Shown in pieces: positions 1 through 64,000 of a stretch of 64,000 nt of DNA (positions within the stretch are counted from its first letter, which is position 1; each line of letters opens with the position of its first letter). Source of the stretch: Dillenia suffruticosa (taxonomy: Eukaryota; Streptophyta; Magnoliopsida; Dilleniales; Dilleniaceae); contig JAVTVX010000020.1 in assembly GCA_033439265.1 (NCBI GenBank), positions 12,728,001 to 12,792,000 of the forward strand, in the 5' to 3' direction. The notes beneath the pieces were generated by a model. That model saw only the letters and a list, made by a program, of their open reading frames with translations, was not told the origin of the DNA and ran no database searches. The translations under genes were made by a program, and so were the position numbers.

Positions 1-1070
1 TAGTTAAAAGCGCGCTGAAGAGAGCTTAAACCGCGAAGTGCAGCTCTTGGGCTTTTTCTTGCATAAAGCGCAGTGCAAATGAGAAAGCACAGGTGAAGTG
101 TGCTGGAGCGCAAAAAAGTGCAAAAAGCGCAAGGTACAAAAATGCAACGCTTTATTTTTTTTTATCTTTATTTTTTTTAATTTAACAAGTCTAATATAAT
201 TTCAACCATCGGATCTTATTAATTGAATGTTTAATGGTGAAAGATGAGGTGGTGTGTCCATGGATGAGATGCACTAGATTGCTATTTAGGGTTAAAATGT
301 TTGGGGACTCTTGGTCATAAAGTTTGGAAGCAAAGCAGATCTCACGGGTACCGGGTACATTTCTCTCTTCTTCTTCTTCTTTCTCTGTTATCTTCTTCTC
401 AGTTTTTCTTCTTCTACTCCATCTTTCTTCTCCGTCATCTTCCAGCCTCTATTTTTTTTTCTCCATCATTCTACAGCTTCTTTCTTTAATCTTCCCTCTT
501 TTCTTCAATTATAACCTGATACTGCTCCTCTGTTTTTTTGTTTTTGTTTTTTTTTTCAGTTGCTGCTGCCCTGCTTCTTTATGTTCTTTTTTTTTTTTTA
601 CCCTATTCAGTTGCTCTCCTGCTCTCTTCTGCTTCTTTCCGTTCATTTTTCTGATCACCATTTGCCAAATGATATCAGGATATTATGCAAGGGCTTTGTT
701 CAATTGGGTAACATTTGGTTTAAAGTTATTTAAGTTAATTTATATGCCTTTTCAAAAAACTTCACGAAACACATTTTCTTGTTATTTGGTATAGAAAATG
801 ATTTTTTTTTTTTTTTTGGTTCAATTGGGGAAGAGAAACTTTGGTATTGGATGAAGTTTGATTATTTGTTGTCATTAAAAACTTTGGCTCTTATGTATGC
901 TGATGTTCTACTATTATAACATATTTCATTTGCTATTATTGTATATCCAAATATATATTTTGATTTTATATCTAAAGTGCGCTTTATATAAAAAAAGCTC
1001 GTGTTTCGCTTTGCACTTTGCGCTTAAGTCCCAAGAGGGCCTATCCCTTTTTTGCGCTTTTAGCTTTTAA
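1..1070. mobile_element. Possible non-autonomous DNA element with GC-rich inverted ends
   Basis: The first 160 bases and positions about 1000-1070 are rich in AAGCGCA/GTGC-type words. The left side carries CTCTTGGGCTTTTTC near 45; the right side carries the inverse sense, CCCAAGAGGGCC near 1030, next to GCACTTTGCGCTTA. This gives loosely inverted GC-rich ends around an AT-rich, T-rich middle. The true left end may lie outside the window and no target duplication was found. It could equally be two unrelated GC-rich repeats. No protein is supported inside. Confidence 0.3.
361..640. repeat. CT/T-rich low-complexity tract
   Basis: Runs of CTT, TTC and T dominate this stretch. They create overlapping open frames rich in Ser, Phe and Leu in all three plus-strand frames, which is what low-complexity pyrimidine DNA gives and not evidence of a gene. 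Confidence 0.7.
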
Positions 1071-1589
1071 ATACTATGCAAGCTAGAGTAAAACTACTTA
1101 TCATGCCAGCCTCATAAATCATTAGTTGCAGCCGCACGTTGAAACTATATAACCAAGCTGTTTGGTTTTTATAATGTATATCACAGTGTCATCCACTATA
1201 GCCAGATAATCACATAACTTTGATTCCGCTTGCTTTATCATGAAGAAAGTCCAGCAATTCCATACTATTTCTAAGGAAGACTTGGCAGCTCCAAATCCGT
1301 CACTGAATTAGCGACAGATAATTTTTATCACTAAAATCCATCGCTAATTTAGGGGAAAACAAATCTATCAAAAAATTATCCGTCACTGAATTAGCGACGG
1401 ATTCAAATCCGTCGCTGATTCCATTTGTCCTGCCCATGAGCCGGCAGAGCCACGTGCCCACCCACCCCAGCACCAACCTGCAACCTGCTCGCCCTGCCCG
1501 CCCAAGATATCACCCCCACCTGCCCGCCCGAGCCAGCTCCCCCGCGCAGCATCAACTCTTAATTGCTGGAAAATATCGCGCCTTCTGCT

Positions 1590-1662
1590 TCCACCGTGGT
1601 TCAAACTCAGAACTCCTGCATGAACCCTTGCACACACACAACCTGTAAACCACAGAGCCAAA
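1590..1662 (-). repeat. tRNA-like (SINE-head-like) segment, antisense, beside a GC-rich block
   Basis: Read on the minus strand this segment has a weak A-box-like TCTGTGGTTTACAGG followed about 30 nt later by a degenerate B-box (GAGTTTGAACC). Next to it (1436-1560) is a Pro/Ala-like GC-rich block. The same pairing of GC-rich block and B-box-like word occurs at 62055-62256. It is too degenerate to be a functional tRNA gene; a tRNA-derived SINE head is the best guess. Confidence 0.35.
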
Positions 1663-2221
1663 AATATTATTGTGATATAATTTTTTTTTTATTTATTATC
1701 TTTTTTCACATTTTTCTAATAATAATAAAATAATATATAATAACAATTTAAAATAATAAATATAAAAACTTTTTTTATTTATACCACCGACCTAAACTAA
1801 TAATAATTAAAAATAATAAATATGATAATTTTTAATAAAATAAAAAATAATAAAATACTAATTTAAAATAAAATAATAAATTAATTAAAAAATATATTAA
1901 TATTATATTTTGATTTCTTCTTTTTTCTTTTATTTTATTATTTTATTATTCTTTTTCATTTTTATTTTATTTTTTTAATCCATAATTTAAAAATGCATCT
2001 CAAAACTATAAAATTATAATTATCAATAAATTATAATATATTAATAATTTAAAAAATCTATATAATTAATCACAAAATATTTTTATTCAAATTTTAATAA
2101 AATTATTATATATAAGAAATGAAAATAGAAATAAAAAACAAACCAAAGGAAAAAAAAAGTAAGAATAGTAAACAAAAAGGTGAAAAAAAGAAAACAAAAA
2201 TATCATCACACAACACTAACA

Positions 2222-2555
2222 CTAAGCGGTGGTGCAGTGATGATATGTATTATGCTCAAATCCGAAATCTAAGATTCGAATCTCTCCACCTGCATATTTT
2301 TTTAGTATTAAAACAAAGGGCGTCCAGGCGCGGGTGCCCGCGCCTGCCTGCCTAGCGCCCGTGTGCCTACCTAGGCGCCCAGGCAGGCACGCGCGGCCGT
2401 GCGCGGGCGCCTGCTGAGGTGCGGGTGCCCGCGCCTGCCTGCCTGGGCGCCTGCGCGCCTGCTTAGGCGCCCAGGCAGGCACGGGCGCCCAGGCAGGCAC
2501 GCACGGGAGCCGTGACAGGCGCCCGTGCTTGCATACGCCGACACCCGCGCAAACA
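2222..2555 (+). repeat. tRNA-like segment followed by a GC-rich imperfect repeat
   Basis: At 2229-2300 there is an A-box-like GGTGGTGCAGTGATGA and a B-box-like AGATTCGAATCTC about 40 nt later, the spacing of RNA polymerase III promoters. From 2325 to 2555 follows a very GC-rich tract built from repeats of GCGCCCAGGCAGGCACG and its inverse, capable of strong hairpins, in an otherwise very AT-rich setting. Open frames across it (Ala/Pro/Arg-rich) are composition artefacts. Confidence 0.4.
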
Positions 2556-3072
2556 TTAATATTTAATTAAAAATTTTATATTATTGAATAAAATAATACA
2601 AATAAAATAAAATTAATTATACAATAATAAAAAATATTAAATCAAACAAAAAAAGTAAAAAAATAATAAATTAATTAAAAAATATATATATAATTTAAAT
2701 AAAATAAAATTTATGGTTTTTTTAAGAATTAAATAACATTATTCTTCTAAAAAATGAAATATAATATAATATAATAAAATGTAAATTAAAATATTATAAA
2801 ATAATAATATGATTCGTTAATATAAATTAATAAAATAAAAATAAAATAAAATAAAATTATAATTAAAAGAATATAAAATTCAGCGACGGATTTGGAATCC
2901 GTCGCTGAAATTATTAAAATAAAATAAAAATAAAATAAAATAAAATAAGATTAAATTCAGCGACGGATTTTAATCCGTCGCTAAATTACCGGATATATGG
3001 ATTGGGATTTTCATCTAGCGACGGAAAACAAATCCGCCGCTAAATTAATTTTTAACTTAAATATTACATATT

Positions 3073-3105
<33 letters not shown>

Positions 3106-3475
3106 AAAATTCTATTTAAAAAAGATTAAATTTTGCGACGAATTTTAAATCTGTGGTAAAATTTTGCCATATTTAGCGACAAAATTTGCAACGAAAAATT
3201 TTTTGTTCTCAATTAATGACAAATTTAGCCACAAAAATTTTTTTGTCACTAATTAGCGACGAATTTAGCCACGAAAATTTTTTCGTCACTAATTAGTTAC
3301 GAATTTTGCTATGAATGATGTGTCCGTCGCTAATTTAGCCACGACTTCCTTTTCATTGCAAATTTTGTGACAAATTAGCGACGAAAAACTTTTTCGTCGC
3401 TAAATCCGTCACAAAATAGAGACAAATCTTTTCCGTCGTAAAAATTCGTGACTAAAATTGTATTTTTTTGTAGTG

Positions 3476-4668
3476 TTCCCACACAGCAATTGCCTATCAA
3501 TTGGCCTCTCCTATTTAAAAGTTAAAAGGTTGTATTATATCCTTTTTTTTTCAAAATTTTTTGAATTACTATATCTCTATTGTATAGAGTCCATAACTCA
3601 CATTTATATTCGTGCTTTACATTAACAAATCTCTTAGTCAAGATCACTAAAGTATTAACATTTCAAGATTTATATTCATGCTTTACATTAACCTCTCTTA
3701 CTGGACACTTGTCGGACATACATTGGACACTCCAAGTGATGTGTATAATTTTTTGTTCTACTTTTGAATCCCGTACATTTCTTGAACACTCAGATATTTC
3801 TCATACACTGTTCAAACAGTCTTAAATATATTGGCCATTATTATTATTATAAAAATCTAAGTATAAAGCCTCATTCAAATGTAAATTAACAAAGATCATA
3901 TTTAGAGACCACATACCATTTATGTACTAATATTGCAATATTTATGAATGTGTCTTATTATTTCTATTGTTAGATAGAAATGGGCAAGCCTAGTTATATC
4001 TGTACATACATAAAAAAGAAATATAATCTAGTGCGGTTACCTAGATGTTCAACGTCCTATTTTTTTTAAAATTGATGTGTTTCCATGTGTGTGTCATGTC
4101 ATGTTCAATTGTGTCCTCTCCCAAGTGTTTGTGCTTCCTTGATTAAGATCCAAGGCTTGTTGAATTCAACATCTCAGGTTTAGGACTATTCAATCATCAC
4201 AGAACTGATTAATAAATTTGACTTAGGGATTGCAAATATAAGCATAAAATAGAGGAGGTAGATTTTCTAATATTTTTGGACATAAGTCATAACACATGGG
4301 GATCAGGATTGCATCAATGACTCAGAAGAGTGACAGAATCATGTCCAAATTAAATGTATCAAATAAGTGTTAACCATATGAATTAGAAACTTTACCATGC
4401 TAAAATAAACTTGTCACCAATTTGAAACACAGAATGATCCATATTCACAGACCCCCAATAGTAATAAAACCATGGACTAACAATAACAAAATACAAATAA
4501 ATGTATCAAAATACCATCACTTAAGAAATTTTAGAGACGTCGGCACGCTATAACATCAGAAAGCAAAATTATGAGTTTCTTTTAGAAGTCCCAGATAAAT
4601 CACATGAAAAGAAAAAAAATCAATATTCATTAACTCTTTCAATTATCTTTATTTTTTTCCTTCATGTT
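3476..4668. other. Unassigned AT-rich DNA
   Basis: I see no gene, RNA or clear transposon here. Short frames exist but have no recognisable domain. If the fucosyltransferase gene to the right continues this way, the stretch could be intron or downstream sequence; none of its later conserved motifs was found. Confidence 0.4.
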
Positions 4669-4673
4669 TGAAG

Positions 4674-4956
4674 TGTTAAGGCTCATATTCTCTTGTAAAT
4701 AGATGACCTGATTTAGCTCCTATATTATTGGTCTTCCCATAATTAATGGAGTTCCTATATTAGTGCTCTTCCCATAATTAGTGGAACTCCTATATTAGTG
4801 TTCTTCCCGTAATCCCATAATTAGTGGGATTGGTCTTCCCATAATTAGTGGGATTGCAGTATCAACTCATTACTATGATGTTTGTATATATATTCATCAA
4901 TGTCAAAGGAATTCAATATATATAAAAATTTACTTTCCAAACTCTGAGTTTTGACA
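4674..4956 (+). repeat. 5' LTR of the copia element
   Basis: The LTR starts TGTTAAGGCTC and ends GTTTTGACA, so it has the usual TG...CA ends. It contains a TATATATA stretch near 4885 and three to four copies of a 35-bp unit (starts 4718, 4753, 4788) built on TCCTATATTAGTG and CCCATAATTAGTGG. The matching copy is 9181-9463. Confidence 0.97.
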
Positions 4957-4968
4957 TGGTATCAGAGC
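4957..4968 (+). other. Primer binding site (initiator Met tRNA)
   Basis: TGGTATCAGAGC directly follows the 5' LTR. It is the standard primer site of plant copia elements, complementary to the 3' end of initiator methionine tRNA. Confidence 0.95.
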
Positions 4969-5009
4969 TTTTGCTCTAAACAATTTTTTCAAACCCTTCC
5001 TCCTCACTC

Positions 5010-8000
5010 ATGGCTACTCAACTTGTCTCTGCCTCCACCACTTCTACACCTGCTCTCTCATCATCTTCTACCCATACCTTCTCTATCAAACTCAATGGCA
5101 GAAACTACCTAGCATGGCGGGCTCAATTCATCCCGCTCCTTCATTATCAGAATCTCTATGGCTTCATCGATGGTACCTCCACTGCTCCTCCTCAGACTAT
5201 TGCCTCAACAACGACTCCAATCACCCAAATCCCAAATCCTGAATATGATCTTTGGTTAAAAAAAGACCAACTTCTCTTGTCTTGGATTCTCTCCTCTCTC
5301 ACCGAAGATATTTTCTCCTATATCATTAATCTTTCATCCTCCTTTGCTGTATGGGAAGCGCTAGCTCGTGCGTTTGGATCGGTTTCGCAAAACCGTCAAC
5401 TACAACTCCACATTGAATTACAGGAGTTTAAGCGGAATGATCTTTCTGTTTCAACCTATTTGCAACGTGCCAAGGCCTTGGCTGATGAACTCAGCACTGC
5501 TGGTCGCCCCCTTTCATCCGCTGAATTTAATGCAATTATTTATCGCAATATTAGAAGTGACTTTCACAGTATTATTACTGCATTAAATCTTTGCCCTGAT
5601 CCTGTGCCCTTCTACGAACTCCATGCTCAACTCGTGGCTCATGAAATACTGCTCAAAGCTACGCAGACCCACCTCTTGCTCATGTTGCTATGCGCACTTC
5701 TGCTGCTCCCTTACTACCTACCCCGCAACGCCAAGCGGCTACTGCATCCTCCAATTTTGGTTTTCAACGTCGCCCTCGTGCACCTTGCCAAATCTGTGGC
5801 TGGCGTAACCATACAGCCGGTTGTCGGCGTTATTCCAGGCAGACCTCTTCCCAGCCCTCCTTCGTATGGCAAGCCAACTACTCCTATGCTGGTCCTCAAC
5901 AATCCGCACCTCATAGCTATGGTGGCCATGTCTCACAACCTGTTTGGATACCCGATACTGGTGCCACCAACCACATCACTCCTGATCTATCTACTCTACA
6001 GATAAGTGATGAATATCGTGGTACTGACACTCTTCATGTCGGTAATGGCCAAAGGCTTCAGATTGCTAATATTGGTATGACTTCTATCCCTTCGGCAGGT
6101 GGTAAGCTTGCATTGAACTCTGTTCTACACGTTCCTAAAATTGTTAAAAATTTGTTGTCTGTTCAAAAGTTCACATCCGATAACAATTACTTTTTTGAAT
6201 TTCATCTCACTTATTTTCTTGTTAAGGATCGCTACACCAAGAAGGTGCTCCTCCACGGTCTCAGTGAGAATGGACTCTATCGTCTTCGCCCTTCCGTGAA
6301 GTTTGCCTACCTTACCACTATTCCAACTCTTCAACAGTGGCATGAACGCCTTGGACACCAAAATATGCGTACTATCTCTAATATTGTCAAATGTTTTAAT
6401 TTACCTTGTTCCAGTTTTAAGTCTCAACCATGTTCTTCTTGTTTCTTAGGCAAGATGTCTCGTTTACCTTTAGCCAGTGTCGAGCATAAGAGTACTGCTC
6501 CTTTTGATATTATTTTCTCTGATGTTTGGGGCCCTGCTCCAGTAATCTCAAGTCTTGGGCATCGTTATGTTGTTTTATTCATTGATGATTTTACCCGATT
6601 TACTTGGGTTTATTTTTTGAAAAATAAAAGTGATGTCTATTCCTGCTTTCTTCATTTTCAATCACTTGTTGATAGACAATTTAATGCCAAAATTAAAGCT
6701 TTTCATTCCGACTGGGGTGGTGAATATCAAAATCTCAAAAAACTATTTCAATCTAATGGCATTATTCATAGAATTGCTTGCCCCTACACCCATGAACAAA
6801 ATGGGACATCGGAGCGAAAAATTCACCATTTAGTTGATACTAGTTTAACTTTGTTAGCTCATGGTCATGTTCCCCTGAAATATTGGAATTTTGCTTTTAT
6901 AGTGAGCATTCAATCCATTAATCAAACACCAAGTCCAATTTTAAAACATAAGTCCCCTTATCAAATTCTCTTTGGCAAAGATCCTAATTACCTAGACATG
7001 AAACCTTTTGGATGTGCCATATCCCCTTTCCTTCGACCCTATAACCGCCATAAATTTGCTTTTCGCTCTCTACCCTGTGTATTTCTCGGTCAAAGTCCAA
7101 CCCATAGTGCTTATCATTGTTTAGACTTGGAAACCGGTCGGCTATACTTAACACGACATGCTAAATTTAATGTCAATAGTTTCCCATATCAATCTCGTCT
7201 CTCCCCCACCTTCTGATAGTTCTTCTTGGCTATAGGTTACAAGTCATTCCACTCACTGGGACTCTGCGGCTCCTTCAGGTATGGCTTTTCGTTCCAATTC
7301 AACTTCCTCTTTCTTATCTCCTTCCCTACGACCTCATCCCCACACTCCACCGTCATTCTCTACATCTCCTACCACTTCAACATCCCATCACAACTCCCCT
7401 GTACCTCCTATATCCGCATCTCCCGCCATTCCTACCTCTCCCAATCTAAATTTAATTGTTGACTTATCATCCTACACCGACCAGGCAACCTCAACATCCA
7501 CTTCTCCTACTCCAGCGCCTACTCCCGATCCTCCAACACCACCCATCCGAACCCACTACATGACCCTTCGCCCAACTACACTCCACAAAAGCCAAGCTCA
7601 CCTCTCTACCCAAACAACAACACAATTTTTAACGCAGGAACCGCATACTTACAATCAAGCAAAGCCATATGCTGAATGGCGGAATGCCATAACCAAGGAA
7701 ATTGATGCTCTTGTTTCTACTAACACTTGGACTTTGGTACCTCGCCCGTCTCACAAAAATATTGTTGGAAACAAATGGCTTTTTCGCATCAAGCGCAAAG
7801 CTGATGGTAGTATTGAGCGCTACAAAGCACGCCTTGTGGCCAAGGGCTATACACAAGAACATGGTGTGGATTATCTTGAAACCTTCAGTCCGGTTATTAA
7901 ATATACAACAATCCGCACTATTTTATCTCTTGCTACTATATCGGGTTGGTGTGTTCGGCAATTGGACATCTCCAATGCTTTTCTTCACGGGACTTTGGAA

Positions 8001-9174
8001 GATGAAATATATATGGAACAACCCCCTGGCTTTATTGATCCTAATTATCCTGATCATGTTTGTCATCTTTACAAGTCTCTATATGGCTTAAAGCAAGCTC
8101 CCTGTGCATGGTTTCATCGACTTTCTGAATTCCTACTTCAATTGGGTTTTCAATTCTCCAAGGCTGACACTTCTTTGTTCATATGTTGTGATGGTACCTC
8201 TAAGCTTTTTGTCCTTATCTATGTCGATGACATCTTAGTTACTGGCACCTCATCCACTCTAGTTGATTGGTTCATGACTAAAATTCAGTCCACTTTTCCT
8301 GTTTGTGACTTGGGTACATTGAATTATTTCTTGGGCATAGAGATACTACATCTACCAGATGGTCTTCTACTCTCTCAAGCAAAATACATTTCTGATCTTC
8401 TACACAAATTCCAAATGTCCGAATGCAAACCATGCCTTACACCAATGGCGGTCTCCCCCGCTCTCACCAAGACTTCGGGTGAACCTTTTAAACATGGTGA
8501 TCTATATCGCCAATTAATTGGTGGTTTACAATATGTTACCATTACACGTCCTGACATTGCCTTTAGTGTCAATAAACTTTGTCAATATGTGCACTCTCCT
8601 ACTACTATGCACTGGCAGGCACTCAAACCGGTTCTACGCTACTTGCAACATACTAAGCGGTATGGACTCTTCTTTTCCAAACACTCTTCTTTTGCAATTC
8701 AATGTTTCTCAGACAGTGATTGGGGGGTGCCCTGACGATCGCCGATCAACCAATGGGTATGCTGTCTATTTGGGCAACAATCTCATCTCTTGGGTCGCCA
8801 AAAAACAACCCACTATAGCTCGATCTTCAACCGAGAGTGAATACAAGTCCATGGCTAATGCTACTGCAGAAATTATGTGGCTTCATTCCTTGCTCAGTGA
8901 ATTGGGTTGTCTGTCATCCACGCCTGCCACTCTTTGGTGTGATAATGTTGGTGCCATTTATCTTAGTACCAACCCGGTATTTCATGCTCGTACCAAGCAC
9001 ATTGAGTTGGATTACCACTTTGTTCGGGAACAAATTCAGCAAGGACAGGTGATCGTTAAATTTATCTCTAGTGAAGACCAAATAGCTGACATTCTTACTA
9101 AGCCATTAGGCCGAGCTCTGTTTGAGAAACATCGCACCAAACTTCGACTACTGTCCCATCCACCATCAGTTTGA
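5010..9174 (+). pseudogene. Copia gag-pol coding region (fossil)
   Basis: Domains appear in Ty1/copia order. Gag (about 5010-5900) begins MATQLVSAS and includes the NYLAWRAQF region of plant copia gag. The protease region (about 5940-6120) shows DTGATNH. Next come the gag-pre-integrase segment and integrase core (about 6300-7200) with WHERLGH, FIDDFTRFTW and FHSDWGGEY. Reverse transcriptase (about 7640-8700) shows KARLVAKGYTQ and YVDDILVTG. RNase H (about 8720-9174) shows [10 protein letters not shown] and ends near the purine tract. Together these make copia identity near certain. The region is broken and is treated as a fossil. Confidence 0.95.
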
Positions 9175-9180
9175 GGGGGG
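9173..9180 (+). other. Polypurine tract of the copia element
   Basis: GAGGGGGG lies immediately before the 3' LTR and just after the end of the RNase H region, where plus-strand priming is expected. Confidence 0.9.
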
Positions 9181-9463
9181 TGTTAAGGCTCATATTCTCT
9201 TATAAATAGATGATCTGATTTATTTCCTATATTATTGGTCTTCCCATAATTAATGGAGTTCCTATATTAGTGCTCTTCCCATAATTAGTGGAACTCCTAT
9301 ATTAGTGCTCTTCCCGTAATCCCATAATTAGTGGGATTGGTCTTCCCATAATTAGTGGGATTGCAGTATCAACTCATAACTATGATATTTGTATATATAT
9401 TCATCAATGTCAAAGGAATTCAATATATATAAAAATTTACTTTCCAAACTCTGAGTTTTGACA
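9181..9463 (+). repeat. 3' LTR of the copia element
   Basis: Same length and ends as the 5' LTR, with about seven substitutions. It is followed directly by the target duplication tgaag. Confidence 0.97.
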
Positions 9464-9640
9464 TGAAGTCCTGGTGGAACATATCTGCCATTTAAAAGAT
9501 TGCTTCCCTCATCCTCAAAGACATAAGTCAGGATGGTCAAACTTGTTCCACAATCCATAGAAAAATTGTCAATTGCCACTAACAAGTTTTTTATTTTTTC
9601 CTTTCTCAAATCTAAGAGTGTAGTTATTCGTAAAAATATG
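9464..9640 (-). other. Coding-like fragment next to the copia insertion
   Basis: On the minus strand this stretch reads NLLVAIDNFSMDCG, then TYVFEDEGSN and LNGRYVPPGL. That is a balanced, non-low-complexity peptide that looks like real protein-coding DNA. The copia element starts right after PPGL, so an older exon may have been cut there. The MDCG ... Y.FEDE pattern faintly recalls malectin-like domains of receptor kinases, but I cannot identify it with confidence. It does not resemble the missing part of the fucosyltransferase to its right. Confidence 0.22.
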
Positions 9641-10932
9641 ATAGTTAAGAGTGTAGACGAGAAAATGACCTTAGATAGAAATGAGTGACATAGAAGAATC
9701 CGCACAAAGTAACTTAACATATTTTAGGTATATATATATATTTTATTCCCTTTTTTTCTTCTTATTATTATTATTATAGTTATTTTTTATTTCAACTTTT
9801 AGTGTATTTCTTTATTTATTTTATTTATTATTTACTTATTTATTTATTCATTTAAATCATTTTTAAATTTATCTCTTAAATGATCGACCCCAAATTATTG
9901 GATTTAAGGCTCAGTTTTGTTGTTGTTATTGTTCATTTCTCATTTGCCAACCTTTTTTGTTCTTAACATGGCCCTTATTTACCTCTTTAAAACGCCATCT
10001 ACTATGTTCCAACCAATGTCATCACATCTCATAGGAAATAGTCTTTCTTTACCATGAACACAATCATTTGGTCACAATGCCTTAAATCAATTAGAGACTT
10101 GTTGTAGAACCCATTGTTCTATTAGCCCTTTCAAATTCACTTAACCACAAAGCATGAAAAAAAGGGTGAACCCCATAGGTATGTGCCCTTAAAAATGTAA
10201 TATAACCTCCCATAAAAGATAATGTCTTTTTCTACCCAATAAGGTTCCTCTCAAAACACCCCTAAGACATCCCAAATGGCCTTATTCATATATTTTGATT
10301 CTAAGGCGGGCTGGTGGCTACTTATGACTCTACCTTACCATGATAACTAAAAACTAACTTTGAAAAAAATGGATCAAGTTCGCCCAATCCACACTGAAAT
10401 ATAGTTGTAAGGGTCTAACCACCTTTGCAGCCCTTCAAATCACTGCTATCCATATCCCTAATTTTGCCAAAGCTTCATCACAGATATACAGTGTTACTGT
10501 TATTCCTTCTAACCGTGGTTGCATGTAAATTACTGTCGTATTTCTCTATCCAGTTCAATCAAACAACATGTTATATCTAAGGAGCATGCTCCATTGCTGC
10601 TCGTCAATGAGTACGCAAAGGCCTATCAAAAATCGTTGATGTAACCATCCACCAATATAAGAACAATCAAATGCTTAAGGATAGACTAATATGTTCACTT
10701 TTCATTTGCACATAACCCACCCTGACTTAAAAAGGTATCTCTCTTAGGTTTTCCGTTTCTATTTTTGAAGGCAAACCATGTCATTGTGAACCCACAACAT
10801 CTAGTTCCTACGAGTATCAAAAGAGATATCAATTTCATAACCACCAGAGTCCTAAATGCGGAAGAGAGAAAGTGAAAACAAATAACATGCCATGATTATG
10901 CATTTTCATAATACCCAAAATAATAAAAGTAC
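9641..10932 (-). other. Start of the FUT13-like intron, otherwise unassigned
   Basis: Sequence following the exon-1 splice donor at 10932. I searched the minus strand for the next expected block of plant alpha-1,4-fucosyltransferases (RRVGDPLRVYMDLEAG and GWEDIF) and did not see it. No other gene or clear repeat is recognised. Confidence 0.4.
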
Positions 10933-11418
10933 CTGAAACGGGGGTGTAATAGTCTCAAACAACAAAGCGTCAGGCTTATCAGCAAGAACCGAAGACTTAG
11001 TCCATAAACAACTCAAACCACATCTATACGAGTACAAATTATCCAAATTTTCAGGAATCCAAGTCCAACCTTTTACCAGAACACTAACATGATTCATCTT
11101 CAAGTCCCAACAATCCGAATCACCACCATTTTCTTTCACGGAAGAAGAGGAAGATCTATTAGACCCAATAATGAGAAATTCCTTGTGAGACTGCCTGAAA
11201 CGAGCACAACCCACTTCAGAATCCCATAGTCTGGAGGCACGGACCAAGTCATCAAAAGGGTAGCGCTTGTTCGATTTGATGAAGGTGTGTGGATCGGTGA
11301 GAGACAGAAGCGAAGTGCAGAAAGAAGGGAAATCTAGGAAGCCAGAGAAGAGAAGGATGAGGAAAGCAAAACCCAGCAACATTGCAATGGTAAAGGTGTT
11401 GATGGAATTTACAGGCAT
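10933..11418 (-). CDS. FUT13: Alpha-1,4-fucosyltransferase (FUT13-like), exon 1
   Basis: This exon encodes the N-terminal 162 residues of a GDP-fucose-dependent alpha-1,4-fucosyltransferase, the Golgi type II membrane enzyme (GT10 family) that adds fucose to form Lewis-a on complex N-glycans. It begins MPVNSINTFTIAMLLG, followed by a membrane anchor (about residues 7-27, FLILLFSGFLDFPSF). The stem region has WDSEVGCARFRQ, and then come the conserved blocks HVSVLVKGWTWIPENLDNLY, CGLSCLWTKSSVLADKPDAL and LFETITPPFQ, closely matching what I recall of Arabidopsis FUT13. The exon ends CAG|GTAC in phase 0 at 10933. I chose the ATG at 11418 because it matches the family start; an in-frame ATG at 11448 lies in the transposon target duplication. 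The catalytic C-terminal half is not visible anywhere in the window, so the gene has either a very long intron or is truncated. A MULE sits 22 bp upstream. Confidence 0.87.
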
Positions 11419-11449
11419 TCGGATTACCCTTTCTCTCTCCCTCTTCATC
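11419..11449 (-). promoter_or_regulatory. Remaining 5' leader of FUT13-like gene and MULE target duplication
   Basis: The leader immediately before the start codon is CT/GA-rich. Positions 11441-11449 read ctcttcatc, repeated exactly at 17600-17608 on the far side of the MULE. This is the 9-bp target duplication and shows that the leader once continued into the GA repeat at 17613. Confidence 0.85.
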
Positions 11450-11670
11450 GAGCATTGTATGGAAATAACATTAAATTAAAAAAAAAAATTAAAACAACAC
11501 ATTTTAAAAAATTTTTACAAAACTAATACACCTATATCGTAATTTCAAATTACAACATACACTGTTCATACATGTCGTGACTTGAAGTCACGACATATGT
11601 TTAAAACGTGGTATGTTGTGACTTTAGGGCATTCTAATGTCATGTCGTGAGTTCAACTCACAACATGCTC
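11450..11670 (+). repeat. Left TIR of the MULE
   Basis: Aligns with the reverse complement of the right TIR through blocks such as GGAAATAACATTAAATT, TATCGTAATTTCAA, CTGTTCAT and GGGCATTCTAAT. It contains a perfect 25-bp palindrome with 12-base arms at 11572-11596 and an imperfect one at 11641-11667. Confidence 0.9.
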
Positions 11671-12246
11671 GAACTTAAACCGCTGAAATCTTGTTCTTTT
11701 CTCCCTTCTCTTTTTTCTTTCTTTCTTCCCCATTCTGCTTCTCTCTGCTCCAAGGCAGACGAAACCCTTCTCCGCCTCTACGCCCACAAACTGCAACAAC
11801 CAAGGACATCTGCAACCTGGGAGAAGTGAATTGACCGCAATCCACTCCTTTTGAAAGTTCCACACGCGAAATTTGACGAACGTAAATTGTTGTTTGTACT
11901 CTTGAAATTTGAAATTTTATATGTTTAAATTGATTAAATTTTGATATACATTATTCAATTGATATGCTATTTGTTGATTTAACTATATTTTGGAAAGATA
12001 TAATTAGATATTAATGTTTTAGGGTTTAGGTTTTTGTTGGAAATGAATGACAATTTAGGGATTAGAGTTTTTTTAATTTGGGATAAAATTATATTTTAGG
12101 GTTTTTTGATAAATGTATTAAAAGTAAAATTAGTTAGATTTATTAATTGTAGTTAAATAAAATTAGAAAGTTTTTTGATAAATTTTGTATATTGTTTGTT
12201 GTTTTGTTACAAATTTAATTATAGGGTTGTAAATGAAATAGCGGAT

Positions 12247-14798
12247 ATGGTAAAATTGTTATATTACACAAATGGTGAAATTGTGAAGGGTGAAAATAGA
12301 GTGGGCTATGACCGTGAACTTTCGAGGTTGATTTGGGTGAAAAAAGATATATCTTTTAATGAGTTGGTAACCATGGTCTGTAAGGGACTTTAAATCAATT
12401 CGACAACACGTAGAGATCTTTCATCATTGCCCTATGTCACACATGCAAGGGGGAATATAAGGTATGTATTGGTACCGATCAATGATGATGATGATGTTCT
12501 GAACTTGATGGACTTTGCGGTGGCTATGGGAGTGGGTACAAATCATGAATTGTATATAAAGGCATACAATGGTCTGACGTTTGTGCCTGTACAACAAGAT
12601 TGTGATTATGATGAAGAATATCTATATATCGAATCTCGAGTGTATATTGCAATAGTTGATATGGATAATGATGTGGATGAAGAAGAATTGGCCGAAAAGG
12701 AGGCGGAACAAGATGTCGAAGAAGAGGATGATGATGAAGAAGATGGCAGATAAGCTAGTCGTAGTAGTGGTCGTAGTTATGGAAACCAGACGATGTTTGG
12801 GTCATCTTCACAGCCTGCACCCATTCATGGTGGTAGGAGATATCTCTATAACGGAGTTGATGAGTCAATTCCTTTCATGCGAACTGCACCGGGAGGAGAT
12901 GGTTATATTACTTTTGAGGAAGATTGTCGATTGACAATCGATAGTGAGAGTTTTAACAATAAGTGAAGAAAGGTATGACATTTGAGTCGAAAGATGAACT
13001 TATACATTTTGTAAAAATGCATCATGTGGAGAATCACTATCAATTTCGTGTTGGGAGACCCCTACACTTTGGACAGCGGTATGTACTCAAAGGGACGAAG
13101 GTTGTGGGTGGAGGTTGCATGCACGTAAAATAAGACAACTTGATGCCTTTGTGATAACTGTTATGGAGGGACCGCATACATGTGTCAATGCTGGGTTGAC
13201 GCAAGATCATAGGCAGTTGGATTCAAATATGATGGCCTGACAGTTTGTTAACTATGTAAGGGAAGACCCAAGTATCAAAGTCTATTTCCTACAAACCGTT
13301 ATGACGGAGAGAACCACGTATGCAATTTCTCGAAAACAAGTTTGGGCCGCAAAAAGAAGGGCGATTGAGATGGTATACGGGAATTGGGATGAATCATACA
13401 ATGAGCTGCCTAGAGTTTTGGATGCAATTATGCAAAAGAATCAAGGATCACAAATGTCATGGAAATTGGGTCCGGCCCGAGCGAAAGGTGAAATGGTGTT
13501 TGAAGCTGTATTTTGGGCATTTGGTCCTAGTATCATGGCATTTAGAAGTTGTCGGCCATTGATAAGTATAGATGTGACTTACTTGTATGGGAAATATAAG
13601 TACAAGTTGTTGATTGCATGCAATAAGGACGGAGCGAATCACATAGTGCCGTTGGCATCCGGATTGGTGGATGTAGAATCACTAGCATCGTAGTCATGGT
13701 TTTTAATGTGCGTGTGAGACTATATTGTCTTAGATAGAGAGTGACCAATATGCTTGATATCAGATCAACATGAAGGGATAAGAGTTACGATTGCTCGTCC
13801 GGAGTTTGGATGGTTATCTCCGCATGCCATTTGGCGTTTTTGCATGAGGCATGTCGCTAGTAACTTCAACACGCATCACAAAAGTCAGGCTTGTAAGAGA
13901 GTCGCCATAATTGCTGCATTACAATCACAACGCAAGAAATTTGATATTTATATATGTGGCGAGAATGAAGGAGATAAAAAATGATATCCCCGATTACTTC
14001 GCGAACATTGGCCCTGAACATTGGACTCTCTCTCACGATGGTGGCTTTCGTTATAGCTATATGACGACCAATATCAGTGAAAGTTATAATGCCGTGCTAA
14101 AAGGTGTAACGAATCTCCCAATTACAGCTTTGGTACTTAAAGCATTTTATAATACGGTGAACTATTTTGAAGGTAGAATTACTGAGGCGAAAGCAGGGAT
14201 GACAAGAAGAGAGCGATATACGAAGTATGCAAATGCCATGCTATTAAGGTGGATGAACACCGCTAACCTTCATACGGTTGTCTCTTTTAATAGGGAGAAT
14301 AAGATTTTCGAGATAGAAACATGTTATAGACAAACACGATATGGCCACAAGGGAGGAAATAAACAGATCGTCGACGTCAATAATGAACATTGCACATGTG
14401 GGAAATGGCAAACGTATAGAATACCTTACTCACATGCAATCGCTGCACTATCATGGACCATGATGAATGTTCATATGATTGTTGGAAAGTGGTATACGTG
14501 GCAACATCTACTTAAAGTGTACGAGTTATATTTTTCACCGGTAGGAGATAGATTTGGATAGCCAATCTGATCGTACCCAACTATCATTCCGGACGTATCA
14601 CTAAAACGTGAGAAAGGAGACCAAAGTCATCTCGATATCATTACGAGAAGGATATCCGAGAATCATCTTCGCGGGTATCGTGCGGCAGTTGTAGTGTTGA
14701 GGGGTCATAATCGGAGAAGATGCACGACACAAATGAAATGTGGTATTTGTGGGAGACAGGGTCACAATCGAAGAAATTGTCCAACCATATCGCGTTGA
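12247..14798 (+). pseudogene. MURA-type MULE transposase, decayed
   Basis: The start at 12247 reads MVKLLYYTNGEIVKGE, the usual N-terminus of plant MuDR transposases. It is followed by an acidic run (EEEDDDEEDG, near 12720-12750). The DDE core is visible: ISIDVTYLYGKYKYKLLIA (first Asp, near 13560-13615), LISDQHEGIR (second Asp, near 13755) with CMRHVASNFN after it, and NISESYNAVLKG (Glu, near 14075). A SWIM zinc finger, CTCGKWQTYRIPYSH, lies near 14390, and a CCHC knuckle, CGICGRQGHNRRNC, near 14737-14780 with a stop at 14796. The reading frame changes at least near 12390-12430 and 13940, with in-frame stops near 12391, 13691 and 14559, so no full protein can be made unless unrecognised introns explain some of these. 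Confidence 0.88.
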
Positions 14799-15010
14799 TA
14801 TAGATAGTTTTTGTGTTTTAGTTAAAAATTATGTATTTCTTATTATAACGGACATCATATATTTGATTGTCGTATATTTGACTTTTTTAAAATGTAATTT
14901 GTGTTTTAATTTGATTACTTGTAATCTAAATTAATTGAACATTTGAAATGTAATTTATTTTTAACATTACGTATTTGTAATCTAATGTGTTATTTTTTTT
15001 TATTTTGCAG

Positions 15011-16978
15011 ATGGATCCAGAACCTTCTGATCCGAGTGTTCTCCGGTTACAGCGACGACATCGTTCTTCTCGCCTTTGGGAGGGAGTCGGCACGACGGTT
15101 ACTCTCACTTGTTGTTGACGCGAGGCCGTGTTACGCCATCGGGACCACCGTTACATCGACGAGAGAGTCCTTCCTCTTTTGGAGCACTCCGGATTTTTGG
15201 GCATTACTCGATTTCGTTTCATTCAATTCAATTGGCATTTTATCACTGCTCTAGTTGAGCGACGGAGGCCAGAGACGCATACTTTTCACCTTCCCTATGG
15301 TGAGATCACTATTACCCTTCAGAATATTGAGGTTTTGTTAAGGTTACCTATGGATGGCCATCCGCTCGTTTCTACGACGACGGGAGTGGCATGGGTGATG
15401 TATGCGAGAAACTTTTAGGTGTTAGGCTACCACGGTCTGCTTTTAGAGGTTACACTTTGAGCATGCCGTGGTTGTCTGAGGTTTTTGATGATTTGCCCAC
15501 TAGTATTGATGATATAGCAATTTTACGATAGACACGGGCTTATATTTTACTTTTGATAGGGGGTGTCCTGTTTTCTGATAAAACTGAAACTTTTGTACAT
15601 TTATAGTTTTTATTATTTTTAGAGGATTTGGAGTTGTCAAGTAGATTTAGTTGGGGATCTGCGTGTTTGGCATATCTATACAGACACCTTTGTATAGCCA
15701 TGCATGTAGATGCACGTGAGATTGGAGGAGTGCTAGTTTTGTTATAGATTTGGAGGTGGGAGTGGTTTCCGTATATGGCTCCTATTCGACGAGGTTTGCA
15801 CGTAGATGGGGATGGACCACTCGGTTTGCGGTGGCACACTCAGTTTGATATCACTATATTCCCTACACACGTAGTTTCCATTTATAGGGAGGCACTCGAT
15901 AGGCAGACGGTCGATCAGGTCATTTCAGTCCCGTACTCGGATGATGTATTGTCATCCTTCCCTGACTACTGTCACAGGGGGAGGGATATTTGGCACTCAC
16001 AAGTCCCTTTGATTTGTTTTACTATCATGGAGTGGCACTTTCTAGATAAAGTGTTACGACAGTTTGGAGGCTTGTAGTACGTTCCAGGTGAGTGTGACAC
16101 TGAGGACAGACTCCATGATACGAGCACGCAGGGTACTCTAGAGGTCGATTGGTCGGCAGCTTATGCAGTGTACGTTGATCTCTAGATTCACCGACACGAC
16201 CATCTAGTTCCGCTAGATATCTCCTTCGGACCTGCGCTCCATTTTGACTATTTGGTCTGATTTCGCTCCATCTCCTGCAGATTTGTCGATCATTGGGGAG
16301 CTTCTTTGACTTACGTGGTAAGTTTTCCTCTACTGCCTTCTTTTCATTCTCAATAAAAGAATTTAATTTGTTGTTTTAATTATTTTTCACATATTGCTTG
16401 TAGGGGGACACTTTGCATGAGATACAAGACAATTCCGGTGCCGACGTTCGTGGCCTTGCTGAGTCGGCCATCTCGGTTCTGGCAGATGATATGGCACATC
16501 TTTTCAGCGTTCGCCCCGAGACAGATGGCTCAAACGGTGGTAATGCAGGCCGAGCACATGGACGACGACGAGGGAGAGGACAGTGTACGAGACCTCAACG
16601 CTCGTCCGATCATGCGTCACCACCACCATCATAGCAGCCCGCGAATGTCGTAGGACCTTCTATTACGTTCGGTGAGTCTTCAGATTTCTACACGCCTGTG
16701 TTTGATGACTTCCCTCAGGTTTTCACTTTGGGGGCTCCTCAGAGGGGAGCTCGTCTCGATAGCTTTATGAATGAGGGACTGACACAGGATGTGAGAGATG
16801 ATGCACCACTGGTGTATCATGTATCCCCGCCTATTTTCTCTGATTCCCACAAGCAGGTATAACCTCCTCCCAGATCACACATATAGATGATATGAGATTA
16901 GTATCTCGTGATGACTCTATAGACAGTAGAGTAGCTTTAGGTCTTAGACAGTACACTAAAAGAAGACGACGACATTGA
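15011..16978 (+). pseudogene. Plant mobile domain (PMD) protein gene carried by the MULE, decayed
   Basis: An ATG at 15011 (MDPEPSDPSVL) follows TTTTGCAG. It leads into YIDERVLPLLEHSGFLGI, FNWHFITALVERRRPETHTF and LPYGEITITLQNIEVLLRLP, the signature start of the plant mobile domain shared by MAIN, MAIL1 and the PP7-long-form proteins. Later pieces fit the same domain: WGSACLAYLYRHLC (near 15655), WRWEWFPYMAPIRRG (near 15750) and WHTQFDITIFPTHVVSIYR. A likely intron runs 16318-16403 (GTAAGT...TTGTAG), and the C-terminus ends in a basic KRRRRH at 16978. Frame changes occur near 15120 and 15415, and stops interrupt the 15480-15750 part, so it looks broken. Known PMD proteins act in gene silencing and meristem maintenance; what the MULE-borne copy did is unknown. 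Confidence 0.8.
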
Positions 16979-17344
16979 TTTTTTTTTTTATAATTTGTAA
17001 CTTCTATTAAAATTAATAAAATTAATTTTATTTCTTTATTCTGTTCATTGTACTTTATTTAGTACTTTTTGGTTTTTGAAATTTGTTGTTAATCAGTTAT
17101 GATATTTGGATAGTATTGTATATGAAATCTGGTTATGAGGTCGAAAAATGGTTGATTTGATTACTATTGGAGTTTGTGGTATTTGTATTGTATTTTAGTA
17201 TTTGTGTTGTGATGTAAATTTAGATAACAGAATGGTTGATTTGGTCACTATCGGAATATGTGGTGTTTTTTTTATGTTGTAGTATTTGTTTTGTATTGTA
17301 AATTTGGACAGTATATAATATGAAAATTGATTTTGGGCAGTAGA

Positions 17345-17599
17345 CAGAAACATGTCGTGAGTTCAACTCACGACATGGTATTAGAATGCCCTATGTCGTG
17401 AATTGAAATTACGACATGTCTTATGTCGTAATTTCAAGTCACGACATATCACGTCTTAAACATATATCGTGACTTCAAGTCACGATATGCATGAACAGTA
17501 CATGTCGTAACTTGAAATTACGATATAAATGGGTTAATTTTGTAAAAAGTTTTTAAAAAGTATTATTTTAAAATTTAATGTTATTTCCGTACAAATTTC
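17345..17599 (-). repeat. Right TIR of the MULE
   Basis: Inverted copy of 11450-11670, somewhat longer. It holds about five palindromes, including a perfect 27-bp one (13-base arms) at 17351-17377 and imperfect ones near 17394, 17421, 17463 and 17502, all on the TCGTGA/TCACGA or TCGTAA/TTACGA core. Confidence 0.9.
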
Positions 17600-17609
17600 C
17601 TCTTCATCA

Positions 17610-17612
<3 letters not shown>

Positions 17613-17666
<54 letters not shown>
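17613..17666. repeat. (GA)n microsatellite, former FUT13 5' leader
   Basis: About 27 GA units directly right of the MULE target duplication. Read on the minus strand it is a CT repeat ending at the duplication, then joining the GA-rich leader before the FUT13 start. CT-rich 5' leaders are common in plants. Confidence 0.85.
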
Positions 17667-17667
<1 letters not shown>

Positions 17668-19542
17668 CGTAATATTGTGAAGACTATTGGGTAGGTGGGG
17701 TTGGATGGGGGACTTGGATTACAGTAGAGTAGGATACAGCCATAGAGGTTGGAGGAGCGGTTGAAAAGGTAATGTGAAGTACACGAGCCGTAGGTTTTTC
17801 ATCTCACGGATTCGGTATCGAGTTTTTGCATGGAAATAATCTTTTTTTTATTATTATTTCTTAAAATAACCCTATTAAAAAAATTATAAAAATAATCTAT
17901 ATTTATAGAGTTTTAGATTTATATGAATAAGTATTAAAAATTTGATAAACTTTTAAAATGTATGTAAACGGTGTATATTAGGGTTTTTAAAACTCAACAT
18001 ATCATGTGAATAGTATAAGATATGTCAAGTCTAAAAAATTTAATAAATATATATCTAGTTTTTAAGTTACCCTTATATTTGATTTTTTCAACAAAATTGT
18101 TTTAAGAATAAACAAAAAAGGGGTTACTTCCATCTAAAACTCTCCGTATCAACCCATTCATGAGTTTCGGGACGGAGCAGGGAGGTAAAGATGGTCAAAT
18201 GTCAAATTCCTGGAGCCGAGCGTCGAGACATGAAAATTTTGTGTGCAGTAATAGCATCCCATGCGATCTAATGTCCATGTCGTTTGGTACATCACGCCAA
18301 TATAATAGTTGGTAAGGGAAAAAATAATAAAAAAATTTTTATTTAATTAACAGATGCTATATTTGAAATAAAGACAAAATAATGCACCAACACTAAATGT
18401 AGTTAATGTAGTTAATGGTGCCAACATTATTTGTTTTATTTATACTCTTTTATGGGATTTTCTTATTATTTTCTGGAGCTGATTTGAATTTGTGTTGTTG
18501 GAATAATGTAGTTAATGGTGTCAAATGTAGTGCCACTTGAGCTGCTTCTGCACGGTGTTAGTTTTAACAATTTTGTGATTTTCTTCTAATCAACAACATA
18601 ATTACCAAATATCGTAACTTATATTTTTAATAATTTTAACAATTTTGCGTCATTTTCTTATTTGTTTTGGATTTAAGAATGCCATTTCTTTCTCCTTTTT
18701 CTTGGGTTAGGTTCTGCTCAATGTATATTTCATAAAAATTCTTTTCAGTGATGATATTTCATTATGTTCAGTAATGTTTTTCTTTTTCATTGCCATATTT
18801 GATTAGTTTTTAGCAGCAACATGCATGATAATATAGGACCAGGACTATTCTTTTGTTAGTTGCTACAGATAAACAGGAAGAAATTTAAAATTATGGTTTT
18901 ATTGTCATTAAAAAAATTATACCCATTAACATACTTATCCACAGTGCTCTTTAACAATTTCTCTTATAAATTTGGAATTAAGAAAAAACAAAAGTTAAGA
19001 TGATGATCTTAATGCCTTTCTAGTCATTGTTCTCAGACCCTTAAAACCCAATCCAATCCTCACCTATGTCCATAATGGCAAGGCTTCGCCCATCCACTAA
19101 TTACTGAGTGCGCCTTGCATTTTCTTTTTGTTGTCGCTCTAGCATGTAGCTCTCAGTGGCTCAAAGAGAAAACAATTTGGAGGCTGTCAATCTTGATTTG
19201 TTGATTGGTAAAATTCTGATCATAATTAGTGGCATCTTATGCCTATCGGCCGGACAAACATTCAGATGTAAAGAGGTATCAGGACAGATGTGCCGGTGGG
19301 TGATGATACCCGCCCTATCTTTCCTGTCACCCTATATGGCAAAAGCAATTGGGAGCAAAAATTGTTGCTGGTGATGTGGCTAAAGGATCATCTCTTCTCT
19401 TAGCTTGGACTTTCATCATGTTTTAGTTTGTGTGAGAATTTGAGTGGAGATATTGTGTTAGTGTTTCTTTTAGAGTACGAGAAGGAAGGATTTGGAACCA
19501 AAGGGCTCACGGTGACTTGAAGCTACCTGGGTTTGGAATTGA
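17667..19542. other. Presumed upstream region of FUT13-like gene, no gene recognised
   Basis: AT-rich intergenic DNA. A 72-residue frame at 19156-19374 (with a hydrophobic segment) has no recognisable domain and no supporting context. No transposon ends were seen. Confidence 0.4.
17897..17908 (-). promoter_or_regulatory. Candidate TATA box of the displaced FUT13-like promoter
   Basis: On the minus strand this reads CTATAAATATAG, a close match to the plant TATA box. It lies about 230 bp upstream of the CT-repeat leader. It is plausible as the old promoter but AT-rich DNA gives such matches often. Confidence 0.3.
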
Positions 19543-19866
19543 TGATAGAGGGCCCCACAACCTATAATCATAAAGTTTAGAGACTACCAAGTTTACCGGA
19601 CCATAACTGCAAACCTCACAAACTGCTTAGTAAACACTTGAGATGACCAACCAGGTGCTCGATCGAACACTCTTGGTTAAACCTTTCGACCACTACTCAA
19701 TCAAACACTTTTTGTTACATCCCTCAGTCAATACAGAGTGATATTTTATCGAACAACTATCGAGCAATGTCTCTGTTAAGCAAATCAAGATCATGATCAA
19801 ACAAGATCGGAATCTCTTATAATCTTGCCTATAATCATGCCCGCAAGGAAAAAAATCTTCGTGACA
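19543..19866 (+). repeat. Left LTR of the Tat-like element, partial
   Basis: Aligns with the start of 31900-32606 through shared words such as TATAATC, AAATC...ATCATGAT, TATAATCTTGCC and AAGGAAA. The match stops near 19866, where the nested gypsy sequence begins. Confidence 0.75.
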
Positions 19867-19874
19867 ACTATAAA

Positions 19875-21090
19875 CCACTTAGTTGTCACCACTAGTAGGA
19901 GAGCAAGTATTAGAGAGGATGTGTGGCTCTTCTTGAGTTCTTGGAAACTCTTATCACACTTGTCACTCTACTCAAATTTGACTCGATACTCAAATTTGAC
20001 TCCACTTTGAGTCAAATTAGACAATGGAATCGCAATCTTAGAGAATCCCTCAATAAAACTTCGATAGTACCCTGCGAATCCAAGAAAGGTTCTCACCTCG
20101 ATAACATTTTTTGGTTGTTCCTATTTCAAAATTACCTCTATTTTTTTTGAATCTACAAATATACCATTTGTGAATATAACGTGCCCTAGGAAACCAACTC
20201 CCTTAACCAAAATTCACACTTAAAGAACTTGATGTATAGTTGCTTCTTCCTAAGAGTTTGCAGTACAATCCAAACATATTATGAGTGTTCCTCATCATTT
20301 TTGGAATATACCAAAATGTCATCTATGAATATTATAACAAATTTATCAAGATAGGAATGAAACACTCCATTCATCATATCCATAAAAACCGTAGGAGCGT
20401 TTGTCAATCCGAAAAGCATCACCAAAAACTCAAAGTGTCCATACTGGGTCCTAAAGGCAGTCTTGTGAACATCATCCCCTTTTATCCTTAATTGATGATA
20501 GTCTGACCTCAAATCAATTTTCGAAAAGACACTAACCCCTTGGAGTTGATCAAATAAGTCATCAATTCTCAGCAAATGATATTTATTTTTAATGGTCTCC
20601 TTATTTAGCTGTAGGTAGTTGATATACAACTGAAGGTTACCATTTTTCTTCTTTACAAATAAAACTGGAATATTCCGAGGTGAGATATTCAGTCGGATAA
20701 ACCCCTTATCCAACAACTCCTGAAGTTGGACCTTCAATTCTTTCAACTCCGCATGTGCCATCCTATACAGAGGTATGGAAATGGGCATGATTTCGGGAGC
20801 TAAGTAGATAGCAAAGTCAAACTCCTGTATCGGAGAAAAACTACGCAACTCATCCGGGAAGATATCTAGGAACTCATTTACCACAGGAACGTTCATCAAT
20901 TCCGGACTTCCTATCTTGGTGTCGATGATGTAGGCTAGGTAAGCCTTACAACCTTTGTGCACTAATTTCCATGCCTTCATTGTCAAGATCACATAACTCG
21001 GTAAGACTCGCCATTTATCGACAAATACAAGCGGGAGACATCTTGGTCTACGGAAGTCCACCTCTTTAGTGAAGCAATCCACTAGATCTC
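19875..21090 (-). pseudogene. Gypsy protease-RT region of the nested element (fossil)
   Basis: The minus strand shows [83 protein letters not shown] and the catalytic [12 protein letters not shown]. These are the standard RT blocks of plant chromoviruses. A following segment (to about 19875) resembles the FLGFAGYYR and RNase H approach region. It is a fossil with several breaks. Confidence 0.88.
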
Positions 21091-21599
21091 AATGAAGGTG
21101 TAACCAATCCATATATAGTATGGCATCAAAGTATCTCATTTCCAACGGAATTAAGTCCGCTTTAAGGATCTCACCATTTATGACTACTTCACATGCCTTG
21201 TACATGTTGTCATTGTTCAACTTTTCCCTCAATGAAGTGATAACCAGCAACTACTCTTTAAGTGGGTCAAAGATCTATCCGAGTGTTTAGCAAACTCTAT
21301 GCTCATAAAAGAATTATTAGATCCCACGCAAGTATCAATGCCAAAAATTTTCATCACACCTATAAATGGAAACTATTAAATAATTTGGATTAATTATTTG
21401 AAACCTTTAAAACCTAGAAAATTGATAAAAATGGGACATAATATAAGTAAGTCAACTCACGTGTCTATATATTCAGAAAAGGAATTAAATTACAAATTTA
21501 ACCAAATTCCACCAAGACATCAAAATCATGCCCAATCACTTCATTATCAAATAATATCACTAATATGCAATCCAAACCCAATCATGCACTCAAAATCAC

Positions 21600-22964
21600 A
21601 TAGTATTTATTTCTGGGATTTACCTATGACTATGTCTGGTTTGTTTTGTGTATCTTCATTTGTCATTACATAAATTTTTGTTTGACTTTGTGGTTGTGGA
21701 TGTTGGGTTGGAGTAGCCACTGTATTGCTCCATATCCTCGTCTTCGGTGTGACATTAGGAGAGGAATTAGGAATATTGACTAGGCCACCCATTGATCCAC
21801 TAGAGCAATATCGGCTTGCTTGGCTTCTTCATCCCAACTTCGAGCAAGCGTTGCGGAAAATGACTCTCTTTTTCACATTGATAGCACTTCTTGAGTGCAT
21901 GACAAACCCCAAAATGAAACTTCCCGTAGCGATTACACTACTCCTTATTTCCCATCAATTTACTTCCAAAAGCGGTATAAGATGTAGAGGACACAAAATT
22001 GGGTGGTCATCGACTTTGTGGAGTGCCAACGGATCCAGTGGCTAAGACTCCATCATAGGAGCCCGTGCTCCTACTTTGTTTTGAACCTGGCTTGATAGAT
22101 GTTCGGACCTTCTCTTCTTCTTCTATCCTTCCCTCATTCTTCCCTTCTCTTCAACCATTTTCTCGGCCCTCAATGTCAATTCCAAGACATCTTGATAAGT
22201 GTGGGCCAATGTCATAGACATCATCTCTCGGATGGACAAATTTAGGCCTTCCTCAAACTTGAAACACAAGTACTCCTCGGAAGTCACCAACTTTGGAGCA
22301 AATGAGGACAACCTCCTAAACTCTGTGTCATAATTCGCCACCGACTTATTACCTTAGCGAAAGTGAAGGAACTCCTATCTCTTCAAGTCTCGGTAAAACT
22401 AATGATAATATTTTTCATCGAATTTCCTAAGGAGTTCATTCCAAGAAATAGGTATCATAGATCTTTCTGTAAGATTATCCCACAATACTCGGGTATCTTC
22501 ATCCAACAATTTTACTACCACCATAAGCTTTAACTCATCGTCAAGTCTCATGTCAGCCATAGTCTCCTAAACCTGATTTATCCAGTTCTTCACCATCATC
22601 GCATCACTAATCCCTGTAAAGGTGACACATCTAAGTTGTTGGGATTCTTTGATCAACATAGATAACTCGATGGTTGGACGATTGATAGGTGGGGCCACTG
22701 AAGTAGGAGGAGCAATTGGTGCTATCAGAGGGGTAGGTGAAATGATTGGGTTCGGTAAAGGAGATATTGGTGTTTGAGGAGGGGCATGAAGATGAGAGCC
22801 ATAGGTATTCCACCACTTGGTCTATTGCCAGAGTACGTCGAATGGCAGTGGAGGAATCCCGGTTGAAGGAGCCGGGTAATTGCTAGTAGTCGTCGAGAGA
22901 GAAAGGGGAGTACATAAGAGGAGAAATTTCATTTACATTCATCAACTTTCGTCTAGGAAGCATG
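21600..22964 (-). pseudogene. Gypsy gag of the nested element (fossil)
   Basis: It starts near 22964 (MLPRRKLMNVNE). The middle holds YDTEFRRLSSFAPKLV and CFKFEEGLNLSIREMM (22123-22341), the retrotransposon gag signature. A zinc-knuckle-like CYQCEKESHF lies near 21870. The reading frame is broken. Confidence 0.8.
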
Positions 22965-23210
22965 ATTCTATAAAAAGAGAGATATTATGCTTAATTCACT
23001 AACTTAGGATTCAGAATAAATACTTGACCCCCTAAAAATAAAATGATTCCTAGTCTCTAAGATCGATGGAAGGTTTTTGAAAATTTTTTGAAAAATCTTT
23101 CAAACTCTAAATTTTCAAAAAGTATGATTATTTTGAAATTTTGGAAAAACTTTCGGAGACATTTGGAAATATTTTCAAATAATTAAAACATTTAAAATCA
23201 TGAACCTAAC

Positions 23211-23221
23211 CTCTGATACCA
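23211..23221 (-). other. Primer binding site of the nested gypsy element
   Basis: On the minus strand it reads TGGTATCAGAG, the initiator Met tRNA primer site. It lies a few bases inside the LTR end at 23229, between LTR and gag as expected. Confidence 0.8.
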
Positions 23222-23228
23222 ATAGAAC

Positions 23229-25540
23229 TGTCTTGCCCCGATCCTCCAATCGAGTACACAACAATCACCAAATTACCCTGAAACACGTGTGAACCCCACT
23301 CCATGTTTGAGATACCACAAGACATTTCAAAATCCCAAACACTTTAAAAATAAATTTAAATCATCCATAAGTCAATCCGATTGTCTACACAAGTCCCAAA
23401 CATTTAAATAAATTCACATGTTCAAAATGTGTTCATTTACCATATAATCCAAATGTCCCAATGAAAGCAATATGTTTTGCAAAAGAAATTTTTAAACAAA
23501 TTAAATAAGATTCCACAGCATGAAAATAAGGATTTAATGATATTTGCTTAAAGAAAATCGAACAAGTATTTATCAGATCCAAATATAAATAGGTGTACAA
23601 AAATTTCCTTCCATGGTTCAAATGACATAGTTCCCAAAAAAAACAATATTTACATGTCTAGTACCTATTGAAGTTCACCAAAAGAAATTTCTTCGAGCCG
23701 GTACTAATCAAAATCAAAGTCTCCAATTTAAGTTTCCTCTAAAAAATTAGAAAGAGTGAGGTGAGTATAATCATACTCAATGAGTGAAGTGCAATGGCAT
23801 GTTGAACATGAATGAGGGGTGAGGGTGGTGGTGACAAACTTATACGTCAAATATATTCCAATGCATTAAGTAAAGTCATTCGCATAAAAGAATTTCAAAT
23901 CAAATCTATCATGACTCATATACTCCAAATTAATAATTTGAACATTCTTTTCAATTATTCTTGGGGTTTGCTGAAACCACTATTTTACCAATAGCCATTG
24001 GTAAAATCCGCCAAAAGATTTTCCTCAATTTTTCATATAAACATTTCTCCATCCTTGGTGTTGGCCCGAAGTTTTTGTAGGGTGATACCACGTCATCACG
24101 GCCAGCTTGAGGGCTCTCCATCCCGCCTACCTCCAAATCGTAGTTTGAAACCAACCTTGATCACGCTACCTCGATGGCTCGGTCCATGTAAGACCTAGAA
24201 TATAGTCTTTTTCCCGGTATCATGTTACAAGAATGCCTATTTTATCATTCAAATTTATACCAATTTACAATGAATAGCAATTTCACAATTCACAATCAAA
24301 ATTTTATTATAACATGATGCAACAATTCAATGATCAAGCAAAAGAGTCATAGAGTTATCAACATTTAATTTTGAGCACACCATTATCACAAAGTATTTTA
24401 AATTCATTTCAAATTCCTTTCAAAATTTCATTTACAAATTATAATTAAAAACATTTTATCATTCACACTAAATATAATCATCCACTCATTTTTTTGGAGG
24501 ATGAACACTCGCAATTCACAATTAATTCCAAGATAATCCCTTCTTAGATTCTAGTTGAATTATTCTAAGACAATACATATCAATTAAATATTAAATCACG
24601 TCTATTTTTAGGGTTCATGAGTTTTTCCAAACTTAGTACAACCTTAATTTTTCAAATCCACAATTCTATATTTTCAATCAATCATTTACATATTATTTGC
24701 ATTTCTATACAATCTCCATTCACAAATTTTCTCAATTTTTGATCATTTACAAACCTTAGGTTTATATTCTCCAACAAATCCCTCAAATCTCAATAACAAA
24801 TTTAATGTACTAATAAGGAAGCTAAATCCAAATTTAGATAGAAGAAATTACTTCAATTTTGTAGTTAGATTGAACCTTGAATATTGGATTTCAAAAACCC
24901 TAGATTTTTTCCACTTTTGTATAAACTCTAGATTTCTTCCAAAACCACCTTTAGTCACGAGTTTGCTTGAGGGTTTGAGAGATTTAGGGAGTGGGTTTGA
25001 AAAGAATGGGTTGATTTTAGGAGAGAGATTAAAAGTAAGATGGGCAAGAGAAAGAGAGATGAGGGTCAAGAGAGAGAGTCGAGTGAGAGAGAAGAGAGTG
25101 AGTTCAAGAGAGAAGAATGAAAATGAAGGTTTGTTCAAGTTTTTTTAATTATATAAGATGAAATCTCAATCTTGTCCCTCTTTATTTTTAAGATTTGTTC
25201 AAGTTAGTTGTCTCTTTTTGTCATTTCGCAACCTTTCATACTCATGAATTGACTTGCAAATAGCACAAATATGCTTGTATGCCTAAGGTTTTTAGAGGTC
25301 AATTCAACTTGTTGTCGACTCGAATATGGTTCAAGTCACCCAAATTCCTTCCTGTGTAACCCCCAAGTCGATTCACTTCTTAGTAAATCGACTTACTTAA
25401 TTTGCAGACCTATTTCTCTGAGACTTAAACCTGGTGAGTTGACTCATGCTCGCCACAAGTAAACTTGTAGACACATAGTCTGGAAGCACAAGTCAACCTG
25501 TTATTGGGCAAGTCGACTTGCCTTTGTGCAGAAGTAAGAA
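23229..25540 (-). repeat. LTR of the nested chromovirus-like element
   Basis: Begins (plus view) TGTCTTGCCCCGATCC and shares its layout with the LTRs at 43970, 47125 and 51121: a CACTCAT...GAGG block near 24480, a GA-rich block near 25030-25120, and several GTCGAC-containing words (25297-25533). The right edge, where Tat-like pol resumes, is ragged, so this LTR may be partial. Confidence 0.7.
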
Positions 25541-25559
25541 TTCTATGTAGCAAGCTGTG

Positions 25560-28500
25560 ATCTCCTCTATTTGGACGCCTTCCAGCAGATGGGTTTCAAC
25601 CAAATGTATCTCTCAGTGATAATTCACAAGCTAATGGTGGACAGTAGCCGCAAGCCCGTAAAACAAAAGAAAATGGTACTCACTTTGGAACACCAGCAGG
25701 CAATACAAGAAGTATTAAAACTCAGTTGTGAATTTCATCAAAGAAGTAAAATATCCCAAGTGGTTTGCAATCGTGATCATGGTAAAAAAAAAGTGAACAG
25801 CAAGTAAAGAATGTGTATCCATTTCATAGACCTCAACAAGGTGTGCCTAAGAACAGCTACCCACTTCCTAACATTGACGAACTTGTGGACAACTCATCGG
25901 GCCATCAACTCCTAAACTTCATGAACATACGCATGGCCCTAGAGGATGAGCAAAAAATGAGCTTCATCGAAGAGTTCAACACCTACTGTTATAAGGTCAC
26001 GCCATTTGGTCTAAAGGACACGTGAACAACTTTCCAACGATTAGTCAACAAGGTCTTCAACAAGCAGCTCAGCAAAAAATGTAAAGGTTTGTATGGACGA
26101 TATGCTCATCAAGAGTACTAGCTTAAAGGACCACATAATATATCTCGAAGAAACATTTCAAACACTAAAACACTATAACATGACGCTAAACCTAGCCAAG
26201 TGTACGTTTGGGATCATTTCAGGCAAGTTCTTGGGCTTCCTAATCACTAACTGTGGGAATTGAGACCAACTCAAAGAAGATTCAAACCATCCTAGACATG
26301 ACACTACCAAGAACATTAAGAAGCTACAATGCCTCACAGGATGGATCATGACTCTAAGCATATTCATGTCGAAGGTCGGACAAAAATACAAGTCATTCTT
26401 CGATAAAGAAGTCTCAGAAATTTGTATAGACGCTGGAGTGCTAGACGGCCTTTAACAAACTCAAAGAGTACTTATTATCTCCTTCACTGCTCTCTTCGCC
26501 TATCCCTGATGAGAAACTCTATATTTATTTATCTATCTCTGACCAAACCCTTTGCTCTGCACTTGTAAGACAAGATGCCTCTGTACAAAAACCGGTATGT
26601 CAGTCAAGTGCTCTAGAAGTCAGAAATCAATTATAGGTCTATTAAGAAGGTGGCCCTCACTCATGTCACAACCACTTGGTGCATTTGCCATACTTTTAGG
26701 TGCACATGATCATAGTTCTAACTGATCAGCCTCGAAAGTAGATCTTGTAGAAAAAGGACACCTCAGGCTGACTTATCGAATGGAGCATTGAACTCGGCAA
26801 ATTTGATATTGAGTATTCGTCGAGACTCATCATTAAAGGCCAGGCCTTAGCTAGCTTCATCCTCGAATGCACACTTCCAAACCTCACCAAGCAAGCCATC
26901 AACAACCATCCAAAAGAAAACTCATTTCCAATATGGACGTTGTATGGGAACAGTTCCTCTAACTTATCAGGAAGCATGGTCGGACTCATTCTGATGGGCC
27001 TTAATGACTTCAAAGCAGAGTATACACTCTGATTCAACTTTCAAGCCATCAACAGCCAAGCTGAGTACAAAGCACTCTTGATGGAACTACAGATTGCATC
27101 GCTGTTGGGGGCTCAAGACACCTGGGTCTTCACCAACAGCCAACTTGTGGTCGACCAAGTCGTGGGAACATACGAAAGTAAAGACCCAATGATGGTGAAA
27201 TATCTTGCCTAACTTTAGGAAGCAATAAACAAGTTCAGCAAGGTTGATATCCAACAAATTCATAGATCCAAGAACGTTAAAGCTGACACACTCTTACCAA
27301 ACGGTCTACATCAAAAGCCTTCCATACTTAAGCATTGACAAAGTAAAGCAAATCATGATGGTTGATGACTCATCAAGTTAGAAAAATCCAATCCAAACCT
27401 ACTTGAAGAATGAACGACTATCAAACTCCCCACAGGAGGCAGTAAAGGTCAAACACAAAGTCACATATTACGCCATCACTAACGAGACTCTACACAAGAA
27501 AATTTTCACTCATCCTTATCTCAAATGCTTGATGCCTGAAGAACAAAACTATGTCCTTAGAGAAATTTATAAGGGGGTGTGTAGCAACCGTTTAGGTACT
27601 TGGAACCTAACAAGCAAGATCTTGCACCAAGAAGTCTTCTGGCCTACCATGAGAGCCAAGTGGAGGCTTACGTCATAAAATATGATAAGTGCTAGTGCTT
27701 CTCCTTAATGCCTCACCAACCCTCCTCCAATCTCTGTCCAATTGTGAGCCTATGGCCATTCACACAATAGGGGATAGACATACTGAGACCATTCCCGCAA
27801 GCAACCAGGCAGCAAAAGTTTCTCATCATAGCAATAGACTACTTCACCAAGTGGGTGGAAGCTGAATCACTAGACTATATAACAGACAGCAAAATTCAAA
27901 CATTTCTATGGGTGTTTATCATCACCAGGTTTAGTTTACCCAATGTCCTCATCACCGGCAATAGAAAACAGTTTGACAACAAAAGTTTTACAAAATTCTA
28001 CCACAAACTTGAAATTCAGTACTGCTTTACCTTTATTGCTTACCTACAAGCCAATGGCCTTGTCGAAGCAACCAACCGAATGATCTTACAAGCGCTCAAA
28101 ATGAAACTTGACCAAGTGAAGGGGCTCTGGATAGATGAACTCAACGAAATCATATAAACTTATCGAACTAAACCCCAAGCGGCCACAAAGGAAATACCAT
28201 TCAGCCTTACCTACAGATGTGAAGTGTCATACCGGTGGACATAGGAATTCAGGCATAGAACAATGCCAGCCAGAGTCAAATGAGTCTGCACTTCGCAAAT
28301 GATTGTACCTCTTACCAGAGTTACAAGATACTATCTCCGCTCAAATGGGGACCTATTAGCAGCAAATGGCCCAATATCATAATAGAAGGTTGAAAACAAG
28401 AATATTCAAACCAAGAGATTTGGTCCTTTGGAGAGTAAAGGCAACGGGACAACCCCAATCAAAAGGTAAACTCCCTCTGAATTGGGAAGGTTCGTATTGA
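25560..28500 (+). pseudogene. Tat-like gypsy pol (RT, RNase H, integrase), fossil
   Basis: RT remnants (about 25560-26420) include SYPLPNIDELVDNSSGHQLL and YCYKVTPFGLK. The RNase H part (about 26700-27340) includes a segment like IELGKFDIEY and AEYKALLMEL. Integrase remnants (about 27430-28160) include LREIYKGVCSNRLGTWNL, IAIDYFTKWVEAE and LPNVLITGN. These wordings match the Tat/Retand side of Ty3/gypsy, not the chromoviruses. There are many breaks. Confidence 0.82.
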
Positions 28501-28714
28501 TTGTGCTCGACAATTCATCCTAGAATGCGTTGCCACAGCCACTTAAACAGTTTTGTCATACCCAGAACATAGAATTTAAATAACCTACATGTCTACTATT
28601 AGTAATCTTTATTACTCTCTTTATTTTAATATCTATCATCTCATAGCTTGTCAGCAATAACATTATTCTTTCTTTTTCAAATAATGTAATCTATCTAATA
28701 AGTTATGAATGGCT

Positions 28715-29285
28715 CGAACCCTTGTACCCATAAGCCCCTAATCTATCACTTTATATCTTGTAGGCCCATTCGCTAAGCAACACGGCCTATACGGGTTTTA
28801 ACACTTGAGCAGTCCAGTGTACCCCCTTTCTCGACTCTATACCTCATACAGATACAAACACCTGAGCGTAATCAAACTTCCATTCTCTTAGCAATGCGCC
28901 CTAATACAGTTCCTAACACCTGAACGGGTTGGCGCACCCACTCTCTTGGCTCTGCACCTCACATGGGTTAAAGAATCCAACCGAAATCAACCTTTTATTC
29001 TCTCAACAACCAGCCCAGTATAAGTCCTAATAGCTGAGCAAGTTAATGCACCCACTCTTTCAGCTCTATGCCTCATACAAGTCAAACACCCAAGTGAGAT
29101 CAAACTCTCATTTTCTTAGCAATGCGCCATATATGGGTCCTAGCACCAGAACAGGATGGCGCACCTACCCTCTCAGATCTACGCCTCATACATGTCCTTA
29201 ACACTTGATCAAGATCTAACTCTTATCCTTTTGGCTTTAACACCTAAAAAGATTCTAACATACTCTGTTTTGGCTATAACACCCT
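28715..29285 (+). repeat. Tandem repeat in the 3' region of the Tat-like element
   Basis: Four degenerate units with starts near 28829, 28944, 29058 and 29171 (period 113-115 bp). Each carries a word like CTCTRYRCCTCAYA, then AACACCTGA and TTAGCAATGCGCC-like text. Tat-lineage elements are known for variable tandem repeats between pol and the 3' LTR. Confidence 0.75.
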
Positions 29286-29649
29286 TGAAGACAACTCAGT
29301 GATTAAGTCATTCTATTTCAGCACACAATCAATAAGGCGACAAGAACACAATGGTGACAAGAAAACATAAGCAAATAAGGTTGCTACAAATTTTCATTCA
29401 AATTTTCATGCTCCATACGTATAAGATACAATGGAAGGAGGTAAAGCTTATACCAATACCGAAGGTGGTAGGGTACATCAGAAGAAAAGGGGACACGATA
29501 AGAATACATAGGGATCACGATGAAAGAGGCAGAGGAGGGGGTCCTCTGCCGCAAAGATTCAAAGTTAGCTTGGAGAGTAGCGACATGAGCTCGCATCGGC
29601 TGCTTCACAAGAAGAGTCACTTCCAGGAGCATCGACTAGGTTCGAACAT

Positions 29650-31200
29650 GGTGCCTTAGAGTGAGTAGCGCCAGCGCTCACAGCCAAGCTCCCCTCCAGC
29701 TTTGCTTAACGGAGAGCTTCCTCAACTCGATGCAACTTCTCGGAGAGCTCATGCTAACTGCGATTATAGCTCTTAACAGCTATCATGAATTTGTTCCCCA
29801 GATTAACCAACTTTTGCTTCATAGCAAGACGTGACCGCTCAAGTTCTAGCATCGACCTCATGGCAGCCTTAGCCTTACCTCGTTCCCCCTCACTATAACT
29901 TCTAACCTTTTGTACTCCATGATGACTGCATCAACTGCCAAAATGCAGACTTCAGATCAGATCTCAGACCTTCAATCTCTTTATTTTTTCTACTTAAGAC
30001 AATACTTGTTGCCTTCACTTCTCGACTTCCCTCTTCTATTGAGCCAGAGTAGTGCATAGTCAGAAAATCTCCACATTCTTTTGGCTCAATAGATGCTCTA
30101 AGTACCCCACAACCCGATTCCTCTTTAACTTCTAGAACTCAATCAAAACAAGAGTCTGCACGGAACACATTAGATTACCTTACCACAATCGAGAATTTGA
30201 ATAAAATATACCTCTAAGGCAACAATCTTACCTGAATCCGAGTGGCCATGAGGGCTTCATCGCCTTGCTCCATTATCAAACCATTCAACTCTAACTCGGA
30301 GCGAAGGTAATCCAACCGGTTTGTGAATTTTCTTACTTTAATGGTATTGACATAACTGAAATGATTATTTCCCGTGCTAATCGCAACAATACCCCTCTCC
30401 CTCAAATCCTTCCTAACATCAAAGGACCAAACGAAAACCAAAGGAGGAGGAGTTGTTTGCTCCGACACAACCCCTTTGCCCTTCTGCCTTACAAATCCCC
30501 AAGAAAGGAATAAGATAGCCCAATTCTAAACTCCTAAGCCACGCACTCAAGAGCCATACCTCCACATTACCAAGAGCCCCACTCATGGTTTATTCTCTCT
30601 CGACACCCTCATTGAGACCTAATCTTGGTGTCAAAGGGAGGGCCCTTTCAACCTCGCCCTCTCCTCCTCTTGGCTCTTATGCACCCACTGAGCCTCCTTC
30701 TTTATCCTCCAACATTCCCTCACTACCTGAGCTTGATATCCACACATTCCTCGTCTTCCTCTATAGAATAAAAGTGGATAGAGCATCCACCGATGGAGTA
30801 CTTTGTTCCCCCTCCTAAGCACTTTGATTGGACTTGGCCCTCATTAACCTATCGGTGGTTACTTTCATAAGGTTGTCCCCGTTAGCAAACGAAATACGTC
30901 AAGGAGCATTGCTACCCCCCCTTTTCACCAAAAGAGGTCTCTTGATTTGCACCATTTTACTCATCGATAGGCATGCTAGTTTCAACATCTTATTGTCAAG
31001 ATCCATGTAGATATCCCTATCTCTTACAAAACAGTAATTCCTAATAGAGTGTACAAAGTTTGAATACCAAAAAGGTTGTGGAGAACTCAACCTCACAAAA
31101 GACTCTACCTCAACCTCTGGGAACACCGGTATTAAATCCTTATTTTCAAACTCAATGAAGAAGAATTTCTTCATCCACATCTTATTTATACTCTCCTTAT
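29650..31200 (-). pseudogene. Antisense coding-like region (possible additional ORF of Tat-lineage elements)
   Basis: Minus-strand stretches read WMKKFFFIEFENKDLIPVFP (near 31180) and continue with FVHSIRNYCFVRDRDIYMDL. Another minus-strand frame (30214-30468) includes STGNNHFSYVNTIKVRKF. The first resembles a 'KRFFFV...FP..W' motif I recall from antisense extra ORFs of Tat-type retrotransposons. It is decayed, and the function of such ORFs is not established. Confidence 0.45.
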
Positions 31201-31899
31201 AAAAGAACCTCCACTTCGACTCTGACCTTGTTTGAAAGCAAAACTAGCCCTCCATCGGACCAGTAGAAACACATCTTCTCAAGGAGAAAACCGATGACAA
31301 AACTTCAAAATTAAAACTTAAATGATAATAGCTTAACAAGTTAGCTACTGCCACCACCATATGCCAAGCACTGAGAATTAACAAAGTCAGAAATATATTC
31401 CAACCTTTCAACACCTAGACTAGGGGACCCAAATATGGTATCTGAAACCCGTATCTCATATACTTTTTATACATAAGGACACACCCCTCCGGCGCTTCAT
31501 TCGTACTCTCTTGCTCCGTCAGTAATTGCAACTAATAATAGTCACCCAACCTTATCTCATTCACTATTTCTTGTAACTCTCTCCTTGTCATTGTACTCCT
31601 AATCTTGCCGATATCACAATGAGACTATAATTTAGAACCCTTCGCCATCTTTGCTTTTTCATGAGTTTCGCAAACACTAAATCCCCAAATTCTCAAAACA
31701 AACAAATGAAACTATAGTAAGTATCCTTCACTATTAATCACAACAGAAAACATATCAAACATGATTCATATAAATCAAAGCGGCACATTTTGCATTAATG
31801 CTCCACTTTCATGCTTCCTCAAATTCCCAACTCCTACCTCATCAACTCTACTCTTAACACCACTTCTTCAAAACGATATTAGGAGTGGAAGACAAACGA

Positions 31900-32606
31900 T
31901 GGTATAATACCCAACAGCGCATAACCATAAATTTCAGAGACTATTAAGTCCATTAGACTATAATCGTAAAGCCCACAGACCACTCAGTAAGAACTCGAGA
32001 CAACCGAGCAAGTACTCAAACAAACACTCTCAGTTAAGCCATCTGACCGCTATTCGGTTGAATTCTTTCGATTAAATCTCTAGGCCAATGCCAAGTGATC
32101 TTCACCGAGCAACTACCAAACAACATCTCCGCTAAGTAAATCATAATCATGATTACATAAGACTTGAATTTTCTATAATCTTGCCTGTAATCTTGCCCAA
32201 TAAGGAAAGAAATTTCCGTGATAACTTAAACTTCCTATAATTCCGTAAGATCCTAAATCTTCTTAATTACAGTTCTTATAATCTTGCTAAATCGTTAACG
32301 ATCTTGCCATAAGATAATTAGAGTTTTATACCCGTAAACAAGAAACTTATTATGTATACATATGTTATATATAGTGAATAAAGACAAAGGGACATTACAT
32401 ATATATATATATTACACAGAGGTAACACACGACAAAAATTACATCTATTCTCAGTCTGCTCTCTCTCTTTTATTATTATTCTTTTTTACTTGAGCATCAA
32501 AACTTTTTTTGTCGGACCACTTTTGATGGATATTTTGTAAGTCTTTTAATCCACAAAAACCCAGCAGGCATATCAGCACCAATTCCTCATTCGAGTCGGC
32601 AGAACA
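31900..32606 (+). repeat. 3' LTR of the Tat-like element
   Basis: Begins TGGTATAATACCC and likely ends GGCAGAACA at 32606, giving 707 bp with TG...CA ends. The end region (TCGGACCACTTTTGATGG to GAGTCGGCAGAACA) resembles the conserved LTR tail of Tat-like elements. A purine-rich stretch (GGAGTGGAAGAC) precedes it. Confidence 0.7.
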
Positions 32607-32749
32607 GTTTATTTGTGAAGCAAATCTACTTCCGAGAGTGATCTCTAACCTTGATTAGATTTTTGTTATTCCTTACAGGGATCGGGTTGATGGGTTGATT
32701 TAGAATACATCTGGGCTGATTTTAGAATACATTTGTTGTATAAAATGAT

Positions 32750-32932
32750 TTTACATCTACCACTTTAAATGAGTCCGAAACTCCTTTCAATGTACTTGGG
32801 TTGATTGCTCTAGACCTGAACTCGTTATCTTTGACTTTTGCCTCCTATTCTTGCTAGATGTAAAGACAAAAGCTAATATGGCTGCTCACTCCCTTGATAA
32901 GATCCTTTTCTTGAATAAAATTTCATATGCTC

Positions 32933-32966
<34 letters not shown>
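32750..32966 (+). mobile_element. Probable 5'-truncated LINE tail with poly(A)
   Basis: The plus strand reads DVKTKANMAAHSLDKI, like the extreme C-terminal RNase H-like part of plant LINEs (REAN..AH.LA). It is followed by an AATAAA signal near 32915 and a run of about 27 A from 32938. The left edge is not defined and target duplications were not identified. A processed host transcript is the alternative. Confidence 0.4.
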
Positions 32967-32967
<1 letters not shown>

Positions 32968-34314
32968 AAAGCTCATTGAAGAAAAAAGAAAAGAAAACTA
33001 AGGGAAGAAATCACATACTTTTCTATTTAAAACCCAAGGGGAAGGGCAATGGTTGCTTGACACTTTGGTAAAGTTTGTTCTAAACACATATATTGAGAAA
33101 GAATTGTTATATTGGTAAGATTTTTTTCTCTTTCAAGCAAAACATATCTATAAATTGAAAAAAAAAAATCATTACGATGCTCTTAATATCTTGTGATAAA
33201 AAAAATTAGTTATACTATCATATTGTTTGGATGGTATACAACTTCAAAATTTTCCGGCTAGCACACCACAAAGTTTAGTTAATTTGAAAACTTTTTTATG
33301 TACATGTTAAGAGTACAATGAATTTGGTTTAGAGAAAACATCTAAACATAATAGTATCATGAAATGCAACTGTTTGATTTCTGGTCATTGCTGCTAGTTT
33401 TTTGGCGCTTGCGTTCGCCTGTAAGTTTTGGATGGTGCTTCTTTGTGAGCTCTTTCACTGCTCTAGTTCGAGAGCCTCTGGCATTGTTCTAATAGCTTTG
33501 TTCTTTTATCATACCTCTAACGTAGGTGTATAGTTGATTTGTTTAATTTTGTTCTTGTTTGAAGCTTGATCCCAGTTTGTGTTTGATCAAGTTGTTTATT
33601 TGTGTTGCCTTTTTTTTTCCCTCTATTGGTCCCCCACCCCCGAGAACACAGAAAGACAAACAAACAAAGAAAAAATAAACGACAAGAGTTTGGCAATAGT
33701 TTGGTTACAGAGAATTGCCGACAATAGGGGATGAGTCATATATGGTTTCCTGTGGTCGTGTAAACTACTCCCGAAGAAGAGTAACCGCTATTTTATATCC
33801 AAAAGAAAGAAAAAAAAAAGGTTGCTTGAAGGATTATGTGTTAGTCCCTGCCTGTGCACTTCCTTTCCTATTTTTATATAATAATAATTACGTAATTTAT
33901 AATTTTATATATTTAGTAATATTTAATATGAGTAAACTTTTGGAAACCTACTAAAAAAGAATTTTCCCATGATTTCTTCTAATTAATTCTACAAAAAAGA
34001 AAAATGCTTCAAGCCAAATAGTTTGGCGCAATATTTTTCACGCTTTTTTGTTGGGTGTATGGTGTGCTCTGACTTAATGTTTGTAGTTACTGCGCCACCA
34101 GGACAGTGCAGCCTCCGTACTGGTTATCATGGACTTGATCTCCAAAGCAACCGAGCTAGTTCAACTTGTCAGCCTAATTGCACTGTGGCCATGTTCTTTC
34201 TTTTTGACGAATGGCACTTGGTTGAGGGGTTGAGTCATGCATGTGCAACCAAATCCTTGACCTGAAGTGTTTCTATCCATTGCAACCACAATAACTTCGT
34301 TTCTGTCATTCCAA
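32967..34314. other. Gene-poor DNA upstream of SAUR
   Basis: No transposon ends or recognisable proteins. Frames at 33715-33954 and 34023-34265 have no known domain. The right part is presumably the distal promoter of the SAUR gene. Confidence 0.4.
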
Positions 34315-34317
34315 TTC

Positions 34318-34341
34318 AAACTCTCTCTCTCTCTCTCTCTC
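34318..34341. repeat. (CT)n microsatellite in the SAUR promoter
   Basis: About 11 CT units some 280-300 bp upstream of the SAUR start. CT repeats are common in plant promoters and leaders. Confidence 0.85.
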
Positions 34342-34369
34342 ATTTGCATGTGCTTGTGTCTGCATAAGT

Positions 34370-34375
34370 CATATG
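34370..34375 (+). promoter_or_regulatory. CATATG element in the SAUR promoter
   Basis: CATATG is the word described in an auxin-responsive promoter element of soybean SAUR15A. One copy lies about 245 bp upstream of the start codon. A six-base match is weak evidence by itself. Confidence 0.3.
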
Positions 34376-34482
34376 TCCATAAACACAAGTAGCAAAATTA
34401 TGGTCACCTTTCTCTGCCACCCCAAACTCAAAGCATTGAGTACCTTATCTTTCGTGATAAGAATGGCACGTTTTTCTATCTC

Positions 34483-34498
34483 TATATATATATATATG
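34483..34498 (+). promoter_or_regulatory. TATA box of the SAUR gene
   Basis: A TATATATATATATATG stretch lies about 120-134 bp before the start codon. Transcription starting about 30 bp downstream would give a leader near 100 nt, a normal size for SAUR genes. Confidence 0.5.
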
Positions 34499-34616
34499 CA
34501 CATGTCTAAGTCTTCTTAGATCCACATACCCACATGTCACTTTATCTCTTTCGGTGAACTTGATCACCATCCCGACATAGCTGGTCTGATATTTACACAC
34601 ATTCATAAACGAACTG

Positions 34617-34859
34617 ATGCCGAGGAGAGTAGAGAGTGAAGTAAGCAAAAGAGCACCCAAGGGACACTTTGTGGTCTATGTTGGGACTAAAATGACCAGA
34701 TTTGTGGTTCCAACTACATACCTAAGGAATCCCATGTTTAAGCATCTTCTTGACAAATCTGCCGAGCAATTTGGGTACGAGAATCGGAACAAAATCGTTC
34801 TTCCATGCGACGAGTTGTCCTTCCAACAGATGATTACTGTGTTGGCCAAACGCTCTTAG
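34617..34859 (+). CDS. SAUR-like auxin-responsive protein
   Basis: This is a single-exon gene for an 80-residue SAUR (small auxin-up RNA) protein. The SAUR domain fills residues 13-78: APKGHFVVYVG, then RFVVPTTYLRNPMFKHLLDK, SAEQFGYENRNKIVLPCD and FQQMITVLAK. In the family, SAUR proteins promote acid growth by inhibiting PP2C.D phosphatases that switch off plasma-membrane H+-ATPases; that role is inferred here. The ATG at 34617 is preceded by an in-frame stop at 34587, so the start is secure. The N-terminal extension before PKGHF is short (about 13 residues), at the small end of the family. The frame is intact and all core residues seem present. SAUR genes often occur in tandem clusters, but no second copy is in the window. 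Confidence 0.93.
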   Translation: MPRRVESEVSKRAPKGHFVVYVGTKMTRFVVPTTYLRNPMFKHLLDKSAEQFGYENRNKIVLPCDELSFQQMITVLAKRS

Positions 34860-37139
34860 GTGTTTATTTCCAGCAGCACTTGCAATCCTCTGATTTCATG
34901 TATTGCAAATTTTCTTGCAAGTGATTGCCGTCCATCTATTTTTCTTTCCATTTGACGATGCAGCAGCAATTTTTTTTTTTTTTTTTTTTTTTTGCCCGAA
35001 CTGTTTGTTATATGCCTTATTTCCTTTTTTTTTTTGTTGGGAGAAAAGTAAAAAAGCACAAAAGAAAAGGTAAAGTACCAAAATAAAAAATAAATTGGAG
35101 TAAGAAACGAAATGGTTGTTTCTTGTTGGCTAGCCGGCGAGGGTCTTGTGACGAGAATAATTCTTATTACATTTGTATCATGGGTTATTTTCCTTTTTTG
35201 AGGCAAATTTTCTGAAATGGGTGAACTCAAAACCCGGTCCAATTTTCTTTTGGCTTAGTATTATCCTTTTGTACCATTATTTTTTTTCGTGTTTGATATT
35301 GATTTTTTTTTTTTTTTAATCATGAGCTAATAGACCTATGTAAAATCTCTAATATTTGCAAAACCTATAAACTGTTCTCTTTCATTTATTCACTCTCTCT
35401 TTCTCCCTGAGTTTTCATTTCTCTTGGTTATAAAGAGATAATAAAAATTATAAAAATACACTAATTCATAAAAATTTTAATTTGAAATCCTAGGGAAGAT
35501 ATTTAAATAATAATTTTTTACCAATCAGGTATCTTAAAAAAAAAAACCATAATTTTCCACCTCTCTCATTCGTGCGGTTGTCTTTTATCTTTTGTTGCGT
35601 CATTGAAGAATCGATATTAAGTTTTGAGAGTAGATGTAGCCTCTAAACAGATGTGCCCTTGTGGTGTGAGCCTGTGCCTTGTCGCTCAATCCAAAAATCC
35701 GTCAAACGCCTCATCCATGCTTGAATGTCATCAACCAATTTGGAATAACTAGGAACATTAGACACTATCTCCTTCATAAAGGACTTCATGATTTTTAGTA
35801 AAAATTATCACAACAATATGAATAAAATTATGAATTTATATTACCAATAGCAATGAAAGTATACATTTTAAATAAAAATATCTCTTTATAACATATTTTG
35901 ATATTTAATTTGAATATGTCCTAAGAGAGCAATAAGATATTTCATTATCAAGATTTGAGAATAAAAGAGATAAAATTATTTGGTGCAACCTCTTTAATGA
36001 TGAAGAACTCTTGACTTTGACAAATAATCGAGAACTTTTGTCTATGATTAAGTATGGGATAATTTTTTTTAATATATTATAAATTAATATCCAGAATTAT
36101 ATTTTGATTAGTTTGGTATCGGTCTCATTTTAGGGAAAATTTTTCTAATATAATTTTTTTATTTTTAAATTTTGAATTCAAGACTTGATTAATAACTCTA
36201 ATATTTTTACCCCTTAAACCGATTATCCGTTAATTAAGTATATGATAATAATGATAATGCCAAAGTGGGCACACATTAGATAGGTAGGGTGAACATAATG
36301 ATTAAATGATGACCGCATGGTTATTCATTTAAAATTAACTAAGTCATCATCAAAAGGTGTTCATTTGTTTGGTTTTCAAGTTTTTCGGTTAATTTGGTTT
36401 GACATTTTTTGAATCCCAAATAAAAAATTGAATCAAATTTTATTTAAGTCAAATTGAATCCGATCGAATTTATAATTTGATTTTCGATTTGAATTCAAAT
36501 TGAATCGAGTAAACTGAATAAATCGAATTTAATATTTGATATCGATATTTTCATACGAATCTGATTTAACCGAATTCAGATTAATAAAATCAAATTCGAA
36601 TGAATATTTTATGTACTATTTTATTGTTTGCTTAAAAAACAAAAATTGCTGATCAAAGTTTACATAAAAAAAGAATAAATAATAAATAATAAATAATCAA
36701 AATAAATAAAAAAGGGATAATAACTACTTTACCGGTCCAGTTAATAAAATGCAATTGTCTATAAAAATAAAACCACAAATAACTAGTGAAATATAGAATA
36801 ACCAAAAAAATAATAGAAAATTATAGACCGATCGAATACATAACAACAGAATCCCCATATCACATAATGTAAGTACAAGATTCACAAAAGGCTGCCACAA
36901 AGCAAGAAAAGGGACAACATAAATAAAAAAATATATGAAAATTATTGATGTTGACTTATATTTAACTTTTGATTATGAATAAAATAATTTAAAAAGAACG
37001 TATTAAATTTAGTAAATATTAATTGAATACTTAGCTCAGCAAAAAACAAATTGGGAATTAAAAAATGCATTAAGAAGAATGAAATCAGTTAAACGGCTAA
37101 ACATTCTTTGCATATTCAACTGGCTCCCTAGTATAGTAA
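34860..37139. other. Downstream of SAUR, AT-rich, no gene recognised
   Basis: Contains poly(T) (34972-34993), possible SAUR polyadenylation words (AATAAAAAATAAA, near 35083) and AT-rich DNA. A stretch at 35630-35790 looks more complex but was not identified. Confidence 0.4.
36360..36640. repeat. Dispersed repeat rich in AATTGAATC/TCGAATTT words
   Basis: Dense inverted words on the theme GAATTCGAATT/TCGGTTAATTTGG. A similar block is at 54440-54720. This style of sequence is common in plant genomes as a non-autonomous repeat; I cannot name its family. Confidence 0.4.
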
Positions 37140-39610
37140 CACCACAAAAAAAAACACAATTTTAGTGACGGATTTTAGCGTTAAAAAAATTTTGTTACTA
37201 TTTTATGACAAATTTAATGATGAAAAATTTTTTTGTCGCTAATTTGCAACGAAATTAGCTACGAAAAATTATTCGTGGCTAAATTTCCAACGGATAGATT
37301 ATTCGTGACTAAATTTGTTGGTAATAAGCGATGAAAAAATTTTCATCGCTAAATCCGTCGCTAATTGACTAGGAAAAATTTTTCGTTGCAAAATTCGTCG
37401 CTAATTGGTAACGAATAATATTTTCATGACTAAATTTTACTACGGATACTATTATCCGTCGCTAAATTTAGCGACAAAAATATTTCGTCACTAATTATCT
37501 ATAAAAATTTTTTGTAGTTAAATTCGTCACTAATTAGTCATGGTAAAAATATTTGTCACAAAATTTAGTAACAAACTCCAAAATTCGTAACTAATTTCGT
37601 CACTATTAGGCACAAAAAAATATTCGTGACAAAATTCATCGCTAATTAGCCAAAAATAAAATATTTGTGACTAAATTCGTCGCTAATTTATTATAGAAAT
37701 TTCAAAATTCATGAATAATTTCCAAACAAAATTTCTTCTATATTCTATTAGAAAATATTTTTAACCGTATCTTTCTTTTTAACATATTCTAAATAACGAA
37801 ATCGAATTAAATACATATTAAATATTACAATTCTCATAATTTGACAATTTTAACAATAAATAATTCAACCAATCTATAACAAATAATTTTCAATTAGTCG
37901 CAGCTGTCGATTTCACCATTCGTGTTTTTGTCTTCTACATCAATTCGCTTCTCTTATATAGTTTAATTGTTTATGAAAATTCAGTTGTTCATATTCATTC
38001 GTTATTGTTATCAGAAAAAAACATAATATATCATACTTCACTTCCGATGATCTATCTCGTCTAGTAAATAGATTTAACAATATTTTTTAAAAAATGACGG
38101 TAGTGAAACGAATAACTACGGATAAACGATAATCTATTTATTTTATTTTATTATTCTTTTATTTTATTAATTTATATTAACTAATCATATTTAATATTTT
38201 CTAATATCTTAAATAAGCATTTAATTTTATTATTTTATATTTTTATTTTTTAAAAACTAATATTATTTTACTTTTTCAATATTTTATTATTTATCGACTG
38301 ATTTAACGACGAATTAGAAATCCGTGGCTAAATTTAGCGACAAATTAAGGAATCCGTTGCTAAGTTAGCGATGGATTTAAAAATTCGTCGTTGATTTAGC
38401 GACGAATTCAACTATTCGTCACTAAACTTAATTTTTTTTAAATTAACATTTAATATTTTATTTTATTTTGTTATTTTGTTAATTTATTAATTTATATTAA
38501 ATAATCATATTTATTATTTTATAATATCTTAAATTATCATTTTATTATTTTATTTTTAATTTTTAAATAATAATATTTTTAAATTTTTAAATATTTTATT
38601 ATTTAGCGACGGATTTAGCGACGTATTAGAATCCGTCGCTAAATTTAGCGACGAATTCCGAAATCCGTCACTAATTTAGTGACGGATTTCTAAATTTAAT
38701 GATGGATACTGAAATCCGTCACTAATTTAGCAATAGATTTAAAAATTCATCGTTGATTTAGCAACGGATTCAACGATCCGCCGCTAAACTTAATTTTTTT
38801 AAAATTAATATTTAATATTTTATTTTATTTTGTTATTTTATTAATTTATATTAAATAATTATATTTATTATTTTATAATATTTTAAATTATCATTTTATT
38901 TATTATTTTGTAAATAATAATATTTTTTCATTGTTTAAATATTTTATTATTTAGTGACGGATTTAGCGACGAATTAGAATCTATCGCTAAATTTAATGAC
39001 GAATTCCGAAATCCATCGCTAAGTTAGTGACGGATTTTAAAATCCGTCACTAAACTTAATTTTTTAAAATTTAACATTTAATATTTTATTTTATTTTATT
39101 ATTTTATTATTTTATATTAAATAATCATATTTATTATTTTTTAATATTTTAAATTAGCATTTTATTATTTTTTTATTTTTTACAGAATAATAATTTTTTT
39201 ATTTTTTAAATATTTTCTTATTTTATATTTTTATAATAATTAAAAATAATATTTTTTATTTTTTAAATCTTTTTAAAGAATAATATTTTTATTTTTAATT
39301 AATTTATTATTTTATTTTAATTAGCATTTTATTATTTGATATAAATTTTTATTTTTTAATTAATATGTTAGAATTAGATAATTAGTAAAAAAAAATATGA
39401 TTAAAGTTAACATGTGGTCTAAAGGTTGGGTGCTTTCACATTTCACGCGTGCGCAGGTGTTTGAACTAGGCTGTAGGCATTTTTGAGGGTTTTTTCAAGA
39501 ATTTTTCGCAAGGGTGCAGGCGGGCGCGGGCTAGAGGCAAGGGCGGGAGGGCAGGAGGGTAGGCATGCGTATAACGTGGCCATCAGGTGCGGACTCGGGT
39601 GGGGCCCAAT
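37140..39610. mobile_element. CACTA-like non-autonomous transposon, right end missing
   Basis: Starts CACCACAAAAAAAAACAC, a variant of the CACTACAAAAA end, followed directly by repeated inverted words such as GACGGATTTTAGCG and AAATCCGTCGCTAAATT through 39050, then AT-rich DNA. Near 39405-39600 are a tRNA-like segment and a GC-rich tract. No TTTTTGTAGTG end was found; the sequence passes into gypsy LTR DNA near 39612. No transposase is present. Confidence 0.65.
39405..39600 (+). repeat. tRNA-like segment plus GC-rich tract in the CACTA-like element
   Basis: TTAACATGTGGTCTAAAGG resembles a degenerate A-box region and GTGTTTGAACTAGG a degenerate B-box, followed by GCAGGCGGGCGCGGGC. The same order (tRNA-like, then GC-rich) occurs at 2222-2555 and the reverse order at 1436-1660 and 62055-62256. 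Confidence 0.4.
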
Positions 39611-39611
39611 A

Positions 39612-40890
39612 AAATATTTTAAAATTCAAGTAAAATATTATACTCATTCAAAATATAACATACAATCTATTCACATTTTGATAGGATTAACACTCCTAAT
39701 CCATAATTCAAAACTAAGTTAATCTTTTTAAATTTCCAATTGTCTTAACATAAGACCATAGATACAAATTTATCACTTAACCATAATCTAATACTAGAAA
39801 AAATCAATATTCTCCACATAACCCAAATTTTAATTTTTCAAAATTTATTAATCCATCATCTAATTTCATTAAATCATATCATCAAATCTTGCTCTTGCTA
39901 TTCACGTTGCTCTTGTAAAAGAAACTAGTACAACCCCAAAATTTTTACTTCTGATTCCGATGAATGAATAATCATTAAAGAAATTTATTTTTATTGAACG
40001 TGTTTATTCATTTTTACTACTTTACTACTTTAACAATTTTTTTATCTTTACCATCATACATTCTACTAAATTGTATTAAGAAGTAATCGTACGGAAATAG
40101 AAACGTGTCCATCTGTGCTACGGGCCCCGGATATGTAATAGGGAAATAATACCATTGTCAAGATTTTCTCAAATTTTAATATTATATATATCTTAAGTCT
40201 AAATTCGTAAATTTTATTCTTCCAATCTCAATATAAAATTTATTTATAAGTAAAAAATACTCAAATTTAAGATTAAAAAAAAAAGAAAAATTACATTATT
40301 TGAACAACTAATTTTGCCTTTTAGTCACGTTATTTTCAAATTCTAGATTTTTTTCTCTCTACAAAACCTCAAATCTCAACAAAAATTCCAAATTTATACA
40401 AAAATAATTAAAATCCAAGTTTAAGAAACAATATTACCTCTATTTCCTTCAAAATTTCACATTTTGTTGATCCAATCTAAACCAAAAGTTTTGCTCTCTC
40501 TAGGGAATCCACTTTTCTTACTAAACCCAACCTCCAATGGTTTTGTTGAAAGTTTTAGAAGTTTCAATATATGGGTTTTTGCTTGAGTTTAGATGCTCTT
40601 GATGAGAGCAGAGAGAGGGGGAGGGAGAGAGAGAACGTGTGTGCTGAGAGGGTGAGAATAAGAGGGGATGTGGATTGTGGGCTCTCGGCCAAAAGAGAGG
40701 AAAGTGGGGAGGGGGAGGAAGAGAGAGAGAATAAAAATAAGGGGGAGTGAGGAATGGGTTTTGACTTTTCTCCTTTTTTTTTCCTTTTTTTCTTTTTTTA
40801 TCTTTTTTTTTTAAGTTTTATAATTTTTAACTCACTAAAAATAAATTTCGTTCTAAATTTGAATAAAAATTATACATAAAAAAGGTAGGG
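39612..40890 (-). repeat. Gypsy (chromovirus-type) LTR remnant
   Basis: Closely related to 48430-49285: shared AATCAAGTAAAATATT, TTATCACTTAA and AATCAATATTCTC-type stretches, then CCTCCAATGGTTTTGTTG and a GA-rich block. Only one half of the LTR is here. GA-rich and T-rich tails (40605-40815) explain the low-complexity open frames. Confidence 0.7.
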
Positions 40891-41249
40891 GCATTATTTT
40901 TGTATCAACTCTTCAGTCGCCCAAGTTTCCTCTTCCACTTACACATTCAACTCTTCATGATATTTTAGATTCATCCCATAATGATGTGAGCTAGTAATTC
41001 AGATCACAAAAATAAATCTATAGAATCCCTAAAGGTAGAAACACATCAAAAAGTTCGAGGGTAACATCAAAAACTCTTGCAACAAGTGAGAAATCTCTAT
41101 GGGCAATCAATACCAAGAGCATCGATAGAAAGAATGAAATAAGAAGGGATTAAGACTAACATGAGACTGTGTCCAGAACCTCTCTCAAAAACCCTATAAT
41201 TTAAAATAGAAAGACATATGGTAAAAAAGTATTGGTGGATATTACACTT

Positions 41250-42300
41250 AGGATTAGAGGTTAGCTCCTTAGGTGGTGCCGGATGTAGTTAAATGGTTTT
41301 ATTTACAATAGAAACACAAAGGTATTTTCTTGCCATTCATAGTCATGACTTGATCATATAACCAAGGATGACCTAATAGAATTTGGGAAACATCTAAAAA
41401 AAACATCACAATAGATATTTTTAGAACATACACCAAAATGTATGAGAATTCTATATCTCTCCGTCACAAGCACAGTGATATTGTCTACACAACCAACATA
41501 TAAAGTATCAACGGGGTTTCACTTTCCATTTCAACTTCTTAATAATGGAATCAAGCACCACATTCATGCCATTACATACATCTACTACAATCTGGTATAT
41601 TCTTACCCCATATATAACAAAGATATGAAAAATACTAATACTCTTTTGACCTGTAATAGTAGATATAATATAACATATCACCTATAATAAGAACTCAATG
41701 AACTCACCAAATCATACTCCACAATACCAAAGGGACTACTATAACAATGAAATTTGTATATGTTTTGTACACAAGTTCAAGAGCCTTGTGTCTTGAGAAA
41801 AGTCCACATTAAGGAAAACATAAAGCAAAGTGTCCCCTTTCAATAGTTAAGCCACCAATATAGTATTGGTTAGAAACTGTCTCCTCAAAAGCATACCCCA
41901 CTAAAGCATCAAAGATGACCCAAAAAGAATAACTATCTCCAGAAAATAAGACAAGAAAAGCAGTTCCAAATTGAAGGACTATCCTTTAACATCAAGGACC
42001 GAAAGGTAGCACTAGGACAAGAAGTGAAAGAAGATTGCACTTGTTGTGACTCCCCAGCTTGAAAATTAGTATTTCTAGGTATAGGAGTATTGAGAAATAC
42101 CTTGATTTTTCAAAGCAGTATAATAGGTTTCAACTAACTGATCAAGATTGCCTAGTTCGACTTGTTCCTTACTCTCATTACTTAGACCTTTAGTGAATTT
42201 AATAACCATATCCCAAGGCATTTCCTCACAAGTGGGCCTAGACATGAACTCATAAAATTGAAACCAGTACTCATCTACCACTCAACTCTTGCTTAAGATC
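41250..42300 (-). pseudogene. Degraded gypsy gag-protease remnant
   Basis: Minus-strand reading gives SQILLGHPWLYDQVM (near 41340-41390), like the conserved ILGRPWLYD block after the retroviral-type protease of gypsy elements. VDEYWFQFYEFMSRPTCEE and FTKGLSNESKEQVEL (42130-42281) look like gag. This is a fossil with many breaks; the outer limits are approximate. Confidence 0.55.
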
Positions 42301-42887
42301 CATCCATCAAACAAGGAGTCACTTTTAGAAGTAAGGTAGAAGACATTTCTCTTTATGTTTTTACTTCATATGGCTGAAAGACTGATGAGTTGTTGTCCTG
42401 AACATTCTAAAACATTTTGAACATTCCTACAATGACACAACACAAGTTAGCTTTATTTTGCAAAGAGAACCTAGTGGCCATAAGACATGTTATACACTTA
42501 AAATGATCAGCCATGGTTGCTAACTAGTGTAGGAAGAAATTATGAGCCATCCTACTATCAAACTTAGAGACATTTATTTTCACCCCTTTTCTGGACTTCT
42601 CTCCTAGTGATTTCCATTCACTTTCTCAACACATCCTCCTCCATACCCTTAAAAAAAAAAAAAAATTGACTCTGTCTATGAGGGTAAAAGAAACTTGTTC
42701 AATTAAAGGGCAGTATTTTACCAAAGATTTTCATCATGCATACATATATGGACCACCACACCACGATTAGTCAATGCTTATAGTGCATAATCAATGCACT
42801 TGTGTCTGAAGGTGACATTTCATCACTCCAGTCATACATATCTATGTGCGAGACCATTAGAACTAGCGATTCTAGGTCTAGAGGCCA

Positions 42888-43120
42888 CTACCAAATCAAT
42901 AGGGTCTAACACCTTTCAGCTAAACAAGTCGTGACTTCAAATAGGGTTCTCGGTCACTACCGAGTAATTACTTACAGAGGGATACTCACTTGGGGAAAAC
43001 TTTGTGAATCAACAACCCTACCATATATCCTTTTTAATTACATAATGAGTCAGCAATAATTTCACAAGAGTGCACTACACTTCGATCCAATTGCCCAACC
43101 ATCATATGACATCAAAAAGT
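42888..43120. repeat. Segment shared with 49296-49520
   Basis: Both copies read CACTACCAAATCAATAGGG or a close variant, then TCACTACCGAGTAATTACT, GGGGAAAACT and GAATCAACAACCCTA. This is probably the internal region of the same gypsy family kept at two sites. Confidence 0.75.
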
Positions 43121-43969
43121 TTTTTTTCCCCTAATCATAATTGCAATTAGATCTACATCCAGCTAATTATGCATCCTCTTTCTAACTATATGACCACTCA
43201 TTTGTTTGAAATTTACCATTTCTTTATTGAATATCTATAATAAAAGTTTGGACTAGTTAGTTACCTTCTAAAGAATGATTTTACAAATATAATGTTCAAA
43301 TACCATCAGCTCTCTAATCCTTTACTAAGACTAAGATCTAATATGTCAAATATTTGGCCACTATAGCAGTTGATTGATCCAATATACATATAAAATAGTC
43401 CATATTAACAATATCCAACCCTTGATATCTTTTAGATTCTCAAATTCCATATAAAATAACCTCATAAAAACTCTCAAAACTAAAAACTAGGATTAGACCT
43501 TAACTCTAAGGTATGTTATTTGTAAGAGAACGCATTCACCAAATTCATCAATATGCTTAATATTTATGCGCGTAACCAATATCAATAATCAATGTGCTAT
43601 TGCATAATGTGTTCATGACATGGTTTTCAATTATTCTCATGCTAATTTCATTATCATAAATGTTGTAAATGAGATCTAAATAATCTTGGTCCATTTCATG
43701 GTCGATATGAAAGAAAATAAGTCAACACATGGCTCTTTTAAAAACTTCATTTCCCAAAAGGTTTAGAAACTAGCTTGCCTAAATCTGTAGTCTAATTGCA
43801 TAAAAATGCAAGGCTGATCAAATGCAGCACAAAGCAAGCAATGCCACAATATCCAAAAGTGAAAAGACAAGAAGGTAGTGACTGAGACTTTCCAGGAACA
43901 CTATCACATGATATCTATGATTGAGTACAATTATTATCATGCCTATAAGCTTGGCATACAGGAAGATAG
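43121..43969. other. Unassigned AT-rich DNA between gypsy remnants
   Basis: No gene or clear repeat recognised. Its position between gypsy remnants suggests more decayed transposon. Confidence 0.4.
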
Positions 43970-46870
43970 TATTACACCCCGACTTTTGGATCGAGTACGC
44001 GACAACCGCCGCGTTACCCCAATATACAAATAAACCTAACCCGTATATCAAAATATCACAATACATTCATCGATATCCATCCATTTTTCAAAATAATTTA
44101 ACCATCAAAATAAATCAACATATATTCATCACACAATCAATGGACCAGCTTAGTCCATCCCTGCTCAAAACATACATGTATCAACCTAACCCGGCCATTC
44201 AAATCAAATCCACAGAGTATAAACAAGTCTTTACGCAAGATCCATATCAAATTCCACTAAAACAATTATCAATGAAAATTCAAGAAAATAAAATGAGGGG
44301 TTCTTATTTTAAGTATAAAAACTATAGTCAAATTTCAAATCCATATACATAGAGTAGAAAATAGGTTTTTAAAATAATTACACGGTGTATCTTCACTTGG
44401 ATCCACTAATACCTTAATTCAAAAGAAAACTATTGCTCGAATAAGTCCAATAAAACAAGTTTCTTCAAATCACCATAAGTATCCACAAGTCTCAACCAAG
44501 CTTCCTCTGTAAAAATGGAGGGTGGAGAGGTGAGTATATGCTATATACCAGTGAATGATATACGAGTTGTACATAAATAAGATTTGTGTGGTAGATATAT
44601 CAAATGTATATATTTCAAACTATCATTTTTTTTTCAAATTCATCCAATAAAAATAAACTCAAACCATTATTTCTAAAATTATCATAATTCACAATTGTCA
44701 TAATTCAATCTCGTTACTTCTAACTATTTCATATTTTCAAATACGGGGCAACCCAAAATCATTGATCCCAACAAAACTCTATCATGACATAGGGTGGGAC
44801 TGTCAAAAGTTTTAAGAATTTTATTTTCAAAAATATCTTCATCTTTAATATTGTCTGTGGGCTCTCATTGGTGGTGTGTCCAACTATCCCATGTCCATGG
44901 GTACTATATCCAGCCATAAATATACTGCACGTACTTAGTTACATCCCATGGTTTATCAATCTCACTACGCTATCCTGTCTGGTCATTCTGTAAAGAGAAA
45001 TGACTAATCATTTAATAGGGTTTCAAACTCTCACTCCAAGTCAATCATATGCATAATTTCACAAGAATCATAAATTCATTTCATGTGTCATCAATTTTGA
45101 CAATTTCTCGATAGTAGTTATCATACTAATGGATTCAATATCAATAAATTCACATAACACATTTGTTTATTCAAAGTATATAAAATGCATAAAATGCAAA
45201 ATTCAAATTTTGAGATATTCCACACATACTAAAACATATAAATCCAAGTTTTAAAAATCATTTAAAAAATTCAATAAAAATATTTTTTTTATTAAACTAT
45301 AAGTATGAAATCACTCATCTTTTGGGAGGGTAATCAATTCCAATCCACAACCAATTGATATCGAGTCTTACTTTAAGTTTCTAATGCCTTAACCTATAAC
45401 ATTTGCCACCAATTCCACTTGTAATCGCCTTTAGGATTAGGGTTAATCATTTTTTTAAATAAAATGTGAACCCTAATTTTGTAAATTCCTTAATCTTTGT
45501 TCTATGTTCATCAAATACACGTCAAGTGTGTCAATAAAATATTGCCATTCACATTTTTCCCAATTCTCGTCCTATTACAAATCTAGTTGTAAATCTTCAA
45601 ATTAAATCTCACAATCCAAATTTGAAAATCCAAATTCATGCTTGTAAAACACGAATTTAGGTTAAAAGAGCAAGATTACCTCTAGTGAATACATCAACTT
45701 TGTTCAAATCCTAACTCTCTCTCTCTCTCTCCAAAAATCCTAAAATTTCAAATATAAAAATCAAATTCATGAGTAATGAAACTAAACCCTTGAAGATGAT
45801 GAGAAAATTATCTTAATTCCTTGGTTGAATCGAGCCTTTGGTGTTGGGTCACAAAAATCCTAGATTTTTTTTTGATTTTTAAGTTGAGCAAATCTTGGGT
45901 TTTTCTCAAATCTATCTTCATCCATTTTCGAGGTTTTTGGAAGCTTAATGGAGTAATTTTTGTAGGGGTGTGATTGGTTTCAAGAGAAAAAGATTGAGAG
46001 AGAGAGATTCAAGAATGCAGAGTAAAAGAAGAGAGTGAGTTCGAGAGAAAAGGGGTGAGAAGAGAATGAGTGGGAATGAAGACTTTATTTGAGCCTTTTT
46101 ATAGTGGGTGATAAAATTCTCATCTTGCCCTTATTATTTTTAAGTTTTATTTTACTTTAGTTACCCTTTTTATCATTTCATTGCTTTCCCATGCTCACAA
46201 ATCGACTCGTACATAATTCAAGTCAACTTATGTGTCTAATCTCTTCCGGGGTCAAGTCGACTTGTTGTATTAAAGTTGACTTCATCTTTGTTTAATGTGG
46301 GTTCAAGTCGACTTAAATATAGATCAAGTCGACCTAATTTTTCCTCTTGTATAGCTTTCAATTTGACTCACTTCTTAGTAAATTGACTTACTAATGTTGT
46401 AGGCAATGTTTCCTCGAACTTGTATCTAGCGAGTTGACTTGTTCTAGAAGCAAATAGACTTATAGGCACATAGCCTAGAAACACAAGTCGACTTGTTATT
46501 GGGCAAGTTGACTTGCCTATGTGCAAGGGCAAGTCTTCTGAGACCTAAGTTCCTCAGTCCATTTAGCACTTGTTTAGGTCAACTTGGTACGTTCTATATT
46601 TAACCAAAATTCAATTTTTCAACTTCAAGTTAACTTATCAAGGTAAGTCAACTTATCATCAATGAAATTACCCTATATAAGTTTTAATTATCCCAAATCA
46701 TCACCAAAACCTCTTTTTCTCAACAAATCTTTATAAGTTTTCATTGATGTGTCGAAATCAATTATTTAACTAAAAATTTAGTGAAAATTCTCTAATACTA
46801 AATTTTCAATATTACAAATAGTTTCTAATATCGGACTTTCTAAGGCATTTGTCTTCACAGAAAAATATTG
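43970..46870 (-). repeat. Gypsy chromovirus-type LTR (copy B)
   Basis: Begins (plus view) near ATTACACCCCGACTTTTGG, then GTACGCGACAACCGCCGCG, matching the start of the LTR at 47125. Later parts carry a CACTCAT...GGGAGGGTAA block (45315), GA-rich DNA (45980-46060) and a cluster of CAAGTCGACTTG words (46255-46600). The right edge is approximate. Confidence 0.7.
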
Positions 46871-47124
46871 TGTGCCAATTGCATCTCTTTAATAGTCCAT
46901 TAACCTCCTTTATCACTTCTCAACCCCAATTCAAATCTCTAAAAATAATATTCCTAACTTTCTAGGACCCGCAAGAGTTTTCAAAATCATTTGAAATTTT
47001 TTGAATATTAAACTTTTCAAAATAGTTTGAAAACAATTAAAAACGCTTAAAAATATTTGAAAAACTTTTCAAATATTTTATAACATTTCTAAATCGAATT
47101 TCTAAACTCAAATACCAATAAAAT
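46871..47124 (-). other. Gypsy leader remnant between two LTRs
   Basis: A/T-rich text with TTTGAAAA-type words and a decayed TGGTAT primer-site-like word near 47110. It resembles the leader regions at 23030-23228 and 50890-51120. Confidence 0.55.
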
Positions 47125-49288
47125 TGTCACGCTGACCTTCTGATTAAGTACGCAATAACCGCTGCGTTACGTCGAAATATAAGTAAATCTAACCGAATAT
47201 CAAAGCACCATAAGACATTCATTGATATTCATTCATTTTCTAAAATAATTCAACAAATCCAATTAAGCCAACATGTATTCATCACACAACCAAAGGATCG
47301 CTCTGGTCTGTCAATTCAAAACATACATGCATAGGATCATCCCTACCATTCAAATCTAACTGCATGCACAATACCAGCCTGACCATTCCAATCAATTCTA
47401 TATAATATAAAACAAATCACAATTCAAGAGATCCAAACCAACTCAATAAAAAACAATTTCCAAATAAACTTTTAGTTAATCAAATAGTTCGTCAACATAG
47501 GTTTTTAAAACCAAACGAAATTTGAAGTCCAAAATCAGCAAAGATAGTATTCAAGAAAGTTTTTCAAAAATAGTTATAATTCATGCCTCTACAAGAGTCC
47601 ACTAATACCTCAAAATATAATCAAAAGAAACCAATATCCAAAGATATTCTCAAGATATCTTGGATCTAACTCAAGACGAGGGCTAATTTTTAAGCTAAGA
47701 AAGAATGAAAATGGAGGAATTAATATAAACAATACCCAGTGAGTGGAATAACATGTCATGCAATGAATGAGGGTAGGTGCGGATATATCAAATAATTTTC
47801 CCAATGTCTTTTTTATCATAATCAAATATATCAATGATCATTATAAAAGTTAAGATTTTCAACAAAATCCAATTATCATGATAAGAGAAAACTTATAAAT
47901 CCAACATATTTCATATTTTCTAAACATGGAACAACCAAAATCATTATTCTACACAAAGGTTTATCACAGCCTAAGGCGGGGCCATTAAGAGTTTTTAGTA
48001 ATTTAAGTTCATAAACATTCTCATCCTTGGCATTGAATATGGTGTTTCATTAGTGGTGCAATCAACTATTTCACGACCTTATTTATAACATTTGGCCATA
48101 GAAGCACTGTACATGCTCGACTACTTCGTAGTCTACCAACCCCATCATGTCATCCCCATCAAGTCACACCATGGAAGGAAATGACTGGTTATTTAATAGA
48201 AGCTTCAGACTCACACCCTAAATCAATACATGCATCACTCTATTTCAAACCATTTTGTGTCAATATAACTATAAAAACTTCAATTCAAGTCATCAATGGC
48301 AAAACTTGTAATATAACAAATATAAACACAGCACATAATTCATTTTCAATAATTTGAATGAATATCTATACCAAATTTACGTATAGGGACATTCCGCACA
48401 TACAAAACATTTCAAAACTCATTTTAAAATCATTTTAAAAATCAAGTAAAATATTTTACTCATTCAAAACATAACATACAATTCACTTACCTCTTGAGAG
48501 GGTTAACACTCTCAATCCACAATCCACAATTAAGTTAATCCCTCCTGAATTTCTAATTTTTTTTTTAAGGCAATGGACATAAATTTATCACTTAATCATA
48601 ATTTAACACTTGGAAAAAAAATCAATATTCTCTATACAACCCAAACTCTAATTTTTCAAAATTTATCAATTTAACATCTAATTTCATCAAATTATATCAT
48701 CAAGTTAGGAAAATAATACCCCTTCCAAGATTTTCTCAAATTTTAACATTATATATCTTGAGTCTAAAGCTCCAAACTTTATTCTTCCAATTTCAATATA
48801 AAGTTTATATACAAATAAAATGTACTTAAATTTAAGATGAAAAAAAATTATCATAATTGAGTCTCCAATTTTGCCTTTTGGTCATGTTATCTTCAAAGTC
48901 TAGATTTTTATCTCTCTACAAAATCTCAAATCTCAACATAAATCCTAAATTCATGCAAAAATAATTAAAACCCAAGTTTAAGAAGAAAATTACTTCTATT
49001 TTCTTCACAAATTTTGCCTCTTGTTGAACCACTCCAAACTCTAGATTTTTCTCTCTCTAGAAAATTCATTTCTCTCACTAAACCCAACCTCCAATGGTTT
49101 TGTTGGGAGTTTTAAAAGTTTCAATATATGGATTTTTGCTTGGGCTTAGTTGCTTTTGAAGAGAGCAAAGAGAAAGGGAGAGAGAGTGTGTGCCAAGAGG
49201 GTGAGAATGAAAGGATGTGTGGGTTGTGGGTTCTCGACCAAAGGAGAGGAAAGTGCGGAGGGAGAGGAAAGTGCAGAGGGGGAGGAAG
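47125..49288 (-). repeat. Gypsy chromovirus-type LTR (copy C)
   Basis: Starts (plus view) TGTCACGCTGACC and follows copy B closely for its first several hundred bases. Its second half matches 39612-40745. It ends in a GA-rich block and then joins the segment shared with 42888. Confidence 0.72.
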
Positions 49289-49295
49289 AGACCAT

Positions 49296-50880
49296 TACCA
49301 AATCAATAAGGTCTAACACCCTTCAACTAAATAAGTTATGAATTCAAATAGGATTCTCAGTCACTACCGAGTAATTACTCACTGAGTGATACTCACATGG
49401 GGAAAACTCTATGAATCAACAACCCTATCATATATCCCTTTTAATTACTCAATGAGTCAACAACAATTTCACAAGAGTGTACCAGGCTAAATTGCTTAAC
49501 CATCATATAACATCAAAATTTTCTTCAATCAAAATCATTTACCACTATTTTATCTCGACATCATAAGCTATGTGGCTTTCATATCATGATTTTTAAATCA
49601 TCAAAGTTCAAGTCTAAAAAAGGTACCTATGACGACATCCAGATCGATCTAAGCCTGCTTATTAGTCACTGTGTAGATTCTTATTTGAATTCTTGATTGG
49701 GAACATTGAGAAGGAGCAACCACCATATTGCTCCCGATCCCCGTCTGTGAAGCAGTACTAGCCAATGGTGTAAGGGTGTCTCATTGACCACTCCTTGAGT
49801 TACTCAGGTGGTTTCGACTCAACTGGCTCCTTTGTTTGCTCAAACCCAACTCGAAGCATGTATTGTGGAAATATCCTTTCTTCCTACATTGGTAACATCT
49901 TCGTGGTTTCTTGTAAGGATTGAAGTGAAATTTCTTGCAATTCATGCAGGAACCTTTTTTTCTCCCGCTGACTCACTTCCAGACATAGCATTAGGGATGG
50001 GAACACCAAAATTGAGTAGCTGTTGGTTTTGTGAAGTGCCAACCTTGCCAAAAATACCCCACTATATAAGCATATGCGCCTACTCTTCTTGGGGACATCA
50101 TACCTCTCTCTAACTTTCCCTTACTCAATCACCATTTTCTCGACCCACAAAGCCAATTGCAACATGTCCTTATATGTGTGGGTTTCAGTCACCAACATCT
50201 TCTTCCTTTTGTTCAAATTCAAACCCACTTTAAACTTAGTACAAAAGGACTCTTCGAAGTTAATAAACTCCAGAACATATGTAAATAACTCCCTAAACTC
50301 CAACTCATATTTGATCACCATTTTGTTTTCTTGCACCAACTTAAAAAATTTCTCTCTATAGAAATGGTTGTAGTACTTCTTGTAGAATTCTCAAAGGAAT
50401 TCATCCCAAGTTGAAGGAAAAGAAGACTTATTCTTTACATTTTCCTATCAAGAGCGGGCACTTTTGTCCAACAACCTAACCGCCACCATAATTTCAACTC
50501 GTCTTACAACCTCATATCGGTAACGGTTTCTTGAACACAACCAATCCAATCCTTGGCCACCTTGTGCCCAAAAATGTTTCATATCTGAGTTGTTTTGTCT
50601 CTTTGATCAATTTCGATAACTCATGGTAGGGCAATCGGTTGCAGTAACAACTGGAGGAGGAGGTGGTGCCATCGGGGCACTCGATACGGGAGTTAGTACT
50701 TGTGGTGGAGTTTGCAAGTAAGCCTCATAAGTATTTCACCACTCTATCTACTGTTGAAGGGTGGCGAATGGTAGAGCGGGAATCCCGTTTGGAGGAGTCA
50801 ATTGTATAGAAGCTGGAGGAGGAGAGGAATGAATCTTATTGAGATTTCTTATTTTTTTTATTGGTGGCATTGTAATTTAT
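49296..50880 (-). pseudogene. Gypsy gag and following region (fossil)
   Basis: Gag starts near 50873 (MPPIKKIRNLNK). A central stretch reads YELEFRELFTYVLEF and CTKFKVGLNLNKRKKM (50121-50339), the gag signature. A cysteine-rich stretch near 49880-49960 may be the remains of a zinc knuckle. The left part contains the 42888-type repeat. Broken in many places. Confidence 0.75.
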
Positions 50881-51120
50881 GTCGGAGAAACTATTGTTAG
50901 TTCACTAAATCAGAAAAGAACTAGTTATCTAACGCTTTAAAAATAAACTCAACTTTCTAAGACCTATAGGAGTATTTTAAAAACCCTTTGAAAATACTTT
51001 GAATATTAAAATTTTAAAATAATTTGAAAACAATTGAAAATCTTTGAAAATACATAGGAACATTTGAAAACCTCTTAAACTTTTACAAAGCAAGTACCTA
51101 CACTTTAATACTAATAAAAT

Positions 51121-53830
51121 TGTCATGACCCGACTCTCAGATGAAGTACGCGATAATCGTCGCCTTACCTCGAGACACACATAATCCCCACCACATGTCC
51201 CAAGATACTACAAGACATTTACCAAAATTCTAACATTTCCAAATCCATTCAAATCAATCCAAAGATCAACACGGTCAATCCATGCCCACAATGATTCACA
51301 ATAAATTCATAAACCAAATGAAAATTGCTTCACAAGGGATACAAGTAGTAAAATTCATAAAAATGGGATAAAAAATTATATACAAATTCTTAAAACGAAA
51401 TATAAACGAATTAAAGTTTCAAAGATTTCACAAAAAATTTTCCTCGTAAGGGGTCCGTACCAACTATCTCAAGATAAAAATAAAAAACTAATACGTACTG
51501 GATTCCCATAAAATAATCTCACCTAGTTCGGTACTAGAAGTCGGCCAAAATATCTGGCATAAACTTCCTCTAAAAAATAAAATAGGAGGGAGTAAGTATA
51601 AATATACTCATTAAGTGGAGTGCAATAGAATAAATATGACATAAAAGGGGATGAGTGTAGATATATCAAATCATATTTCCAAAATTATTTCATCATACCA
51701 AATATAACAATAGTCATCAAATAATATCAAATTTTCCAACAATCAAATAAACATGATGAAGTAAAAAAAAAATTACATCCAATCATATCATCACTTTCCA
51801 AAACCCAAGGGGTATCAAATATCCATTTCTTTCCGACAATAGTCTATCATGACCAAAGGCGGGACCGCCAAGGAGTTTTCAATGGTCTCAAATTTCAAAT
51901 AAATCCCCAAACCTTAGCATTAGTTCGGAACCTCCATAGTAATGCAACCAAATAGCCCAAAGAGACAAAAGAGACATCTCCCGGGCTCGACTAATTTCTC
52001 CATTTGATAAATCCTTAATCACGTTATCCCATCGAACCACATCAAGGTAGGGAATGACTATAGTCATGAATCCAAGGGTGCTAGCATCACAATTTCACAC
52101 ATGCACCTTTTTACAATTCTACATTTACATAAAATGTACCATCATATTCAAACACAAGTATTTCACTCATGCTATCAACAACAAATATTTCAATATATCA
52201 AATAAAATATTGCACATATTCGATTTCAAATATATTGGATGCATAATTAAATAAAATCCAAATATTGGGACATTACACACACAAAATTCATTCAAAATCC
52301 TTTCTAAAGAATTTTAGGAAAAATTTTGGAAAATCCATTTTTCCTTTATATCACAAAACAAATATGTTCACTCATCTCTTGGAAGGGTAATTACTCCTAA
52401 TCCCAAACCAAAAAAACAAAATATGATCTCTCATTGGATTCCAATTATCTTAACCTAAAATATTGAATACCAATTAATCATTAAATCATAAACCAACATT
52501 AGGACTAATCAGTTTCTCCCCAATATTTTACAATCCTAGTTTTCTAGCACAAATGTGTCTTAGAAAAGCTGTCATATCTTGAATCACAAGACTTGGATTG
52601 TGGTGATTCCAATTGCTACTTAAAGTTAAGATAGATGGTTATAACTTTTATATTTATAACTAGACTCGATTCCCATCACACAGCAATAGCCAAGTCACTC
52701 AAACTGACAGCTTGAATTTCATAACATAGCATGAACAATTTTGGAAAAATTAGTATAACTTTCTTTGAGCATATTGAATTGAGGTGATTCAATTGCCCAT
52801 TTAAAAATAAGACATAAATCTACAACTTTCATCTTTAGGGTTTAGTACAATTTAGCCTAGAAATTATCTAAAATTTGAGACAAGACTCAGTGCTGAAATA
52901 GGACAAGAAACAGGGCAAATTTTCTATAGAATTCATATTATTTTCAAAATTCACAATTTTTAATGAAATCTTTCGAGTCGTATATCATTTTCAAGCTCCT
53001 AAAGTCTAGCTTCAAAAGAAGAAAATATTATTCAATATACTATTGTGTAGAGACAGTTATGAGTTAAAAACAGAAGCATGGTATGAGTATCCAGCAAGTA
53101 GAATCCCTAATTTTTCATACTTTTATATTCCAAAACGTGGCTCCTTTCATTTCTAAACCATTTTATCCTTATTTTAGCATCATAATCACATGAAAAACAT
53201 ACTATACAACAGTCATTAGGCATTAGTTAAACAAAGACAAAAATGATATTTGTCTCAAATTTGAAGATTTTTCCCTAAATTTCAACATTATATAAACTCT
53301 AGGTCTAGACTCCAAATTAAATCTTACAATCTAAATCTAATAATTCAAATTCATGTTACGAAAATATAAATCTAGGTTGAAAGAGCAAGATTATCTATAA
53401 GGAAGTCACAAATTTTGTCCAAAACCAAACTTTGTCAAAACGTTAACTTTCTCCCTTCTCATATTTCAAATCTCTTTCTTCAAACCATCCACCAATGAGT
53501 TTGTTGAGAAGTTTAAAGTATAGATCAAAAGATTTTGAAGTGGTCTTAGTTAATTTTGTAGAGAGACTGAGATCGAGAGAAAGACGAAAGGGAGAGAGAG
53601 AGAGAGACTGAATGAGCAGAGAGGAAGAGATAGGATGGGGTTTAAGGTGAGAATGACAGAAAAGTGGGGGAGGAAGAGAAAGTGTGAAATAAAAAAAATA
53701 GGGGGTGGGTTTTGACTTTTCTTTCCTTTTTCTTTTCTCTTTTTTTTAACTTGTTTTTCGATATTACAAAATTGACCTCATTTGATTAAGACATCTTGAC
53801 CACCACCTCTACAGTGCCTGAAAAACAATG
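51121..53830 (-). repeat. Gypsy chromovirus-type LTR (copy D)
   Basis: Starts (plus view) TGTCATGACCCGACTCTC and GTACGCGATAATCGTCGCC, and contains the CAAAGGCGGGACCGCCAAG block (51855) and the CACTCATCTCTTGGAAGGG block (52375). It sits directly right of the gag leader, so it is the 5' LTR of that minus-strand element. The right edge is approximate. Confidence 0.75.
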
Positions 53831-55125
53831 TTATCAATTGAATGTAAAAGGTTCTTTACTTCACATTTTATAAAATTTTCATTTTTCAGTTCAAAGACTA
53901 CATATTCTAAAATCCTGCAAACAAAAAAAATAAGGCGTTCAGAAATTCAATTTGTTATTATCATTATTGTTCATGTTCAAAAATTCATGATTTTTGGGAT
54001 TTTTATATGAATAACTAGTTTTCCATCAAAATTTCTCTAACATATTGCAATCAAAATCATGTCTTTCTTAGAAAATGGGGGGAGAGCCAAGAGGAAAAGA
54101 GATGATGTTGATCATTGAAATAAGAAGAGAGAGGGAGAGAAAGAGAGAGAGAAATCATACCTGATAGTTGAATGAAGTGAAACCTATTCAATTAATAGAT
54201 TTACATGAGAGATTGAGATAGTAGAGTGTAGAAATGGTGAAGTAAAGAAGAGTAGATGCAGAGTGCAGACTATGTTCTTTCATGGAGTGGCTTTTACCTT
54301 TTAGGGTTTGACAAGATATATTCAATAAGTTTTTTTTTCTTTTTTGATATCATATATTAAAAAGACTTATATGCCATTTAACATAGAACTTAATGAATTA
54401 ATTTCTAAGGGAATCTTCTGTACTTTAGTAGGTGAAGAAAGAAACACTAATTTGAATTTGAATTTGGTTTGATCTAGTATGAAAAAATCGTATTCGAATT
54501 TGAATTCAGTTTTTTATTTGAATTCATATTAAAAAACCCAATTCGAAACTCGAATCAAAATTTGAAACTCGAATCAAAATTCGAATTCGGAATTCAGTTC
54601 CAACCGAAAACCGATTCATAATCTGAAAACCAAATTTGAATTTACAAATTTGGAATCGTTTGAATTCGATTTAGTTGGATATTCGGTTATAAATGAATAT
54701 TGCACACCCCTATTATCATCTTGGTCATTCTAGTACATATGATCCATGGATTTAAGATGATATAGTTATCTTATGCATTAGATGATTAATACATTTTTGT
54801 TAATTGTGCATGAATACTTGGCACCTAATGGTCCTAATTAATTGTATTGTAACCATAGAAAGGAGATTCATTACCTTGGGTAAAATAGGGATAAAATCTA
54901 ATATTATTAAAGTTGACTTTTGACAGAAAGAATTTAAATAGAAAAGAGTTTAGAGTTTGTATTGTAAGTTAACTAAGTGAATCAAATTATGCGATTATAT
55001 ACGATACAGCATGACTCGGGTATAGTTAGTCTTCTTCGTGGTCTTTCAACGTCTCTGTTAGTTAGCTCTGGTTAATATCATCAAGTTGTTGGGGGCTTTG
55101 CAGTATCTTTTCTCAACAAGGCCTG
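53831..55125. other. Spacer between gypsy elements
   Basis: Contains GA-rich DNA (54060-54160) and, at 54440-54720, a block of AATTCGAATT-type inverted words similar to 36360-36640. No gene recognised. Confidence 0.45.
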
Positions 55126-56636
55126 TGATGGGTATCAATCCAACCAAAAATAAAAATATCTATTTCACTAAAAATGATTTTAGGGTGAGCAAAATCGAAT
55201 CCACAGGAAATGACGGATTTATCTCTATTAAGAAAAATCAAATATGAGGGGTTTGAGAAATTATCTAAAATTAATAAAACAAATAAATAACTCAATGAAA
55301 ATTAACTAAAATAAAACAACTAAATAATACTAATTAAAAGAGAGAATGTCAATGAATACTTCCACCTTGATGTGTTTGATTGATTATCGATGCAAAAATT
55401 ACTCAACATTATATGAATAAATTGGTTATAATCATTAAATATCACGAAACGATCAATCTCTCCTTACTTTTTCGGTAATCAAAATACCATCGTTAATTAT
55501 TTCTCTAATTGAAAGACAACCCAAGAGACTCTCGTTAGATTTAATATTCCGATAGCATTACGATATAAAGAGATCTAATTCTAACCGGTAAATTCCAACC
55601 TGGATTTATTTAAATAAGCTTATCTAATCTCTTGATATAAATCTTACTGCTTGCGAAACTATAAAACTATATCAATCACCACTCTATTAAAAACACATAA
55701 ATTTTACTATTTTTAAATGATTGTAGACTATTCTAGGGTTATTAAATATAGCACTCTATTTAACAAACTCAAAATAATCATAAAAATTAGATATAGAGAT
55801 TAAATAAATATCCACAAATATCAAGCGAATAAAATCATTTAGATCTCACAATCATCATTTATCAAAACTTCAATAATCCTTTGAATAGAAAAATAAATTA
55901 AAAATAAAATATAAAAGAAAACTCACAATGATTTTATTGTTTCCAAGAATGAAAAATGACAAGAAGAAAGTGACTTTCCACGGTTGCAGCCCTTTTACCT
56001 CTATTATATGACTTTCCAAGTCCAAGAACAAAGAAAATATATTTATTCCTAAGGCAGCCGGTTGTTGCCCCTTTGGGGGCTGCACACTCCTCCAAAAGTA
56101 TCTCCTAACAATGTGTAACACTCTTATATATATATGAGTATTAACCCTAAAATTCATTCCTTATTCAAATTGGTTTCTAAGAAGAAATAAAACTCTCTAA
56201 GAGATAATATTCTAGAAATTTAAAATAAAAGTTCCTAAAAGGTAAAATAGGTTGAGATTTACATTTTCAAAATTTTCTTTTCTTAAATATCAGGAATAGA
56301 ATAAAAATTTTCAAAATTTTCAATATTTCCAATTCTATCCCAATTTCATTTTGATTGTGCCATTGGGAAAGAAAATTTTACTGCAATAAATCTTCAAATC
56401 TTTCATTGTCTCTTGTAATCAACGTGCCCCACATGCTAATGAAAGAGTATCGTTGTCCAATTTTCTACCTTTGCATAATTGCTCCAATTTTGTTCATTTT
56501 TCTTTACTTTCCTTAATAAACCTCCTCTATCAATCCTATCATATAAAATATCATAAAATATAAATATTAGTGTAATATTTATTCAAAAAATAAAGCAATA
56601 TCAATCACAAATATTACACTCATTTAACCTCTATCA
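55126..56636 (-). repeat. 3' LTR (in element orientation) of the Athila-like element
   Basis: 1511 bp with TG...CA ends, aligned over its first thousand bases with 60371-61493. It has a short TA run (56125-56135) and a GGCTGCACACTCCTCC block near 56085. Confidence 0.87.
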
Positions 56637-58150
56637 AATTCCCCAACACCTAGATGATGCTTGTTTTCACGCATCCCTAATTCAAATAAAATTAAACTAA
56701 CCAACCTATTTTTTTCTTCCAAACTTCTAAATCAATATATGCTATAAAAGTTAAACCGAAAATATAATCGAAATAACAAATATTTTATCGCTTTCTTCAT
56801 TAAAATAACCACTATATATCCCAACAGCCTCTTATTAAATCAAATAGCAAGATTCGACAATGCTCTCCAAGGGATCACTCAAATGCACTTGAAAAAGGTA
56901 AAGAATGTATGTATCTTTCAAATCAATAACATGGAATGACACTACCATATGTTTGCGAATATATCAAATTTCCACCACTTAAAAATTTGAATTTCATGTA
57001 TCAATCTAAAGATTTTTTATTTGATTGTAATGGGACAAAATTGACTTCTTACTTCCCAGATGAATAGACAATAGCAAACAATATACAATAATATCAAATG
57101 ATTTCTCAATTTTCATAATTGAAATGAGAATGAATGAATTTTCGATCGAAGTACAATACTTCTCTTTCTTATCTCTTTTTTTTCTTTCTTTTTTCTTTTT
57201 TTTTTCTTCTTTTTTTCCTTTTTTTCTTATTTTTCCATCATTTTTTCTTTTCTTTTTCTTTCGAACATACATCATTTCCATGAAAATATCAATATCAAAA
57301 TTTCAATCATCATTTTCCCATTGAGACAAATATATAACCAAAATCATGCAATTAACTATATATACGTTTAGTACAAGGGTTTGAAATAAAGGCTAAAAGA
57401 AAATGTTTGATGTTGTATTGAGTGGGTTTTAAAGAATAAAAAGGATAAAGACTCAAATTGGTTCAGTACTGGTGTGTGAAATCAAGGTAGGGTATTTTTT
57501 TTAGAAAACCAAAAAGAGGGTAAAACCTAATTGTCTTTATCAATTCAATACATGAAATCTTAGAATGTGGTCTCAAAATACATAACAATACAAGTTCTAA
57601 AATGCGCAATCCAAATGTGATAATCACTCATTAAGAAAAATAATTTTGAACACAAAAATTAGAATTGCTCATTTTTTGCTCAAAATCTCACTATTTAAAT
57701 AGAATTTGTGTCAAATCTTACATATTCATCATTTAAAGGAAACTATCTAAGATATGAGTAGTCATCTCAAACACAAAAAACCATTGATACAGGCTATTTT
57801 TCAAATATCTCCAACCAACCATATAGTATACATCAAGAGAGCTCAAAATTTTTTTAATTTATTTTATTTTTTATATTTTTTTTGAAAAAAAAAACAAAAT
57901 CTAAACTAATGTAGTAAATAAAATAAATATAGTGTAAAAAATAAAGAAAAAAATATCTAACATCCCCCACACACCTAAATCATACATTGTTTCCAATGTA
58001 TGCTCAAGTTGAGAGATAAAAATAAAAATAAAAGTATAAAATCAATCAAACAAAATAAAAAAAAGAATAAAGAAATAAAAGATGAGCGTGAGAACAATAC
58101 TCTCCTAGGGTGGAGCAGAGAATAGAGAATCAATTCCAACGAACTCGAAG
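56637..58150. other. 3' internal region of the Athila-like element, low complexity
   Basis: AT-rich with T-rich and A-rich runs (57180-57260, 57850-57960). Open frames here are composed of Lys or Phe runs and are not genes. Confidence 0.5.
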
Positions 58151-58154
58151 AAAA

Positions 58155-58690
58155 GAGTTATGACGTGGGCACGCTGTGAACATCAAGCATCTCGGTCCAT
58201 TCTTGAGGCTTAAAGGTGATGAGAGAAATCCTAAAAAAAAATGAAAGTCAAAATGTTAGAAAGCCTAGAAAAAAGGGAAAAGAATTTTGTTTTTTTTTAA
58301 TTTTTTTATTTTTTACTAGAAATAAAAGTGGTTTACAGCATGGACACACCCTAAACTAGGAGTGTTGCTGTCCATGCATTCCTGTGTTAGCAAACATGAA
58401 GTTGGCTTAAGGCGTGGGCACAACTTAAGCAAGAAGTGCTTCTGTCCTTTTGTGCTTCCTTTTTTTTTTGGCAGAAATGAGTTTGGCTTGAGGCATAGGC
58501 ACGCCTTAAGCAATGAGCACTTTTGGTCTTTTTTTCTTTTTTTTTTTTTACAAAAGTGGTGCGTTTAGGACTTCGGAAAGGGGTTTATGGCATGGGCACG
58601 CCCTAAAGTGAGAGCATATTTGTCCCTATACTTAGTGTCGGCAGAACTGAAAGAGTGTTAAGGCGTGAGCACGCCTAAACAAGAGTTTAC
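58155..58690. repeat. Degenerate repeat with GGCGTG..CACGCC palindrome core
   Basis: Six related units centred near 58165, 58335, 58410, 58490, 58590 and 58660, each holding a version of AAGGCGTGGGCACGCCTTAA followed by AAG...TTCTGTCC-like text. The core is nearly palindromic. T-rich spacers separate the units. Confidence 0.75.
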
Positions 58691-58927
58691 TTCTGTTTTT
58701 TTTTTTTTTTATTAAAGCCTAAATCAAGGATCAAACCAACATAAATGAGAATAAATAAACAAAAAATATAAATAAATAAATAAACAAATAAATAATAAAG
58801 AAAATATTGAGTTGTCTCCCAATAAGCGCCTTTGTTTAATGTCTTAGGCTCAACATGATCTCCTCGCTTCAGTCTCGCTCAAACATCGGTTCAATCCATT
58901 TTGCCTTCAACTTATCTAGCATGAATT

Positions 58928-59824
58928 TCAATTTTGAATTAAAATAAAAGACTTTTTGGTCCGCCATGAATTGCTTCCAGTGTGGGAGTTTACGTTAGAA
59001 AAACTTGTCCCATTGTGCAACATTATTTGTAAAATTCTCCTAAACACAAAACCGAATTCATGTTGTACAAAATTATCTTGTATAATGAAGTTCATTTTTT
59101 TCTCATCATTTTGTTTATGAGAATGTGAAAACCTATAAGGAAGTGGAGGAAAAATAATTAGTTCCGAATTTGAATCATTTGGTATCTCATTTATCTTTTC
59201 CGGTGTAGCATCAAGAGATATTGTTTTCTCTTTGTTTTCTTCTTCTTTGTGTGCCTCTTTTGATAAAAAATTCTGAACTTCTTTTTTATTTTTGAACAGT
59301 ATAGCACTTTCATTCTCCCTTGGATAAACCTCAACTTGAGAGGGCAGCTTCTCATTATTTTTCTCCATTTGACTCACGGTCATTGCCAATTGCGACATCT
59401 GATTTTCCAAGTTTTGGTTGCTGGTTCTTGTCTCTATTTGAAATCGTTGGCTTTCCTATTGAGCCAATTGAGTACTGTTAGCCAAACTTTTAACAATCTC
59501 TTCTAAAGACATATCTTGATTTGAAAAGGGTTGATGTGGTTGAAATTGTGGTCGAGGTTGTTGTTGAAACTCTTGTTATCGATTCTCATAACTAAAATTT
59601 GAGTGATCCCTCCATCCTAGGTTGTAGGTGTTTGAGTAGGGATCATACTTCCGTTGTGGTTGTCCCGTAAATCCCTGTGCTACATTGATTTGTTCTTTTG
59701 AATCTTCTCGAAGGGTAGGGCACCGATCCGTGGGATGACCAAAATCAAAACAAACTCTACATGTCTTAACATGTTGTGTTGTTCCTACAATAAAATTACA
59801 CATAATAGAAATTAATTCTTTCAA
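58928..59824 (-). pseudogene. Athila-like gypsy gag remnant (fossil)
   Basis: The minus strand shows a CCHC knuckle, CRVCFDFGHPTDRCP, followed by YDPYSNTYNLGWRDHSNFSY (59576-59824), a hallmark of this plant gypsy gag. Further on is MENQMSQLAMTVSQMEKNN and KLPSQVEVYPRENESAI (58928-59410), the conserved gag C-terminal part. Broken. Confidence 0.85.
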
Positions 59825-59869
59825 TTCTTGACTAAGAGAAAAATCACTTACCTCGTTGACCCTCTTTGG

Positions 59870-60335
59870 AACTTCTTACCTTATTCCAAATTATTGGGTA
59901 TTGGCTGTTACATTAAGAAAATCACTGCAAAAAGAATTTTCATTAAAATCAGAGAATAATAACTCTCTTAAAGTGTTTTTGGTAGCCATATCTTCGGGTT
60001 GATATCATTCTCTTTTATGCCATTGACAACTTCCGGCAAGTTCTCTACAAAGGATTAGTCTTGGGACAAGGAGAAAAGAAAACTTAAAAGAAATAAATCC
60101 CTGGCAACTTCTTGTCTTATTCCAAATTGTTGGGCATTGGCTGTCACATTAAGAAAATCACTGTAAAAAGAATTTTCATTAAAATCAGAGAATAATAACT
60201 CTTTTAAAGTTTTTTAGATAACCATATCTTCGGGTTGATATCCTTCTCTTTTATGCCATTGACAACTTTCGGCAAGTTTTCTACAAAAGGTTAGTCTTGG
60301 AATAAGGAGAAAAGAAAACTTAAAAGAAATAAATC
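59870..60335. repeat. 236-bp tandem duplication beside the primer site
   Basis: 59870-60100 and 60106-60335 are two close copies (AACTTCTT...TTATTCCAAATT through AAAAGAAATAAATC). They lie between gag and the primer binding site of the Athila-like element, in its leader. Confidence 0.9.
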
Positions 60336-60345
60336 ATTTAACACC

Positions 60346-60365
60346 GTTCCCCGACAATGACGCCA
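60346..60365 (-). other. Primer binding site of the Athila-like element
   Basis: On the minus strand TGGCGTCATTGTCGGGGAAC follows the LTR end by a few bases. It is a slightly altered form of the TGGCGCCGTTGCCGGGGA primer site used by many plant gypsy elements. Confidence 0.75.
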
Positions 60366-60370
60366 AAATT

Positions 60371-61386
60371 TGGTGGATGTCAATTCAATCAAAAATAAAA
60401 ATACATATTTCACTAAAAATGAGTTTAGGATGAGCAGGTTGAATTTATAGGAAACGGTAGATTTATCTCTCTTAAGAAAAATAAAATATGAAACGTTTAA
60501 AAAATTATCTAAAATTAATAAAACAAATAAATAACTCAATGAAAACTAACTAAAATAAAATAACAAAATAATGCAAATTAAAAGATAGAATGTCAATGAG
60601 AGTAAAATCTAGTCAAATGAGTTATTTCCATCTGAATGTGTTTAATTGATCATCGATACAAAAATTACTCGACATGATATGAATAAATTAGTTATAGCCG
60701 TTAATTACTACGAAACGACCAATCTCTCCTTATTTTTTTAGTAATCAATATACTATCATTAATTATTTTCTCAATTTAAAGACAACCCAAGAGACTCTCA
60801 TTGGATTTAGTGTTTCGACAATATTACGATATAGAGAAACCCAATTATAATCAGTAAATTTCAATCTGAATTTATTTAAATTAGATTATTTAATTTCTTG
60901 ACTTAAATTCTACCATCTGCGATGCCATAAACTATGTCAATTATCATTCTATTAAAAATACACAAATTTTGTTATTTTTAAATGATTGTAAACTATTTTA
61001 GGGTTATTAAATATAGTGCTCTATTTAATAAACCTAAAACAATCATAAATATTAGATATAGAGATTAAATAAATATCCATAAATATCAAACAAATAAAAT
61101 CAATTAGATTTTACAATCATCATTTATCAAAACTTCAATAATTCTTTAATTAGAAAAATAAATTAAAAATAAAATATAAAAGAAAACTCACAATGATTTT
61201 ATTGCTTTCAAAAATGAAGAATGACAAGGAGAAGTGACTTTCCATAGCTACAACCCTTTTGCCTCTATTACGTGACTTCCCAAGCCCAAGAACAAAGGAA
61301 ATATATTTCTTCCTAAGGCAGCCGGCTGCTGCCCTTTTGGGGGCTGCACACTCCTCCAAAACTGTCTCCTAATAATGTGTAACAAT

Positions 61387-61474
<88 letters not shown>

Positions 61475-61493
61475 TATTAACCCTAAAATTCCT
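60371..61493 (-). repeat. 5' LTR (in element orientation) of the Athila-like element, split by CACTA
   Basis: Starts TGGTGGATGTC (plus view), aligned with the LTR at 55126. The match runs to CCCTAAAATTCCT at 61493, where the CACTA-like element begins. The rest is presumably beyond the window. Confidence 0.85.
61389..61471. repeat. (TA)n microsatellite, 83 bp
   Basis: About 41 TA units within the right LTR. The same place in the left LTR (56125-56135) has only 11 bp. Confidence 0.97.
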
Positions 61494-62054
61494 CACTACA
61501 AAAAAACCAGCTTTTAGCCACAAATTTAGCGACAAAAATTTAATAAAAATTCGTTGCTAAAACGTTAGAGACGAAATTAGCGACGAAAAATTTTTCGTCG
61601 CTAATAACGCGTCGCAAAAATTTAGCGACGAAAAATTAGAAATTCGTCGCTAAATTTAGCGACGAATAATTTTTTGTCGCTAAATTCGTCGCAAAATTAG
61701 CGACGAATTCCAAAATTCGTCACAAAATTAATTAATTAATTAATTAATATATATTAATATTTTATTTTATTTAATTATTTTTCAAATTTAGCAACGAATT
61801 CCGGAATTCGTCGCTAATTTTGCGACGACTTTCGGAATTCGTCGCAAAATTAATTAATTTTTTAATAAATATATATTAATATTTTATTTTATTATTTTTC
61901 AAATTTTGCGACGAATTCCGGAATTCGTCGCAAAATTAATTAATTATTTAATAAATATATATTAATATTTTATTTTATTTAATTATTTTTCAAATTTAGC
62001 GACGGATATAAATTCGTCGCTAAATCCGTCGCTAAATCCGTCGCTAAATTAGCA

Positions 62055-62260
62055 ATGAAAAAAAAAATGCGCTCCCGCCTGAACCCCACCCGCCCGCCCA
62101 CCCGAGCCAGTATCCGCCCGCATGTTCGCCCGAGCCGGCGCCCACAAGCCCTACCTCACTTAATTCTTGAAAATGTCTACATTTTGCTCCCACCATGGTT
62201 CGAACCCTTGCACTTCTGTAAACGTTTAAGACCCTGTAACCATCAAGCTAAATGTTAGTA
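62055..62260 (-). repeat. GC-rich block plus antisense tRNA-like segment in the CACTA-like element
   Basis: A CCCGCCCGCCCACCCGAGCC-type block (62075-62150) is followed by ATGGTTCGAACCCTTGCAC and CCTGTAACCATCAAGCTAA. Read on minus, the latter is an A-box-like TAGCTTGATGGTTACAGGG and a perfect B-box-like GGTTCGAACC with tRNA-like spacing. Closely related to 1436-1662. Confidence 0.5.
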
Positions 62261-62529
62261 TTTGTTATAAGTTTTTTTTTTTTTTACTTATTATCTTTCT
62301 TCACAAATTTCTAATAATAATAAAACAATATAAAATGACAATTTATTATAAAATAATAAAATATTAGTTTAAAATAAAATAATAAAAGATAAAAAAAAAT
62401 AATAATACTATTTTTAAAAAAGATAAAATAAAAATAAAATATAAGATATTAATTAAAAATAATAAATGTGATAATTATATTAAAATAAAAAATAAAAAAT
62501 ATATATTAATATTTTATTTTTTTTATTTT

Positions 62530-63985
62530 TTTTCAAATTTTGCGACGAATTTGAAAATTCGTTGCAAAATTTGCGACGAATTTAGAATTCGTTGCAAAAT
62601 TAGCGACGAATTTAGAATTCGTCGCAAAATTAATTAATTATTTAATAAATATATATAAATAAATTTATTTTTTTTCAAATTTTGCGACGAATTCGAAAAT
62701 TCGTTGCAAAATTTGCGACGAATTTAGAATTCGTTGCAAAATTAGCGACGAATTTAGAATTCGTCGCAAAATTAATTAATTATTTAATTAATATATATTA
62801 ATATTTTATTTTTTTTATTTTTTTTTCAAATTTTGCGACGAATTCCGAAATTTGTCGCAAAATTAGCGACGAATTTCTAAATTCGTCACAAAATTAATTA
62901 ATTATTTAATAAATATATATAAATAATTTTTTTTTTTCAAATTTTGCGACGAATTAGAAAATTCGTTGCAAAATTAGCGACGAATTTAAAATTCGTCGCA
63001 AAATTAATTAATAATTTAATTAATATATATTAATATTTTATTTTATTTTTTATTTTTTTTTTCAAATTTTGCGACGAATTCGAAAATTCGTTGCAAAATT
63101 AGCGACGAATTTAGAATTCGTCGCAAAATTAATTAATTATTTAATAAATATATATTAATTTTTTATTTTTTTTTATTTTTTTTTCAAAATTTGCGACGAA
63201 TTCCGAAATTTGTCGCAAAATTAGCGACGAATTTATAAATTCGTCGCAAAATTAATTAATTATTTAATAAATATATATAAATAATTTTTTTTTTTCAAAT
63301 TTTGCGACGAATTCGAAAATTCGTTGCAAAATTAGCGACGAATTTAGAATTCGTCGCAAAATTAATTAATTATTTAATAAATATATATTAATTTTTTATT
63401 TTTTTTTATTTTTTTTTCAAAATTTGCGACGAATTCCGAAATTTGTCGCAAAATTAGCGACGAATTTATAAATTCGTCGCAAAATTAATTAATTATTTAA
63501 TAAATATATATAAATAATTTTTTTTTTCAAATTTTGCGACGAATTAGAAAATTCGTTGCAAAATTAGCGACGAATTTAAAATTCGTCGCAAAATTAATTA
63601 ATTATTTAATTAATATATATTAATATTTTATTTTTTTTTTCAAATTTTGCGACGAATTCGAAAATTCGTTGCAAAATTAGCGACGAATTTAGAATTCGTC
63701 GCAAAATTAATTAATTATTTAATAAATATATATTAATATTTTATTTTTTTTTATTTTTTTTTCAAATTTTGTGACGAATTCCGAAATTTGTCGCAAAATT
63801 AGCGACGAATTTCTAAATTCGTCGCAAAATTAATTAATTATTTAATAAATATATATAAATAATTTTTTTTTTCAAATTTTGCGACGAATTTGGCGACGAA
63901 TTTCCGGTCGTCGCTAAATTAGCTACAACTTTTTTTTCGTTGGAAATTTCGTTGCAAATAGCGACAAAAAAAGTTTTCGTCGTAA
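62530..63985. repeat. Subterminal tandem array of about 110-125 bp units
   Basis: About twelve units starting CAAATTTTGCGACGAATT (near 62535, 62680, 62826, 62937, 63064, 63184, 63296, 63418, 63528, 63639, 63763, 63870). Each has two palindromic pairs such as GCGACGAATTTAGAATTCGT, then AATTAATTAATTATTTAAT and a T-rich stretch. Two unit types alternate in parts of the array. Confidence 0.9.
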
Positions 63986-64000
63986 AATTCGTCGCAAAAT

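Follow-up and report, generated by a model that had tools for sequence, protein, structure and literature searches.

The locus described here raises the question of what becomes of a gene when a transposable element inserts next to its start codon. In the 64-kb stretch of Dillenia suffruticosa DNA analysed (the window, part of contig C20), a Mutator-like element (MULE) lies between the CT-rich leader of a FUT13-like gene and its first exon, and a preliminary description of the window considered this a good case for studying host expression driven from a terminal inverted repeat (TIR). The gene that was hit, the C20 copy, lies on the minus strand of the window. Its first exon matches PDB chain 7yro_A, an entry that carries the database label Fucosyltransferase only and that we take to be mango FUT13, the name FUT13 itself presumably applying. 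The features of the gene and of the insertion site are:

1-10932, minus strand: left part of intron 1, which totals about 22.1 kb, against 7.8 kb in the duplicate on contig C17
4674-9463, plus strand: LTR retrotransposon in intron 1, 283-bp LTRs with 7 differences, TGAAG at 4669-4673 and 9464-9468
10933-11418, minus strand: exon 1, 162 codons with no stop, CAG/GT donor, match to 7yro_A at E 1.2e-52
11441-11449, no strand: left copy of the target-site duplication, CTCTTCATC, on the minus strand GATGAAGAG, with an in-frame upstream ATG inside
17600-17608, no strand: right copy of the target-site duplication, CTCTTCATC, a 9/9 match to the left copy
17609-17800, minus strand: displaced 5' leader, with (CT)n at 17613-17665 and 17698-17800 homologous to the C17 leader at 74%

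The insertion of a MULE with a 9-bp duplication just upstream of the FUT13-like exon 1 is confirmed. The duplication had been described as bracketing an element of about 6.15 kb, and this is borne out by two perfect copies, by the inverted repeats and by two paralogues with an empty site. From composition, the chance of a 9-mer match at a fixed offset is approximately 1e-5. A 9-mer is shared at the offset of the MULE site at 3 of 57,832 positions, and two of these three are the MULE site itself because one extra base is identical beyond the 9-mer (C at 11440 and C at 17599, the latter assigned to the element end by the inverted-repeat alignment). Across both strands, the 64-kb window has no third copy of CTCTTCATC. 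Both paralogous leaders found in the same genome, on C17 and on contig C27, hold the 9-mer once and without the element, their CT-rich leader running continuously into exon 1, and in a blastn comparison of C17 with the window homology stops at base 11449, the predicted insertion edge. The insertion is therefore independently proven, and these empty sites show that the CT-rich leader has indeed been parted from the ATG. The ATG of the MPVNSI reading frame is at 11418-11416 on the minus strand; the distance of 22 bp given earlier holds for the duplication, while the element itself lies 31 bp upstream. An earlier in-frame ATG, present in both paralogues too, falls within the duplication at 11448-11446, so that the element sits 1 bp upstream of that codon.

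The element itself comprises the following parts:

11450-17599, plus strand (transposase and plant mobile domain gene on the plus strand): MULE of 6,150 bp, defined by its TIRs and the duplication
11450-11670, no strand: left TIR, with three 25-bp near-palindromes
12157-14798, plus strand: broken MULE transposase, with PF10551, SWIM and CCHC matches, all sub-threshold and on separate fragments
15014-16862, plus strand: broken plant mobile domain (PMD) gene (PF10536), two fragments at E 7.7e-18 and 4.3e-16, above the gathering score
17340-17599, no strand: right TIR, with more copies of the 25-bp near-palindrome of the left TIR

The TIRs, of about 220-260 bp, align in segments of 151 nt at 83%, 59 nt at 76% and 43 nt at 91%. 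Long TIRs and a 9-bp duplication are as expected for a MULE, target-site duplications of 8-11 bp being given for such elements in passages of PMC6446971. Both genes of this copy are broken. Because the transposase frame is broken, only fragments of it were scanned against Pfam; PF10551 was matched by one of these at E 0.00035, with 21.4 bits against a gathering score of 27.6, and the SWIM and CCHC matches also lie below their gathering scores. Catalytic-like D, D and E motifs, placed at 13565, 13757 and 14070 by visual reading, are separated by stops at 13691, 13715 and 13742 and by a frame change, and with these stops and frame changes the copy lacks the intact transposase frame of an autonomous MULE. 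CpG depletion as a mark of long methylation was not seen, CpG observed/expected being 0.98 in the MULE versus 0.73 in 20000-64000.

Judged by its sequence, the element is a member of a dispersed MULE family that carries a plant mobile domain. Of 367 candidates, 40 were scored; the 100 matches listed contain 40 full-size TIR matches, the window element among them, giving at least 39 others at 78-87% among the scored candidates. Body distances from the window MULE to six sibling elements are 0.090-0.105, and five of the six align over at least 98% of the PMD-holding body, the PMD of the siblings being judged by this alignment rather than by a Pfam scan. Seven elements were examined with both ends, and the 9-bp duplication is perfect in five (the window MULE, L025, L026, L027 and L028), 8/9 in L023 and without a convincing match in L024. 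Two measures of age were obtained. The terminal branch of the window MULE is 0.051 per site, which is an upper bound only on insertion age. Pooled over six elements, the duplications differ at a single one of 54 positions, for which P is 0.029 on the assumption that every insertion was 0.05 old; the sample is biased toward clean duplications, since the register with the best match was picked and L024 was omitted.

Plant PMD-bearing MULEs, VANDAL and others (part of Table 1 of PMC6446971; passages of PMC5418596), share with the window element the 9-bp duplication, the TIRs, SWIM- and CCHC-like transposase matches (sub-threshold here) and a PMD gene in the same element. The TIRs here are longer than the 46-174 bp of VANDAL elements in that part of Table 1 of PMC6446971, the PMD gene lies downstream of the transposase and may be separate from it rather than fused, and both genes are broken.

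The fate of the gene is decided by the rest of its exons. As only exon 1 was found in the 64 kb, it could have been a lone fragment, but this was rejected when a whole-genome search placed both missing exons, 2 and 3, on this contig and strand, left of the window and behind the intron 1 of about 22 kb; the C20 copy is therefore a whole but broken gene. Exon 2 is interrupted by an in-frame stop, a 6.9-kb LTR element divides exon 3 and the 3' end has lost the frame, so that the copy cannot make FUT13. The exon-3 insert has LTRs with a half-divergence of 0.029 and a 5-bp duplication, and contains no open reading frame of at least 150 residues. The predicted product would stop at about residue 180, short of the GT10 domain, and a Pfam scan of this part gave no match at E 0.1 or better. 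On these lesions we class the C20 copy as a pseudogene, which may still be transcribed. Exon 1 remains open, as had been noted; if lesions were as dense as in the MULE transposase, 1.5 stops would be expected in it (2.0 lesions including frame changes), and the probability of none is 0.23 for stops and 0.13 including frame changes. The open exon is no strong contradiction to the pseudogene reading. Intron 1 aligns to that of C17 in the window blocks 1089-1296, 3480-4663, 9474-9588 and 9624-10932, and its LTR element, of the Copia type by eye from its open reading frames rather than from a Pfam scan, is absent from C17 and has an LTR half-divergence of 0.0126. Scans of the window for Rfam families and tRNAs yielded no matches, and TATA-like sites close to the TIR and the leader were discarded as occurring at about background frequency.

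The preliminary description had also reckoned with exon 1 being a duplicated fragment and a full FUT13 gene lying elsewhere. In substance this is what was found, except that exon 1 belongs to a complete duplicated gene, the lone exon-1 fragment being the one on C27. The C17 gene has a full open reading frame of 408 residues, unbroken through the GT10 domain (PF00852, E 4.4e-31), and matches 7yro_A, taken as the solved chain of the plant alpha-1,4-fucosyltransferase FUT13 (GT10), over residues 7-407 at E 1.7e-216, whereas the C20 copy is without an unbroken catalytic domain. Collinearity between C17:12.307-12.357 Mb (about 50 kb) and C20:12.660-12.739 Mb (79 kb) consists mostly of ordered same-strand matches, with a few sparse matches further upstream; unrelated DNA also lies upstream of the C17 copy. 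Synonymous divergence between the copies is 0.205 (half, 0.10) and Ka/Ks is 0.23 overall, suggesting that constraint acted on the C20 copy over much of its history and that the copy may have gone on functioning for a while with the MULE in place. With 7yro as outgroup, 18 derived residues fall in C20 and 6 in C17, with 15 unresolved (two-sided binomial P 0.023). The relaxed period of the C20 protein is estimated at 0.026 (0.006-0.043), and 0.3% of the simulated values lie above the MULE branch of 0.051.

It is very probable that the MULE landed in the leader of one of two FUT13 duplicates, now a pseudogene, while the intact C17 copy presumably supplies FUT13. A duplication of FUT13 and its neighbourhood would have given two genes, on C17 and C20. 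A PMD-bearing MULE would then have inserted into the CT-rich leader of the C20 copy, adjoining the start codon, by ordinary cut-and-paste transposition that left the 9-bp target-site duplication; an insertion later than the duplication is suggested by its absence from C17 and C27. The element probably cut off the promoter and aided decay, and the C20 copy now shows the exon-2 stop, the exon-3 element, the out-of-frame 3' end and faster protein change. That one of two copies is lost following a genome or segmental duplication is a general pattern, and this case shares with it an intact collinear partner, asymmetric protein change and several independent lesions, being unusual solely in the closeness of the MULE to the ATG.

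The order of these events can be read in several ways. Tentatively, and with a little less than an even chance, the MULE was the killing event, arriving first and severing the promoter, with the coding lesions following under relaxed selection. Its terminal branch exceeds the half-divergences of both the exon-3 and the intron-1 LTRs and is below half the synonymous distance of the duplicates, and an insertion beside a start codon would be expected to harm expression. However, the branch gives an upper bound for the age, the pooled duplication clock is younger, albeit from a sample that leans clean, and the relaxed period fits the exon-3 LTR element better. In the reverse order, possible if rather doubtful, the C20 copy was dead before the MULE landed and the insertion was neutral: the lesions are independent, the relaxed period agrees in time with the exon-3 element, and the clock is compatible with a young MULE. 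Yet branches in the MULE family are longer than the exon-3 LTR half-divergence, and in maize and rice Mu insertions are preferentially found close to the starts of strongly expressed genes and Pack-MULEs are most frequent immediately upstream of starts (passages of PMC7337890), which by analogy would favour insertion while the gene was active. Since the relaxed period is shorter than the MULE branch, selection could have persisted beyond the insertion, and an unlikely third course is that the C20 copy stayed selected with the MULE 31 bp upstream, expressed from the TIR or spliced across, until the exon-3 LTR element hit.

That the C20 gene is even now driven from the TIR, or spliced across the element, to yield a FUT13-like product is highly improbable. 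An outward promoter of a Mu TIR reportedly has a precedent in hcf106 (Barkan and Martienssen). Exon 1 is open and its ATG retains 31 bp of native leader, and by analogy a TIR promoter could be proposed, long Mutator TIRs being known to hold promoters (excerpt of PMC3310237); on outward promoters of Mu TIRs the available portions of the literature searched, including PMC10794571, PMC2563033 and PMC3806735, held no usable statement. In rice, OsMULE-JSS is likewise a single MULE with a 9-bp duplication, near a gene and absent in relatives; it lies 0.4 kb upstream of PsbS1 and accompanied higher promoter activity of a reporter in a transient assay (PMC4178011), whereas the window element is 31 bp from the ATG of a pseudogene. 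Against a FUT13-like product stand the exon-2 stop, the 6.9-kb element in exon 3 and the end of the product short of the GT10 domain. In TIR transcripts that begin upstream of 11455 there would also be an ATG in another frame, and this frame overlaps the start. Expression driven from the TIR is thus not borne out by this locus, which, with a broken leftover on C20 and an intact copy on another contig, is a case of ordinary genome decay. Scarcely credible is an assembly artefact, with the MULE or the lesions misjoined or with C17 and C20 as two haplotypes: the duplication is clean, empty sites exist and homology stops at the predicted base, and a synonymous distance of 0.205 with at least 20% non-coding divergence in many blocks fits duplicate loci better than alleles.

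The element adjoins a (GA)26 array, and microsatellite targeting was therefore considered, microsatellite-targeted MULEs being described in passages of PMC5907723. It was set aside: the duplicated 9-mer itself lies outside the array, and the 12 printed flanking bases of the six siblings contain no obvious microsatellite, which is not a strong test.

An apparent model case of transposon-driven expression has become the documented loss of one duplicate gene, and claims of promoter-split genes call for a check of the remaining gene and its duplicates first. The FUT13 trio, intact on C17, MULE-split on C20 and a fragment with its leader on C27, forms a small natural series in which insertion dating can be set against loss of constraint. 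The count of FUT13 loci is based on two protein searches of the genome, in which weak matches also appeared on C8 and C21 (E 0.02-0.2).

The 9-mer CTCTTCATC lies at 11441-11449 and again at 17600-17608, with no further copy on either strand of the 64-kb window, and the two copies enclose 6,150 bp with inverted repeats at both ends. One base beyond the 9-mer matches as well (C, at positions 11440 and 17599); in the alignment of the inverted repeats this base belongs to the end of the element. In a relative on contig C17 the leader is unbroken, running from (CT)n through a single 9-mer to the ATG, and homology with the window on the exon side stops at 11449. A fragment of exon 1 on contig C27 (E 1.5e-37, residues 2-88) likewise has a single 9-mer and lacks the element. 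The preliminary description, in which a 9-bp duplication brackets a Mutator-like element (MULE) of about 6.15 kb that has split the leader of a FUT13-like gene from its ATG, is therefore correct and firmly supported. Its spacing of 22 bp to the ATG at 11418 holds for the duplicated 9-mer, while the MULE itself is 31 bp away.

The C27 fragment (C27:5802894-5803154) is a third FUT13 copy of which the leader and the first part of exon 1 are left. Its usual MPVNSI-type ATG is changed, while an upstream in-frame ATG is retained. In the window this second ATG falls inside the 9-mer (11446-11448, minus strand), in frame with exon 1 and 30 nt ahead of the MPVNSI codon run, and the C17 and C27 paralogues have it too. 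Since every FUT13 copy recovered, three in all, retains it, translation may actually begin ten codons higher.

The minus-strand reading frame MPVNSINTF... matches the solved fucosyltransferase chain 7yro (residues 7-162, E 2e-52) and terminates at a CAG/GT donor. This is the sole FUT13 exon inside the window; exons 2 and 3 are found on the same strand of the window's contig, C20, about 22.1 kb beyond exon 1. Intron 1 of the C17 copy is also long (7.8 kb). Blocks of the window between 1089 and 10932 match it collinearly, which identifies the left end of the window as intron 1. It holds an LTR element, by eye of Copia type:

4674-9463, LTR element in intron 1, duplication TGAAG, LTRs differing at 7/283 positions, missing from C17

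Further along the C20 copy, exon 2 has an in-frame stop, exon 3 is interrupted by a 6.9-kb element with CATAG at both flanks (LTRs 94.4% identical over 446 columns) and the reading frame is shifted at the 3' end. The C17 copy encodes an uninterrupted 408 residues (7yro, E 1.7e-216; PF00852, E 4.4e-31). C17:12.307-12.357 Mb is mostly collinear with C20:12.660-12.739 Mb, with a few sparse matches past the upstream side of the gene and some repeat matches out of order; the pair is a segmental or whole-genome duplication. About 3.6 kb of C17 (C17:12357480-12361110), from about 270 bp upstream of its ATG, has no match at the C20 locus and separates blocks which, on the upstream side of the C20 copy, are near neighbours. 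This stretch opens with the MULE-terminus-like GAGGTTTGTACGGA, and comparison with the window MULE gave only short matches at chance level.

A search of the genome (596 Mb, 37 contigs) located the window at C20:12728001-12792000 and placed the left terminal inverted repeat (TIR) at no fewer than 39 other full-size places (78-87% identity), a lower bound with 40 of 367 candidates scored. Six further MULEs with both ends were retrieved for comparison. Their bodies lie at distances of 0.090-0.105 from the window MULE, and the tree of the seven elements is star-like with terminal branches of 0.048-0.061 (0.051 for the window MULE). A perfect 9-bp duplication flanks five of the seven, including the window MULE; that of sibling L023 matches at 8/9 positions and that of L024 is not convincing.

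Catalytic D, D and E-like motifs are recognizable in the window MULE, and since stops and frame changes separate them this copy is unable to make a transposase. Three domains, namely MULE transposase (PF10551, E 0.00035), SWIM and CCHC finger, match fragments with scores under their curated thresholds; two fragments match the plant mobile domain (PMD) PF10536 above its threshold (E 7.7e-18 and 4.3e-16). The PMD gene (15014-16862) is carried within the multi-copy family (loci L023-L027). PMD-C members fused to MULE transposases are described from several grasses and Amborella (PMC5418596), and the PMD-C of eudicots is described as mainly genic (PMC7156037); if the genome is that of a eudicot, the clade of the MULE-borne PMD would be worth placing. 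In both TIRs (11534-11666 and 17352-17526) the building unit is a repeated near-palindrome of 25 bp, of the type ATGTCGTGACTTSAAGTCACGACAT. Allowing at most three mismatches between arms, there are three in the left TIR and five in register plus one overlapping match in the right; no other palindromes with such cores were found elsewhere in the window.

The MULE inserted into the FUT13-like leader, making the 9-bp duplication, and would have entered by cut-and-paste transposition later than the gene duplication; C20 expression was probably lost or changed upon insertion. Transcripts starting in the TIR upstream of 11455 would have an out-of-frame ATG ahead, whose frame overlaps the start, and any spliced transcript with exon 2 hits a stop ahead of the GT10 domain, so that a working FUT13 from the C20 copy is very unlikely.

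The C17 and C20 copies differ by a Ks of 0.205 with Ka/Ks of 0.23 (0.32 in exon 1). Polarized with 7yro as the outgroup, the comparison assigns 18 residue changes to C20 and 6 to C17 (P 0.023), 15 being not assignable; at positions where the Arabidopsis sequence agrees with 7yro, the counts are 12 and 4 (P 0.077). When a simple model extends the 18:6 split to all changes, the relaxed period on the C20 branch comes out at 0.026 (0.006-0.043). LTR half-divergence is 0.029 for the exon-3 element and 0.0126 for the intron-1 element. Read at face value, these figures would put the MULE (0.051) before the loss of constraint (0.026), though its terminal branch is an upper bound on age and transposon and coding clocks may differ. 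The pooled duplications of six MULEs, with one mismatch in 54 positions (P 0.029 under an assumed age of 0.05), make the elements look younger than their terminal branches, in a sample biased by the omission of L024.

In maize and rice, Pack-MULE occupancy is reported as highest just upstream of transcription starts (PMC7337890); a landing site immediately ahead of a gene is typical. Stems of the Arabidopsis galt1 fut13 double mutant are described as normal (PMC7991798), and here the C17 copy is still present. The significance of the insertion is small, because the C20 copy is dead and an intact partner exists.

The window also contains arrays of palindromic GCGACGAATT/CGTCGC repeats of about 30 bp (1290-3480, 37000-39200 and 61490-63930), adjoined by CACTACAAAAAA-like ends at 3464 (minus) and 61494 (plus), which resemble CACTA-type subterminal repeats. 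In its right part are a 236-bp near-tandem duplication (59867-60335, 92%) and a 1-kb direct repeat (55126-56135 and 60371-61399, 84%).
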